NCBI GenBank assembly: GCA_030673895.1
Contig: JAUTCR010000026.1
Span: 1-49,692 of the forward strand
Origin: Verrucomicrobiota bacterium JB023
GTDB taxonomy: Bacteria > Verrucomicrobiota > Verrucomicrobiia > Verrucomicrobiales > Akkermansiaceae
Reading direction: 5' to 3'
DNA length: 49,692 bases
Shown here: piece by piece, positions 1 to 49,692 of the stretch
Numbering within the stretch: the first letter of the stretch is position 1
Layout of the letters: each line of letters opens with the position of its first letter
Translations under genes and position numbers: made by a program
Notes under the pieces: generated by a model
The model's database searches: none
Seen by the model: only the letters and a program-made list of their open reading frames with translations
What the model was told of the DNA's origin: nothing

Positions 1-54
1 CGGTTTTGTTTTGTTTTTATTAGTTCCCTTGCGGGAGGATTTGAGGTGCTCGAA

Positions 55-1323
55 TTACGAGAAAGTCAGTTCTTCACCGACTTCCCGATTCATTCGGGCA
101 TTCTCAAAAGCTTCTTCAGAGATGAGTCCCTGCTTAAGGAGATTCTTAAGGTTGGCGTCCCACTGGACGTTTCCACCCCGGCGGATGACATCTTCCAGAG
201 CGGTTGCGCCCTTGGAGTAGTTCATGATGGCACTCGCACAGGTATCATCATCATTTTGGAGAAATTCATAGGTAAGGACCCGGCGCTCGACGCCTTTCAG
301 GAGCCCTTGGGACATGATGAAAACCATCATCTCGCCCAATCGATTGAGAACAGCTTGCTGCCTTTCACTTGGATACATCTCAAGGATCCGGCCCATCGTC
401 TTGACCGCTCCGGTGGTGTGAAGGGTGGAGAGAACCAGGTGACCGGTTTGCGCCGCCTCAAGGCAGGTATCCATCGCTTCCCGGTCACGAATCTCACCGA
501 CCAAGATAACATGGGGAGCCTTACGCAGAACATCCTTGAGACCTTGGCGGTAGGAATCGAGGTCCCGCCCAACTTCTTGTTGAGTGACGACACTCGGCGC
601 TGGGACCTTGGTTCCCGAACCGTTCGGGTCGTCCATGTCGAAGGGATAGGCATATTCCACCGGATCCTCGACGGTGACGATATGCTTGGCTTTGTTTTGC
701 CGAAGCCAGTCAATGAGCGCGGCCAGAGTCGTCGATTTACCGGAGCCAGTCGGTCCGGTGACCAAACAGAGCCCGGCCCGGCGCTGAACCGATCGCTTGA
801 GGGAATCCAAAGTATCAGGGTCAATCCCCAAGACATCGAGAGGCGGAATACCATCATTCAGGATCCGGCAGGTGATGCCCAGGCCCGATGCAGAGAGGTG
901 CACCTGGATACGAAGACGGCCAGACACCTTGCCATTGGTCATCGGAATCCCATTGCAAGCAAAGTCGTCGACCCGATCCGTCCGCATCTTTTCGAAAGCT
1001 TCCCGAATCTTGGCATCGGTCCGTTCGTCCGAAGTTTCATTGCGGCCAAAACCATGATTCTGACTCTCGCGATTCTCAATGAGAGCCCGATACACATCGG
1101 ACATATTCTGCCTACTGAAGACGCCGAGCTGAGGAAGAACCTCCATCCCTTTATTCGTCTCCACATAGACATACCTTTCCGAACGCAACTGGATATCAGA
1201 GACGCCAAGCTGCTCACAAAGGTCGAAGACCCGGGACAGCAATTCCAATCCGGATCGGCCCTTGTTATCAGGGACTGCGGGTGCTGCAGCCTGAGGGATG
1301 GGCGGAGGAGCCAAAGCACTCAT
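55..1323 (-). CDS. PilT-like type IV pilus retraction ATPase
   Basis: This is a GspE/PilT-family secretion ATPase of 422 residues. Visible motifs are Walker A GPTGSGKST (about residues 187-195), the Asp box VEDPVEY (about 218), Walker B VILVGEIRD (about 271) and the His box TGHLVLSTLHTT (about 292-303). PilT-type hexamers power pilus retraction at the cytoplasmic membrane. It is longer than typical PilT (about 350 residues): there is a Pro/Ala-rich N-terminus and an insertion of about 15 residues between the Asp box and the QxEVGRD segment. The PilT hallmark AIRNLIRE is replaced by a segment starting AIMNYSKG. The ATG overlaps the upstream stop by 4 bases (ATGA), so it is the last gene of a four-gene operon with an ABC transporter. 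The family call is sure; a role in classical twitching motility is not. Confidence 0.9.
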   Translation of the reverse strand: MSALAPPPIPQAAAPAVPDNKGRSGLELLSRVFDLCEQLGVSDIQLRSERYVYVETNKGMEVLPQLGVFSRQNMSDVYRALIENRESQNHGFGRNETSDERTDAKIREAFEKMRTDRVDDFACNGIPMTNGKVSGRLRIQVHLSASGLGITCRILNDGIPPLDVLGIDPDTLDSLKRSVQRRAGLCLVTGPTGSGKSTTLAALIDWLRQNKAKHIVTVEDPVEYAYPFDMDDPNGSGTKVPAPSVVTQQEVGRDLDSYRQGLKDVLRKAPHVILVGEIRDREAMDTCLEAAQTGHLVLSTLHTTGAVKTMGRILEMYPSERQQAVLNRLGEMMVFIMSQGLLKGVERRVLTYEFLQNDDDTCASAIMNYSKGATALEDVIRRGGNVQWDANLKNLLKQGLISEEAFENARMNREVGEELTFS

Positions 1324-2159
1324 GAGCTGTGCCCCCCCTTCTCAAGAGTTGAGGTTTGTGTGACTCGGCGCAAAAGATTCTGCGCATCATCGTTCAGCTT
1401 ATAGAGATAGGCCGCACGCGCTTCCATCTCTTCCTGTCGGTATGAGGAAATATTAGCCCAGGAGCCATTAGCCTTCATGTCAGAGACCACTTGCTCATAC
1501 TCGGAAAGAAAGCGGGGGACGTAGTGACCGTAAGACAGAAGCTCCGAAGCTCCCCCCTCGAAGGCTTCCTGGAAAATTGCGCCGGTGACAACCAGATCGT
1601 AGGCTGCTTGGGCACCAGTCAGCATGCTGTAGGGATTTTCCTGATCCGAGAGACAGCTTTGGATAGTCGCTTGGGAAAGCTCCCGGCAGGCCCGGGCTCC
1701 TGTCACACCAAATTCGTTGAACGACTCAAACAAGAACATCTGATAGATGGCATAGTTCGAGTAATTGCGAGGGTCCATCTGCCAAGCCAATGCGAGACGC
1801 TTTTCGATCTTCGCCATCGCATGGCGTTCCTGCACAGGCGACACGGGACGGTGATCTGCGGCCTTCGACCTCTTCTCATTGAGGGCGGCCAACCAATCGC
1901 CGAAAGAGCGCTTCTCATCTGCCGATGCTAATGCGGACTCTTCCACCGCGCCGACACCTCGGTCCCAGAACTTGACGATAGGACCCTGTAAAGCCAAGCC
2001 CAAGGTTCTTCCATACGGGCTTCCCTTCAGACAAGCCACGTTCGGCTTCTTCTCCAGCAGCCCCGTATCGGAAATCGAATGATGGCCGAAAGAACAGAGC
2101 AAAGCACCCAAGCAGGCGGTCCCCGCCAATGCGATGGCATGTTGATAGGACTGGGTCAT
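1320..2159 (-). CDS. Hypothetical anchored protein of the ABC/PilT operon
   Basis: This 279-residue protein is not assigned to a family with a known function. It begins with a hydrophobic segment (about residues 8-26), probably a signal anchor or uncleaved signal peptide, followed by a conserved-looking stretch with SPYGRTLGLALQGP and a mostly helical, charged remainder. I chose the ATG at 2159 because it overlaps the stop of the upstream permease gene by 4 bases (ATGA). A frame extending to 2255 would run into that gene. Its own stop overlaps the PilT-like ATPase start in the same way. The strict coupling suggests a partner of the transporter or the motor; the exact role is unknown. Confidence 0.8.
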   Translation of the reverse strand: MTQSYQHAIALAGTACLGALLCSFGHHSISDTGLLEKKPNVACLKGSPYGRTLGLALQGPIVKFWDRGVGAVEESALASADEKRSFGDWLAALNEKRSKAADHRPVSPVQERHAMAKIEKRLALAWQMDPRNYSNYAIYQMFLFESFNEFGVTGARACRELSQATIQSCLSDQENPYSMLTGAQAAYDLVVTGAIFQEAFEGGASELLSYGHYVPRFLSEYEQVVSDMKANGSWANISSYRQEEMEARAAYLYKLNDDAQNLLRRVTQTSTLEKGGHSS

Positions 2160-2923
2160 GACTTGGCAGTTGTTCGGAAGGCAAAGCAAGAACCCGCTGT
2201 CGTCATCAACGACAGCCCAACCATGTAAAGTGCGATAGCGCCAAACACGCTCCATTCGAGGTGCCCCATCTTGAAGACCAAGCGGTCGGTGAGGTCGGCC
2301 AAGCGATAATGAGGTGAGACGGCGTAAAGTCCGCGGATCAGCGTGTTCGACTCCACCTTATTGGCCACATCAAGATAACCGACGCCGTAGAGGCCGTAGA
2401 GACTCACCCCGACACTCCCCAGATAACCAACCAGTGCACCCAGACGGCTCCCCAGGGCGATGGCCAACATCACGAGCGGAAGAACAACAAGAAGAAACAA
2501 GGCTGCATATTGAAGATTCGTCACCACCCAAGACATCGCTTCCTTCGAATCGGAAGGCCGTGCGCCCAAACAGCAGACCAAGACCGCTACTCCCACCAAG
2601 GGAACAAGGATGACGGCATGAGCGATCCAAATCTCAAACAATTGACGGAATCCATTCACGCCCATGCTCTTGAAATAAAGTCCCATCCCCTGCCTGGCAT
2701 TGCTGTCTCCTTGCCGCGCAGCCTGGCCAAACATCCAAAAAATCGAAACGAGCCACAAAAGGACCCAAGCCGCTTGAGCCCGGGCGGGTTGAACGAGACC
2801 GAGAGAGAACTCGGTCGGAACCAGGACAGGGAGAACAAAAGGAAGCACTCCCACACAGAGCAAGGCCACTACCCATGCCTTGCGCACGAGCAGAGTCTTG
2901 AGGGTGAGTTGGAAGAGTTTCAT
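2156..2923 (-). CDS. ABC-2-like multi-spanning permease
   Basis: This is a 255-residue integral membrane protein with about six hydrophobic segments. The first follows a short basic N-terminus (MKLFQLTLKTLLVRK), as is usual for ABC-2 type permeases. The start at 2923 lies 14 bases after the stop of the ABC ATPase gene. The longer open frame would overlap that gene, so I rejected it. Its stop overlaps the next gene by 4 bases. The protein probably forms the membrane channel of the transporter energised by the upstream ATPase. The substrate cannot be read from the sequence. Confidence 0.75.
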   Translation of the reverse strand: MKLFQLTLKTLLVRKAWVVALLCVGVLPFVLPVLVPTEFSLGLVQPARAQAAWVLLWLVSIFWMFGQAARQGDSNARQGMGLYFKSMGVNGFRQLFEIWIAHAVILVPLVGVAVLVCCLGARPSDSKEAMSWVVTNLQYAALFLLVVLPLVMLAIALGSRLGALVGYLGSVGVSLYGLYGVGYLDVANKVESNTLIRGLYAVSPHYRLADLTDRLVFKMGHLEWSVFGAIALYMVGLSLMTTAGSCFAFRTTAKS

Positions 2924-2937
2924 TGTTAGGCGTCGAG

Positions 2938-3609
2938 TTAGTTCAAAAATGTGCGGATTTCCCCCCAAGTGGCAGCGCCATTCTGGTGGTGAGTGAGGAC
3001 CTTGTCACAAATCACGAGTGCGCTCGGCACTTGCATGTCGTCGAAATCTGGGTGAGCACTCACCAACCTGATGACCTCGTCATCATTGGCCGTCCAGCGA
3101 TCGAGAAAGGCTTGCCGCGTTTGAGCATCAAGTCCGGTAAAGGGCTCGTCTAACATCTGGACCTCGCCCTTCTTCCCCTCGGTTCCAAAGTCTGCCAAAA
3201 GCAAGGTGACCTTCCTCTTGTTCCCAGTGGAAAGTTTGCCAAATGGCTTGTCGAGATCGAGCTCGATGACTTCAGCGAAGGCCAAAGCCTCGCGAAGCTG
3301 TCGCTTACCAGTGACCAAGCACTTGAGAATCGTTCTCGCGTTCAACTCCCGGTCGAACATCAACTCCTCCGCTAGAAAACGGCACCGACCCTCAACTTGG
3401 AATCCTCCGCCCAACGGCTTGATCAGCCCGCAAAGCGTGCGAAAGAGAGTTGTCTTGCCTCTCCCATTCCGACCCAACAAATAGTGGGTCCCTGCCGAAA
3501 GGTGAATTTCCTCATGAACCTCCGCCAGCGCGTCACGATATCCAATCCGCAACCCCGGTTGCAATCGGATTCCGCTGGCCTTATCGGCTGCTGGAGACGT
3601 GGTTTTCAT
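2938..3609 (-). CDS. ABC transporter ATP-binding protein
   Basis: This is a small (223-residue) ABC ATPase. It has Walker A GRNGRGKTT (about residues 46-54), an altered signature LSTGNKRK (about 123, in place of LSGGQ), Walker B MLDEP with the D-loop TGLD (about 148-158), and an H-loop histidine in SAHPDF. It is the first gene of the minus-strand operon that continues into a permease, an unknown anchored protein and a PilT-like ATPase. The signature LSTGN is common in exporters of the ABC-2 class (CcmA/NatA/GldA-like), which fits the neighbour. The export substrate is unknown. Confidence 0.85.
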   Translation of the reverse strand: MKTTSPAADKASGIRLQPGLRIGYRDALAEVHEEIHLSAGTHYLLGRNGRGKTTLFRTLCGLIKPLGGGFQVEGRCRFLAEELMFDRELNARTILKCLVTGKRQLREALAFAEVIELDLDKPFGKLSTGNKRKVTLLLADFGTEGKKGEVQMLDEPFTGLDAQTRQAFLDRWTANDDEVIRLVSAHPDFDDMQVPSALVICDKVLTHHQNGAATWGEIRTFLN

Positions 3610-3905
3610 TAAGGCGATTTAAATACGGACTTATCTTAAGCTTTTAATGTCATAACCCAAGCCTCAAGATTTCGAACTTCCTCAAACAATTGACTCGGGT
3701 CGGCGGAAAATTAACAAAACCGGACAAACCGGTCAATAATTTGTTCAATATTTCTAAAAAGTTTTTTAAGGCTGATTTTCAGGGCTTTTACAGACGTAAT
3801 TTTTTAAAGCGATTCCTCCTATTTTAGGCTTATTCCCCAATAAGGTCTTCGCGCTGCGTTTCTTCACACGACCCAGTAGATTTGCAATTACATGCAACAG
3901 GTCAC
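3610..3905. other. AT-rich intergenic region upstream of the ABC/PilT operon
   Basis: No convincing gene is present. The stretch is clearly AT-richer than its surroundings and must contain the promoter of the minus-strand ABC/PilT operon starting at 3609, but no -35/-10 pair is good enough to name. A short 5-bp hairpin with arms ACCGG and CCGGT lies near 3718-3735. Confidence 0.5.
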
Positions 3906-3938
3906 AAAAAAATCCGGAAAAGTGAATACTTTTCCGGA
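3906..3938 (-). terminator. Intrinsic terminator of the AAA/flotillin module
   Basis: A perfect 10-bp stem (3913-3922 paired with 3929-3938; arm TCCGGAAAAG) has a 6-base loop. On the minus strand it is followed by seven T (3912 to 3906). It lies 34 bases past the stop codon of the giant AAA ATPase and ends the module. Confidence 0.9.
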
Positions 3939-3971
3939 TAAAAATTTCCCTCCCTCTTAGGGAAGTTGCAT

Positions 3972-6900
3972 TCAGTTGCCTTGAGTGACCTCTGTATCGA
4001 TATCCAGTGCCTGGTCCGGATTTTTCTCGATGCTGGAGATCTCCCCACCTTCCTCTTGCACCGGCAGGACATTGATATCAACGCGAACCGGAACCTCCCG
4101 CAACCCGGCAATGATTTGCTCCAGTTGAGCGACAGTTTCTTTCCCTAGGCTTTGCGGCTTGGCGTAGCTCTCACCCGCCGCAGCAATCCCGCGCTCAATG
4201 GAGCTCAAGCCCGCACGAAATTCTTGCAATTGGGCGACGACACGGGCCACCGGGTCGTTCTCTCCAGCTCCACCTAAAAGTCGCTGTCGTTGGAACTCCA
4301 CCTTAATTTCCTCCCATCGGGCGGACTCGCTCTCAGATAACAAGCCTTCCATCTCCCTGAATTTGAGCAAATTAGCCTCTGCTCCCTTGGTCAGATTCTG
4401 CGCTTCGCTCACGTAGTGGTCCACCACCAGCTCCTGAAGCTCTTCATCCGTCATCAGGGAAACAATCTTCTCGGCGATGCGATTCATATTCCGATAAGAG
4501 CCCTGCAGCTTGAAGGGTGGCTCCGTCCGATACGCATCCTCTTGGCCGGCGCTGGCGATGTATTGGCTGTTCACCCGGGAGATCGTCTCTCGAACGGACA
4601 GCATCAGCGTCATGATCCGAGTGAATTCCTCAATCTCGGCTGGCGTGTGATTCCCCGCAAATTCAACCTCTTCGAGGCTGGCGCCGCTGGCCAGCTTCAT
4701 CACGGCACGGACATCCCCCAGCCCGGCTCCAGCCAATTTAGCGAGAACAGGATTCGAGGTCAGAGAGTTCTCGATGTAGCTCGACTTGAAAGCGTCTTCA
4801 TGCCCTCCGAGCATATCGCCCAGATTATAAGTGTCTGCGCGGTTGGCCAGCATGTCCGGAATTTGGAATTTGCCTCCACTCTCCGTATAGGGATTGCCCG
4901 CCATCACCACCGCGACCTTTTTCCCTTTCAGGTCATAGGTCTTTGCCCGGCCTCGATAGACCCCTTCGATTTTTCGCTGTGCATCACAGAGGCTGATGAA
5001 CTTCTGCAAGAATTCGGGATTGGTGTGCTGAATATCGTCAAGGTAGAGCATCACGTTGTCTCCCATCTCCAGCGCCAGATTGAGCTTATCCAGCTCCTCG
5101 CGAGCGGATCGGTCAGCAGCCAGAGAAGGGTCGAGGGACACCACATTGTGGCCAAGGGCCGGCCCATTGACTTTCACAAAAGTCAGCCCGAGACGATTGG
5201 CGATGTATTCCATCAGCGTCGTCTTCCCGTAGCCAGGAGGTGAGATGAGGAGGAGCAGCCCCATCCGGTCCGTGCGCGACCCGGCGTCCGCGGTCCCCAT
5301 CTGCTTCGCCAGATTATCGCCAATCACCGGTAAATAGACTTCGTCGATGAGACGGTTCCTAACAAACGCGCTCATCACCTTCGGCTCGAATTCTTCGAGC
5401 TTCAGCTCTTCTTTCTTCTCAGCCAAGACCTCCTGCTTGACCCGTTGCAACTTCTGGTAGTTCGGGAAGGTCTCCCTCTCGAAACGGCTCAGCCGATAGA
5501 CAAAATCAGTGAAATCAAGCGGAAGGACTCCCCCCTCAATTCGCGGATGATCGCCACGCAAGCCGCTCACTTCAACGTGCAGATTGGCCCGCTTAATCTC
5601 GGAGGGCTCATAGCCGCCACGGGCAAGATGCGCAGCCGCCTCCTTGAGATAAGGTGAATCACCTTGCGAATGAGCCCCCTGCAGCCAATCGAGAGCAAGA
5701 CGATAACGGGAAGAGGCATCAGGTAGCTCTTTCAAAGTTTCCTCGAAGGAGGCCTTGCCGCGCTTCGCTGTCAGCTCGCTCGTCAAATGGCGCAGGGCAG
5801 TCGCAGCCTCTTGCGAGACCACGAATCCCGACCGGTGTTTCCACTCTTCAAAGAGGTAAGCCGCTATTTCAGAAGCTTTGACTTGTTCGGAGAATCCAGA
5901 TGCCTCTACCCGCTCAAGCAATAGACCTGCCAATTCCTCCTCGAGATGATGCCGCTTCGCCGCCTCACCTATTGAGCGATGGTCCCCAAAGGTTCGGACC
6001 CGCTCGCCATGGGCCCGGATCATCTGGATAAGCCTCTCCTTCCCCTCTCCAACCCAATCCTCCGCAACGACGATGGCTGCTGCCCTCACCTCGGGAGAAA
6101 AGCGAAGAAGGCCTGCCTCGTTCTTCATTGGGACAAGATGGGCTAACAACTTCGCGGCATCCTCGTCATGGACACCCTTGACGTAGCCTTCCGTATAGCG
6201 CTCTTCCGTCACCTTCCGGATTGCCTCCGCGATGCGAGCGGACTTCTCCTCCCCTTCCCCGTCCGTCAGACCGTTCTCAGATTCCGTGGTGAAATAGCGC
6301 TCCAAGCACTGCCAGGCGAGCCACTCCGCGCGATAGACCTCGCGACTCTCACTTGCCGCCTCCATCTCCCAGACATCCCGCAATGAATGAAGGCGCTCAT
6401 CCTCGATCTCCTCAAAGTAGTCGGTGCCCGCAAGATGAAACCATAACCCGCCATCACGGGGAACCAGCGTGAGCTCAAGCCCCCGAGTATTGACACTGAA
6501 CGCATGACGGCCAAGTCGAATGACGTTTTGTCCATCAACATACAGCTCCTTCCGATCTTTCAGCTGCCGGACGGCATCTTCACGAAGCGTTTTGAGCTGG
6601 GTCCGCAGATCCTCCGACTTCACCCCGTCGCCAAGCTCATTGAGTTCATCAATGCTCTCCCTAACTTTCTCGACCATCAGGTCGGAGGCAAAGTAGCCAC
6701 TGATGTCCTCAACAGACTGGAACCCTTCAACCCGCCTCTTGATACCTGTTAGAATCCGCTCAGCGGATCGCAAGACCGTATCCGCGCGCCGCGTTCGCGC
6801 ATCCATGAGCTGCTGCTTCCGTCCTTCGAAGGCCTCATAGACTTCCTCGCGCTTGCTTGCCAACTGGTCGGCATAGTCATCGAATTCACCGAACTTCCCT

Positions 6901-9074
6901 TCCAGCTCCTCAATCTGAACCATCAGACGATTTAAGGACTCGTCACATTTCTCCGGCTTATCACAGAGCTCCAGATAGTTGACGACAGCCTGACCTAACA
7001 ACTTCAGCTGGGCACCGAACTGCGCCTCACCCTCCGCCATGGCCAAGGCCGTGCGCCGGTTCTTGAGTTCGGCACGCACGCCATTGAGCCGCGCGAAGAT
7101 ACTAGATATCCCGTCGATGATAGCCGTGGTCTGCGTGGCATCCTCGATCTTGAGATTGCTCACCACCTCGATCAGCATTTCGAGTTCCCTTCCCCCTTGA
7201 TCGAGGGCCTCCCCCACCTCCTCGGCTTCGGTTACTTTCTTGAGCCCAGCGATGCGAGCCGCCTGCTCTTCGATCAGTTCCGAAAAAGGTTCCAGCGCCT
7301 TCTCGCCGAGAAGAAAATCGACCGTCTTGCGCGAGGTCTCCCCAGTGGCCTTGACCACCTCTTCCTCGAGCTCATCCGTCACCGCCTCATCGACATAGCG
7401 CACCTCGCGTAGGGCGATGATCTCACCCCGGCGTTGACGTAGCTCGGTGAGATGATGAACAAAGCCAACAATATCATCAGGAGCAGCATAGCGGATTCTC
7501 TTAAGCAACTCCTCGACCTCCGCCTTTTCCTCCTTGAGCCTCCGCGCCGCCACTTGCCTGAGAGCCCTCACCTTGTCGAACTCATCCATCGCCGCCTTTG
7601 CGGCTTGGTTGATTTCGCGCAGGGGAACCGCCAAATTGGCTGCCTCCTCCCGAGGCATCCAGAAGTAGGAATCAAGTATCGCCTCAGTCCTTTTCAGCAA
7701 ATCGAGATAAAGGCCTCCATAGCTGTCTTCTTTTCCTAACAGAACAAGGACTTCGCGGCATTCGGACATTCCGCGGACCAGATTCGCGTTGCCCACTTTG
7801 AAGATGAAGGAGTCCTCATCCGCGTTCCTCGCGGCCATGACCTCTTGGGAGAGATAGGGCGTCTTCCAAATCTGCAGAAGATGATGCTTCTGGGGCTGTT
7901 CCTCGGTCTTGAAGTAGACCAGTTCGCCGTTCGGGAAGAGCGAGTAACCATTGCAAACCACCGGGGTATCGACCGTCTGCTCAATCAGATTGTAGGAGAG
8001 GAGAATGTAGTCGCCGCTCACCCGATTGTAGAAGACGAACATGGTGTCTTCCCCATTGGCCGAGGGGATGCGTCTCTCGAACATCATGTTCGTTAGATCG
8101 TTTTCAAAGACCTTCACCTCTCCCGTCATCAGGAGGTAGCCATTGGAAAAAATGAGCCCTTGCTCATCAGGCAAGAGAACGCAGGAGTGACCGATGGCAT
8201 CGATCCGCCTGACCTCCCCAGTCTTCTCATTGAAGACCAGGTAGCGATGCAACTCCTCCCGATAAGGAAGGATCTTTAACAAGACGAGAGGCCCGACCTC
8301 GGCAAAGAAGATCTCGGCATCGTCCAAGGATTGATCGGAATCATCGACGGGCTCTGAGTAAATTCCCTCTCCACTCGCGGTGTTGTCCTCCAGCTTGATG
8401 GTCAGGTCACCTCCGACGGTCTCGACAAAGAGACGGTCGTTGATGGAAATGTGCGGGTGCTCACCGGCACGATGCATGTCGCGATGAGCCCGCTGCCACT
8501 CAAACTCCTGCTGGGGTGGATAGACAAACTCATGGTCGAAGCGATTACCAATGTACTCGAGCTTGCCGTCACCCTTTCTCAGCCATTTGAAGGTCTTGAA
8601 GTCCTCTACCCCCTTGCCGATGCGCATCTTCATATAAAGATGCGCACCTATCACCATGAACTTGGCGAAGACCGTCTCCTTATAGTATTTGTAGAGATAC
8701 TTGAAGTCCTCGATGAAGGCTGGGTCCCCGATGATCTCCTCGAAGGGCAGCGGATGGAAGACATGTTCCTCCGGGTCATACTCATAGGCAGAAAAAACGT
8801 CCGGAACCTCAGTGGTTTGCTTGAGACCAAACTGGATATTGTAACCGAAAAGAAAACGATTACCTCCGACCGCGATCATATCGCGAGGCACGCAATTGTG
8901 TTCCGTCGTCACTCGCTCGGTCGAGACGAGGGCCGTCTCGACCGCGCCAAAGATCTCTTTCCGGCTCTCGTTCAGCAACGCCAGCCTTTTCCGCAACTCG
9001 CCCGCCTGTTTGTCCAGGCGCGAGCGAATCACTTCATAACTGCCGCCTTCCAACTGTTGTTCTTTATCAGACAT
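3972..9074 (-). CDS. Giant AAA ATPase (DUF3686/'DNA repair ATPase' family)
   Basis: This protein has about 1700 residues. The N-terminus (about 1-480) resembles the family annotated as DNA repair ATPase, usually described as DUF3686 plus an AAA domain. The middle (about 500-850) is rich in charged coiled-coil helices. An AAA domain follows at about 1250-1450, with Walker A PPGYGKTT (about 1284), Walker B MLYLDDIQH (about 1347) and a sensor-1-like VVMAGNPYTE. I chose the ATG at 9074; an in-frame GTG at 9086 is the alternative, and neither has a clear Shine-Dalgarno. It lies 89 bases downstream of a flotillin gene, an arrangement recurrent in bacteria next to YqiJ/YqiK-type proteins. The function is not established and the DNA-repair label is only an annotation tradition. 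An activity on membrane-linked assemblies is inferred from context. Confidence 0.88.
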   Translation of the reverse strand: MSDKEQQLEGGSYEVIRSRLDKQAGELRKRLALLNESRKEIFGAVETALVSTERVTTEHNCVPRDMIAVGGNRFLFGYNIQFGLKQTTEVPDVFSAYEYDPEEHVFHPLPFEEIIGDPAFIEDFKYLYKYYKETVFAKFMVIGAHLYMKMRIGKGVEDFKTFKWLRKGDGKLEYIGNRFDHEFVYPPQQEFEWQRAHRDMHRAGEHPHISINDRLFVETVGGDLTIKLEDNTASGEGIYSEPVDDSDQSLDDAEIFFAEVGPLVLLKILPYREELHRYLVFNEKTGEVRRIDAIGHSCVLLPDEQGLIFSNGYLLMTGEVKVFENDLTNMMFERRIPSANGEDTMFVFYNRVSGDYILLSYNLIEQTVDTPVVCNGYSLFPNGELVYFKTEEQPQKHHLLQIWKTPYLSQEVMAARNADEDSFIFKVGNANLVRGMSECREVLVLLGKEDSYGGLYLDLLKRTEAILDSYFWMPREEAANLAVPLREINQAAKAAMDEFDKVRALRQVAARRLKEEKAEVEELLKRIRYAAPDDIVGFVHHLTELRQRRGEIIALREVRYVDEAVTDELEEEVVKATGETSRKTVDFLLGEKALEPFSELIEEQAARIAGLKKVTEAEEVGEALDQGGRELEMLIEVVSNLKIEDATQTTAIIDGISSIFARLNGVRAELKNRRTALAMAEGEAQFGAQLKLLGQAVVNYLELCDKPEKCDESLNRLMVQIEELEGKFGEFDDYADQLASKREEVYEAFEGRKQQLMDARTRRADTVLRSAERILTGIKRRVEGFQSVEDISGYFASDLMVEKVRESIDELNELGDGVKSEDLRTQLKTLREDAVRQLKDRKELYVDGQNVIRLGRHAFSVNTRGLELTLVPRDGGLWFHLAGTDYFEEIEDERLHSLRDVWEMEAASESREVYRAEWLAWQCLERYFTTESENGLTDGEGEEKSARIAEAIRKVTEERYTEGYVKGVHDEDAAKLLAHLVPMKNEAGLLRFSPEVRAAAIVVAEDWVGEGKERLIQMIRAHGERVRTFGDHRSIGEAAKRHHLEEELAGLLLERVEASGFSEQVKASEIAAYLFEEWKHRSGFVVSQEAATALRHLTSELTAKRGKASFEETLKELPDASSRYRLALDWLQGAHSQGDSPYLKEAAAHLARGGYEPSEIKRANLHVEVSGLRGDHPRIEGGVLPLDFTDFVYRLSRFERETFPNYQKLQRVKQEVLAEKKEELKLEEFEPKVMSAFVRNRLIDEVYLPVIGDNLAKQMGTADAGSRTDRMGLLLLISPPGYGKTTLMEYIANRLGLTFVKVNGPALGHNVVSLDPSLAADRSAREELDKLNLALEMGDNVMLYLDDIQHTNPEFLQKFISLCDAQRKIEGVYRGRAKTYDLKGKKVAVVMAGNPYTESGGKFQIPDMLANRADTYNLGDMLGGHEDAFKSSYIENSLTSNPVLAKLAGAGLGDVRAVMKLASGASLEEVEFAGNHTPAEIEEFTRIMTLMLSVRETISRVNSQYIASAGQEDAYRTEPPFKLQGSYRNMNRIAEKIVSLMTDEELQELVVDHYVSEAQNLTKGAEANLLKFREMEGLLSESESARWEEIKVEFQRQRLLGGAGENDPVARVVAQLQEFRAGLSSIERGIAAAGESYAKPQSLGKETVAQLEQIIAGLREVPVRVDINVLPVQEEGGEISSIEKNPDQALDIDTEVTQGN

Positions 9075-9163
9075 CTTTTTAACCACGGAGGGGCATCATG
9101 AAGCACGAACCCTCTATCTTCTCTTGAGATGGCTAGGGTTCGCGCTCCTGTGAGGTCACTTAA

Positions 9164-11182
9164 TCAGCCAATCCGCTTCAAGACTTCTCCAGCCTTGGCA
9201 TCGGACAGCCCAAAACGCTCGGCGGCACCGAGAAGGCCCGCAATCTTCTCACGGTCATCATCCTTGGCCACAGCGGAAATCCGTCCTAACAGAGCGGCGA
9301 CGGAGAGATTCTTAAGGTCTTCGGACTCGACCCCGTAGTCCTCGATCCACTGTCCCAGCTGGCTCTTGAAGTAGTCCGGGTCGCCGTTGAAGAAGGTTTC
9401 CTTCACATCCCCGATGACCCGGCTGTTGTTCACCACCCGGTCTACGGTCTTGCCAGTAGTGATCGCATTGGTAATGCGGTCGAAGAACTGGGTCTCGCCG
9501 CCCACGATGTCGATTTTGGCACTCTTGAGAGCCTCGCCGACCACCTTGGCCTGCTCGGCGGCAATGAGGCGCTGGACATCGATCTGTGCCAGGTCGACTT
9601 CTTTTTCCTTCTCGAGTTCGAGCTTGAACTCCTCGTGCTCCTGCCCGGCTTCTTCGAAGAGCTTCATGGCCGCAGCCTTCAGCTCGATGGCTTCCGCATC
9701 GGCCATTCCTTTTGCTTTGAGAACCTCTGCTTCTCCCAATCCGGTGGCAGCGGCTTCCTTGGCGATGGCCTCGGCCAGCATCTTCTTGGCCTGCGAGACC
9801 TTCTCGGCCGAAGTCTGTTCCGCCTCCGCGGCAATGACCTTTTCTTCCGCCAGCATTTCGGCTGCCTTGCGCTTGGCTTCGGCATCTTTCATCACCTCGT
9901 AGGCGTGCTCGTCGGCAGCGAGTTGCGCGGCCTCCTTCTGGGCCTCAGCCTGCTTGATGCGCTCAATCATCTTCTCCTGCGCCTCAGCTTCCGCCAAGGT
10001 GACGGTGACTTGCTTCTGACGATCCGCAGTCGCGAATTCCTCCGTATCCTTGATACGCTGTTGCTCTTCCACCACGGTCTTCTCCACGGCCACCCGCTCG
10101 CGGATGACGTCCTGGATTTCTTTCTTCTGCACCTCGACCGCTTTCTCAGCCTCGATACTCTTCAGTTCGGTGACGCGCTCGCGCTCAATCTCCTCCAGCT
10201 TCCTTTCCCGCTCGACCCGCTCCAGCTCGACGGCATCCGTTCTCTCCTTGTTGCGTAGAGCGACCAGAACCTGACGCTGCTTATTCTCCTCCGATATCTG
10301 AATTTCTTCTTCAGTCGCAATGCGCGCTTGCTCCATCTTCTTACGCTCTTCCTCTTTGACCTTGGCAGCTTCGGCTTGTTCGCGCGCTTCCACGGTTTCG
10401 ACTTCCCGCTTCTGCTTTGCTTCCGTCTCCGCCAGTTGACGCTCCAGCTCCAGGATGGCCTCGCGCGCTTCCACGTCCTGTTGCTTGATGACGCGCTCTT
10501 TATCCCGCTGGATATTGTTAGAGAGCTTGGCCTGGGTCGCGGTCAGCTCGGTGATCTTCTTTATCCCTTCCGCATCGAGAATATTCTCAGGGTCTAACAT
10601 CTCGAGTGGCGTCTGCTCAAGGAAGTCGATGGCCGCATCATCAAGAACGAAGCCGTTCAGATCGGTTCCGATCACCTTCAGAATTTCGTCGCGGAAGGTA
10701 TCACGGTCTTCGTAAAGTTGGATAAAGTCAAAACGCTTACCCACTGTTTTCAGGCCTTCCGAGAATTTGGCATCGAAGAGCGCCCGAATCTCCTCCTCCG
10801 ATGAGGCGCGGTCGCATCCCACACTCTCAGCGACGCGCAAGACATCGTCCGAGGCATTGTTCACTCTCACAAAGAAGGCCACCTTGATGTCCGCCCGCAT
10901 GTTATCCTTACAGATCAGGCCATTCCTTCCGGTCCGATCAATCTCAATACGCTTGAGCGAGATATCCATCATATCGGCGCGGTGGGCGATGGGGACCACG
11001 ACCCCCCCATTGAAGTAAACCTTCGTCCCGCCCATGCCAGTGCGGATTAGCGCGGTCCCTTTCTCCACCTTCCGATAGAAGGTCAGGAGGATGAAAATGC
11101 CAAAGCCAATGATGGCGGAAATCCCGACAAGCACGACAGCGGCGGTCGCGCCACCCAGATCAAGGAAGGCGAGTGAATGCAT
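9164..11182 (-). CDS. Flotillin-like SPFH/band 7 protein (YqiK-like)
   Basis: This protein of about 672 residues has one N-terminal transmembrane segment (about 13-33), an SPFH/band 7 domain (about 40-210) and a very long Glu/Ala/Lys-rich coiled coil (about 210-540). A C-terminal conserved segment contains IVGGETQFFDRI. This is the flotillin architecture; such proteins oligomerise on the inner membrane and organise membrane domains. The start at 11182 is preferred. An in-frame ATG four codons upstream (11194) is equally possible. It sits between the OB-fold membrane protein and the giant AAA ATPase, all on one strand, and probably forms a complex with them. Confidence 0.9.
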   Translation of the reverse strand: MHSLAFLDLGGATAAVVLVGISAIIGFGIFILLTFYRKVEKGTALIRTGMGGTKVYFNGGVVVPIAHRADMMDISLKRIEIDRTGRNGLICKDNMRADIKVAFFVRVNNASDDVLRVAESVGCDRASSEEEIRALFDAKFSEGLKTVGKRFDFIQLYEDRDTFRDEILKVIGTDLNGFVLDDAAIDFLEQTPLEMLDPENILDAEGIKKITELTATQAKLSNNIQRDKERVIKQQDVEAREAILELERQLAETEAKQKREVETVEAREQAEAAKVKEEERKKMEQARIATEEEIQISEENKQRQVLVALRNKERTDAVELERVERERKLEEIERERVTELKSIEAEKAVEVQKKEIQDVIRERVAVEKTVVEEQQRIKDTEEFATADRQKQVTVTLAEAEAQEKMIERIKQAEAQKEAAQLAADEHAYEVMKDAEAKRKAAEMLAEEKVIAAEAEQTSAEKVSQAKKMLAEAIAKEAAATGLGEAEVLKAKGMADAEAIELKAAAMKLFEEAGQEHEEFKLELEKEKEVDLAQIDVQRLIAAEQAKVVGEALKSAKIDIVGGETQFFDRITNAITTGKTVDRVVNNSRVIGDVKETFFNGDPDYFKSQLGQWIEDYGVESEDLKNLSVAALLGRISAVAKDDDREKIAGLLGAAERFGLSDAKAGEVLKRIG

Positions 11183-11238
11183 TGTTGTTCTCATACGTTT
11201 TGTTCAGTTTGTTTTTTTGAGTATCGAAAATCTTCTTT

Positions 11239-11916
11239 CTATGAGTTCAGGGTCAATTCTTCCCCTTTCGTCGAGCGAACGAGGAACTTGTCTTTCTCCT
11301 TGTCGTGCCCAATAACGAGAACGCTGTCTCCTCTCACCAGGGCTTCACGACCCTCGGGCAAAATGGCATTAAGCAACGCCGGAGCACCGTTCTTTCGAGG
11401 CACTTCAATCTGGCCGAAATCATGGTCGAGCACGCGGCTCTTTACCGTCCCTGATAGACCGATGAGCGGCTCTTGGTGCTCTTGATCATTCTTGATCGCA
11501 CGCATGAGAGGCCGTAGTGGCTGCGTGACAGCCTTCACGGCCAATGCGCTCACGATGAAATTTCCAATGAGCAGCCCCATTGCCATCCAGCCACTACCCT
11601 CCGCATTGAGATAAGCATTCGAAAGGATCGAAACGGCCCACATGAAGAGAATGAGGAGACTCAGGACAATCATCAGCGGGACATCTTGGGCATTGACGAA
11701 GCGCAGCATTGTCCCGACGACGCCTTCCGTCGCCTGCCCTTGCCCCTCCGCGTCACCCTCAAGGTCGCCGTCGAGCTCGATGTCAAACGTATCGAGGTCA
11801 ACTGTCCCTATCACGCTAAGCAGCCAATAAATGGCAACGAGGATAAGCAGACAAGTCAGAGGCAAATTATATCCTAACCAGGCTTGGTCCCATAGCTCCT
11901 TCACAACGGCGGTCAT
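11239..11916 (-). CDS. OB-fold membrane protein (DUF1449/YqiJ-like)
   Basis: This is a 225-residue protein with three hydrophobic segments (about residues 17-38, 76-98 and 108-130). An acidic loop lies between the first two. A soluble C-terminal domain (about 145-225) contains GLSGTVKSRVLDHDFGQIEV and GDSVLVIGHD and looks like the NfeD/YqiJ-type OB fold. NfeD- and YqiJ-type proteins are regular partners of flotillins. It is the promoter-proximal gene of the flotillin/AAA module, about 56 bases before the flotillin start. Confidence 0.85.
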   Translation of the reverse strand: MTAVVKELWDQAWLGYNLPLTCLLILVAIYWLLSVIGTVDLDTFDIELDGDLEGDAEGQGQATEGVVGTMLRFVNAQDVPLMIVLSLLILFMWAVSILSNAYLNAEGSGWMAMGLLIGNFIVSALAVKAVTQPLRPLMRAIKNDQEHQEPLIGLSGTVKSRVLDHDFGQIEVPRKNGAPALLNAILPEGREALVRGDSVLVIGHDKEKDKFLVRSTKGEELTLNS

Positions 11917-12086
11917 CCAAGCGTGAAAGGACTTCTCTTACGATTACAAAAGGCCTTCTAAATTCCCATCTCAACCTTGGGTGCGAGGCGGCCCCAGACA
12001 AGCCAACGGACCTTACCGGATAGGAGCCTGCGAAGCGGAGAGTCGAAACCCCGAGAGCTTTCTTCCCATTCGAGAGGTCTTCACGC
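11917..12086. promoter_or_regulatory. Divergent promoter region, flotillin module versus lipase
   Basis: This 170-base gap separates the minus-strand OB-fold/flotillin/AAA module from the plus-strand lipase gene, so promoters for both must lie here. A Shine-Dalgarno GAGAGG at 12072-12077 precedes the lipase ATG by 9 bases. I cannot identify a clear -35/-10 pair. Confidence 0.5.
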
Positions 12087-13538
12087 ATGCTCCTCGGCGT
12101 GATCATTCGTCATCTCGCGTTCTGGGGCATTCTCTTGCTAGTTTCGTGTGGCGGGATACCCAAGGCCCCTGATCTGGAGGGGCGCTACGGCTTGCTTCCT
12201 CAGAAGGAGACTCGGCAGCTCATCAAGCATTGGAGCCATGCAGGATTTCCGGCCGAGATCCAAGGCCGCCCCGTTCGGGTGATCAACCGCCATCCGGAGC
12301 TTTCTGCCATCGAGGCCATTACCCCGGCTGGCTCCTTTTCTGACGATGATGGCCGCAGCGGGGTTCTCGGCTCGCTCGCGATGGCTCACCCCCAGACTCA
12401 CTATTACACCCAACCGTTGGGCAGTCACCTCTGGCAGATCAGCAGCCAACCCGCGACCGTCCTCGCTTCTGTCTCGCAAGATTCGTCCATCGAGCTCGAA
12501 TTCCGGGATTTTCGCGATACCCCCTTCGTGAACGGCCAAAGGCTGGCCTCACGATCCGAATTAACCTTCGATTACATCAAGGAGCAGGAGCCTGAAGGAC
12601 TCGTGAACCTCCTCACTCTGATCGATCCCCGCCTGTGGTCGGAGCGGAGGGGGTTCTACCTGGGCACGCCTTATGATCCGGAGAAAATCCCCCTGGTTTT
12701 TGTTCATGGACTCCTTTCGACCCCGGTCGCCTTCGAGAAGCTCGCCTCGGCCATCGCCGCCGAGCCCGATCTTTGGGATCGCTACCAGCTTTGGTATTAT
12801 TTTTACCCTACCGGAGACCCTTGGATCTTGTCCGCTGCCCACTTCCGCCGGGATTTCCGTCGTCTCACCCAGCTGCTGGACCCCGAGAACGACGATCTCC
12901 CGCTTCGGAAGGAAACCACAATCATCGCTCATTCCATGGGCGGCCTCATCACCCGGCTCTCACTTTCCGAGCAACCGCAGCCACTCTATGATCACTACTT
13001 CACCCGCCCGCTCAATCAGCTGCGATTGCTTCCCTACCAGAAAAACCGGATTCGGGACCAGCTCCTCTTCGAACCATTGGCAGAGCCATCGAAGGTCATC
13101 TTCCTCGCCACACCGCACAGTGGGTCCAAGTTGGCGGGCGGCTTCCCCCTCTGGCTGGCACGCACTTTAGTCAAGGCGCCCGCACGCATTCTCGACACCA
13201 CCTTCAATACCGCTCAGATCTTCGCGACCATCCAGCCCCAGGCTATCACGCCGGATGGCTACGCCCTCCTCACCGGCAATGAGGTTTCAGTCAATGGGCT
13301 CGCCCCCGGCCACCCGGCTTTGGCTTGCCTTGAACAGATGCCGATCCGCAAGGGAGTGGAGCTCCACAATATCGTCGCCTCGCTCACTGGACCCGATGGA
13401 TCCATCGGGGACGGAGTGGTCCCGCTGGATTCCGCCCGCCTCAAGCAGGCGGATACCGAGACCATCATCCGCGGCAACCATTGGCTCGTCAACGATCCGG
13501 AAGCCCATCGGGCCGTAATCCGGTTGCTGCGGAATTAG
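12087..13538 (+). CDS. Lipase-like alpha/beta-hydrolase lipoprotein
   Basis: This protein of 483 residues has a signal peptide ending in the lipobox LLVSC, so it is probably a lipid-anchored envelope protein. The alpha/beta-hydrolase signs are an oxyanion-loop VFVHGLL (about residue 207), a nucleophile elbow AHSMGG with Ser about 282, a likely acid in GDGVVPLD (about 440) and the catalytic His in GNHW (about 465). It resembles triacylglycerol lipase/PGAP1-type hydrolases (COG1075-like). The start is supported by GAGAGG 9 bases upstream. It is transcribed away from the flotillin/AAA module. A link to membrane-lipid handling with that module is only inference. Confidence 0.85.
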   Translation: MLLGVIIRHLAFWGILLLVSCGGIPKAPDLEGRYGLLPQKETRQLIKHWSHAGFPAEIQGRPVRVINRHPELSAIEAITPAGSFSDDDGRSGVLGSLAMAHPQTHYYTQPLGSHLWQISSQPATVLASVSQDSSIELEFRDFRDTPFVNGQRLASRSELTFDYIKEQEPEGLVNLLTLIDPRLWSERRGFYLGTPYDPEKIPLVFVHGLLSTPVAFEKLASAIAAEPDLWDRYQLWYYFYPTGDPWILSAAHFRRDFRRLTQLLDPENDDLPLRKETTIIAHSMGGLITRLSLSEQPQPLYDHYFTRPLNQLRLLPYQKNRIRDQLLFEPLAEPSKVIFLATPHSGSKLAGGFPLWLARTLVKAPARILDTTFNTAQIFATIQPQAITPDGYALLTGNEVSVNGLAPGHPALACLEQMPIRKGVELHNIVASLTGPDGSIGDGVVPLDSARLKQADTETIIRGNHWLVNDPEAHRAVIRLLRN

Positions 13539-13586
13539 CTTCCCCTTCCCCTCGCCATCCTCGGCCGAGTCGTCTATCGTCTACCC

Positions 13587-14273
13587 ATGCCGCTGAGCGA
13601 CCCACCCAACCGTCGTTCCCTCAAGGAAGCAGAAGAACGGGCTCTCTGGAATACCCCTGCGCTCAAGCTTTTTCTTGTCGGCTTCGCGCTCGTCACCTTC
13701 CTTTTCCTTCGCATTGGCGCCTTTAATCACTTCGCCACTCCGCTGTTCTTATGCATCACACTGCTGAGTGCTTATCTCTATCAAAGGCAAGCGATCTCCC
13801 AAGAGCGTCCCAAGCGCTGGGAGCACCTATGGGCTATCTGGCTGAACAGACGGGAGGACTATTTCCGGCAAAAAATTGACGATATCATCGCAGATAAGCC
13901 TTCAATCTCCCGAACAGTGCTCGATCCTTTGCTTTCTGTCCGGAGAGACCTTATCTCCGCCGTCAAAAGCGACGATCGAAATGAGCTGGAAGAGCATCAG
14001 TTGAGCTACCTGCTTAAGTTCGACGGACTGGCGGACTCCGCTCTCACTGCCCTCCAAGAGCATGATGAGAGACAGCCCCTGACCGAGGTCATCAAACTGG
14101 GCGAGAAGCTGATCGAGGAAATCCCGCTTGTTCTCTCTCCCCTGCAGGCTGGGGATGATTTCGATTATGCTGACTTCCAGCGCGAGCTGGATGCCTTGCA
14201 AGACGAGCACGCGATCAAGGTCGGCGTCTCCCGCCGCCTGCAAGCGGATAAGATCAAGCCTGGCTCAGCCTAG
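13587..14273 (+). CDS. Hypothetical two-helix membrane protein
   Basis: This is a 228-residue protein without a recognised domain. Two adjacent hydrophobic segments (about residues 27-44 and 48-64) form a membrane hairpin after a charged N-terminus. They are followed by a soluble, helical, acidic tail with heptad-like patterns. It lies 48 bases after the lipase gene on the same strand and may be co-transcribed with it. Confidence 0.65.
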   Translation: MPLSDPPNRRSLKEAEERALWNTPALKLFLVGFALVTFLFLRIGAFNHFATPLFLCITLLSAYLYQRQAISQERPKRWEHLWAIWLNRREDYFRQKIDDIIADKPSISRTVLDPLLSVRRDLISAVKSDDRNELEEHQLSYLLKFDGLADSALTALQEHDERQPLTEVIKLGEKLIEEIPLVLSPLQAGDDFDYADFQRELDALQDEHAIKVGVSRRLQADKIKPGSA

Positions 14274-14421
14274 GCCATCGCTCGCCTGAAGGTCCTTATG
14301 GGCGCTTTCGAAAGGCAGATAGGGTCGTCGTTTCCGTGCTTTCGGATGGCACAAAATCACGGTTAAATGCCTCGGCTCCCTTCCCCTTACTTAAGAAAAG
14401 TTAAGTGCCAAAGCGAAAGAC

Positions 14422-15582
14422 ATGTGGAACAATGCCGTATTGTCCCGCGTGAAGACACTTCTTGTGACGCTGGCAGGAATGCTTTTCGCTTCCCTCACGA
14501 GCTGCGTGAATACGCAGGTTGAGCATCAGCTGGATGAGCATTCTGCTGCCGAAGGGCTTCGCCATGCGGACGAGGTCTTGGCCCAATCTCCTTTTGATAC
14601 CGTCAAGATGAGCTGGTCGGAGGCCGAGGCACTCATGGAAGTGCGGAATCGGGAATACAAGGAGGCTGAGGAGACCTATGAGAAAGCAGTCGCCCAGCAG
14701 CCTCTGATCAAGGAATTTGCCGGCCAGGCCAAGAAAACGGCCACGGTATCCATTGGGGATGTGCTCAAGCCCTCTGCTCTTCTCAAAACGGTCAAGGAGC
14801 CGACGACCCAAATTCCCCAGCAACTGGCCTCGATTAGCAAGATTAAGGACTTTTCCCACGATCTGGAGCAAGATGCTTGGAACTCGACCGCCCAAGCGGT
14901 TGATGCCGAGATGAAAATGCGAGAAGAGAAGGTCAAACTGTACTCCCTCCTCCGCAAGGGCGCCCTCTTGGATCGCGAGATGGAGTGGCTCGAATCCCTT
15001 GAGCCCTTACCCGAGGACGCCAACGCGAAGATGAAGTCCGCCTTCAAGGCTTGGCGCAATCGCCTCGAAGGCGAGAAGAACAAGTGGCTTACCGACGTGC
15101 GCAACCTCTTCGATGCCGAGTATCACGATGTCCACTTTGTTCAGGATCAAACCGGCCTACCAACCTACCGCAAAACCGACCGGCCCGACCTCACCGACTG
15201 GCCTCGCTGGGCTCAACTCCGTCGCTCCAAGAAGCTGGTTAGCGCACTGAGCAAAGAGCACAAAGAGAGCAAACCCACCATCCCCGGCACCAAGATGGTG
15301 AAAAGCAAAGTGTCCGCCCTCACCTCCAATCTCACGGGGAACCAGACCGAGCCAACATTGGCGACCAAGGACATCCGCAGCGAAGTGCGGAAGCTCATCC
15401 AGAGCTGGCGGGAGATGAAGAATGCGCAACGTAAGGCGGAAGAACTGGAGAAGAAAGAGGAGGTCCAGAATGCCCCCGAGCTCGCGAGCATCAACGATCG
15501 TCAGGCCATCTATAACCTGAGGAATCAGGAGATCCAGCACGCCAGCGTCGTCTGGCTGATGGACGAGCAATGCTGGCCCTGA
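14422..15582 (+). CDS. Hypothetical lipoprotein with helical domain
   Basis: This is a 386-residue protein whose N-terminus ends in a lipobox-like LTSC (about residues 25-28), so it is probably a lipoprotein. The remainder is highly charged and helical, with a Lys/Glu coiled-coil stretch (about 325-350) and no recognised domain. A downstream GTG at 14449 would give a more typical short signal peptide (VKTLLVTLAG), so the true start is uncertain. There is no obvious functional link to its neighbours. Confidence 0.65.
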   Translation: MWNNAVLSRVKTLLVTLAGMLFASLTSCVNTQVEHQLDEHSAAEGLRHADEVLAQSPFDTVKMSWSEAEALMEVRNREYKEAEETYEKAVAQQPLIKEFAGQAKKTATVSIGDVLKPSALLKTVKEPTTQIPQQLASISKIKDFSHDLEQDAWNSTAQAVDAEMKMREEKVKLYSLLRKGALLDREMEWLESLEPLPEDANAKMKSAFKAWRNRLEGEKNKWLTDVRNLFDAEYHDVHFVQDQTGLPTYRKTDRPDLTDWPRWAQLRRSKKLVSALSKEHKESKPTIPGTKMVKSKVSALTSNLTGNQTEPTLATKDIRSEVRKLIQSWREMKNAQRKAEELEKKEEVQNAPELASINDRQAIYNLRNQEIQHASVVWLMDEQCWP

Positions 15583-16001
15583 AGCCGTCGGGCTTGGCCA
15601 AGCATGATTTGCCCTGTGTTCCACCGCCGGGATGCGGTGGTCGGCAGTATCTTTTTTGCCGATTTCATCAACTTTTTTGGAAATCGGTCTTCGGGGTTTC
15701 GGTTGTCGTATGCGGGAACAACAACACTCCCGCTTTTTCTTCTCGAACGATGATGCCCGAATACGAATCAACTAGTCCAAGCTGCCTTCACGGCGGCTTG
15801 AGGCAAATTTGGCTCTATGGCCGTCGTCTCGTCCGGAAAGAGAGCTTCTCGTGGAAACGAACCGGTATGGGGCACAACCTGACTAGGCCCAGCCAGTGCC
15901 CCGGTAGCGAGTGGATGAGCGAAGCCGGCCTTCGGTCAGTCGCCCTGCCCACTGTCAATTCCCCGACCTCTGGGACGCTTCCATAAACAACGCACTGGAG
16001 T
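15583..16001. other. Structured intergenic region, possible 3'UTR or small RNA
   Basis: No credible protein gene is present; a 138-codon open frame (15570-15986) has no recognisable composition or domain. The region instead holds a series of hairpins: 15621-15640 (7-bp stem CCACCGC/GCGGTGG), 15659-15687 (8-bp stem CCGATTTC/GAAATCGG), a terminator at 15712-15742, and 15778-15800 (9 bp with one G-T pair). The density of stems ending in a terminator suggests a structured transcript end or a small RNA. Confidence 0.45.
15712..15742 (+). terminator. Intrinsic terminator
   Basis: A 6-bp stem (GCGGGA at 15712-15717 with TCCCGC at 15728-15733) and 10-base loop are directly followed by TTTTTCTTC. It lies 130 bases after the stop of the lipoprotein gene, so it ends that transcript or an independent small RNA. 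Confidence 0.75.
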
Positions 16002-16036
16002 CTGATCATCCCAAGGGGTGATCAGGCTCCTTTTCC
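16002..16036 (+). terminator. Terminator-like hairpin between convergent genes
   Basis: CTGATCATCCC (16002-16012) pairs with GGGGTGATCAG (16015-16025), giving a long stem with one T-G pair, followed by GCTCCTTTTCCC. It lies between a plus-strand and a minus-strand gene. The T-tract is weak and on the plus-strand side only. Confidence 0.45.
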
Positions 16037-16079
16037 CTCTCCCACCCGGCTCCAATTACCTGGAGATGACGTGCTGACC

Positions 16080-16577
16080 TTACTTCAGCGTTTTGCGTGA
16101 AGAGACGATGAGTTCGTTCCGGGCGCCGCGATGGAGGGTGAATTCCTCACGGGTTGCATTCTTTCGCTCCCGCGCGCCATATTCCACCTTGGCCTTGACG
16201 TGGAGCCCTTCGTTTTTGATGTCCAGAACCCGGAAAACCGGTTCCCGGCGAAGACGGAAAAAGGAATGCAGAGGCACGTCACGATGCCCTGCATTCCAAA
16301 TCAAAATGGCCGGAGGGAAGTCTGGCACATCGGCGAGAGCGATGAACACATCCCGGATCAGGCCTTCTCCGTATTCCCGACGCAGCTTGGCCGCCTCCCG
16401 CTTAAGAAGAAGGTCCTCCAGATAGGCCCCGATAGGGTTGCGGCGCACCTCCTCAATCTCCTCCAGCATCTCCCGCTGGTGCAGGGCGCACACCGCCTGC
16501 AATTCCTCGCGGGAGATTTCACCCTTTTCGAATTGACGGAAAAGCTCTTGTGGAGGCGGGGGCACATTGACCTTCAT
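16080..16577 (-). CDS. Hypothetical protein, last gene of the Gld/ABC cluster
   Basis: This is a 165-residue protein with no signal peptide and no recognised domain. The N-terminal half is helical and charged, and the C-terminal half (about 100-165) is beta-rich. It lies 51 bases after the DUF4340 gene on the same strand, so it is probably in the same transcript. I cannot assign a function. Confidence 0.6.
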   Translation of the reverse strand: MKVNVPPPPQELFRQFEKGEISREELQAVCALHQREMLEEIEEVRRNPIGAYLEDLLLKREAAKLRREYGEGLIRDVFIALADVPDFPPAILIWNAGHRDVPLHSFFRLRREPVFRVLDIKNEGLHVKAKVEYGARERKNATREEFTLHRGARNELIVSSRKTLK

Positions 16578-16628
16578 GAGCAGCCAATAGAGCCCCCAAC
16601 CGGCGGCAGGGCAAGTGAAGGATAGCTC

Positions 16629-18095
16629 TTATTCCCCGTTGGATTCGGTCTCGGGCTCTTGATTCTCCTCGCCTTGGCGGGCGGCCGCAGCCGCCTGATC
16701 AGCCCGCGCGGCTTCCTCGGCGATGCGCTTGATATCCTCCTCGCCCAAGCTCTCGAAGAGATTGGAATTGTTCGTCTCGGCAGGCTCTTCTCCTTCGTCT
16801 CCGGCGTCTTCCGCAGGAGCTTCCAACGGCGGAATCGCAATCGGAGGCGTGACCACCTCACGAGGTTGGGCTGCTGGTGTTGGCTCGGCCTTGGGGGCCT
16901 CGGTCGGCGCTTTTGCCTCCGTTTTCGCCACCGGTTTGGTCAAATCCGAAAGCGGCTTGTTCACGGAATCCAGGGTCCACTTGGCCACCGAGAACCAGCG
17001 ACCAGCCAGGCTTTGCTCCTCGGCCAACTTCGTCTTCAGGCGCTCTTGCTCAGCCTCGAAGGCTTCGTCCGCGGCCTTGGCTTGTGCCTCGTCTTCCTCT
17101 TGGCCTTTCTCCCGCTCGTCGGGCAGATCCGCGCTCACTTTGAAGGTCAGAATGTAGCTCTCGCTCGTCGCTGGCGTGATGGTGCCCTCTTCCAAGTTTT
17201 CAGGGACGGTCACTTTCTCTGGTGCGAAGTCGATGACGTAGCGGAAGCCGTCAAAGGTCTCGACGACCAGTTGGCGAGCCTTGGACTCGTCACGCTTCTC
17301 CTTGGCCTCCTCCTCGGACAAGACATCCTGGAAGCTGGCCGACGAGAGGACAGACTTCATTGAGGTCAATGATTCAGGCAAAGCTTCGAGGCCTTGCGGC
17401 ACATTCTCCATCGTGAAGTCATCGGTCACACTCTCCCGCGTCAGGGTCCATCCTTCCTCTCCCTCTTCGTTGGGCAGCGCGAGATCAATCTTCTTCGCTC
17501 CCTGCACGGAGATGAAGCCGGGCTTCAGCCAATCCTTGGGGTCAGCAGACAAGTTGAAGAAGCTGTCATTCACGACGTAGACGGCGGAGGGCTCTGAGCC
17601 GAGACGCACGTATTTACCCTGCGCACGGCCTCCGAAGCCGGTGTTCTCGGCCTCTGTCGCCTTGCCCACCTTCACCTGCTCCAGCTCGTTGCCTTTGGCA
17701 TCAAGGAAGGTCAGGTAGATGCCATGCTCTTCCTCACCCTTGGCAGTGGCATCCATGCCGAAGCGCTCGTCGTAGGCCGGACCCGCCTTCATGTTCTGGG
17801 TCACGGTCACCTCCTTGAGCGTCTTCAGGTTTTGGAAGAGTTTGTCGAAGTTCGCCGGGAAGTCGCGCTCTTCCAGCGTCCATCCTTCCTCGGCTTTGGT
17901 CACCGTCGAGGTGTGCTCGCCATCCTCAATCTTGATGCGAGTGACTTGCTCAAGCTTCAGATCATCGAGAAGCAGGTCGCCCGTGGCCAACTCGGTCGAT
18001 TGACCAGAGTCATTTTGGGAGGACTTCACAATGATAGTCATCGCGGCGAGAACACCGGCGAGGGACCAGAGAATGATTACCAGACGTTTGCTCAT
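16629..18095 (-). CDS. DUF4340-containing membrane-anchored protein
   Basis: This is a 488-residue protein with one N-terminal membrane segment (about residues 5-23), a beta-rich extracytoplasmic part with the repeated DUF4340-like pattern (segments such as GWTLEERDFPAN and GWTLTRESVTDDF), and a long Ala/Pro/Glu-rich low-complexity tail from about 385. DUF4340 proteins regularly follow GldG-type ABC proteins, as here (40-base gap). It is presumably a periplasmic component of the same ABC complex. The substrate is unknown. Confidence 0.8.
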   Translation of the reverse strand: MSKRLVIILWSLAGVLAAMTIIVKSSQNDSGQSTELATGDLLLDDLKLEQVTRIKIEDGEHTSTVTKAEEGWTLEERDFPANFDKLFQNLKTLKEVTVTQNMKAGPAYDERFGMDATAKGEEEHGIYLTFLDAKGNELEQVKVGKATEAENTGFGGRAQGKYVRLGSEPSAVYVVNDSFFNLSADPKDWLKPGFISVQGAKKIDLALPNEEGEEGWTLTRESVTDDFTMENVPQGLEALPESLTSMKSVLSSASFQDVLSEEEAKEKRDESKARQLVVETFDGFRYVIDFAPEKVTVPENLEEGTITPATSESYILTFKVSADLPDEREKGQEEDEAQAKAADEAFEAEQERLKTKLAEEQSLAGRWFSVAKWTLDSVNKPLSDLTKPVAKTEAKAPTEAPKAEPTPAAQPREVVTPPIAIPPLEAPAEDAGDEGEEPAETNNSNLFESLGEEDIKRIAEEAARADQAAAAARQGEENQEPETESNGE

Positions 18096-18135
18096 TTTGA
18101 ATCGTTTGGGTTATCGGGTTTTGAATCGGTTCGTT

Positions 18136-20061
18136 TTAACGGGCGGAAGTGGAAAAGCGGCGCTTAATGAAGACCGCGATACCTATCAGGGCGACCAGGG
18201 AAGGCATCAGGAAGATATTCAGCTTGGTGTAACCAGCGGCGAGGGCGTCCTTCTGCTTACGAAGATCCTTCTCCAGTTCACGCAGGCGACCACGCGCTTC
18301 CACCTGCTTCTCGCGGGCAGAGGCGATCTCCGCTTGCAGCTCCGGGGTCGCCGCCAGACGGCCCTGCTCCTGCTGCTGCCTGACAAGCTCATTGATACGC
18401 TTGTTGGTCTCGTCGAGTTCGGCCTGCTCTTTCTGCAGCTTCTCGCCGAACTCCTTCTCGAACTCGGCATCCATCTCCTGCACCACCGTGAAGGGGCGCC
18501 GGCTGTCTCCTCGTGAGCGGGAGCCAATGAGGTGCTTCGAGCCAGTGACTTGGTCGAGCAGGTTGAAAAGGAAGGCCAAGTTATCTCCCTGGGGCAGAAC
18601 CAAGCCTTGGCGCAGCAATTGGGGATTGAAGGCGAATTGGTCGGCCAGGAAGTCGGAATCCGCAATCAGGAACACATTACCCGGCGAAGTCGATTCCTTA
18701 AGGAAGTCCTCGGCGGTCTCCTCGCTCTCGGCCTCGGCTGCCTCGGCAGCGACAGAGCCCTCTTCCGCATTCTCTTCCGCATCAGCCGGATTGCCTTCCG
18801 GATAAGCCGTCTTGAAGGTGCCCTTCACGTGAACGGCGAGGTCATACATCTTATCGTCGGTCCGGACGCTGGTCAGAAGCGTCGGGTCGAAGCGGGCGGC
18901 ACGGAAGCTATCGACAAAGCCCGATTGCTTGGAAGAGCGGATGAGCGAGGTCAGCTTCAACCCCTCTCCACCCTGCAGGGTGAAGGCGCCGGGGAAGACA
19001 ATGAAGAGTTCGTTGATGTTCTCCGTGATGATACTGCCATTATCGGGAACAGCCTCCTTGGTCAGGGAGAGGATGGAGGTGGAATCCCCCTGGGCGAGGC
19101 GGGTCCGGTATTTTCCGTCGGCCAGGGTCTGGTCTGAGATGAAGCTGACGCCCCAACTCTTGAGTAGCTCGTTGGAGAAGGTCGAGGTTGTCGGCGTCCC
19201 CGTCATTCCCATCATCGGATTGCCTCCCGCCGTCTGGCTGGCAATGAAGGAAAAGGAGTCGAGGGCGGCCACGATGGTGCCTCCTTCCAGAAGATATTGG
19301 TCGAGGAGAAACTCCGTCTCTGGCGTGATCCCCGCCGGATGAACGAGGAGGACTGCGGTGAGATCCTCCAGCTGGGCTGCCGTCGGCGTCATTGAAAGGT
19401 CCTCGACCTCATAAAACTGCTGCAGCTGCTGGTAAAACAAGCTCGGTCGAGTCGGCTGCTGCCCGGGCATCTGGGCCGGTGAGCCCGCGAGAGGCAGGGC
19501 GGACATGATGCCCAAGCGAGGGCGATCCGTGCGCGTGACCTGGGCAATGCGGGACGAGATCTCATACTCAAGCTGAGGCTCGCCAGAGGGATCAAGGTAT
19601 GGAATTGAAGCCTTCTGGTCGAGAGACTGAACGCTGAGACCAAGGTAAAGATTCTCCCCATTGATCTGCTGTCCCGCGATACCGTCCAGATTGGCGGAGT
19701 CCTCCGCATCCGTGTCCGGCTTCGGATCGAGATTCACGATGCGAAGATTATCGCCCGCGATCGCCTTATAGGCTTTCAGGAAGTCATCGACCTTCTTCAT
19801 GTACAACTTCAGCTGCTGGGGCATGAAGTCGGTATCACGAGTGGCGTAGTAATTAATGACGACCTCGGCGTCGGCCTCCTTGACGTCCTCCAGGATCGAT
19901 TTGGTCCCCTCCGTCAGGGTGTGGACCTTGCTCTCCGTCAGGTCGAGAGTCTTGTTACCGGCGGAGCTGATCGCCATCAACCAATTGGCGAAGAAGGCAA
20001 TCGCCAGCAAAGCCGCGATGCCGAGAATAGCGTTGAGAGTGGGATTGTTGGACTGTTTCAT
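18136..20061 (-). CDS. GldG-family ABC-associated membrane protein
   Basis: This protein of 641 residues starts at MKQSNNPTLNAILG. It has an N-terminal membrane segment (about 8-28), a large extracytoplasmic GldG-type domain beginning around KTLDLTESKVHTLTEGT, a coiled-coil stretch near 560-615 and a C-terminal transmembrane helix before a basic tail. The start at 20061 avoids overlap with the upstream permease, which ends at 20096. GldG-type proteins form part of ABC complexes required for gliding in Bacteroidetes, but homologues occur in many non-gliding bacteria. Here it follows GldA- and GldF-like genes in order. Confidence 0.85.
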   Translation of the reverse strand: MKQSNNPTLNAILGIAALLAIAFFANWLMAISSAGNKTLDLTESKVHTLTEGTKSILEDVKEADAEVVINYYATRDTDFMPQQLKLYMKKVDDFLKAYKAIAGDNLRIVNLDPKPDTDAEDSANLDGIAGQQINGENLYLGLSVQSLDQKASIPYLDPSGEPQLEYEISSRIAQVTRTDRPRLGIMSALPLAGSPAQMPGQQPTRPSLFYQQLQQFYEVEDLSMTPTAAQLEDLTAVLLVHPAGITPETEFLLDQYLLEGGTIVAALDSFSFIASQTAGGNPMMGMTGTPTTSTFSNELLKSWGVSFISDQTLADGKYRTRLAQGDSTSILSLTKEAVPDNGSIITENINELFIVFPGAFTLQGGEGLKLTSLIRSSKQSGFVDSFRAARFDPTLLTSVRTDDKMYDLAVHVKGTFKTAYPEGNPADAEENAEEGSVAAEAAEAESEETAEDFLKESTSPGNVFLIADSDFLADQFAFNPQLLRQGLVLPQGDNLAFLFNLLDQVTGSKHLIGSRSRGDSRRPFTVVQEMDAEFEKEFGEKLQKEQAELDETNKRINELVRQQQEQGRLAATPELQAEIASAREKQVEARGRLRELEKDLRKQKDALAAGYTKLNIFLMPSLVALIGIAVFIKRRFSTSAR

Positions 20062-20095
20062 GGGAATGTTAACAGGTTCTAACAGTTGCAAGTTT

Positions 20096-20830
20096 TTAGC
20101 TGCGTCGTGCGCTGAGGATGGCTGACGTTCCAATCAGGGACGCCATGATCAAGGTGGTGAACCAGACGAAGTCTTGCAGGCGGAAGGCGCCCCGCATCAG
20201 CGACCGGAAGTGGTCCCAGACACCAAAGGACAGCATCGCCTCCACCAACCAACGGGGAGCATTCTTGGAGGCCTCGATGACGAAATCGCCGTAGCTGCAA
20301 AGCACCATCAGGACGCAAATGGCCACCGAAACAATGAGGCAGACCACCTGATCACGGGTGAAGGCGGAGACCAGCATGGTCAGGGCCAGGAACGTGCAGC
20401 AGACGAGGAAGCTCCCCAGATAGCCTGAGAAGATGGTCAGGTTATCAGGCTCACCGAGGCGATTGACGGTGATCCAGATGGGGAAGGTCAGAGCCACAGC
20501 CGCCAGGCAGACGGTGGCAGCGGCCAAGTATTTACCCACAATCGCGGACCAGATGGTCGTCGGCAGGGTCCCGAGCAGCTCGATGGTGCCCGTCCGTTGC
20601 TCGTCAGACCACAGCCCCATGCCTACGGCCGGTGCCAGAAGCATGAAGAGCCATGGATGCCAAAAGAAGAAAGAGTACTCGAGATTGGCATCCCCGATGC
20701 GGAAAAATCGTCCGAAGGTGAAAGTCAGAGCCATCACGAGGATGAGGAAGATGATGATGATGGCGTAAGCTGTCGGCCGGGTGAAGTAGGCCGAGAGTTC
20801 GCGCTTATAGATAGCGAGTGCGGTTTTCAT
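20096..20830 (-). CDS. ABC-2 type permease, GldF-like
   Basis: This is a 244-residue permease with about six transmembrane segments. The start MKTALAIYKRELSAYFTRP is typical of ABC-2/GldF permeases, and it carries the family-like segment LWSDEQRTGTIELLGTLP at about residues 73-90. It lies 93 bases after the ABC ATPase gene and 34 bases before the GldG-like gene, and forms the channel of this putative exporter. Confidence 0.87.
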   Translation of the reverse strand: MKTALAIYKRELSAYFTRPTAYAIIIIFLILVMALTFTFGRFFRIGDANLEYSFFFWHPWLFMLLAPAVGMGLWSDEQRTGTIELLGTLPTTIWSAIVGKYLAAATVCLAAVALTFPIWITVNRLGEPDNLTIFSGYLGSFLVCCTFLALTMLVSAFTRDQVVCLIVSVAICVLMVLCSYGDFVIEASKNAPRWLVEAMLSFGVWDHFRSLMRGAFRLQDFVWFTTLIMASLIGTSAILSARRS

Positions 20831-20923
20831 GGAAAGTGAAGGATTCGTTCGAGGTCTTAACGGAGGGTCCGGCGAGAACGGATGCGAAGGCCGCGCTGCC
20901 GGGAACTTGGGTCAGGACAGGGT

Positions 20924-21652
20924 TCAGGCTACTTTGGCAGTATCGCGGGTCGTCACTTTTCGGAAAAGCTCGTGAAGAGAGCCATCCCCTTTCTCTTTCA
21001 ACTCGGCGGGAGTGCCGTCGGCAACGATGCGGCCCCGGTCAACAATCACCGCACGGCTGCAAGCGGCCTCCACCTCCTCAAGGATGTGTGTGGAGAAGAG
21101 CACCGCCTTCTCCTTACCCAGCTCCTTGATGAGACGGCGGACTTCATGCTTCTGGTTCGGATCCAATCCGTCGGTCGGCTCATCGAGAATGAGCACCTCA
21201 GGGTCGTGAATCAGCGATTGCGCAAGACAAGTCCGGTGCCGGTAGCCCTTGGACAGGGTGTCAATCGCCTGCTTGGCGACAGACTGGAGGAAGCAGGTAT
21301 CGATCACTCGTGAGACTGCCTCCTTCTTGGCCTTCCCCTTGATACCACGCATCTCCGCGACCCAGCCCAGGAAGCTGGAAACCGTCATGTCGTTATAGAG
21401 GGGCGCCGATTCCGGGAGGTAGCCGATCTTGGTCTTCGCTTCCTCAGCTTGATCCCGCATCGAGATGCCGCAGATCTGGATATCACCAGAGGTAGCCGGG
21501 AAGAAACCGGTTACCATGCGCATCGTCGTCGACTTCCCCGCCCCATTCGGCCCGAGGAAACCGAGAACCTCGCCTTTTGTGACGGTGAAACTCAGGTTAT
21601 CAACCGCGACCTTGGGACCAAATCGCTTGGTCAGATTCTTTACTTCAATCAT
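20924..21652 (-). CDS. ABC transporter ATPase, GldA-like
   Basis: This 242-residue ABC ATPase has Walker A GPNGAGKST at 34-42, signature LSKGYRHR (about 133), Walker B VLILDEPTDGLD (about 152-163) and H-loop STHILEE (about 189). It is the first gene of the minus-strand cluster ABC ATPase, permease, GldG-like, DUF4340 and unknown. The LSKGY signature and the neighbours match the GldA group. Upstream is a 253-base divergent region shared with the ParA-like gene. Confidence 0.9.
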   Translation of the reverse strand: MIEVKNLTKRFGPKVAVDNLSFTVTKGEVLGFLGPNGAGKSTTMRMVTGFFPATSGDIQICGISMRDQAEEAKTKIGYLPESAPLYNDMTVSSFLGWVAEMRGIKGKAKKEAVSRVIDTCFLQSVAKQAIDTLSKGYRHRTCLAQSLIHDPEVLILDEPTDGLDPNQKHEVRRLIKELGKEKAVLFSTHILEEVEAACSRAVIVDRGRIVADGTPAELKEKGDGSLHELFRKVTTRDTAKVA

Positions 21653-21905
21653 GGATTGGATTCTTGAATTGCAAGGGCATGTGGCCTCAAAAAACGGGGC
21701 GAATCTTAATCAGGTTTCTTCTTTTTCAAGGGAAAAATTGCAGCCTGAGCAGGTACCTCGATGGGGTTCCTTGCATCCGCTTTTTGAGCGAACTTTCGCG
21801 CATTTTCCGTCGTTTGAAGCTCCGTCGAAAGAAGCGTCACCGAAATCGCTTTTGTCATCGAATTCGTGTTTGCAGTCACCTCCTTGCCTGCTTGTTTAGC
21901 AAGCA

Positions 21906-22595
21906 ATGAAACCCACCATTCACCTCGTCGGAGGCGAGAAAGGCGGCGTTGGGAAGTCCGTTTTCTCTCGTTACCTGGCCCAATATTTCATCGACGAACA
22001 GATCCCCTTCGCAGGGCTCGATTCAGATCGCTCGCACCAATCCTTCTCCCGCTTCTATTCCGACTACACGTCCTCTATCGATCTGGAGGATCCGGAATCG
22101 CTCGACCACATCGTGGAGGCCGTCTTGGAGCAGGACTCGCTACAGGTCCTTGTCGACCTTGCTGCCCAGAGCGCCAAGCCTCTCTGGAACTGGTTCAGCG
22201 AGGCCGAGGTTCTCGACCTCCTGCAAGAGAATGGCATCCGCCTCATGTGCTGGCATGTCCTCGACGATAGCCGGGACGGGGTGGAAATGCTGGGCAAGCT
22301 CTTGGATCAATTCGGCGACCAGGCGCAATACGTCGTCGTCCTCAATCAAGGGCGGGGGCAGGACTTCACGGTCTTTCACCGTTCCCCGGAACGTGATCGC
22401 CTCAATGATTTGGGGGGAAGCGTCATTGATTTTCCCAAGCTGCATCACGGGACCATGTCCAAGATCGATATGGCCGATGCCAGCTTCTGGGCGGCAGCCA
22501 ACAATCCCGCAGGCGGCCTCGCTCTCATGGATCGCCAGCGGGCGAAAGTTTGGCTCAAGCGCGCCCGGGCCGCCGTCCAGCGCGCCCTGACTTAA
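21906..22595 (+). CDS. Orphan ParA/MinD-type P-loop ATPase
   Basis: This is a 229-residue protein with a deviant Walker A EKGGVGKS at 11-18, carrying the signature lysine 12 and P-loop lysine 17. A DSD-type motif at about 39-41 (LDSDRSHQSF) follows, and a Walker B-like VLVDLAAQ lies near 81-88. These place it in the SIMIBI/ParA class, closer to the plasmid-transfer TraL/mobilisation type than to chromosomal Soj. No ParB and no parS-like repeat is seen beside it. Its stop is 18 bases from the convergent OmpA-family gene. Its role is unknown. Confidence 0.7.
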   Translation: MKPTIHLVGGEKGGVGKSVFSRYLAQYFIDEQIPFAGLDSDRSHQSFSRFYSDYTSSIDLEDPESLDHIVEAVLEQDSLQVLVDLAAQSAKPLWNWFSEAEVLDLLQENGIRLMCWHVLDDSRDGVEMLGKLLDQFGDQAQYVVVLNQGRGQDFTVFHRSPERDRLNDLGGSVIDFPKLHHGTMSKIDMADASFWAAANNPAGGLALMDRQRAKVWLKRARAAVQRALT

Positions 22596-22613
22596 GACCT
22601 GCTTGCCCGAAGG

Positions 22614-25028
22614 CTAGCGGATGACCTCGACCTCGACCCGCCGATTCCGCCGGCGGCTCTCCTCCGTTTCGTTGGACGCCTCCGGCTCGCGGTCGCCCAC
22701 TCCCTCACAACGAATAATGGCGGCTTCGGGAATCTCGTTAGCAATAAGGAAGTCCTTCAGCGTCTCCGCCCGCTGCTCACTGAGGCGTTGATTGCCTGAA
22801 GGGCTGCCCAGATTGCAAGTATGGCCACGAATTGCGAATTGCGCTTCTGGATACATCTCCAGAATTTGCCGCACCTCGGCGAGGACACGTTCTTGTTGGG
22901 CGATCACGTTGGCTGAGGCCAACTGATAGCGAACCGGCTCAATTTCCACGAAGCGGTCCCGCAGGCTCTTGGCCTCCTTGACGAGAACCTCATGGCCGAG
23001 CTGCAGTTGCCCCAGTTCCTTGCGAACGTTCTGCAACTCGGACTCACGCTTTCCCAAGGCCTCCTTCCCGGCCAGAGCCTCAGCCTCGACCGCGTTCTTC
23101 TTCTCCTCAACTTGCTTCACGCGAGCGCGTGCTTTCTCCAAGGCCTCTTCCTGCGCTTTCAGTTTCTCCCGCAGCTTGACCAGCTCATCCTCCGCCTGCT
23201 GACGCTTGGCCTCGGCCTCCTTGGCCACAGCGCCTCCATCGGCAGCTTCGGCCCTGAGCTTCTGGTAAGAGACCTGCAAGCCCTCGAAGTCCTTCAAGGT
23301 GGCCATGAGCGTGCCCTGCAGATCCTGCTGAGCCTTGGCCAGCCGGGTCACCTGGCCCTCCATCTCGTTGATTTTCTTCGTCTGCTCTGGCGAGGGCTTC
23401 TTGCGCGCCTCGGCAGCTTGCTCCCTGGCCTTCTGGATATCGGCCTGCGCCTTGGCCAAGGCTTGCTCAAGCTGATCGGTGACCTCACGCAGCTTGTTGG
23501 CTTCGCCACGGGCGGCGTCCCGGCCTTCCTTGACCTGCGCCAATTCCTTGCCTGCCTCCGCATATTGTGAGCGGGACGTCTCCAGCTCCCGCTCCAGTTG
23601 ATTGACCTGAGCCGCGCTCGCCTCACGCTGTTCCTGGACCTTGGCCAGTCTCTTCTGCAGCTCACTCATCTCGCCCGTCATCGCCTTCACCTCGGCAGAG
23701 AGACTCTTCTGCCGCTCCTTGCCGAGCGCCAGCTGGTCGCTGAGCGACTCCATCATGGCCACCTTCTCCATCAATTCCACGCGCTTCTCTGCAGATTCCT
23801 CCTGCTTCGCAAGCAACGCCAAGCTTTCCGCCCGCAAGGCCTCCTCGACCTTGTTGGCCGACTCCAGCTTTTGCCGCGCCGCCTTCAAGTCCTCGTTGCA
23901 AGCCTTCAATTCCTCGCGCAGGGAAGCCACTTCCGTCTCGAAGCTGCCCTTCTCCTTCTTCCAAGTCAGCGCAAGTTCCTCCGCCCGGCCAGCAAGTGCT
24001 TTCAGCTCGCCTTCCTGCCCCTTCACTTTTTCCCGCAAGGTCTTCAGCCGCTTCTCGCGGTCCTGCAGATCCCCGGCCGTTTTCTCATAGAGTCCCTTCA
24101 TCTCGGCCAGCTCCCGGCTCGACTCCTCGCGCTCTTCACGCCACGCCAAGGCCAGACCTTCCGCCTTGGCTCCCAGGTCTTCAAGTGACTCCGATTTGCG
24201 CAGCAAGCTCATGCGCAGCATATCATTCTGCCCTTGCTCGAAATTCCTGACCCCGAGGCGGCCCTCCAGCTTGGCAATCTCCTTCTTGAGTCGCTCGATC
24301 TCCTTCTCAAGCACTTTGCGCTTCTCCCGCCATTCGCCCGCCAATTTCGCTGTGGTGGCCACGGTCGCCTGCGTCTCCCTCACTTGGGCAGACTGGACTG
24401 CTTCAGCAACCTTCTGCCGCCACTCCTGCACCGATTTCTCCCAAGCCTTGTGGTCCCGAAGCCGGATGAGCTCGGATTCCTCGAGCTTTCTCACCGCCTC
24501 GTCGCGCTGCTCCTCCACCTCGACGATCCGCTGCTCCCACTGCTCCTGCTTCTTACCGAAGGCGACCCGGAGTTCGGTGAGTTGCTCTTCCAAGCCAGCC
24601 TTCAATTCTTCGCGCTCTTCCTCGAGAGCATCAATCTCGGCAAGTAGCTCCTTCTCCCGCTTCATGAAGGTCGCCCGCTCCTCCCGCAGGGTCTCCTTCC
24701 AATCGCGACGTGCGGCACGCAGCTCCTCCTGAAGAGCTGCCACCACCTGTGCGTCCGCCATGCTCAGGCCCAAGCCGGTGTCATTGCTCCGCCCTTTGAC
24801 TTGCTCGAAGGCCCGGACCGCAGCCGCCCGCTCGTGCAGTGCGATATCAAGCTCCTTCTTCAGCGTCGTCACTTCACTGCGCACCTTCAGGTAATCGTCC
24901 ACCGGGACGATGCCGATATTCACTTCATCAGCCGGAATCGGGGCCTCGTCTTCGGCAAAAGGACTGACCACGGAGGTCTGGCCGCAGAGCAGAGTGGAGC
25001 TGGAAACTAAGAGCAAGAGAGACTTCAT
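22614..25028 (-). CDS. Long coiled-coil protein with C-terminal OmpA domain
   Basis: This protein of about 804 residues starts at MKSLLLLVSSSTLLCGQ, which reads as a signal peptide with a possible lipobox-like LLCG. Residues about 50-690 are almost continuous coiled coil. The C-terminus (about 700-804) is an OmpA/MotB-type peptidoglycan-binding domain, with IRGHTCNLG, NQRLSEQRAETLKDFL and the final NRRVEVEV. It is probably an envelope protein spanning from membrane to peptidoglycan. The start at 25028 is preferred; the longer frame to 25106 has no signal sequence. It is divergent from tgt. Confidence 0.85.
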   Translation of the reverse strand: MKSLLLLVSSSTLLCGQTSVVSPFAEDEAPIPADEVNIGIVPVDDYLKVRSEVTTLKKELDIALHERAAAVRAFEQVKGRSNDTGLGLSMADAQVVAALQEELRAARRDWKETLREERATFMKREKELLAEIDALEEEREELKAGLEEQLTELRVAFGKKQEQWEQRIVEVEEQRDEAVRKLEESELIRLRDHKAWEKSVQEWRQKVAEAVQSAQVRETQATVATTAKLAGEWREKRKVLEKEIERLKKEIAKLEGRLGVRNFEQGQNDMLRMSLLRKSESLEDLGAKAEGLALAWREEREESSRELAEMKGLYEKTAGDLQDREKRLKTLREKVKGQEGELKALAGRAEELALTWKKEKGSFETEVASLREELKACNEDLKAARQKLESANKVEEALRAESLALLAKQEESAEKRVELMEKVAMMESLSDQLALGKERQKSLSAEVKAMTGEMSELQKRLAKVQEQREASAAQVNQLERELETSRSQYAEAGKELAQVKEGRDAARGEANKLREVTDQLEQALAKAQADIQKAREQAAEARKKPSPEQTKKINEMEGQVTRLAKAQQDLQGTLMATLKDFEGLQVSYQKLRAEAADGGAVAKEAEAKRQQAEDELVKLREKLKAQEEALEKARARVKQVEEKKNAVEAEALAGKEALGKRESELQNVRKELGQLQLGHEVLVKEAKSLRDRFVEIEPVRYQLASANVIAQQERVLAEVRQILEMYPEAQFAIRGHTCNLGSPSGNQRLSEQRAETLKDFLIANEIPEAAIIRCEGVGDREPEASNETEESRRRNRRVEVEVIR

Positions 25029-25162
25029 GCGTTTCTTGCACTCTAATGATCTCAAATCGTAGGAAAATGAGAAAATTCGCAGAATGACTAATAATGTTCT
25101 GGCCACTCATCCTTCTCGACACATGGGGACAATTGACCGACCCTCTCCGCCCTTTCGCCACG

Positions 25163-26296
25163 ATGTTTTCGCTTCAAGCCACTTGCCCCGACACCAAAGC
25201 CCGCGCCGGCACCATGAACCTGCCCCATGCGGCGGTGGAAACCCCCGTCTTCATGCCCGTCGGCACTCAAGGCTCCGTCAAAACCCTCCATCCCCGCGAG
25301 CTTAATGATGAGCTGGGAGCGCGGATCATCCTCGGCAATACCTACCACCTCTGGCTCCGGCCCGGCACCGACATCATCGGCAAGATGGGCGGCTTGCATG
25401 ACTTCTCAGCTTGGCCCAATGCCTTGCTCACCGACTCCGGCGGCTTCCAAGTTTGGTCGCTGGCTAAATTACGCAAAATTTCCGAGAAAGGCGTCACCTT
25501 CCAGTCCCATCTCGACGGCTCCCGCCTCGAGCTCACTCCCGAGAAATCGATGGAAATCCAGTCCATCCTCGGCTCCGACATTGCCATGCTCTTCGACGAG
25601 TGCCCGCCCTATCCCTGCGAGCGGGCTTATGCGGAGGAGTCCACGGCCTTGACCAGCCGTTGGGCCAAGCGGTGCAAGGAATGGATCGAGACCGCAGGAC
25701 AGAACGCGCCCAAGCCCCAGCATCACTTCGGCATCGTCCAAGGCTCGATCTACGAGGATCTTCGCGAGCGTTCGGCCAAGGATCTCGTTGACCTCGACTT
25801 CGACGGTTACGCCATCGGCGGCGTCTCAGTGGGCGAGCCCGAGGTGGAAATGATGAGAGCCATCGACAATGCCGAGCCATACCTTCCGCAGGAAAAGCCC
25901 CGCTATGCGATGGGCCTGGGCACCCCTCCCCAGATCCTCGCCATGATTGCCCGGGGCGTTGACATGTTTGACTGCGTGCATCCCACCCGCTCAGCCCGTC
26001 ACGGCCTCGCTTACACCCCCGATGGACCCATCCATATCAAGAACGCCCGCTTCGCCGATGATCCCCGCCCGCTGACCGAAGATTGCCATCCGCACCTTCG
26101 CCAATTCTCCCGCGCCTACCTCCGTCACCTTTTCAAGGCCGGGGAAATCCTCGCTTTAAGATTGCTTTCATTCCACAATCTTGATTTTTACCTCCGCCTC
26201 ACACGTGCGGCCCGGAAGGCTATTCTGGAAGGCAATTTCCCTGCATTCCACGCTGACTTCCTAGCTCGCTACGAGTCCCAGACAAGCAAATCATGA
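25163..26296 (+). CDS. tgt: Queuine tRNA-guanine transglycosylase
   Basis: This protein of 377 residues replaces guanine-34 of GUN-anticodon tRNAs with the queuosine precursor preQ1. Catalytic motifs are present: DSGGFQVWSL (Asp91, general base), FDECPPYP, GIVQGS (about 191), GGVSVGEP (about 219) and MFDCVHPTRSARHG with nucleophile Asp270. The C-terminal zinc region is odd. Where E. coli has C302, C304, C307 and H333, a constant offset of 5 gives Asp307, His309, Leu312 and His338, in the context DCHPHLRQFSRAYL. I chose the ATG at 25163 because homologues start close to FSLQATCPDTKARAG. It overlaps yajC by 4 bases and heads the conserved tgt-yajC-secDF group. Confidence 0.95.
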   Translation: MFSLQATCPDTKARAGTMNLPHAAVETPVFMPVGTQGSVKTLHPRELNDELGARIILGNTYHLWLRPGTDIIGKMGGLHDFSAWPNALLTDSGGFQVWSLAKLRKISEKGVTFQSHLDGSRLELTPEKSMEIQSILGSDIAMLFDECPPYPCERAYAEESTALTSRWAKRCKEWIETAGQNAPKPQHHFGIVQGSIYEDLRERSAKDLVDLDFDGYAIGGVSVGEPEVEMMRAIDNAEPYLPQEKPRYAMGLGTPPQILAMIARGVDMFDCVHPTRSARHGLAYTPDGPIHIKNARFADDPRPLTEDCHPHLRQFSRAYLRHLFKAGEILALRLLSFHNLDFYLRLTRAARKAILEGNFPAFHADFLARYESQTSKS

Positions 26297-26646
26297 GTTT
26301 TCAGTCCTTTTCCGTCCTCGCCCAAGCCCCGGGCCCCGGTGGCATCCTTTCCCAGCCCTGGTTCCCGCTCCTGCTGATGGTGGCGATGTTCTATCTCCTC
26401 ATCATCCGGCCACAGCAGAAGCAGCGTAAAGAGTTGGAAGCCCGCATCGCCTCGATGGAAAAGGGCGACAAGGTCATTACCAACAGCGGCCTCCACGGCA
26501 CCGTGCACCAAATCTCTGAAAAAACCGTCACCCTCAAACCCGGTGGAGAGAATGTTTTCCTAACGTTCGAAAAAAGCTCCATCCAAGTCGTCAACAAACT
26601 CAAGTCCACCAAGGACGAGGAGAAGGCTGACGACGCCAAGAAATAA
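26293..26646 (+). CDS. yajC: Preprotein translocase subunit YajC
   Basis: This 117-residue protein has one transmembrane segment (about residues 22-41) ending in IIRPQQKQRKE, the YajC hallmark, followed by a small soluble domain with GDKVITNSGLHGTV. YajC is an accessory subunit bound to SecDF at the Sec translocon. The start overlaps the tgt stop (ATGA), and secDF follows after 24 bases, so the three genes are coupled. Confidence 0.95.
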   Translation: MSFQSFSVLAQAPGPGGILSQPWFPLLLMVAMFYLLIIRPQQKQRKELEARIASMEKGDKVITNSGLHGTVHQISEKTVTLKPGGENVFLTFEKSSIQVVNKLKSTKDEEKADDAKK

Positions 26647-26670
26647 GGCCCCCTTTCCCCTCATCAATCC

Positions 26671-29046
26671 ATGAACCACTACCTCATCTTCTTCACCGGC
26701 CTGGCCATTCTCGGCCTCCTCTTCGCATTCTTCGCGGCGGAAAAAGAGAAGAACAAGCGAACCTTCGGCACCATCGCCACCCTCATCATTGGCTTGCTCT
26801 GCGTCTGGGCCATCTCAAGCGAAGGTCTCAAGCCTGGCATCGATTTGGCCGGTGGTTCCACCTACACTCTGCGCGTTGATCCGAAGAAGGATGACGACGG
26901 CACCCCGATCAAGGTCACCCGGAGCGATATCCAGCAGGTCATCAAGGTCATTGAGCAACGCCTCAATCCCGAAGGTACACGGGACATGACCATCCAAGCC
27001 CTCGGAGAGGACCGTGTGACCGTTGAATTGCCCGGCGTCACCGACAAGGAAGCTGCTGAAGACAAGGCCATCCTGGAGAAGCAATCCGTCCTCGAGCTGC
27101 GTGCCGTCCACCCCGACAACAACCGCCTCGCAGCAGCTGTGGATGCGGGAATCGAAACCCGCCCTCCAGGCTATGAACTCCTCCAAGAGCCTGTGCAAGA
27201 CCGTAAAACCGGAGAACCCATTCTCGATGACGAAGGCAACCCCGTCACCAACCCCATCCTCGTGAAGCGGGGGGCGGAAGTCAAAGGCTCCCAGATCAAG
27301 CGCGCACAAGCCGATTACGCCCAACCCGGCACCGTTGCCATCACCCTGACTGATGAGGGAGGCAACGCCATGCGGGAATACACCAAAAACCTCAACGTCG
27401 GCACCGACCGGATGGCTCAAGTCCTCGATGGAGAAGTGATTGGTGCCCCCGGCTTCCGCCAGGTTCCCCTTGGCAAAAATTTCGTCATCAACGGTATCGA
27501 AGGCGGCACCCAAGGCGCGGAGCTCCTTGCCCAACAGCTGATGAATCCTCTGGAGAATCCGCTGAAAATCGAAGCCAACAGCAATGTCTCCGCCCGCTCC
27601 GGTGAGGCCACCATCAAGCAAGGCATCTATGCTGGCATCGCTGGTCTCGCCCTCACCTTCCTCTTCGTTCTCCTCTACTACCGCTTCGCCGGCCTCATCG
27701 CCCTCGTCGGCCTGATGGTGAATATCCTGATGCTCTTCGGCTTCATGGCGATGTTCGGCTTCACCTTCACCCTGCCCGGCATCGCGGGTATCGTCCTCAC
27801 CATCGGGGTCGCCGTGGATGCCAATGTCCTCATCTACGAGCGCATGCGCGAGGAGCTGAAGGCCGGCCGGAACCTTAAAACCGCCATCAAGAATGCCTAC
27901 GACAAGGCCTTCTCGGCGATCTTTGATGCGAACATCACCACCTTGATCACCGCCACGATCCTCTTCTGGCGCGCTTCCGGGACGGTCAAGGGATTTGCCG
28001 TCACCCTCACCATCGGGATTCTTGCCACCCTGTTCGTGGCCCTCATCGTGACCCGCATCCTCTTCTGGTATGGCACCGATACCGGCGTCATCAAGAAGCT
28101 CTCGTTCGTCAATATCATCCCTGAGAAGGTCATCGACTTCATGAGCTACTCCAAGCGAGCCCTGTTCATCTCAGTCGCTCTCTTCGTGATTGCCGCAGCC
28201 AGCTTCGGCATCCGCTACAATTCGGCCCTCGGGGTTGACTTCTCCGGCGGAACGATGACCCGCTATGAAATCGGCGACACGGAAATCCCCGTCGACGACG
28301 TGAAGGACTCCCTCGCCAGCCTCGACTTGTCGAAAAATCCTCAAATTCAGGAAGAGCGCTCGGCCTCCGGGTTCTCCCTTGTCGTCCGCTCGGCAGAGAA
28401 CGATGTCGCAGCCATCGACGCCCGACTGCGGGAATCGTTCCCCGAGATCCTCAACGATTCGGTCGAAGGCACCTCGGAGTTCGTCTCCGCCGCCTTGGGT
28501 AAGGAATTCCTGATTAACTCCCTCATCGCCCTCGGTATCGGGCTGGTTGGCATTCTCATCTACATCGCGATTCGTTTCCAGCCCTCCTTCGCTCTGGGAG
28601 CCTTCATCGCGCTAGCTCACGATGTGATCATCGTCCTCGGCCTCACTGTGTTGCTTGGCCGGGAGCTCTCCCTCATCCACGTCGGAGCCATCCTCACTAT
28701 TGCCGGTTATTCCATCAACGACACCATCATCGTCTTCGACCGGATTCGGGAAACGCTGGAGTTCTCCCGCAGCAACCTGCGGACGGTCATCAATGAATCG
28801 ATTAGCGCCACCCTTTCGCGGACGATTCTGACGTCGAGTACCACCTTCGTGGCGGTTCTCGTTCTCCTCATCTTCGGCGGCGCTGATATGCGCGAGTTCT
28901 CCCTGACCATGGTCATCGGCATCGTGGTGGGCACCTACTCCTCCATCTTCGTCGCCGCACCGGTCGTCGAGTGGATTGTGCGCAAGCGCGGCACCGACCT
29001 GCGCCGTGAGATTCTCGATGCGAATCTCGACGCCCAAATGCATTAA
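26671..29046 (+). CDS. secDF: Fused protein-export membrane protein SecDF
   Basis: This is a single 791-residue chain joining SecD (about 1-470) and SecF (about 480-791), with about twelve transmembrane segments. The SecD part has the first periplasmic domain with PGIDLAGGSTYTL and the conserved GVAVDANVLIYERMREE. The SecF part has GVDFSGGTMTRYEI and GYSINDTIIVFDRIRE. The conserved Asp and Arg residues tied to proton-driven late-stage export are visible in these motifs. It follows yajC and ends before a strong terminator at 29067. Confidence 0.97.
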   Translation: MNHYLIFFTGLAILGLLFAFFAAEKEKNKRTFGTIATLIIGLLCVWAISSEGLKPGIDLAGGSTYTLRVDPKKDDDGTPIKVTRSDIQQVIKVIEQRLNPEGTRDMTIQALGEDRVTVELPGVTDKEAAEDKAILEKQSVLELRAVHPDNNRLAAAVDAGIETRPPGYELLQEPVQDRKTGEPILDDEGNPVTNPILVKRGAEVKGSQIKRAQADYAQPGTVAITLTDEGGNAMREYTKNLNVGTDRMAQVLDGEVIGAPGFRQVPLGKNFVINGIEGGTQGAELLAQQLMNPLENPLKIEANSNVSARSGEATIKQGIYAGIAGLALTFLFVLLYYRFAGLIALVGLMVNILMLFGFMAMFGFTFTLPGIAGIVLTIGVAVDANVLIYERMREELKAGRNLKTAIKNAYDKAFSAIFDANITTLITATILFWRASGTVKGFAVTLTIGILATLFVALIVTRILFWYGTDTGVIKKLSFVNIIPEKVIDFMSYSKRALFISVALFVIAAASFGIRYNSALGVDFSGGTMTRYEIGDTEIPVDDVKDSLASLDLSKNPQIQEERSASGFSLVVRSAENDVAAIDARLRESFPEILNDSVEGTSEFVSAALGKEFLINSLIALGIGLVGILIYIAIRFQPSFALGAFIALAHDVIIVLGLTVLLGRELSLIHVGAILTIAGYSINDTIIVFDRIRETLEFSRSNLRTVINESISATLSRTILTSSTTFVAVLVLLIFGGADMREFSLTMVIGIVVGTYSSIFVAAPVVEWIVRKRGTDLRREILDANLDAQMH

Positions 29047-29066
29047 GCGGAGGATTTTTCTGGACG

Positions 29067-29099
29067 GGGGCTGCTGCGGTATCGCGGCAGCCCCTTTTT
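29067..29099 (+). terminator. Intrinsic terminator after secDF
   Basis: GGGGCTGC (29067-29074) pairs with GCAGCCCC (29087-29094), with further pairing inside the loop, followed by TTTTT. It ends the tgt-yajC-secDF transcript 20 bases after the stop codon. Confidence 0.92.
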
Positions 29100-29166
29100 G
29101 ATGGTCGGGGTCGAGCGCCATTCGTTCTTGAAATTGTCGACCGCGCCGGATGCAATCCGCCGCCAC

Positions 29167-30051
29167 ATGACCTTCCGAGGAACCCATACCGCTCTCATCA
29201 CCCCCTTCCGGGACGGCACGGTCGATTACGACGCTTTCCGCGCTCTGATTGATCGCCAGGCCGACGCCGGCATCACGGGCATCGTGCCCGTCGGCACCAC
29301 TGGAGAATCCCCGACCCTCGTCAATGAGGAACACCTCGAGGTCATCCGCGTCGCCATCGAGCACGCAGCCGGTCGGCTCAAGGTCATTGCCGGCACCGGA
29401 GCCAATGCGACCGCAGAGGCGATTCATCTCACCACCGAGGCGGCCAAGCTGGGAGCCGACGCCTCCTTGCAGGTCTGTCCCTACTACAACAAGCCCTCGC
29501 AAGAAGGCATTTTTCAGCACTACGCCGCTGTCGCCCAAGCAGCTCCCGAGCTGCCCATGATGCTCTACAGCGTCCCCGGACGGAGCGTGGTGGAAATCGC
29601 TCCCGAGACCGCAGCCCGCCTGGCCAATGACTTCTCGAATATCACGTCCATCAAGGAAGCGGGAGGCTCGGTCGATCGCGTGAACCAGCTCCTGCAAGTC
29701 CTTCCCGAGAGTTGCGAAATCCTTTCCGGCGACGATCCGTTGACCCTCCCCTTCATGTCTTGCGGCGCTATCGGCCTCGTCTCCGTGGCCGCCAACATCG
29801 TTCCCGAGGTCATCGTCGAGCTTGTGAATGCCTGCAACGAGGGAGACTACGCCAAGGCCCTCGAGCTACAGCGGAACTATTACCCACTCTTTGCCGGCCT
29901 CATGTCTCTCGATACCAACCCCGTCCCGATCAAGACCGCGGCATCGCTGATGGGTCACTGCAGCGAGGAATTCCGCCTGCCGCTCGTCAACCTCAGCGTT
30001 GAGAAGAGCGGCCAACTTTCCAAGCTTCTCGCCGACTTCAACTTGGTCTAG
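29167..30051 (+). CDS. dapA: 4-hydroxy-tetrahydrodipicolinate synthase
   Basis: This 294-residue protein catalyses condensation of pyruvate with aspartate semialdehyde, the first step of the diaminopimelate/lysine branch. Visible motifs are GIVPVGTTGESPTL (about 36-49), CPYYNKPSQEG (about 105), the tyrosine in LYSVPGRS (about 134) and the Schiff-base lysine Lys163 in TSIKEAGGS. The start at 29167 begins MTFRGTHTAL, matching family length; the frame extending to 29098 runs into the terminator. dapB follows 52 bases later. Confidence 0.96.
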   Translation: MTFRGTHTALITPFRDGTVDYDAFRALIDRQADAGITGIVPVGTTGESPTLVNEEHLEVIRVAIEHAAGRLKVIAGTGANATAEAIHLTTEAAKLGADASLQVCPYYNKPSQEGIFQHYAAVAQAAPELPMMLYSVPGRSVVEIAPETAARLANDFSNITSIKEAGGSVDRVNQLLQVLPESCEILSGDDPLTLPFMSCGAIGLVSVAANIVPEVIVELVNACNEGDYAKALELQRNYYPLFAGLMSLDTNPVPIKTAASLMGHCSEEFRLPLVNLSVEKSGQLSKLLADFNLV

Positions 30052-30103
30052 GTCCCGCGAAGCTTCGCTATCCAGAATCCGAATTCCATTTATCTTTCCG
30101 CAC

Positions 30104-30838
30104 ATGAAAATCACAGTCACCGGACGCTCCGGACGGATGGGCCAATCCGTCATCGCAGCCATTGAGGCCGAGCCTGAAGCCACGTTGCTTTCTTGCCACG
30201 ACAAGGGAGACAATCTCGTCAATGCCCTCTCGGGAGCAGAAGCCGTGATTGACTTCACCCTGCCCTCTCTCACCAGCGAACTTCTGGATACCGCACTGGA
30301 GAAGGAGGTCCCCCTCGTCATCGGCACCACCGGACACAGTGACGATCAGCGCGCTGCCATCGCCAAGGCTGCGGAGAGCCTCCCCATCGTGTATGCATCC
30401 AATTTCTCCGTGGGAGTGAATACCCTCTTTTGGCTCACCCGCCATGCGGCCCGCATTCTCGGCAATGAGGCCTTCGACATCGAAGTCACCGAGATGCACC
30501 ACCGGCATAAGGTCGACGCCCCCTCCGGCACCGCCCGGACGCTGCTGGAGATCCTCAATGAGGAAACGGGCACCTCTTATCAGGATGACATCGACCATGG
30601 TCGCTTCGGCGAGACCGGACCACGCCCCCAAGGCCGCATCGGCATGCACACGCTGCGCGGCGGTGATGTGGTGGGCGATCACACCGTGATGTTCGCCGCA
30701 GAGGGTGAGCGGGTGGAGCTCACCCACAAAGCCTCCTCGCGTATGACCTTCGCCTCCGGCTCGGTCCGGGCGGCCCTTTGGCTCAAGGATAAGAAAGCCG
30801 GTCTCTACGACATGCAGGATGTTCTCGGCCTCAAGTAG
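30104..30838 (+). CDS. dapB: 4-hydroxy-tetrahydrodipicolinate reductase
   Basis: This 244-residue enzyme reduces the DapA product with NAD(P)H. The N-terminal nucleotide-binding motif is VTGRSGRMG (5-13). IGTTGHS lies near 77 and the catalytic/substrate loop EMHHRHKVDAPSGTA near 130-144. The start at 30104 puts the dinucleotide fold at the very N-terminus as expected; a longer frame overlapping dapA is rejected. It is slightly shorter than E. coli DapB (273 residues) but complete. Confidence 0.96.
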   Translation: MKITVTGRSGRMGQSVIAAIEAEPEATLLSCHDKGDNLVNALSGAEAVIDFTLPSLTSELLDTALEKEVPLVIGTTGHSDDQRAAIAKAAESLPIVYASNFSVGVNTLFWLTRHAARILGNEAFDIEVTEMHHRHKVDAPSGTARTLLEILNEETGTSYQDDIDHGRFGETGPRPQGRIGMHTLRGGDVVGDHTVMFAAEGERVELTHKASSRMTFASGSVRAALWLKDKKAGLYDMQDVLGLK

Positions 30839-30919
30839 GTCTTTGTTGAGCAACCGGCGGGGATGGCCTCAGACCAATCTGTCTGCAGCAATCATCCATT
30901 CCCGAGAAGGCTTCCTCCA

Positions 30920-31435
30920 ATGAGTGCCGTCACCAGGACTTACCTTGCCCTTGGCTCGAACCTCGGGGATCGCCGCGCCCTCCTTGCGGCGGCCCGGGAA
31001 GAACTTCAGAAGCTGGCCAGCCAGCCCATCGAGTCGGCGGCCCTCTACGAGACTGCCCCCTGGGATTGCCCACCGGACTCCCCTCCCTTTCTCAATACCG
31101 TCCTCCAGCTGGACACCGAGCTCCCCCCCATGGACCTTCTGGCCCGCACCCAAGCCATCGAAGAACAGCTGGGCCGCGCCGCACCGGCCACACGCGGGCG
31201 CAATGCCCCTCGCCCAATCGATATCGATCTACTCGTCTATGGCGACCGGGTGATGACCAGCCCGGAGCTGAACCTTCCCCATCCCCGGCTTCACGAGCGC
31301 CTCTTCGTTCTCTATCCGCTGCGCGATTTGGCCCCCACCCTCATCCCGCCCACCCACGCCAATCCCGTCTCAATTTTGCTGGAGATTTGCGAGTCCATCG
31401 AAACACCTCCGGTGCGCCTCGCCGATAGCTGGTGA
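30920..31435 (+). CDS. folK: 6-hydroxymethyl-7,8-dihydropterin pyrophosphokinase
   Basis: This 171-residue HPPK of folate synthesis transfers pyrophosphate from ATP to hydroxymethyl-dihydropterin. Motifs are LALGSNLGDRRA (about 8-19), PRPIDIDLLVYGD (about 97-109, Mg-binding aspartates) and LPHPRLHERLFVLYPL (about 118-133). The start at 30920 places LALGSNLGD at the usual position. It lies 81 bases after dapB and is followed immediately by panB. Confidence 0.95.
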   Translation: MSAVTRTYLALGSNLGDRRALLAAAREELQKLASQPIESAALYETAPWDCPPDSPPFLNTVLQLDTELPPMDLLARTQAIEEQLGRAAPATRGRNAPRPIDIDLLVYGDRVMTSPELNLPHPRLHERLFVLYPLRDLAPTLIPPTHANPVSILLEICESIETPPVRLADSW

Positions 31436-31494
31436 AAGCCGGCAGGAAGATTTGCCTTCGCCTTCACCCCTCTTTGCGATTCAGTTCCGCCCAC

Positions 31495-32274
31495 GTGACT
31501 TCTCTCGACAAAGCCGCTGCTCTGAAAGCCCGGGCTGCCGCCGGTTCCGCCCCGGTCAGCGCGTTGACCGCCTACGATTATCCGACGGCACGCCTCGCTG
31601 ATGAGGCCGGCGTCGATGTCATCCTCGTCGGCGACTCGCTCGGAATGGTCGTGCTGGGCTTCCCCGATACCACCCATGTCACCATGGACCACATGCTTCA
31701 TCATGTGGCTGCCGCCGCGCGAGGAGCGGAGAAAGCCCTGTTGCTTGGCGATCTTCCCATCCACTCCTATCCGGACCCCGAGACTGCGGTCATCAATGCC
31801 CGGTGTCTCACCGAGGCTGGGGCCGAGGCGGTTAAACTCGAGGGGGGCCTGCGCCAGATTGAAAAGGTGCAGGCTATTGTCGCGGCTGACATTCCTGTCA
31901 TTGGCCATCTCGGCATGCTGCCGCAGCGGGTGAAGGAGGAAGGTGGCTATAAAAAGAAGGGGAAAACAGAAGCCCAGGCCGCCGAGTTGGTCGAGGCCTC
32001 GCTCGCCCTGCAAGACGCGGGGATCTGTGCTCTGGTGCTGGAGTCCGTGGTCCCCGAGGTTGCCGCCCGCATTTCGCATCAGGTCTCAGTACCGACCATC
32101 GGCATCGGCTGTGGCCACGGCCACACACACGGGGAGGTGGCCGTTATCAGCGACGTGGTTGGCTCTTATCCCTGGTTCGTCCCCCCGTTCGCCAAGCCAA
32201 GAGCCCAAGTGGCCGCCAGCATCTCCAGCGCGGTCGGCGAATTTATCCGGGACATCACCCCGCTGGATAGCTGA
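31495..32274 (+). CDS. panB: 3-methyl-2-oxobutanoate hydroxymethyltransferase
   Basis: This protein of about 259 residues is the first enzyme of pantothenate synthesis. It shows LTAYDYPTARLADEAG, VGDSLGMVVLG with its metal-binding Asp, KLEGG, GHLGMLPQRV and the catalytic Glu in LVLESVVPE. A loop GCGHGHTHGE replaces the common glycine-rich GAGxxxDG segment. No ATG is suitably placed: GTG at 31495 gives typical length, and GTG at 31432, overlapping the folK stop, is the alternative. Confidence 0.93.
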   Translation: MTSLDKAAALKARAAAGSAPVSALTAYDYPTARLADEAGVDVILVGDSLGMVVLGFPDTTHVTMDHMLHHVAAAARGAEKALLLGDLPIHSYPDPETAVINARCLTEAGAEAVKLEGGLRQIEKVQAIVAADIPVIGHLGMLPQRVKEEGGYKKKGKTEAQAAELVEASLALQDAGICALVLESVVPEVAARISHQVSVPTIGIGCGHGHTHGEVAVISDVVGSYPWFVPPFAKPRAQVAASISSAVGEFIRDITPLDS

Positions 32275-32327
32275 GGGCCTGACCGAGTGGGATTGCCCTT
32301 CGGGACGATTTGCCCCATGGTGCCGGT

Positions 32328-33347
32328 ATGCCGATGATTTCGCGCCGTAAGGCCACCTACCCGATCTCCGCATCGCTCCGGCATTACCTCTACCACTTCG
32401 GCCGCCAGTCGGACATCCCGCTAGTCTATGATGACTTGCACCGCTTCGTCGGCTCGGTCCCCTATGAGAATCCCGAGGGCGAGGAGACTCTCTGGCTCAC
32501 CGTGCAATACCCTCTCGAGATTCTCGAAGAGCTTCGTCCCAAACTCACCGCCATCTACGCCATGCTCAAGATTGGAGGCGACTTGGCTCTCGCCGAACAC
32601 CTGACCGTGGACCGAATCGACTTTGGCGAATTCGGCAACTCCCGTCCCTTCCGCATCTGCATTCGCAATCTCTTCAACGGCAATTCCGACTTCTACTACG
32701 TCAAGGTCGCGGATGCCTCCCGCCTCTACGGGCTGGAGCTGGAACACCTCCTCTCCCCCAATCGCCTCAATTATCTCGTCAATGGCAACACCCTCATCGA
32801 GGAGCATATCGCCGGCGTCCCGGGGAATGTCTTCCTTGAGCAATACCTCCATTCCCCGGATCTGAACAAGGTTCGCATCGCCAAGGAGTTCACGAAATTC
32901 AATGAACGCTGCTTCTTGCGTCTGCTGGGAGACATGCGGTCCGTCAACTACGTCGTCGATATCACCCCCGACATCGAGGAGATCCAATATCGCGTGCGGC
33001 CTATTGACTTCGATCAGCAATGCTACGACGGCAAGATGAAGACCTACCTCGCGTACCGTTTCGATTCAAACAAGCCCGTCACGCGACTGGCCTTCCGCAC
33101 GCTCAATCGCAAAACCATCGACCAATACGTCGAGGAAGAGCGAGCGCAAATGGCTCGCCGTGCGCGGGTCGAGCGGGTCCGGATTGCCTCCCTCCTCTCG
33201 GTGATGAAGAAGGACACGCTGGCGCCACGCGAGAATCTTGATCGGCTGCGACGCGATCTGGAGCGAGTCTTCCCCGGCGAAGACCTCTCCGGCTGCGAGA
33301 CCATGGGGCAATTGACCGCCCGCCATATCGAGATCATGCTGCAATGA
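32328..33347 (+). CDS. Unrecognised protein with probable kinase-like (PKL/APH) fold
   Basis: This is a protein of about 339 residues that would normally be called hypothetical. Its order of short motifs resembles a protein kinase-like/aminoglycoside phosphotransferase fold: FYYVKVAD with Lys126 (beta-3 lysine), Glu137/Glu139 in a following helix, a hinge-like LIEEHIAGVPG (156-166), a catalytic-loop-like GDMRSVNYVVD (Asp202, Asn207, correct D+5 spacing) and a DFG-like PIDFDQ (Asp227). The C-terminal 100 residues are basic and helical. The start could also be ATG 32334. No neighbour explains its role. The kinase reading is inference from motif order and spacing. Confidence 0.6.
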   Translation: MPMISRRKATYPISASLRHYLYHFGRQSDIPLVYDDLHRFVGSVPYENPEGEETLWLTVQYPLEILEELRPKLTAIYAMLKIGGDLALAEHLTVDRIDFGEFGNSRPFRICIRNLFNGNSDFYYVKVADASRLYGLELEHLLSPNRLNYLVNGNTLIEEHIAGVPGNVFLEQYLHSPDLNKVRIAKEFTKFNERCFLRLLGDMRSVNYVVDITPDIEEIQYRVRPIDFDQQCYDGKMKTYLAYRFDSNKPVTRLAFRTLNRKTIDQYVEEERAQMARRARVERVRIASLLSVMKKDTLAPRENLDRLRRDLERVFPGEDLSGCETMGQLTARHIEIMLQ

Positions 33348-33434
33348 GCGGCCAAAGGCTGTCCGGTGCTTGTTAGAGCAGACTTTTCACCTTCAAGGTT
33401 GAAGGATTTCAAGGCGGACGCTAGCTTGCGCCCA

Positions 33435-34211
33435 ATGATTGGCTTGCGATACCTGCTGCTTCTTTCCTGCTTCTCGCTCTTGGCGAGGGCCCAGGAAGCC
33501 GAGATGGCGCAGACTGAAGCCATTGGTGAGCAGGAACTTGGCAATGACGATTTTGCCGTGCGGCAAGATGGCTTCGAGGCACTGAAAGCCTGGTCGCAGA
33601 CGGGAGAGAGAGAGCAGCGGCGGGATGAGCTGTTGGACCGCTACTTCGCCAGCGATGACCCGGAGGAACGCTTTCGCATCCGCGAAGTTCTTTTCGAAAT
33701 CACGTTGGGGGAATTCGAACAGAGCGGGCCTGGCTTTCTCGGGATCCAGATGGACCGGCCTCAAGTTTTCTTCCAGCCCCGCAATAACAACAACGGCCCT
33801 CTCCAGAATGCCGGGGTCGGCATCGCCTCCGTCATTCCGGAAACCCCCGCCGACGAAGCCGGGCTGAAGGCAGGAGACACCATCCTGCGCGTCGATAAAT
33901 TGGATGTCCGCCGCTTCGATGGGATGGATATTCTGCAAGTTTACCTCAAGGACCTCCGACCTGGCACCGAGATCGAAATCGAGGTGCTCCGCGAGGACGA
34001 AACCTTGGTGAAGAAGGCGCGCCTCATGAATCGCCTTGCCATCGAGGGCGCCGAAGAGCCGATCCCGACGGGGCCTTCCCGGGTCGATTCAGAGAAGCGC
34101 GAGCAACTTCTCCGCGCGGATTTCGGCCGCTGGCTCCTCAAGCAACAGGGAGAAGTTCTTGAAGAGAGCGAGCCAGAGCCTCAAGGCCCGGCTCCCGAAG
34201 AGAATCGGTAG
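33435..34211 (+). CDS. Exported PDZ-domain protein
   Basis: This 258-residue protein has a signal peptide (MIGLRYLLLLSCFSLLARA, cleavage before QEAE). It continues with a helical region (about 30-95) and one PDZ domain (about 95-195) containing GFLGIQM, PADEAGLKAGDTILRVD and a C-terminal strand region. The tail (about 215-258) is acidic and Pro/Glu-rich. PDZ proteins of this kind work in the periplasm as adaptors for proteases. It lies directly upstream of a Prc-type protease with its own PDZ domain, which may be its functional partner (inference). There is no protease domain of its own. Confidence 0.8.
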   Translation: MIGLRYLLLLSCFSLLARAQEAEMAQTEAIGEQELGNDDFAVRQDGFEALKAWSQTGEREQRRDELLDRYFASDDPEERFRIREVLFEITLGEFEQSGPGFLGIQMDRPQVFFQPRNNNNGPLQNAGVGIASVIPETPADEAGLKAGDTILRVDKLDVRRFDGMDILQVYLKDLRPGTEIEIEVLREDETLVKKARLMNRLAIEGAEEPIPTGPSRVDSEKREQLLRADFGRWLLKQQGEVLEESEPEPQGPAPEENR

Positions 34212-34386
34212 GTCGTCAGGGAGCCAGTGATTGTTCAGAAAACCAGCCGGTTTTCAGAAATCCGATAGGTTTTGCCCTAAATGCGGGTAGACTGTGCCCC
34301 CAGGGGAAATGGTTCGACAAGAGACAAGACGTGTCCCATGGTAATCCGAACCAAGTCCGGTCTTGGAATCGCTTTATTTACGCATC

Positions 34387-36639
34387 ATGAAAATTTCGAC
34401 TCCGCTAATGGCTTTGGCCGTTTTTGCCGGCTGTTCCGGTGGTTTATTGACAGGAAAAACCGACTTCAACGTGGTCGGTAAGGAAATGACCCTGATCCTG
34501 CAGAACAAACACTACGCCAAGGTCGACTATGATGAGGAACTGACCGACACCATCCTCGATGACTACCTGAAGGATCTGGACCCGGCCAAAATGTATTTCA
34601 CCGCCGATGATGTTGCCGTCTTCAGGGAACAATTCGGAGGAGAGGGCCGCACTCCTCTTCATAAACTTCTACTCCAAGAGCGCTGCATGGAGGCAGCCGA
34701 GCCCATCTACACGCGCTACGCCCAGCGGGTGAAGCAGCGGGTAGAATTCGCCCAACAGATCGCTCGCAATGCCCGTTTTACCTTCGATAGCGACGCCACG
34801 GTGATGCGCTCACGCAAGGATGCTCCCTGGGCTACGACCGAAAACGAGGTGCAGGATCTCTGGAGGCGTCAGATCGAGGAAGAACTACTCTCCGAGGAAC
34901 TCCGCCGGGAGAACATCCGCCGCATCGCAGAAGAACAAGGCAAGGAAGATCCCTTGGCCGACGAGAAAAGCCCGCGCGAGATGATCGCGCTGCGTTACGA
35001 GCGGGTCCTCCAGACCATTCAAGGTGCCGATGAAGAAGACGTTGCCGCGTACTTCCTCAGCGCCGTCGCCCAAGCTCACGATCCTCATACTGACTACATG
35101 AGCGCGCGGGAGCAGGAGCGATTCGAAATGGGCCTTCGCAATGAACTCATTGGAATCGGCGCCCTTCTCCAGGCCGAGGACGATGGCTCCACCAAAATCA
35201 TCGGTATCGTGGTCAACGGTCCCGCCGACAAACAAGGCGAGCTTCAGCTCAATGACCGCATCATCGCGGTGGATAGCCTCAATAATGGCGATGTCACCGA
35301 CACGCTTTACATGAAAATCGACCACGTGGTCGAGCTGATCCGGGGCCGCCGCAATAGCCAGGTCAGGCTCAAGGTCGAGCCGGCTGACGGAGCGCCCGGT
35401 GAGGTCCGCGATATCATCATCACCCGCGACAAAGTGGAGCTGAAGGACGAGGCCGCCAATGCCCAGCTGATTAAGGAAAAGGCACCCGACGGGAGCGACC
35501 GCACCATTGGCTGGATCACCTTGCCGAGCTTTTACCTCGATTTCAACGATGGTGACCCCAGCGTCTCCAAGGACGTCCAGAAGCTCCTCACTCGCTTGAT
35601 TGCCGAGGATATCGAAGGACTCGTCATCGACCTGCGTGGTAACGGAGGCGGTGCTCTGGAAGAAGTCCGCCGCATCACCGGATTCTTCACCGGCCGTGGC
35701 CCCGTGGTGCAGGTGAAGAGCACTTATGGCCGCGTCGACTCCAAGGATTCCATCATCCGCCGCCCCATTTATGACGGTCCTCTTGTCGTCTTAACCGACC
35801 GCACCAGCGCCTCCGCCAGCGAGATTCTCGCGGGTGCCCTCCAAGATTACAATCGGGCCATCGTCGTGGGTGATAGCTCCACCTACGGGAAGGGCACCGT
35901 GCAGCAAGCGATGGACATCAACCAGCTCTTCAAGCCTTTCGAAGACGGAAGTCGCGCAGGGTCGATTAAGGCGACTGTCCAGAAATTCTATCGCGTCACC
36001 GGCAGCTCGACCCAGCTTGAGGGCGTCGTGCCGGACATCATCCTTCCTTCCCTCATCGACGCTTTGGAGGTCGGCGAGAAGTATCAGGACCACGCCCTGC
36101 CCCACGATTTGATTGCTCCCGCAGCGGGCTACAAGCCGCTCGAAGGCAATCTCTTCGTCGATACCATCAAGGCTCGTAGCCAGAAGCGCATCTCGAACTC
36201 GAAGGACTTCCAATACACCTTGGAGGACGTGAAGCGCACCAAGGAGCGCATTGAAAGCAATGCGGTCAGCCTCAATCGGGAGACTCGTCGCCAAGAGCTT
36301 GAGGAATCTGAAGAGCGCCGCCGCACCCGTAATGCAGAGCGTCGCGAGCGCTTCGAGAAGATGGAATCCGAGGACGCCAAGGTCTTCTCCTTCTTCCGCC
36401 TCACCCTGGATGACTTGGATAACGACAGCCTCGAGGAGGTCGACATCCAACGTGACTCCGAGGCCAATATGAAGCGGGCCAAGAGCGAGCTGGAAGGCTT
36501 GGACGACACCCCTGACTGGCCCTCTGGCATGGACCCGGTCAAGCGTGAAGGCATCTCCGTGCTGCACGACTTGATCGAATTGACGGAGCAGGCGCAGGTC
36601 GCACGCGTCGAGCAACAGAACGCATCCGCCACGCAGTAA
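34387..36639 (+). CDS. prc: Tail-specific C-terminal processing protease (Prc/Tsp, S41)
   Basis: This protein of 750 residues has a signal peptide with lipobox VFAGC, so it is probably lipid-anchored. After a helical N-terminal domain comes a PDZ domain (about 230-340; GIGALLQAEDDG, GELQLNDRIIAVD). The S41 protease domain follows, with VIDLRGNGGGALEE, the catalytic Ser476 in TSASASEI and the general-base Lys501 in TYGKGTVQ. The Ser-Lys spacing of 25 equals that of E. coli Prc. The C-terminal helical region matches the DUF3340 extension of Tsp proteins. The role is degradation or processing of periplasmic proteins. The start at 34387 gives the signal peptide. Confidence 0.93.
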   Translation: MKISTPLMALAVFAGCSGGLLTGKTDFNVVGKEMTLILQNKHYAKVDYDEELTDTILDDYLKDLDPAKMYFTADDVAVFREQFGGEGRTPLHKLLLQERCMEAAEPIYTRYAQRVKQRVEFAQQIARNARFTFDSDATVMRSRKDAPWATTENEVQDLWRRQIEEELLSEELRRENIRRIAEEQGKEDPLADEKSPREMIALRYERVLQTIQGADEEDVAAYFLSAVAQAHDPHTDYMSAREQERFEMGLRNELIGIGALLQAEDDGSTKIIGIVVNGPADKQGELQLNDRIIAVDSLNNGDVTDTLYMKIDHVVELIRGRRNSQVRLKVEPADGAPGEVRDIIITRDKVELKDEAANAQLIKEKAPDGSDRTIGWITLPSFYLDFNDGDPSVSKDVQKLLTRLIAEDIEGLVIDLRGNGGGALEEVRRITGFFTGRGPVVQVKSTYGRVDSKDSIIRRPIYDGPLVVLTDRTSASASEILAGALQDYNRAIVVGDSSTYGKGTVQQAMDINQLFKPFEDGSRAGSIKATVQKFYRVTGSSTQLEGVVPDIILPSLIDALEVGEKYQDHALPHDLIAPAAGYKPLEGNLFVDTIKARSQKRISNSKDFQYTLEDVKRTKERIESNAVSLNRETRRQELEESEERRRTRNAERRERFEKMESEDAKVFSFFRLTLDDLDNDSLEEVDIQRDSEANMKRAKSELEGLDDTPDWPSGMDPVKREGISVLHDLIELTEQAQVARVEQQNASATQ

Positions 36640-36679
36640 TGCGCCCGCCTTGCCCCGCAAGGCAACTCATGACCAGCCA

Positions 36680-37378
36680 ATGAGCTCGCTCGCCGCCCGA
36701 CTTCACGAAGTTCGTCAGCGGATCAGTGATGCCGCCGTCCGCTCCGGACGGCGTGCCGATGAGGTCCGGCTTCTCGCCGTTGGCAAAACCTTCCCAGCCT
36801 CCGCCATCGCGGAGGCTTATGAAGCCGGACAAATTGCATTCGGAGAGAACCGCGTCCAGGAAGCTCTCCAAAAGCAGCCCGAGCTTCCCTCCGAAATCGA
36901 ATGGCATCTCATCGGCCCCCTGCAGCGAAACAAGGTGCGGAAGGCGGTGGGAGCTTTCCACTGTCTGCAGGGAATTGATTCGCTGCGCCTCGCCGAAGCC
37001 GTCTCCCGGGTGGCAGGTGAGATTGGCCACACCCAGAGGATACTTCTTCAGGTCCATATCGGCGGAGAATTGTCCAAGAGCGGCTTCCCCCAACAAGACC
37101 TCAAGGAGCAATTGACTCAGCTCCTCGCCCTCCCCCATCTCTCCGTGGCAGGCCTGATGACGATTCCTCCACCGGTCGAAGAGCCGGAGAAGGCGCGCCC
37201 CTATTTCGCCGAATTGCGAGAGCTTCGTGACGAACTGGCCGAGGCCTCGGGCTGCGCTCTGGCAGAGCTCAGCATGGGAATGAGCGGGGATTTCGAAGCC
37301 GCTATTGCCGAGGGAGCCACCCTCGTGAGGGTGGGCTCCGCCATTTTCGGTCACCGGGACTATCCCGCAAGCAGCTGA
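36680..37378 (+). CDS. yggS: YggS/PLPBP-type pyridoxal phosphate homeostasis protein
   Basis: This 232-residue fold-III PLP-binding protein without enzymatic activity acts in vitamin B6 homeostasis. Evidence is LLAVGKTFPA (PLP lysine about 36), IAFGENRVQEAL, WHLIGPLQRNK (the usual motif is HFIGxLQxNK), IDSLRLAEAV, LSMGMSGDFEAAIAEG and VRVGSAIFG. I chose ATG 36680 because an earlier in-frame TTG adds only a poorly composed extension. It begins 41 bases after the protease gene. Confidence 0.94.
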   Translation: MSSLAARLHEVRQRISDAAVRSGRRADEVRLLAVGKTFPASAIAEAYEAGQIAFGENRVQEALQKQPELPSEIEWHLIGPLQRNKVRKAVGAFHCLQGIDSLRLAEAVSRVAGEIGHTQRILLQVHIGGELSKSGFPQQDLKEQLTQLLALPHLSVAGLMTIPPPVEEPEKARPYFAELRELRDELAEASGCALAELSMGMSGDFEAAIAEGATLVRVGSAIFGHRDYPASS

Positions 37379-37524
37379 GACCCGCGAGGGCCCCCGGCTG
37401 CAAACAAGCGTCATCGACCTTATTCGGAATGTAGCGGGCTGGAAACGCGCGCGGCTTTGTTAAGATTCTGTAAAAATCACTCACCGATAGCAACTTAACT
37501 CATTCGCCCGGGTTGGACCCCGGC

Positions 37525-38424
37525 ATGTCGAGACCGTCATTTTTCATCGTAGGAGCGCCCAAGTGCGGGACGACGGCCTTGTATCACGCCCTTTTGAAGC
37601 ACCCTTCCCTCTTTCTTCCCCATTCCGACGACGCCGATCTGTATTGGAAGCATAAGGAGCCTTTCCACTTCTGCTCGGATCTGGGCATTGCGGAGTGGCT
37701 CCGCGTCGATAAGGAGGCCGATTACCTGCAGCTTTTCGACGCCGCAGCACCCGCGCAGATCGCCGGGGAAGCGTCCGCACTGAACCTCTTCTCGCAGGAG
37801 GCTCCCGAGCGCATTCATCAATTCACCGGAGGCGAGGCCAAGATCATCATCATGCTCCGCTCGCCCGTGACTTGGATGAGGTCATGGCACCATGACCTGC
37901 TGGTTTACGGATACGAGGATTTGACCAACTTCGAGGACGCCTTGGCAGCCGGACCGGAGCGCGATCGAGGACGACGCCTTCCCCGCAGGGCCGCCTTCTC
38001 CGGTTGCCTGAATTACCGCCGACTCGCTCACTTCAGCCCCTTCATCCAGCGTTACCGGGACATTTTTGGAGATGAGCAAGTGGCGCTGGTCGACCTTCAA
38101 GAGTTGAACGCGGACCCCGCCGCCGTGCTGAAACGTCTCTTCCGTTTCCTAGGAATTGAAGAAGGGCCCCTCCCCTCCCTTGAGCGAGAAAACGATTCAT
38201 CGACGCTGCCAGCCACCCACCATCTCGATCTCATGGTCAACCGTCTCCTTGCCCGCCTGCCTGGCGGCCGACATCTCATCGCCAATCTGCCCCGGAAACT
38301 TTACCGAGCCTCAACCGCCTGGTTGCCGCCACTCTCCGACAAGAGCATCGACCCGGCCCTGCGGAAAGACTTGGAGGACGAGTTCGCGGAAGAGACCTCA
38401 CTCTTGCGCCAGCTCTGCGCCTGA
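37525..38424 (+). CDS. PAPS-dependent sulfotransferase
   Basis: This 299-residue protein has the PAPS 5'-phosphosulfate loop GAPKCGTTALY (about 9-19) and the 3'-phosphate motif IIMLRSPVTWMRSWH (about 111-126), typical of bacterial sulfotransferase family 1/3 proteins. It has no signal peptide, so it is cytoplasmic or peripheral. It is flanked by unrelated genes and is convergent with the redoxin gene. The acceptor, a small molecule or glycan, cannot be inferred. Confidence 0.85.
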   Translation: MSRPSFFIVGAPKCGTTALYHALLKHPSLFLPHSDDADLYWKHKEPFHFCSDLGIAEWLRVDKEADYLQLFDAAAPAQIAGEASALNLFSQEAPERIHQFTGGEAKIIIMLRSPVTWMRSWHHDLLVYGYEDLTNFEDALAAGPERDRGRRLPRRAAFSGCLNYRRLAHFSPFIQRYRDIFGDEQVALVDLQELNADPAAVLKRLFRFLGIEEGPLPSLERENDSSTLPATHHLDLMVNRLLARLPGGRHLIANLPRKLYRASTAWLPPLSDKSIDPALRKDLEDEFAEETSLLRQLCA

Positions 38425-38454
38425 CAATTCCCAGCCCCGGGCTCTGGCAGCTCA

Positions 38455-39405
38455 CTACTCGGCGGAAACGGTCTGATGTGCGCCTGGTAAGGCCGGCTGG
38501 GAACTCAAGCCATCAAACAAGGCAGGTAGATCGGGCCGTTCCGCTGCGTGCCGGGCTGGTTGGGAGGCGATGATGGCTCCATCCCTGACGAGAAAAGCTC
38601 CCGGCATCTGCAAGCCATCGCCGCGAAAGAGACCGACGCCACATCCCTTGAAGAGAGCCGCAACGCCCCGGAGCCATACCCTCGGTCCAAAAAGCTCCAA
38701 CAAGGTCCCCTTGCCCAGCCCGAATGCGCGATATAAGTCACAGTGAGGATCCGCAATGCGGGAGACCGATTCCTTGGCTGGCAGGTAGCCCTCCTCCTGG
38801 CCCCGCTGTAGCATGTGAACCAAGACCAAGCGGGTCTCCCTGCGGTCCGATTCGGCCTTCAAGTCCCGGAGCGACTTAAGGATCTCTCTGGTGAAGGTGC
38901 AGCCAAAGTGCCGGAGAAAGACGAGCACGACATCTCGCTCCCGCGAGGCCTCCAGCAAGCTCTCTCCGGAAGAAAGATGGAATAAGGCCGAGGCTTCAGC
39001 CGGTGAGTATGGCTCCTCGCGACCGGAATGATGAATCAGCGCCGAGCGCAGAACCTCCCACAAAATGGCAGCAAAAGGGACCAGCCAAAGAACGTCGTTG
39101 AAGACGAGTATCCAGCCCACCCGCCAAGGGATGGATCCAGCTGATGCGGCCTCCAAGAACCCCAAGGGCGCAATGAGCTTGCCCAGAAAGCCAATCAGAA
39201 TAATCGGCCAATAACGATAGGGCTGGAGAGCGGCAATAAGATAGCCAATGCCGAGCAGACCGGATTTGAGCCCCAAGGCCTGCCAAACTTCCGGATACCT
39301 CGCCCACGGGAGATCACAGAGAACGACCCATCCCTGCGGCCACAGTAAGCTCCAGATCGCGAAAGCCACATTATAAAGCCCCGCCGATACCAGAATGAGC
39401 CGCAT
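38455..39405 (-). CDS. SelL/PRXL2-like redoxin fused to a membrane domain
   Basis: This protein of about 316 residues has an N-terminal membrane domain with about four hydrophobic segments (about residues 5-115). A thioredoxin-fold domain (about 155-316) resembles SelL-related/AhpC-TSA-like redoxins: VLVFLRHFGCTFTREIL, ADPHCDLYRAFGLGKG, and a product end GDGLQMPGAFLVRDG. In SelL proteins the active site is usually CxxC or UxxU; here the second position is Thr (C-T-F-T), and another Cys lies in DPHCDLY. The start is uncertain: ATG 39405 is used, and upstream GTG/TTG codons up to 39483 are in frame. Confidence 0.75.
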   Translation of the reverse strand: MRLILVSAGLYNVAFAIWSLLWPQGWVVLCDLPWARYPEVWQALGLKSGLLGIGYLIAALQPYRYWPIILIGFLGKLIAPLGFLEAASAGSIPWRVGWILVFNDVLWLVPFAAILWEVLRSALIHHSGREEPYSPAEASALFHLSSGESLLEASRERDVVLVFLRHFGCTFTREILKSLRDLKAESDRRETRLVLVHMLQRGQEEGYLPAKESVSRIADPHCDLYRAFGLGKGTLLELFGPRVWLRGVAALFKGCGVGLFRGDGLQMPGAFLVRDGAIIASQPARHAAERPDLPALFDGLSSQPALPGAHQTVSAE

Positions 39406-39531
39406 CCAACGCGCCACCTGACATCTCGATTCCCGACATTCAATAGTCACGCTCCAATCTCGACTCACCGAGCCTCTTTGCAAGCCTGCATCACCCGCTA
39501 AGGCTCAGCCCATCGGAAGGGAGGCGAACCC

Positions 39532-39568
39532 AAAAAAAAAGAGACCGGGAGGCTTCCCCCCCGGTCTC
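39532..39568 (-). terminator. Intrinsic terminator of pgk
   Basis: GAGACCGGG (39541-39549) pairs with CCCGGTCTC (39560-39568). On the minus strand nine T follow (39540 to 39532). It lies 24 bases after the pgk stop codon. Confidence 0.93.
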
Positions 39569-39592
39569 GCTAGAATCAATCGTTGGAAACTC

Positions 39593-40792
39593 TTAGGCCT
39601 CGCTCAACGCGGCCACCCCGGGCAATTCCTTACCCTCCAAGAGTTCCAAGCTTGCTCCCCCGCCCGTGGAGATGAAGGTTAACCGATCGGCGACTCCGAA
39701 CTTCACTGCCGCAGTCACCGAGTCACCTCCGCCGACAATGCTGATGTTGTCTCCTGCTGCCACTGCTTCCGCAATTTCCTTGGTGCCCTTGGCAAAGCAA
39801 TCCAGCTCAAAGACGCCCATTGGACCGTTCCAGACAATGGTCTTCGCCTTGGCAATCTCCGTCTTGAATTCCTCAATCGCGGCGTCACCAATATCGATTC
39901 CTTCCCAGCCGTCTTCCACACCTCCGCCATCAGCATACGGCTTGGTGACGACGGTCTCAGCCCCCTCCTTGAATTCTTGGGTGGCCCGGGTGTCCGCGGG
40001 GAGCAGGAACTTCACGCCCTTCTCCTCGGCCTTCTTGAGAATCTCGAGAGCAAGCTCGATCTTGTCCTCTTCCACCAAGCTCATGCCCACGGAGTAGCCT
40101 TGCGCCTTCCGGAAGGTATAAGCCATGGCTCCGCCCACGAGAATCGTATCCGCCTTCTCAAGGAGGGCAGTAATGACCTCGATCTTATCGCTCACCTTCT
40201 TCCCCCCGACAATGACGAGGAAGGGGCGCGCTGGCTCGCTGATCTTGCCAACCAGATACTCCAGCTCCTTCTCCATGAGGAAGCCCATCGCGCTCTTCTC
40301 AACATGGTGGGTCACTCCCTCCGTAGAAGCGTGCGCCCGGTGAGCCGTTCCGAAGGCGTCGTTGACGAAAATTTCAGCCTGACCCGCCAGTTGCTTGGCC
40401 AGCTCGCCATCATTCTTTTCTTCCCCTGCGTGGAAGCGGGTGTTCTCCAGAAGCAGGATCTCCCCATCTGCCAAAGCTGACCGCTGCTTGGCCACATCGT
40501 CGCCAATGCAATCCTCGGCAAAGGCAACTGGTTCACCCAACTCCTCCGCCAGACGATTGGCGGCTGGCTTCAGGGTCTCCTTATCACTCCGCTGCCCCTT
40601 GGGACGCCCCAGGTGCGAGCAGAGGACGACCTTGGCACCAGCGTCCTTCAAGTGCTTGATCGTCGGGATAGCCGCCCGGATCCGGGTATCGTCGGTGATC
40701 ATTCCATCATCATTCAAAGGCACGTTGAAATCCACGCGAACCAGCACTTCGCGTCCTTTGACGTCTAAATCTTTAATCGACAGCTTGCTCAT
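39593..40792 (-). CDS. pgk: Phosphoglycerate kinase
   Basis: This 399-residue enzyme transfers phosphate from 1,3-bisphosphoglycerate to ADP in glycolysis. Motifs include VLVRVDFNVPLND (about 17-29), CSHLGRPKG, DAFGTAHRAHAST, GGKKVSDKI, WNGPMGVFE and the C-terminal GGDSVTAAVKFG and STGGGASLELLEGK. The length is standard. The start at 40792 matches the family; a longer upstream frame is non-conserved. A TTGACA hexamer (40830 to 40825, minus strand) could be its -35, but no good -10 follows. It is monocistronic with its own terminator. Confidence 0.97.
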   Translation of the reverse strand: MSKLSIKDLDVKGREVLVRVDFNVPLNDDGMITDDTRIRAAIPTIKHLKDAGAKVVLCSHLGRPKGQRSDKETLKPAANRLAEELGEPVAFAEDCIGDDVAKQRSALADGEILLLENTRFHAGEEKNDGELAKQLAGQAEIFVNDAFGTAHRAHASTEGVTHHVEKSAMGFLMEKELEYLVGKISEPARPFLVIVGGKKVSDKIEVITALLEKADTILVGGAMAYTFRKAQGYSVGMSLVEEDKIELALEILKKAEEKGVKFLLPADTRATQEFKEGAETVVTKPYADGGGVEDGWEGIDIGDAAIEEFKTEIAKAKTIVWNGPMGVFELDCFAKGTKEIAEAVAAGDNISIVGGGDSVTAAVKFGVADRLTFISTGGGASLELLEGKELPGVAALSEA

Positions 40793-40954
40793 GTCGGGCC
40801 GATCCCGCCCCGCCCGAGGCTTTCTGTCAAGCGAGTCTCGAGACGCTTTCACGTTAAGAGTCAAGAGTGCCTGATAATTATCGACCCGCTATGGTTCACG
40901 CATCCGTTGTTCTTGATGGTTGCTGCATCAGGAGACTGGGGTCTAATTGCCTGA

Positions 40955-41269
40955 ATGGCGGATTTAGTCACAAATTTCTTCCGACAATTTATCGTTGATG
41001 AGCGCCTTCTCCTCTTGGCCTTCGCCAATCTTTCGCTGGTGATTGCCTTGGTCAAATTCACCAGACAAGCAGACTCCTTCTCCCGTATCATGCTTCTCTG
41101 CGGAGGAGTGGCTCTCCTCCTCGGCTACAGCCTCTTCATCCCCTTGGTCGGTGCCTTGGAGGGCACCTTCGGCACCGCCACCGTCCTCTTGCTCAATCTC
41201 GGCTGGCTCTGCCTCGGGCTCGGCCTCTTTTGTTACACCCGCCGCCTCAGCAGTCACACGCACAATTAG
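40955..41269 (+). CDS. Small three-helix membrane protein
   Basis: This 104-residue protein is almost entirely hydrophobic, with about three transmembrane segments (about 17-34, 44-65 and 72-94) and a short basic C-terminus. It is not assigned to a family. The next small membrane protein begins 5 bases after its stop, so the two are probably co-expressed. The gene is divergent from pgk. Confidence 0.6.
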   Translation: MADLVTNFFRQFIVDERLLLLAFANLSLVIALVKFTRQADSFSRIMLLCGGVALLLGYSLFIPLVGALEGTFGTATVLLLNLGWLCLGLGLFCYTRRLSSHTHN

Positions 41270-41274
41270 TTGAT

Positions 41275-41622
41275 ATGAATTGGCTCACCCATCTCACCAA
41301 TGGCAATCTACCCGGCCTCTTCGGCATGCTTCTCTTCGCCTTCGCCGGCTTCCGCCTCATCAAGCGACAAGCCGTCCCCGGGCTGATGCTGAGTGCGGGG
41401 GCGTTATTCGTTTTTTCTTCTCGGGTCTTCACCAACTTCATCGTCCCCAAGATCGAGTATGACCTCGTCATGAGCTTCTCACCGGCGGAGATTGCGATTG
41501 TCAATATGGTCCCCGCCGTCGCGATGACGCTCGGCTCGCTCTTTGTTGTCTTCGGCTTTCTCTTGATGAATCTTCGCGCCAAGGAGCTAGAGCACTCGCT
41601 CGTCATCCCTCGGCACCGCTAA
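41275..41622 (+). CDS. Small three-helix membrane protein
   Basis: This 115-residue membrane protein (MNWLTHLTNGN start) has about three hydrophobic segments (about 13-30, 34-52 and 73-98). No family is recognised. Being 5 bases after the preceding small membrane protein gene, it may form a complex with it. It is convergent with the SRPBCC gene. Confidence 0.6.
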   Translation: MNWLTHLTNGNLPGLFGMLLFAFAGFRLIKRQAVPGLMLSAGALFVFSSRVFTNFIVPKIEYDLVMSFSPAEIAIVNMVPAVAMTLGSLFVVFGFLLMNLRAKELEHSLVIPRHR

Positions 41623-41632
41623 GGCCCTTCGA

Positions 41633-41660
41633 CTAAGCTCGACCGGCTAAGCTCGACCAA
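41633..41660. repeat. 14-bp tandem duplication at the 3' end of the SRPBCC gene
   Basis: CTAAGCTCGACCGG (41633-41646) is followed directly by CTAAGCTCGACCAA (41647-41660), with 12 of 14 bases identical. The second copy contains the SRPBCC stop codon, so the unit duplicates the last codons and the stop. Confidence 0.7.
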
Positions 41661-42102
41661 ATCGCTCTTCGAGAATCTGACGGCGATGCTGGAAAATTCG
41701 GTCCACCTTGGGCTTCACGAAGAACACCTTCACCGGCCAAGTGAAGGGCTCGAAGGGTAGAGCCCAGTGGACAAGGTCGGTCATTTCAACCCCATTGGCC
41801 ACCTCCTCGAAGTGATGCCGGTGGTGCCAGAATCGGTAAGGGCCGAACCGTTGCTCATCGACGAAGGCTTTTCTCTCTTCCACGGCCTTGATTTCAGTGA
41901 CCCAAGACACTGACAAACCGGGCGCGATTCCGATTTTGTAGGTAATGATTTGCCCCTCATACATTTCGCCCTCCGCGCAGCTCACAATCCGAAATCCGAG
42001 ATCCTCAGGCGTGATCTCATCAAGATTACGGGGAGATGAAAAAAAATCCCAAGCCTCATCGAGACTGATGGGAAGGATTTGCTTCTGAAAGAGTTGCTCC
42101 AT
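41647..42102 (-). CDS. SRPBCC (START-like) family protein
   Basis: This 151-residue protein has an SRPBCC/START-like ligand-binding fold. A helix-grip start (ISLDEAWDFFSSPRNLDEITPEDLGF) is followed by beta strands and GVEMTDLVHWALPFEP, with a final long helix ending RRQILEERFG. Such proteins bind hydrophobic ligands or act as cyclases or coenzyme carriers. No ligand can be inferred. It lies alone on the minus strand. Confidence 0.85.
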   Translation of the reverse strand: MEQLFQKQILPISLDEAWDFFSSPRNLDEITPEDLGFRIVSCAEGEMYEGQIITYKIGIAPGLSVSWVTEIKAVEERKAFVDEQRFGPYRFWHHRHHFEEVANGVEMTDLVHWALPFEPFTWPVKVFFVKPKVDRIFQHRRQILEERFGRA

Positions 42103-42252
42103 TTTATCGGGGGGGTCGGGGAAGCCCTAAGGTGCCGCAATTCGGCCCCCTGTCAAATTGACCCCCGAAACCATGGAGGAGAATGGAAGCCCCCTCGCTT
42201 CTCCTGCGTCAGAAAAACCACGAACCGGAGGGCAATTTGATTAAATTGCTAT

Positions 42253-42267
42253 TGCGAATCATTCTCA
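42253..42267. promoter_or_regulatory. Predicted Fur box upstream of tonB
   Basis: On the minus strand the site reads TGAGAATGATTCGCA. It matches the 7-1-7 Fur consensus TGATAATnATTATCA at 11 of 14 informative positions. It lies 22 bases upstream of the tonB start codon, where repression by an iron-loaded Fur protein is expected. Confidence 0.5.
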
Positions 42268-42289
42268 GTAACCTTACAGAGAGATCGCC

Positions 42290-43309
42290 GTGAGCACTCT
42301 TCTTCTCCCTGAATCACCGCAGAAAGACAAGCGTCCTGCTGAATTCAATCTCACTCCCCGGCCATCCTATCGATTGCCGCAGGCTCGGACCGCGACCAAG
42401 CCAGCCATTCAAGCCCTCATCATCAGTGGCATCATCACCGCCGCGCTCGCCGCGGGTCTGGCGGTTTATAAGGTCAGTATCATCCTGCCCAAGATCATCC
42501 CGCCGTTGCTGATTTCGGCCAGCCCGGACTCGGCGGAAATGGCTGAGCCCCCGACGCCCGAGCCCACGATGCAGCGGGTAATGACTCCGCCTCCCACTGC
42601 TTCCTTCACTCCTCCACCACCTCCCCCGGTCGCCCCCCCCCCGCCTCCACCGGCGCCAGTTATCTCGGTTTCGGCCGAGGATCTCGCCTTCCAAGCCACT
42701 GACGCCCTCGACGTCCTTGAACAAATTGCCGCCGAGGAAGCTGCCGAAGCCGAACGGAAGCGCATCGAAGAGGAAAGAAAACGCCAGGAATTGGCCCGAC
42801 TTGAGGAAGAACGCAAGCAACGCGAGCGCGAGGAAGCAGCCGAAAGAGCACGCCTCGCCAAAATCAAAGCGGCCCGTGATGCCGAACTCGCCCGCAAGCG
42901 AGCCATCGAGCGCCAACGGCAGCAAGAAATCGCAGCGGCCAATGCCGCCAAGCGACGTGCTGAGCAAGAGCGCGCTGCCGTCGCTGCCCGGGAGCGTGCT
43001 GCGCAACAAAGGCAAGCCACCCTGGCCAAGAAGGTCAGCGCGAAGCCCTCGTTGACCAATCGGGTTCCACCAAACTATCCCTCCTCCGCCCGTCGCTCCG
43101 GCCAAGAAGGAACGACCATGATCTCAGCGACAATCACGACCTCCGGCAAAGTCTCCTCCCCACGCGTGGTAAGCAGCTCAGGTCACCGCTCGCTGGACTC
43201 GGCAGCCGTGAGAGCGGTTAAGAAATGGCGCTTCCATCCCGCCAAGAACGGACTCGGACAACCTATTGCCCATCAGGTCAATATTCCGGTGACCTTCCGC
43301 CTGAACTGA
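42290..43309 (+). CDS. tonB: TonB-family energy transducer
   Basis: This 339-residue protein follows the TonB plan: a cytoplasmic N-terminus, one membrane anchor (about 43-60), a periplasmic Pro-rich stretch (about 85-125) and a charged helical spacer (about 140-250). A C-terminal TonB domain (about 255-339) has PPNYPSSARRSGQEG, SSGHRSLDSAAVRAVKKWRFHPA and a final VNIPVTFRLN. It passes proton-motive energy to outer-membrane receptors for iron and other ligands. The start is GTG. The Fur box upstream suggests iron control. No ExbB/ExbD genes lie next to it. Confidence 0.9.
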   Translation: MSTLLLPESPQKDKRPAEFNLTPRPSYRLPQARTATKPAIQALIISGIITAALAAGLAVYKVSIILPKIIPPLLISASPDSAEMAEPPTPEPTMQRVMTPPPTASFTPPPPPPVAPPPPPPAPVISVSAEDLAFQATDALDVLEQIAAEEAAEAERKRIEEERKRQELARLEEERKQREREEAAERARLAKIKAARDAELARKRAIERQRQQEIAAANAAKRRAEQERAAVAARERAAQQRQATLAKKVSAKPSLTNRVPPNYPSSARRSGQEGTTMISATITTSGKVSSPRVVSSSGHRSLDSAAVRAVKKWRFHPAKNGLGQPIAHQVNIPVTFRLN

Positions 43310-43322
43310 GTCCACACCCAAG

Positions 43323-43350
43323 AAAAAAGGACGGAGCCAACGCCCCGTCC
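43323..43350 (-). terminator. Intrinsic terminator of the suf operon
   Basis: GGACGG (43329-43334) pairs with CCGTCC (43345-43350). On the minus strand six T follow (43328 to 43323). It lies about 55 bases past the sufD stop and ends leftward transcription. Confidence 0.7.
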
Positions 43351-43379
43351 TCATCTCATGAATCGTTTGTGAGAGATAA

Positions 43380-43403
43380 GCGGAGCCCATTGCTCCGCTT
43401 TTT
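43380..43403 (+). terminator. Intrinsic terminator of tonB
   Basis: GCGGAGC (43380-43386) pairs with GCTCCGC (43392-43398), followed by TTTTT (43399-43403). It lies 70 bases after the tonB stop. Together with the minus-strand terminator it separates the two convergent operons. Confidence 0.8.
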
Positions 43404-43405
43404 CA

Positions 43406-44659
43406 TTAGGAACTCACCTCCTCGAACTTCGCGTCGATTCGGCCGAAAGCAAATTCCTCCAACTCCTCGTCTTCCAACTTCTCGACCACTTCGGCAGAGA
43501 AGCCCTGTGCGACCATGCGCCGGGCACTGTTTGGATCGATTCCGCGACTACAAAGGTAGTAGATTTCTTCATCACTGACCCGGGCAGATGTGGAGCCGTG
43601 GGAGCACTTAACCTGATCGGCATTGATCTCCAGACCAGGCATGGAATTAGCCTCCGCCTCGTCACTCATGAAGAGATTACGACAAGTCTGGTAAGCATCC
43701 GTATAGTGCGCCCCTTCATCGACGAAGATCAGGCCCGAAAAGACCGTCTTCCCGTTTCCGAAGAGCGTATTCTTAAAGAGAAGATCGCTTCCTGTGTGCG
43801 CAGCGCCATGGTGCTGGAAGGTCCGCTGGTCATATTCTTGCCCACTGGCAGGAATCGCAACTGAGAGAATCTCGGAGCTTCCTTCCTCGCCATCGACGGT
43901 GGAATACGTTTCCTCGCGAGCCCAGCGTGCCCCAGTCAAGATCGAGCCGGCCTTCACCTTCGCGCTTTTCTCCAACTTGGAATCAGCCAAGCGGATGAAT
44001 CGGCTCTTCTGGTTCAGCTCCTGCGATACCAGGTAGCGCAGCTCGCTTTGTCCGAAGGCAATCAGGTCACTGACTGAGACCACAGTCACAGCCTCTTCCG
44101 CATCGGCATTGACGAAACGCTCGACGACGCGGCCTTTCGCTCCCTCCATTGCGACGAGAAGAATCTGAGGAAGCACCGTTGCTCCCTCTCCAGCGACGAC
44201 GTGAACAACCTCGATCACCTTATCAACTGCTCCGTTAATACTGATCGCCATTCCTCCTTCGCTCTTGGCGCGATGCATCGCGGCCAACTTGGGAGAACCG
44301 AGCCGTCCCTGCAGAGGCGGAAGAATCTTGGCGATGCAGTCGCCAGCCTTCTCAAAAACCTCGCTCATCGGACCGGCAATCACGCCCTCGGGGACCTCAC
44401 CCTCAGTCTTCACCAATTCATTATTAAAAAAGATGAAGCGAACGGAGTCTTTAATCGCTGGGGCGGGCAGATTCATCGGCTCACCACCGTGAACAATCTG
44501 AGCATCACCGAGATAGCCTTCCTTGTAGGAGCCAAAACGCCAATTCTCATCCTTGCGAGTCGGCCAATCCAACTTGTCGAACTCAGCCTGCGCCTCACTA
44601 CGGCGTTTCTCGTACCAATCGGGAAATTTCACTTTCTCTTGTTCTAACACTGCACTCAT
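43406..44659 (-). CDS. sufD: Fe-S cluster assembly protein SufD
   Basis: This 417-residue scaffold partner of SufB in the SufBC2D complex has the SufD-like core of parallel beta strands. The C-terminal conserved segment contains KCSHGSTSARVSDEEIYYLCSRGI, with the conserved His matching the cluster-ligand histidine of E. coli SufD, and NSARRMVAQGF. The ATG at 44659 shares one base with the sufB stop, so translation is coupled. Confidence 0.95.
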   Translation of the reverse strand: MSAVLEQEKVKFPDWYEKRRSEAQAEFDKLDWPTRKDENWRFGSYKEGYLGDAQIVHGGEPMNLPAPAIKDSVRFIFFNNELVKTEGEVPEGVIAGPMSEVFEKAGDCIAKILPPLQGRLGSPKLAAMHRAKSEGGMAISINGAVDKVIEVVHVVAGEGATVLPQILLVAMEGAKGRVVERFVNADAEEAVTVVSVSDLIAFGQSELRYLVSQELNQKSRFIRLADSKLEKSAKVKAGSILTGARWAREETYSTVDGEEGSSEILSVAIPASGQEYDQRTFQHHGAAHTGSDLLFKNTLFGNGKTVFSGLIFVDEGAHYTDAYQTCRNLFMSDEAEANSMPGLEINADQVKCSHGSTSARVSDEEIYYLCSRGIDPNSARRMVAQGFSAEVVEKLEDEELEEFAFGRIDAKFEEVSS

Positions 44660-46089
44660 CAACCCACGCTCCCTTCCATCTCAAGTTCAATCAGACGCTT
44701 CAGCTCGACCGAATACTCCATCGGAAACTCACGGACCAAGTCGTTGATGAATCCATTAACCGCGAGACTCATGGCCTCGCCTTCACCAATGCCCCTCTGC
44801 ATCATGTAGAAGAGCATCTCCTCGCTCACTTGGCTCACACTGGCCTCGTGCTGCGTGACGTGCTGGTTCCCCCGCACGGTGATGGCCGGGTAGGTATCGG
44901 TCCGGCTGTTCGAGTTGATCAGCAGGGCATCGCACTCGGTGTTATTCTTACATCCCTTCAGATGCTTCGGAATATGGACCTGCCCCCGATAGGTCGAGCG
45001 GCCTTCACCCACGGAGATCGATTTAGATACGACGTTGGAGCTCGTATTATCGGCTGCGTGGATCATTTTCGCGCCCGTATCCTGGTGCTGGCCATCATTC
45101 GCGAGAGCAATGGAAATCACCTCGCCGCGGGCACCCTCGCCCTTCATCACGACGCCTGGATACTTCATGGTGAGGCGGCTACCAATGTTGCAATCGATCC
45201 AGCGCACCTCGGCGTTCTTGTGGGCCATCCCCCGCTTGGTGACGAGGTTGTAAACATTCGAACTCCAGTTCTGCACGGTGATGTACTGAATCTTCGCGCC
45301 CTCGAGAGCGACCAACTCGACAACAGCCGAGTGAAGGGTCGAGGTCTCGAACTTCGGTGCGGTGCACCCTTCCATGTAGGTCACTTCCGCACCTTCATCA
45401 GCAATAATGAGCGTGCGTTCAAATTGACCGAAATTCTCGGAATTGATTCGGAAGTAAGCCTGCAGGGGCTGGGCCAGCTTGACCCCCTTCGGCACATAGA
45501 TAAACGAGCCGCCGGAGAAGACAGCGCTGTTAAGAGCCGAGAACTTGTTGTCACCAGTCGGGATAACCTTACCGAACCAAGGGCGGAAGATCTCCTCATA
45601 CTCCTTGAGACCCTCAGTCGAGTTCACAAAGATAACCCCTTGTTTCTCGAGGTCTTCCTTCATGTTGGAGTATGCCGCCTCGGAATCATACTGGGCTTCC
45701 ACCCCCGCGAGGAAAGCGCGCTCCTGCTCGGGAATCCCGAGTCGCTCGAAGGTCTCCTTCACCTCATCGGGCACTTCATCCCAGCTTCGCTTCGGACGCT
45801 CACCATCAGAGAGATAGTAGCGGATAATGTCGAAGTCGATGTTCTCCAAGTCCTTGGTCGCCCAGTTGGTCGGCATGGGCTTACTCTCGAAGACTTCCAA
45901 ACCCCGGTGGCGGAACTCCCGCACCCAGTCTGGATCCTTTTTGACATCGGAGATGTAGTCGACGGTTGCCTTGGTCAATCCACGACCAGCATCGTACTTA
46001 TGCTTCTCGGGAAAGGTGAAATCGCCTTTCGAGCGATCGATGTCGATCGCTGTCGCGGTATCTTGGTCTAAATTTGTATCAAAACTCAT
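44659..46089 (-). CDS. sufB: Fe-S cluster assembly scaffold protein SufB
   Basis: This 476-residue protein is the scaffold on which the nascent cluster forms. Key residues are visible: the Cys in [10 protein letters not shown] (E. coli Cys405 equivalent), the Glu in [13 protein letters not shown] (Glu434 equivalent), and the strongly conserved [15 protein letters not shown] and YMEGCTAP segments. The end [23 protein letters not shown] is typical. It lies 42 bases after sufC. Confidence 0.97.
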
Positions 46090-46131
46090 ATCGGAGGGAG
46101 GACAATTGCTGTCCCTTATTTCGGTTTTGGG

Positions 46132-46881
46132 TTAAGCGGCGGCGACTTCCTTCAGGAACTCATAGCCTTGCTCTTCAAGTTCAAGAGCGAGTTCCTTGCC
46201 GCCACTGCGGACAATCTTGCCATCAGCCATCACGTGAACATGATCGGGCTGAATGTAATCCAGCAGGCGCTGGTAGTGAGTGATCAGAAGGAAGCCACGA
46301 TCAGGCGAGCGCATCGCGTTCACGCCTTTGGCCACGACCTTCAACGCGTCAATATCGAGACCGGAATCAGTCTCATCCAACAAGCAATACTTAGGATCAA
46401 GCATCATCATCTGGAGGATCTCATTGCGCTTCTTCTCACCACCGGAGAAGCCTTCATTGACTGCTCGGGCAGTGAACTTGCGGTCCATCTCGAGGACGTC
46501 CATCTTCTCATACATCTCGTGATAGAACTTCACCGCGTCAATCTCTTCGCCCTTCGGCAAGCGAGCCTGACGAGCGGCACGGAGGAAATTCGCGTTCGAA
46601 ACACCCGGCACTTCCGAAGGATACTGGAAGGCCAGGAAGAGCCCCGCACGGCTCCGCTCGTCGACTTCCATCTCAAGCAAATCCTCGCCATCCATCGTCG
46701 CCGTTCCCGCGGTCACCTCATAGTCTTCGTGTCCTGCGAGAATCTTGGAGAGGGTAGACTTCCCCGAGCCATTGGGTCCCATGATCGCATGGACTTCCCC
46801 TTTGGGGATCTCGAGGCTAACACCCTTGAGGATCTCGGTGTCCTCAATCTTTGCGTGCAAATTTTCGATTACTAGACTCAT
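46132..46881 (-). CDS. sufC: Fe-S assembly ATPase SufC
   Basis: This 249-residue ABC-type ATPase powers the SufBCD complex. It has Walker [12 protein letters not shown] (about 37-47), signature [17 protein letters not shown] (about 147-163), Walker [13 protein letters not shown] (about 166-177) and H-loop ITHYQRLL. The ATG at 46881 is chosen; a GTG two codons upstream (46887) directly abuts the regulator's stop codon and is also possible. Order: regulator, sufC, sufB, sufD. Confidence 0.97.
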
Positions 46882-46887
46882 AGTCAC

Positions 46888-47331
46888 TCAGTTTTTCTTC
46901 GTGGAGCTTGGCATAATGCCTTTCAGGGTCAGCTCCAATTCCCTCACCTCGACGCCCTCTGGCAGTTCGAGAAAATCATTGATGTTTATCCCCTTCTTAA
47001 ACACCACATCGTGGATCGCACCCGTTTCCAAGTCTTGGAAATGGACGTGTTCTTCAAGATTGGGACAATAACGGGATGGGGCCCGGTCAAAGTTGACCTG
47101 CCTCACAAGCTCGTGATTCACGAGGGCTTCCAAGCAATTGTAAACGGTTGCCAAAGAAATATTCGGCATCCGCTCTTTCGCTCTGATGAAAACATCCTGC
47201 GCGGTCGGATGATCCCGTTGATCCATGAGGAGGCAATAAACCTCCTTGCGCTGCTTCGTCATGCGTAACCCTCCCAACTCGGCCGGAATTTCCTCCGGAC
47301 GAAACTTGACGGGACTTGCGGACTCACTCAT
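46888..47331 (-). CDS. Fur-family transcriptional regulator of the suf operon
   Basis: This 147-residue protein has a winged-helix N-terminal domain (RMTKQRKEVYCLL, DHPTAQDVFIRAKERMPNISLATVYNCLEAL) and the Fur dimerisation domain with the metal ligands of HVHFQDLETGAIHDV. Fur, Zur and PerR sense metals or peroxide. The CxxC pairs that bind structural zinc in many Fur proteins are absent. It is the first gene of the suf operon, so it probably controls Fe-S assembly. A palindrome 41 bases upstream of its start (47372-47388) is the likely operator. Confidence 0.9.
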   Translation of the reverse strand: MSESASPVKFRPEEIPAELGGLRMTKQRKEVYCLLMDQRDHPTAQDVFIRAKERMPNISLATVYNCLEALVNHELVRQVNFDRAPSRYCPNLEEHVHFQDLETGAIHDVVFKKGININDFLELPEGVEVRELELTLKGIMPSSTKKN

Positions 47332-47810
47332 GGACGGCGGAAGGTATTCCTCAGCCGAACCAGCGCAAGAAAGAATTGGAACAATTCTAATTAAATTTCG
47401 TCGACGGCTCGGAGCCCCGCCGGACTTCCAACGAAAACTGAACCACCTGGTCCAAGGTCACCCTCAACGAGCGCAAGCCCGCTGCGCCGAAAAAACGGGA
47501 CAGGAAACGAGACCCAGCTCCTCTCGCCCTCCATGCACCATCCCCTCTCCAGCCTACTAATTGGCTAAAAAAACACTCTCTCACCCAACGAGACAACTGA
47601 AACCGCGCCCATCGAGCACGCTGCCCCATTGATTGCAGCCAGCCCCCTCTAGAGTCAAACAGCTCCCTATTCTGAATCCGCATCGCTACGAACTGGCACC
47701 ACTGCGCCTCAGAACCAACTCGCCATCCACCTCCGTGAACCAAGAAGTCAATTTAGGAAAGAACACCATCAGTCGCCCTCAATGGTTGCTTCGGCCCCGA
47801 CCTTCGACCC
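47332..47810. other. Upstream region of the suf operon and gene-poor stretch
   Basis: This 479-base gap separates two minus-strand genes. Its left part must contain the suf promoter. The rest has open frames only of unlikely composition (for example 47387-47743 on the minus strand, Arg/Trp-rich). I see no gene, no tRNA and no clear terminator for the lipoprotein gene that ends at 47811. Confidence 0.5.
47372..47388. promoter_or_regulatory. Perfect 7-3-7 palindrome, probable operator of the Fur-family regulator
   Basis: AGAATTG-GAA-CAATTCT is a perfect inverted repeat 41 bases upstream of the ATG of the Fur-family gene. Its size and AT-rich arms resemble operators of Fur-superfamily proteins, including the Irr-type TTTAGAAnnnTTCTAAA. 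Autoregulation of the regulator-sufCBD operon is the simplest reading. Confidence 0.6.
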
Positions 47811-48242
47811 CTACCGCTCCGATGTGTAAACCAACAAGCGTCGCTTGAGTCGTCCAGTGTTCTTCGCAAGATAGTGCGCTTGAATTGGACCGTCTTGGCG
47901 CTTGAAAACGCCTCCCACAGCGCCACCACCTGACGACCCATCCGATCCTTCGATGCGAACGAATCCACCCGCCTCGGCCAAATCGAATTGATCATCGACA
48001 TAGTAACCTACTGAGCGAGAACCAATCACCGAGGGAATAGATATTTCTTCCCCAGGCTCGATAGTTTGGTCAAGAATCACCACGACTCCTTCCTCTGCGA
48101 GCACATCATCTACGTAAGGCGCAAAACTTAACCCTCCATCGCCTTCTATATCGCCACCATCGGAATCGCCCCTATCACGATCAGTCGTCTGGTCGCATCC
48201 CAGCAAAGATAGTGACAGAACGACTATAGATAGCGTCTTCAT
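47811..48242 (-). CDS. Small hypothetical lipoprotein
   Basis: This 143-residue protein has a short lipoprotein signal MKTLSIVVLSLSLLGC, with LLGC as lipobox. An Asp/Gly-rich low-complexity linker (about 17-45) leads to a small beta-rich domain without recognised family. I chose the start at 48242 because it gives a classical lipoprotein signal; the open frame continues to 48305 without one. It stands alone in the accessory right end. Confidence 0.6.
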   Translation of the reverse strand: MKTLSIVVLSLSLLGCDQTTDRDRGDSDGGDIEGDGGLSFAPYVDDVLAEEGVVVILDQTIEPGEEISIPSVIGSRSVGYYVDDQFDLAEAGGFVRIEGSDGSSGGGAVGGVFKRQDGPIQAHYLAKNTGRLKRRLLVYTSER

Positions 48243-48416
48243 TATAAGAAGAAACCCTATGGCTGCCGACGAGACATGGCGAGCTTGAAAAATCGCGCGA
48301 CCCAAATGCTTCTAGCAAGATCCCGCGCCGCATCACCAAAAACGAAAGCACAACCTCTCCAAACTTGATGCCTGTGACGAATAGAGGCGTGCGAAAGAGA
48401 CAGAAGCGAAATCACC

Positions 48417-48740
48417 GTGTCTCGTAGACGTAAGGACCCGAGTGGCGAAACCATATCAACGGGCTGCCCCAACCGACATCAAATCACTCTGCGGGAAGAC
48501 CTACTTTCAGCGGCACTAGGCGCGAACAAGCGACTAGACTCAAACCGCCATCAATCGAGCCTTCGAAACCTTGCCTATGCCTGTAAACGGCAGTGGATCC
48601 TCTTCCGCTGCTGGCAATGCCGTGAAGCCTACAATGAAAAACATTACCTAAACATACTCGAGAAATCAGAAAGCCCGCTCCTGAAAATTATTGAGGCTAT
48701 CAGAAAATTCCACCCCAAACTCTGTGAACAATTTTCCTAA
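48417..48740 (+). CDS. Doubtful small open frame with CxxC motif
   Basis: This 107-codon frame starts at GTG and carries FRCWQCREAYNEKH in its second half. Composition is basic and lacks strong coding character in the first 40 codons. It may be a small gene or a remnant. No family is recognised and no Shine-Dalgarno is seen. Confidence 0.25.
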   Translation: MSRRRKDPSGETISTGCPNRHQITLREDLLSAALGANKRLDSNRHQSSLRNLAYACKRQWILFRCWQCREAYNEKHYLNILEKSESPLLKIIEAIRKFHPKLCEQFS

Positions 48741-48806
48741 CAATCACTTGTCAGTTGACCTCAGTGGTTTGTTCGATAATCTTAGCGCATCATTGCTATC
48801 CCTGTT

Positions 48807-49175
48807 TTACAGCGCGTTAAGGTAGGACTGTAACCAAATAAGAAGTACAACCATAACCAGAAGAACTACTCCTAAGCGAAAAAAACTGTCAGCTACGGAA
48901 AACTTATTCCAGCCAATATAAGTGTAACGTCCGCTAAGGAGCATTAGTCCACATGCCACCTTCAAACCCCAAAGCCACAATGGAATAGCGGCTTGCCTTG
49001 ATGCCTCCAAAAAATCAGAAATCCCGAAAGCAAGAAAGCCAACTACTGCAAGAAACAAACCTAACTTTCTAGGCTTGGAATCTGCCGGAAATCTGAATGG
49101 GAGAAGCACTGCAACGACTATCCATATTGCTCCTTCGAGGTAATTGAATATTTCGTATGGCGATAGAGAAACCAT
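48807..49175 (-). CDS. Small four-helix membrane protein
   Basis: This 122-residue hydrophobic protein has about four transmembrane segments (about 10-26, 38-56, 64-82 and 97-117) and a short loop WNKFSVADSF. Base composition is AT-richer than the core of the window, and codon use differs from neighbours by eye. This suggests acquired DNA, in line with the recombinase fragment to its right. Function unknown. Confidence 0.65.
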   Translation of the reverse strand: MVSLSPYEIFNYLEGAIWIVVAVLLPFRFPADSKPRKLGLFLAVVGFLAFGISDFLEASRQAAIPLWLWGLKVACGLMLLSGRYTYIGWNKFSVADSFFRLGVVLLVMVVLLIWLQSYLNAL

Positions 49176-49400
49176 CTAATCCTGCTTCTGTTTTCTGCAA
49201 CGAGCACCTGTTGGCTCAAAGCGTGATTTTCTAACGTTCAAGTGCAGCTAGGCCTACAGCCTGTGCACTCCTCATCGAAGCCAGTTCGCTTTCATATGGC
49301 GAGAAAATAAGTCACCGATGCTAGCGATCGGACTTAGCTGGAACTCCTTGTTGAACAGAGCCGCTTTGCGGCGGTTTCTGCTCGGGGGATTGTCATCGTT

Positions 49401-49427
49401 GGGAGCTTCCTATAACTTGGGGAGCTT
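49401..49427 (+). repeat. Direct repeat GGGAGCTT before the recombinase start
   Basis: GGGAGCTT occurs at 49401-49408 and again at 49420-49427, with a 19-base period. The second copy contains the Shine-Dalgarno-like GGGGAG of the recombinase ATG at 49428. It could be part of an element end or a recombinase binding site. Confidence 0.4.
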
Positions 49428-49692
49428 ATGAAAAAAAACGAATGACACCCCGCAAATCTGGTTCGAGGACTTGTCCCGCTTCGTCCACACCAGGGGCCTC
49501 GCTCCCCGCACCGTCAAATCCTACCTCTGTTGGGTCCGACAGCTTGATCAACATTTCCCCGCAACCCATACCCCAGGCCTCTCCAGCCGCCAGGTCCTCG
49601 ACTTCTTCGTCCACCTCCAGACCGGGCGCACCCTCGCCGGCTCCACCGTCAACCAGGCCGTCTGTGCCAACCGCAAGGCCTTGGGAACGTGC
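49428..49692 (+). CDS. Tyrosine recombinase/integrase, N-terminal part, cut by window end, frame disrupted
   Basis: In the frame reading CAA at 49453, the sequence encodes an N-terminal SAM-like core-binding domain of tyrosine recombinases: IWFEDLSRFVHTRGLAPRTV, KSYLCWVRQLDQHF and LSSRQVLDFFVHLQTG. The only good start, ATG 49428 with GGGGAG three bases before it, is out of frame by one base. Eight A (49431-49438) follow it; with seven A the reading would be MKKTNDTPQIWFEDL and continuous. The gene is either a pseudogene, a slippage-expressed gene or carries a sequence error. The catalytic domain lies beyond the window. Confidence 0.65.

Follow-up and report, generated by a model that had tools for sequence, protein, structure and literature searches.

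In the source excerpts available, a source of energy for building, moving or dismantling the flotillin scaffolds of bacteria is named only in proposals of a general kind by Ravi et al. (PMC11237479). The window, by which we mean the whole 49,692-nt stretch of DNA from Verrucomicrobiota bacterium JB023 that was analysed, encodes a flotillin in tandem with a giant AAA+ ATPase. If this ATPase acts on the flotillin through the flotillin tail, the locus would specify ATP-driven control of a membrane scaffold. An operon of flotillin, YqiJ and AAA+ genes, with and without PspA, is described in the available part of Ravi et al. 2024 (PMC11237479). The module itself is therefore already published, and the addition made here is a flotillin tail that differs from that of other flotillins.

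Layout of the locus and its membrane proteins

The three genes were found in tandem on the minus strand over positions 11916-3972, in the order small membrane protein, flotillin, ATPase. The features of the locus, with the evidence used to assign them, are as follows.

11239..11916, minus strand: YqiJ-like membrane protein, 225 aa (ORF, hydropathy, Pfam, profile against E. coli YqiJ)
9164..11194, minus strand: YqiK-type flotillin, 676 aa (comparison with YqiK, profile probability 100, hydropathy)
9167..9757, minus strand: flotillin C-terminal tail, covering residues 480-676 (sequence and profile comparison)
3972..9086, minus strand: DUF3686-AAA+ ATPase, 1704 aa from a GTG or 1700 aa from the ATG at 9074 (ORF, Pfam, 38-sequence alignment)
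7662..8999, minus strand: DUF3686 domain, ATPase residues 30-475 (Pfam)
7050..7301, minus strand: DUF7902, ATPase residues 596-679 (Pfam)
4884..5255, minus strand: AAA+ core, ATPase residues 1278-1401 (Pfam, motif alignment)
3912..3939, minus strand: intrinsic terminator of 12 perfect pairs with a 4-nt loop, followed by T6 (sequence scan, folding)

The gap between the small-protein and flotillin genes was 44 nt, and that between the flotillin gene and the ATPase GTG was 77 nt, or 89 nt if the ATG is taken as the start. The in-frame ATG at 9074, which gives a protein of 1700 aa, is probably the start of the ATPase, because aligned homologues have Met first at this position. The terminator hairpin lay 3' of the ATPase stop, and the 72-nt stretch containing it folded at -26.1 kcal/mol, compared with a shuffle mean of -14.3 (z -4.2). 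Upstream of the module, the neighbouring gene at 12087 on the plus strand pointed away from it across a gap of 170 nt, in which a consensus scan detected no sigma-70-like site. These findings confirmed the preliminary description of three same-strand genes with short gaps that close on a perfect terminator. The divergent promoter side that it had proposed was recovered as far as the divergent gene is concerned, but not as a promoter sequence in the consensus scan of the gap.

When six neighbouring genes of the window were used as queries, weak generic ABC-ATPase matches were obtained at two other loci; apart from these, the six genes were absent among the ORFs listed around the module elsewhere. 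As the neighbours were not recovered at other loci, the conserved unit in these sequence comparisons seems to consist of the three genes.

The flotillin was identified by aligning it directly with YqiK of E. coli, to which it was 32% identical over 429 aa (E 2e-53) spanning the SPFH domain and coiled coil, together with a weak match to NCBIfam FloT (24 bits, where the cut-off is 700). Pfam gave no match to this protein up to E 1. The protein comprised one N-terminal hydrophobic segment, an SPFH domain, a long coiled coil and a C-terminal tail. Since the N-terminal hydrophobic segment is followed by positive residues, the positive-inside rule suggests that the body of the flotillin is cytoplasmic. 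Among 30 module flotillins, Band_7 matched two, and Pfam Flot (PF15975) likewise matched two, with a best E of 0.0016; Flot did not match the window flotillin, compared with E 6.4e-41 for YqiK.

Hydropathy analysis of the small protein revealed three hydrophobic segments (residues 12-43, 73-105 and 109-131). Its C-terminal part appeared YqiJ/NfeD-like, and profile comparison with E. coli YqiJ gave a probability of 96.6. The Pfam profile YqiJ_N matched it at E 3.6e-4, which falls below the cut-off, and matched 11 of 27 homologues at E<=0.01; NfeD matched 2 of the 27. YqiJ_OB, which represents the OB-fold C-terminus, had no Pfam match in the small protein.

Co-occurrence of ATPase and flotillin

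Co-occurrence was examined in 387 genomes of the Verrucomicrobiota, the phylum of the window genome, with counts that are not phylogenetically independent. The ATPase, recognised by DUF3686, was found in 34 of these genomes. Window-type flotillin (E<1e-100) was detected in 33, every one of them ATPase-positive, and in none of the 353 ATPase-negative genomes, with the best three candidates at most scored per genome in this search and up to seven in the tail search described below. Weaker flotillin matches were seen in nine further genomes, none of which carried the ATPase. Small protein, flotillin and ATPase were contiguous in the same order and on the same strand in 28 of the 34 ATPase genomes. 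Contig ends leave contiguity undecidable in G015, G129 and G360; in G284 and G086 the flotillin and ATPase genes lay on separate contigs and were not adjacent; and G191 carried the ATPase with no flotillin matched by either the whole-flotillin or the tail search. Within the family of the window genome, one genus contained both G240, with ATPase and flotillin, and G215, with neither, and neither protein was found in the 19 genomes listed for another genus (g2).

In a plasmid collection of 72,556 records, the ATPase was found in 12 records, some of them whole chromosomes as judged by size, from Bacteroidota, Actinomycetota, Deinococcota and Pseudomonadota; it was also found in one genome contig. 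At the named loci, the flotillin gene was upstream of the ATPase gene on the same strand in 13 of 13 and adjacent to it in 12, and the small protein was present in 12 of the 13. Fewer than 400 nt separated the edges of the flotillin and ATPase profiles at 19 of the 28 phylum loci and at 12 of the 13 named loci, while 0.4-3.6 kb lay between flotillin and ATPase at the remaining 9 of the 28 contiguous loci.

Inserts examined between flotillin and ATPase encoded an ABC transporter pair, a histidine kinase with a regulator, a Schlafen-like protein and a GxxExxY protein. Because the inserted genes vary between loci, they were taken as insertions and rejected as members of the module.

The first alignment, made under a simple non-overlap rule for ORFs, contained 38 ATPases, 37 flotillins and 33 small proteins. 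Long antisense ORFs had masked some genes under this rule, and loci were remapped with profiles; most of these loci had themselves gone into the profiles, and only L078-L085 are independent of them. A scan of genome contigs recovered a single relative, probably owing to its requirement for near-exact peptides, and a peptide-pattern scan of viral contigs confirmed none. A search of E. coli genomes at the DNA level with an ATPase stretch of Proteus, a type of search that may miss distant relatives, gave no match. Known defence models matched the three proteins only weakly and in part (best E 1.7e-4), and no ATPase match was found in 50,697 phage records; on these two results, phage defence was rejected as the best reading of the module.

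The recurrent module anticipated in the preliminary description was thus borne out by the contiguous loci, by the presence of a flotillin somewhere in 33 of the 34 ATPase genomes and by the shared strand at every named locus; homologues occurring mostly apart, which would have spoken against it, were not the rule. The accompanying statement that YqiJ/YqiK pairs and DUF3686 ATPases recur together holds for the window-type module but proved too broad, as no DUF3686 ATPase was found beside yqiJ-yqiK of E. coli K-12 or of one E. coli plasmid. Given the recurrence of the module, an ATP-driven machine on a flotillin scaffold, as first suggested for this locus, is kept as the best reading of its proposed function.

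The flotillin tail

The window flotillin had only the SPFH domain and coiled coil in common with YqiK, and its tail differed. The last 200 or so residues of the module flotillins carried the conserved motif HEEF and, further towards the C-terminus, IVGG and GK.VD..S. When compared with a 686-position profile of module flotillins, six ATPase-free flotillins (E. coli YqiK, the copy on an E. coli plasmid, and the flotillins of G119, G128, G131 and G163) matched only up to positions 452-472. In the flotillin search, matches in G119, G128, G131, G163 and G228 stopped at residue 477-478, the match in G161 spanned residues 30-444, and those in G010 and G099 reached residue 524 weakly (E about 2e-4). 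For G228, G161, G010 and G099, whose flotillins the profile comparison did not recover, the assessment relies on these match ranges.

A profile of the tail matched 32 of the 387 genomes at E<1e-60, and all 32 were ATPase-positive. The ATPase genomes without a tail match were G191 and G360, the flotillin of the latter being cut by a contig end. Seven ATPase-negative genomes gave weak tail matches (E 1e-7 to 8e-4), of which six were confined to positions 5-79 of 231 and one, in G143, covered positions 14-125. Among the 72,556 plasmid records, the tail alone (E<=1e-3) was found in nine, all of them among the 12 with the ATPase. The ATPase records missed by this search were those of Pseudomonas, Halomonas and Photobacterium (3 of 12), and the match in two Proteus records was marginal (E 9e-4, covering 35% of the query). 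Pseudomonas, Deinococcus and Halomonas had shorter versions of the tail. Some flotillin match at 1e-5 was present in 318 plasmid records, which are highly redundant since 229 are from Escherichia. Thus, in the samples searched, strong tail matches were restricted to genomes with the ATPase.

A distant SPFH protein of G352 matched positions 397-530 of the flotillin profile. Because this protein, the flotillins of G010 and G099 and the genomes with weak matches all reach the start of the tail, the coil-like tail start is, on these match ranges, non-specific, and the putative ATPase-linked specific part begins near HEEF, at about residue 520.

An exploratory comparison of protein distances was made over 38 loci, which omits the second Proteus record (L085) and loci without one of the three proteins and in which locus pairs are not independent. 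Correlation with ATPase distance was r 0.90-0.93 for the tail, 0.85-0.91 for the coiled coil and 0.81-0.88 for the SPFH domain. With the other segments held constant, partial r with the ATPase was 0.36-0.45 for the tail, 0.14-0.25 for the coiled coil and 0 or below for the SPFH domain; the partial r of the small membrane protein (0.33-0.52) was about as high as that of the tail.

The tail goes with the ATPase, whereas the coiled coil is common to ATPase-free YqiK-type flotillins, which makes the former, and not the latter, the best candidate site of contact with the ATPase. This difference moves the expected contact point off the coiled coil, where the preliminary description had placed it by suggesting that the coiled-coil middle of the ATPase could touch the flotillin coiled coil. 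That suggestion was not supported, and pairing of the two coiled coils was rejected as the specific contact on the distribution of tail and coiled coil, although contact at either place may occur. An operon layout with such spacers would also be compatible with genes that are merely co-transcribed and co-inherited and whose proteins make no contact. However, a lack of contact would leave unexplained both the difference in the tail according to ATPase presence and the joint retention of ATPase and tailed flotillin in G284 and G086 despite separated genes, and we consider it very improbable.

The ATPase, its possible substrates and known systems

Pfam matches to the ATPase were DUF3686 (E 1.9e-185), DUF7902 (E 1.1e-27) and AAA (E 3.8e-7), and the score of 617 bits for DUF3686 (PF12458), against a curated cut-off of 25, places the protein in this family. 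DUF7902 lay within a helical stretch at about residues 505-785, whose helices were modelled with pLDDT mostly 59-83 in an otherwise poor model; this stretch is probably a coiled coil. Structure predictions from two-sequence alignments reached a pLDDT of 48 for the N-terminal 577 residues and 45 for residues 505-1704.

A P-loop AAA+ domain began at about residue 1278. In the aligned homologues, Walker A read PPGYGKTT in 37 of 38 and PPGYGKTP in one. Walker B, (Y/L)(L/V)DDIQH, and sensor 1, M(A/S)GNP, were found in all 38 and read YLDDIQH and AGNP in the window protein, where NRAD and SYRNM motifs followed downstream of sensor 1. At the second acidic position of Walker B, where Glu is usual, 38 of 38 ATPases had Asp, and strong ATP hydrolysis is therefore not guaranteed. 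AAA, AAA_5, AAA_22 and RuvB_N each matched all 26 ATPase members scanned. In a PDB profile search with the AAA+ region, most of the 60 matches listed, out of 129, covered only the surroundings of Walker A (Rix7, NVL, p97, RuvB).

The ATPase is assigned to DNA repair in its RefSeq product names and in the text of its Pfam entry. In addition, knock-out of the YqiK-type gene SO1377 of Shewanella changed iron metabolism and was accompanied by more spontaneous mutation and peroxide sensitivity, a phenotype that the authors, in the available part of their paper, link to iron, the ATPase not being its subject (PMC1468410). However, the regular partners of the ATPase are membrane proteins, and its P-loop fits AAA+ families and not the ABC type of Rad50/SbcC. 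A search of the open-licence literature found no paper with 'DUF3686' and none joining 'DNA repair ATPase' and 'flotillin'. On its membrane partners and type of P-loop, DNA repair was rejected as the function of the ATPase and is regarded as extremely unlikely; if action on the flotillin through the tail is true, the database name 'DNA repair ATPase' becomes doubtful.

In 9 of the 34 ATPase genomes, PspA-like genes lay immediately upstream in the same orientation. The Agaribacillus and Hymenobacter loci also had PspA directly upstream, and in pQBR103, a plasmid of Pseudomonas fluorescens SBW25 that carries the module with a short version of the tail, PspA was located several genes upstream; weak PspA-like genes were present downstream on the opposite strand in G039 and G048. 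These arrangements favour a reading, near that of Ravi et al. 2024 in the text available (PMC11237479), in which the ATPase mainly acts on PspA (ESCRT-III-like) polymers, as Vps4 does on Snf7, and flotillin merely localises it. However, no PspA match at E<=1e-3 was detected in 10 of the 34 ATPase genomes, and the window genome had a single weak match, outside the locus and below the Pfam curated cut-off. PspA was also found close to the flotillin genes of G128, G131 and G163, which are without the ATPase. Positions 1-20000 of the window had no match to profiles of PspA or of Tir, the latter built from two sequences. Because ten ATPase genomes were without a match and ATPase-free loci carried PspA as well, PspA is, as judged from these distributions, an optional partner and tailed flotillin the regular one. 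PspA as an obligate partner was rejected on the ten genomes without a match, and action mainly on PspA polymers is judged unlikely.

We propose, with a probability of about 0.5, that the module is a membrane-bound flotillin scaffold with its own ATP-driven remodelling enzyme, recruited by the tail and probably serving under envelope stress. In this model the flotillin would be anchored by its one N-terminal helix and face the cytoplasm, as predicted by the positive-inside rule, and would probably form a ring or cage through the SPFH domain and coiled coil. By analogy with known SPFH/NfeD pairs, the YqiJ-like partner may aid assembly of the flotillin. The special C-terminal tail would then recruit the giant AAA+ ATPase, which would spend ATP to disassemble, rearrange or load the scaffold, or to handle clients gathered there, with envelope stress as the probable trigger. 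A strong everyday role would be at odds with deletion phenotypes: in the portions of the reports available, no marked phenotype is described for most of the SPFH deletions made in P. aeruginosa (PMC13086221) or for the loss of yqiK in E. coli (PMC2636767). A more specific version, in which the tail is a recognition element by which the ATPase threads or levers flotillin from SPFH cages as a PspA-free counterpart of Vps4/ESCRT-III, is tentative and somewhat unlikely. Alternatively, the tail may do no more than recruit the ATPase, the true substrate then being PspA or membrane proteins.

Membrane proteins would be the substrate in a quality-control system resembling FtsH-HflK/C, in which an SPFH cage gathers clients for unfolding or folding by the ATPase, with no protease involved. 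Such a system is in keeping with the binding of the AAA+ enzyme FtsH to the SPFH proteins HflK/C, as stated in the source excerpts available, and with the ATPase, in which Pfam detected no protease domain. However, such a system has no known client here, hydropathy revealed no membrane segment in the ATPase, and we regard quality control as doubtful.

The operon of Ravi et al. (PMC11237479) contains the same three genes, and the window module represents its shorter, PspA-free form. The abbreviated form described in the available part of that paper, with a band-7/coiled-coil flotillin, a 3TM YqiJ-like protein and a large AAA+ ATPase, corresponded gene for gene to the window module, whereas the CesT/Tir-PspA dyad of the full form did not occur there. 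Their ATPase form has N-terminal beta-propeller repeats, for which the window protein gave no supporting match: a PDB sequence search with the ATPase N-terminus had no match at E<=10, the model of the N-terminal part was poor (pLDDT 48), and comparing the N-terminal domain with itself in 60-column blocks yielded no clear repeats, the 20 best pairs reaching probabilities of 6% at most. The main text of PMC11237479 does not contain 'DUF3686', and in the parts available no mention was seen of a differing flotillin tail or of co-occurrence counts.

E. coli yqiJ-yqiK has the same gene order, a match to the YqiJ profile and the 32% identity in SPFH domain and coiled coil; it differs in that no ATPase adjoins it and that YqiK ends in Pfam Flot, whereas the window flotillin ends in the special tail. 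HflK/C-FtsH, in the source parts available, likewise combines an SPFH scaffold with an AAA+ enzyme; in contrast to FtsH, the window ATPase has DUF3686 and is without a detected membrane segment or protease domain. Vps4/ESCRT-III and the PspA-linked AAA+ ATPases are likewise AAA+ enzymes encoded with a membrane-scaffold protein, but the regular partner in the window module is flotillin rather than PspA or Snf7.

Small ORFs in the module spacers

Comparison of the module loci revealed that ORFs of the GxxExxY/PDDEXK_3 type are recurrent in the spacers within and next to the module. This assignment was made by a Pfam match for loci L036 and L044, and by similarity for the remaining loci.

L044, L047, L048, L052: GxxExxY/PDDEXK_3-type ORF in the flotillin-ATPase spacer
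L036: GxxExxY/PDDEXK_3-type ORF close to the ATPase gene
L050, L051, L058: GxxExxY/PDDEXK_3-type ORF in the spacer that separates the PspA and small-protein genes

In L041, a 23S-rRNA-intervening-type ORF lies within the flotillin-ATPase spacer. Small inserted genes seem to have been taken up repeatedly by the module spacers that carry ORFs of either type.

Other content between the flotillin and ATPase genes

In genome G237, which belongs to the same genus as the window, the flotillin-ATPase gap measures approximately 860 nt (L039:7706-8564), as compared with 77 nt in the window, and contains nothing but one long ORF, unlabelled, which overlaps the end of the flotillin gene. The corresponding interval in Agaribacillus (L002:7715-9932) encodes a DUF5687 protein together with an ABC ATPase.

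Variant module genes and the downstream neighbour

An additional SPFH-like protein of 170-190 aa was found in two genomes of one genus, G333 and G384; its gene lies in the interval that separates the small membrane gene from the flotillin gene.

L046:4904-5476 and L040:12265-12783: additional SPFH-like protein

The ATPase of genome G360 (C78; L061:312-5376) is encoded as two ORFs of 556 aa and 1067 aa, perhaps reflecting a frameshift or a true split. Downstream of the module, the window starts with a type II/IV secretion ATPase gene.

55-1323, minus strand: type II/IV secretion ATPase gene, matching T2SSE at E 2.9e-42
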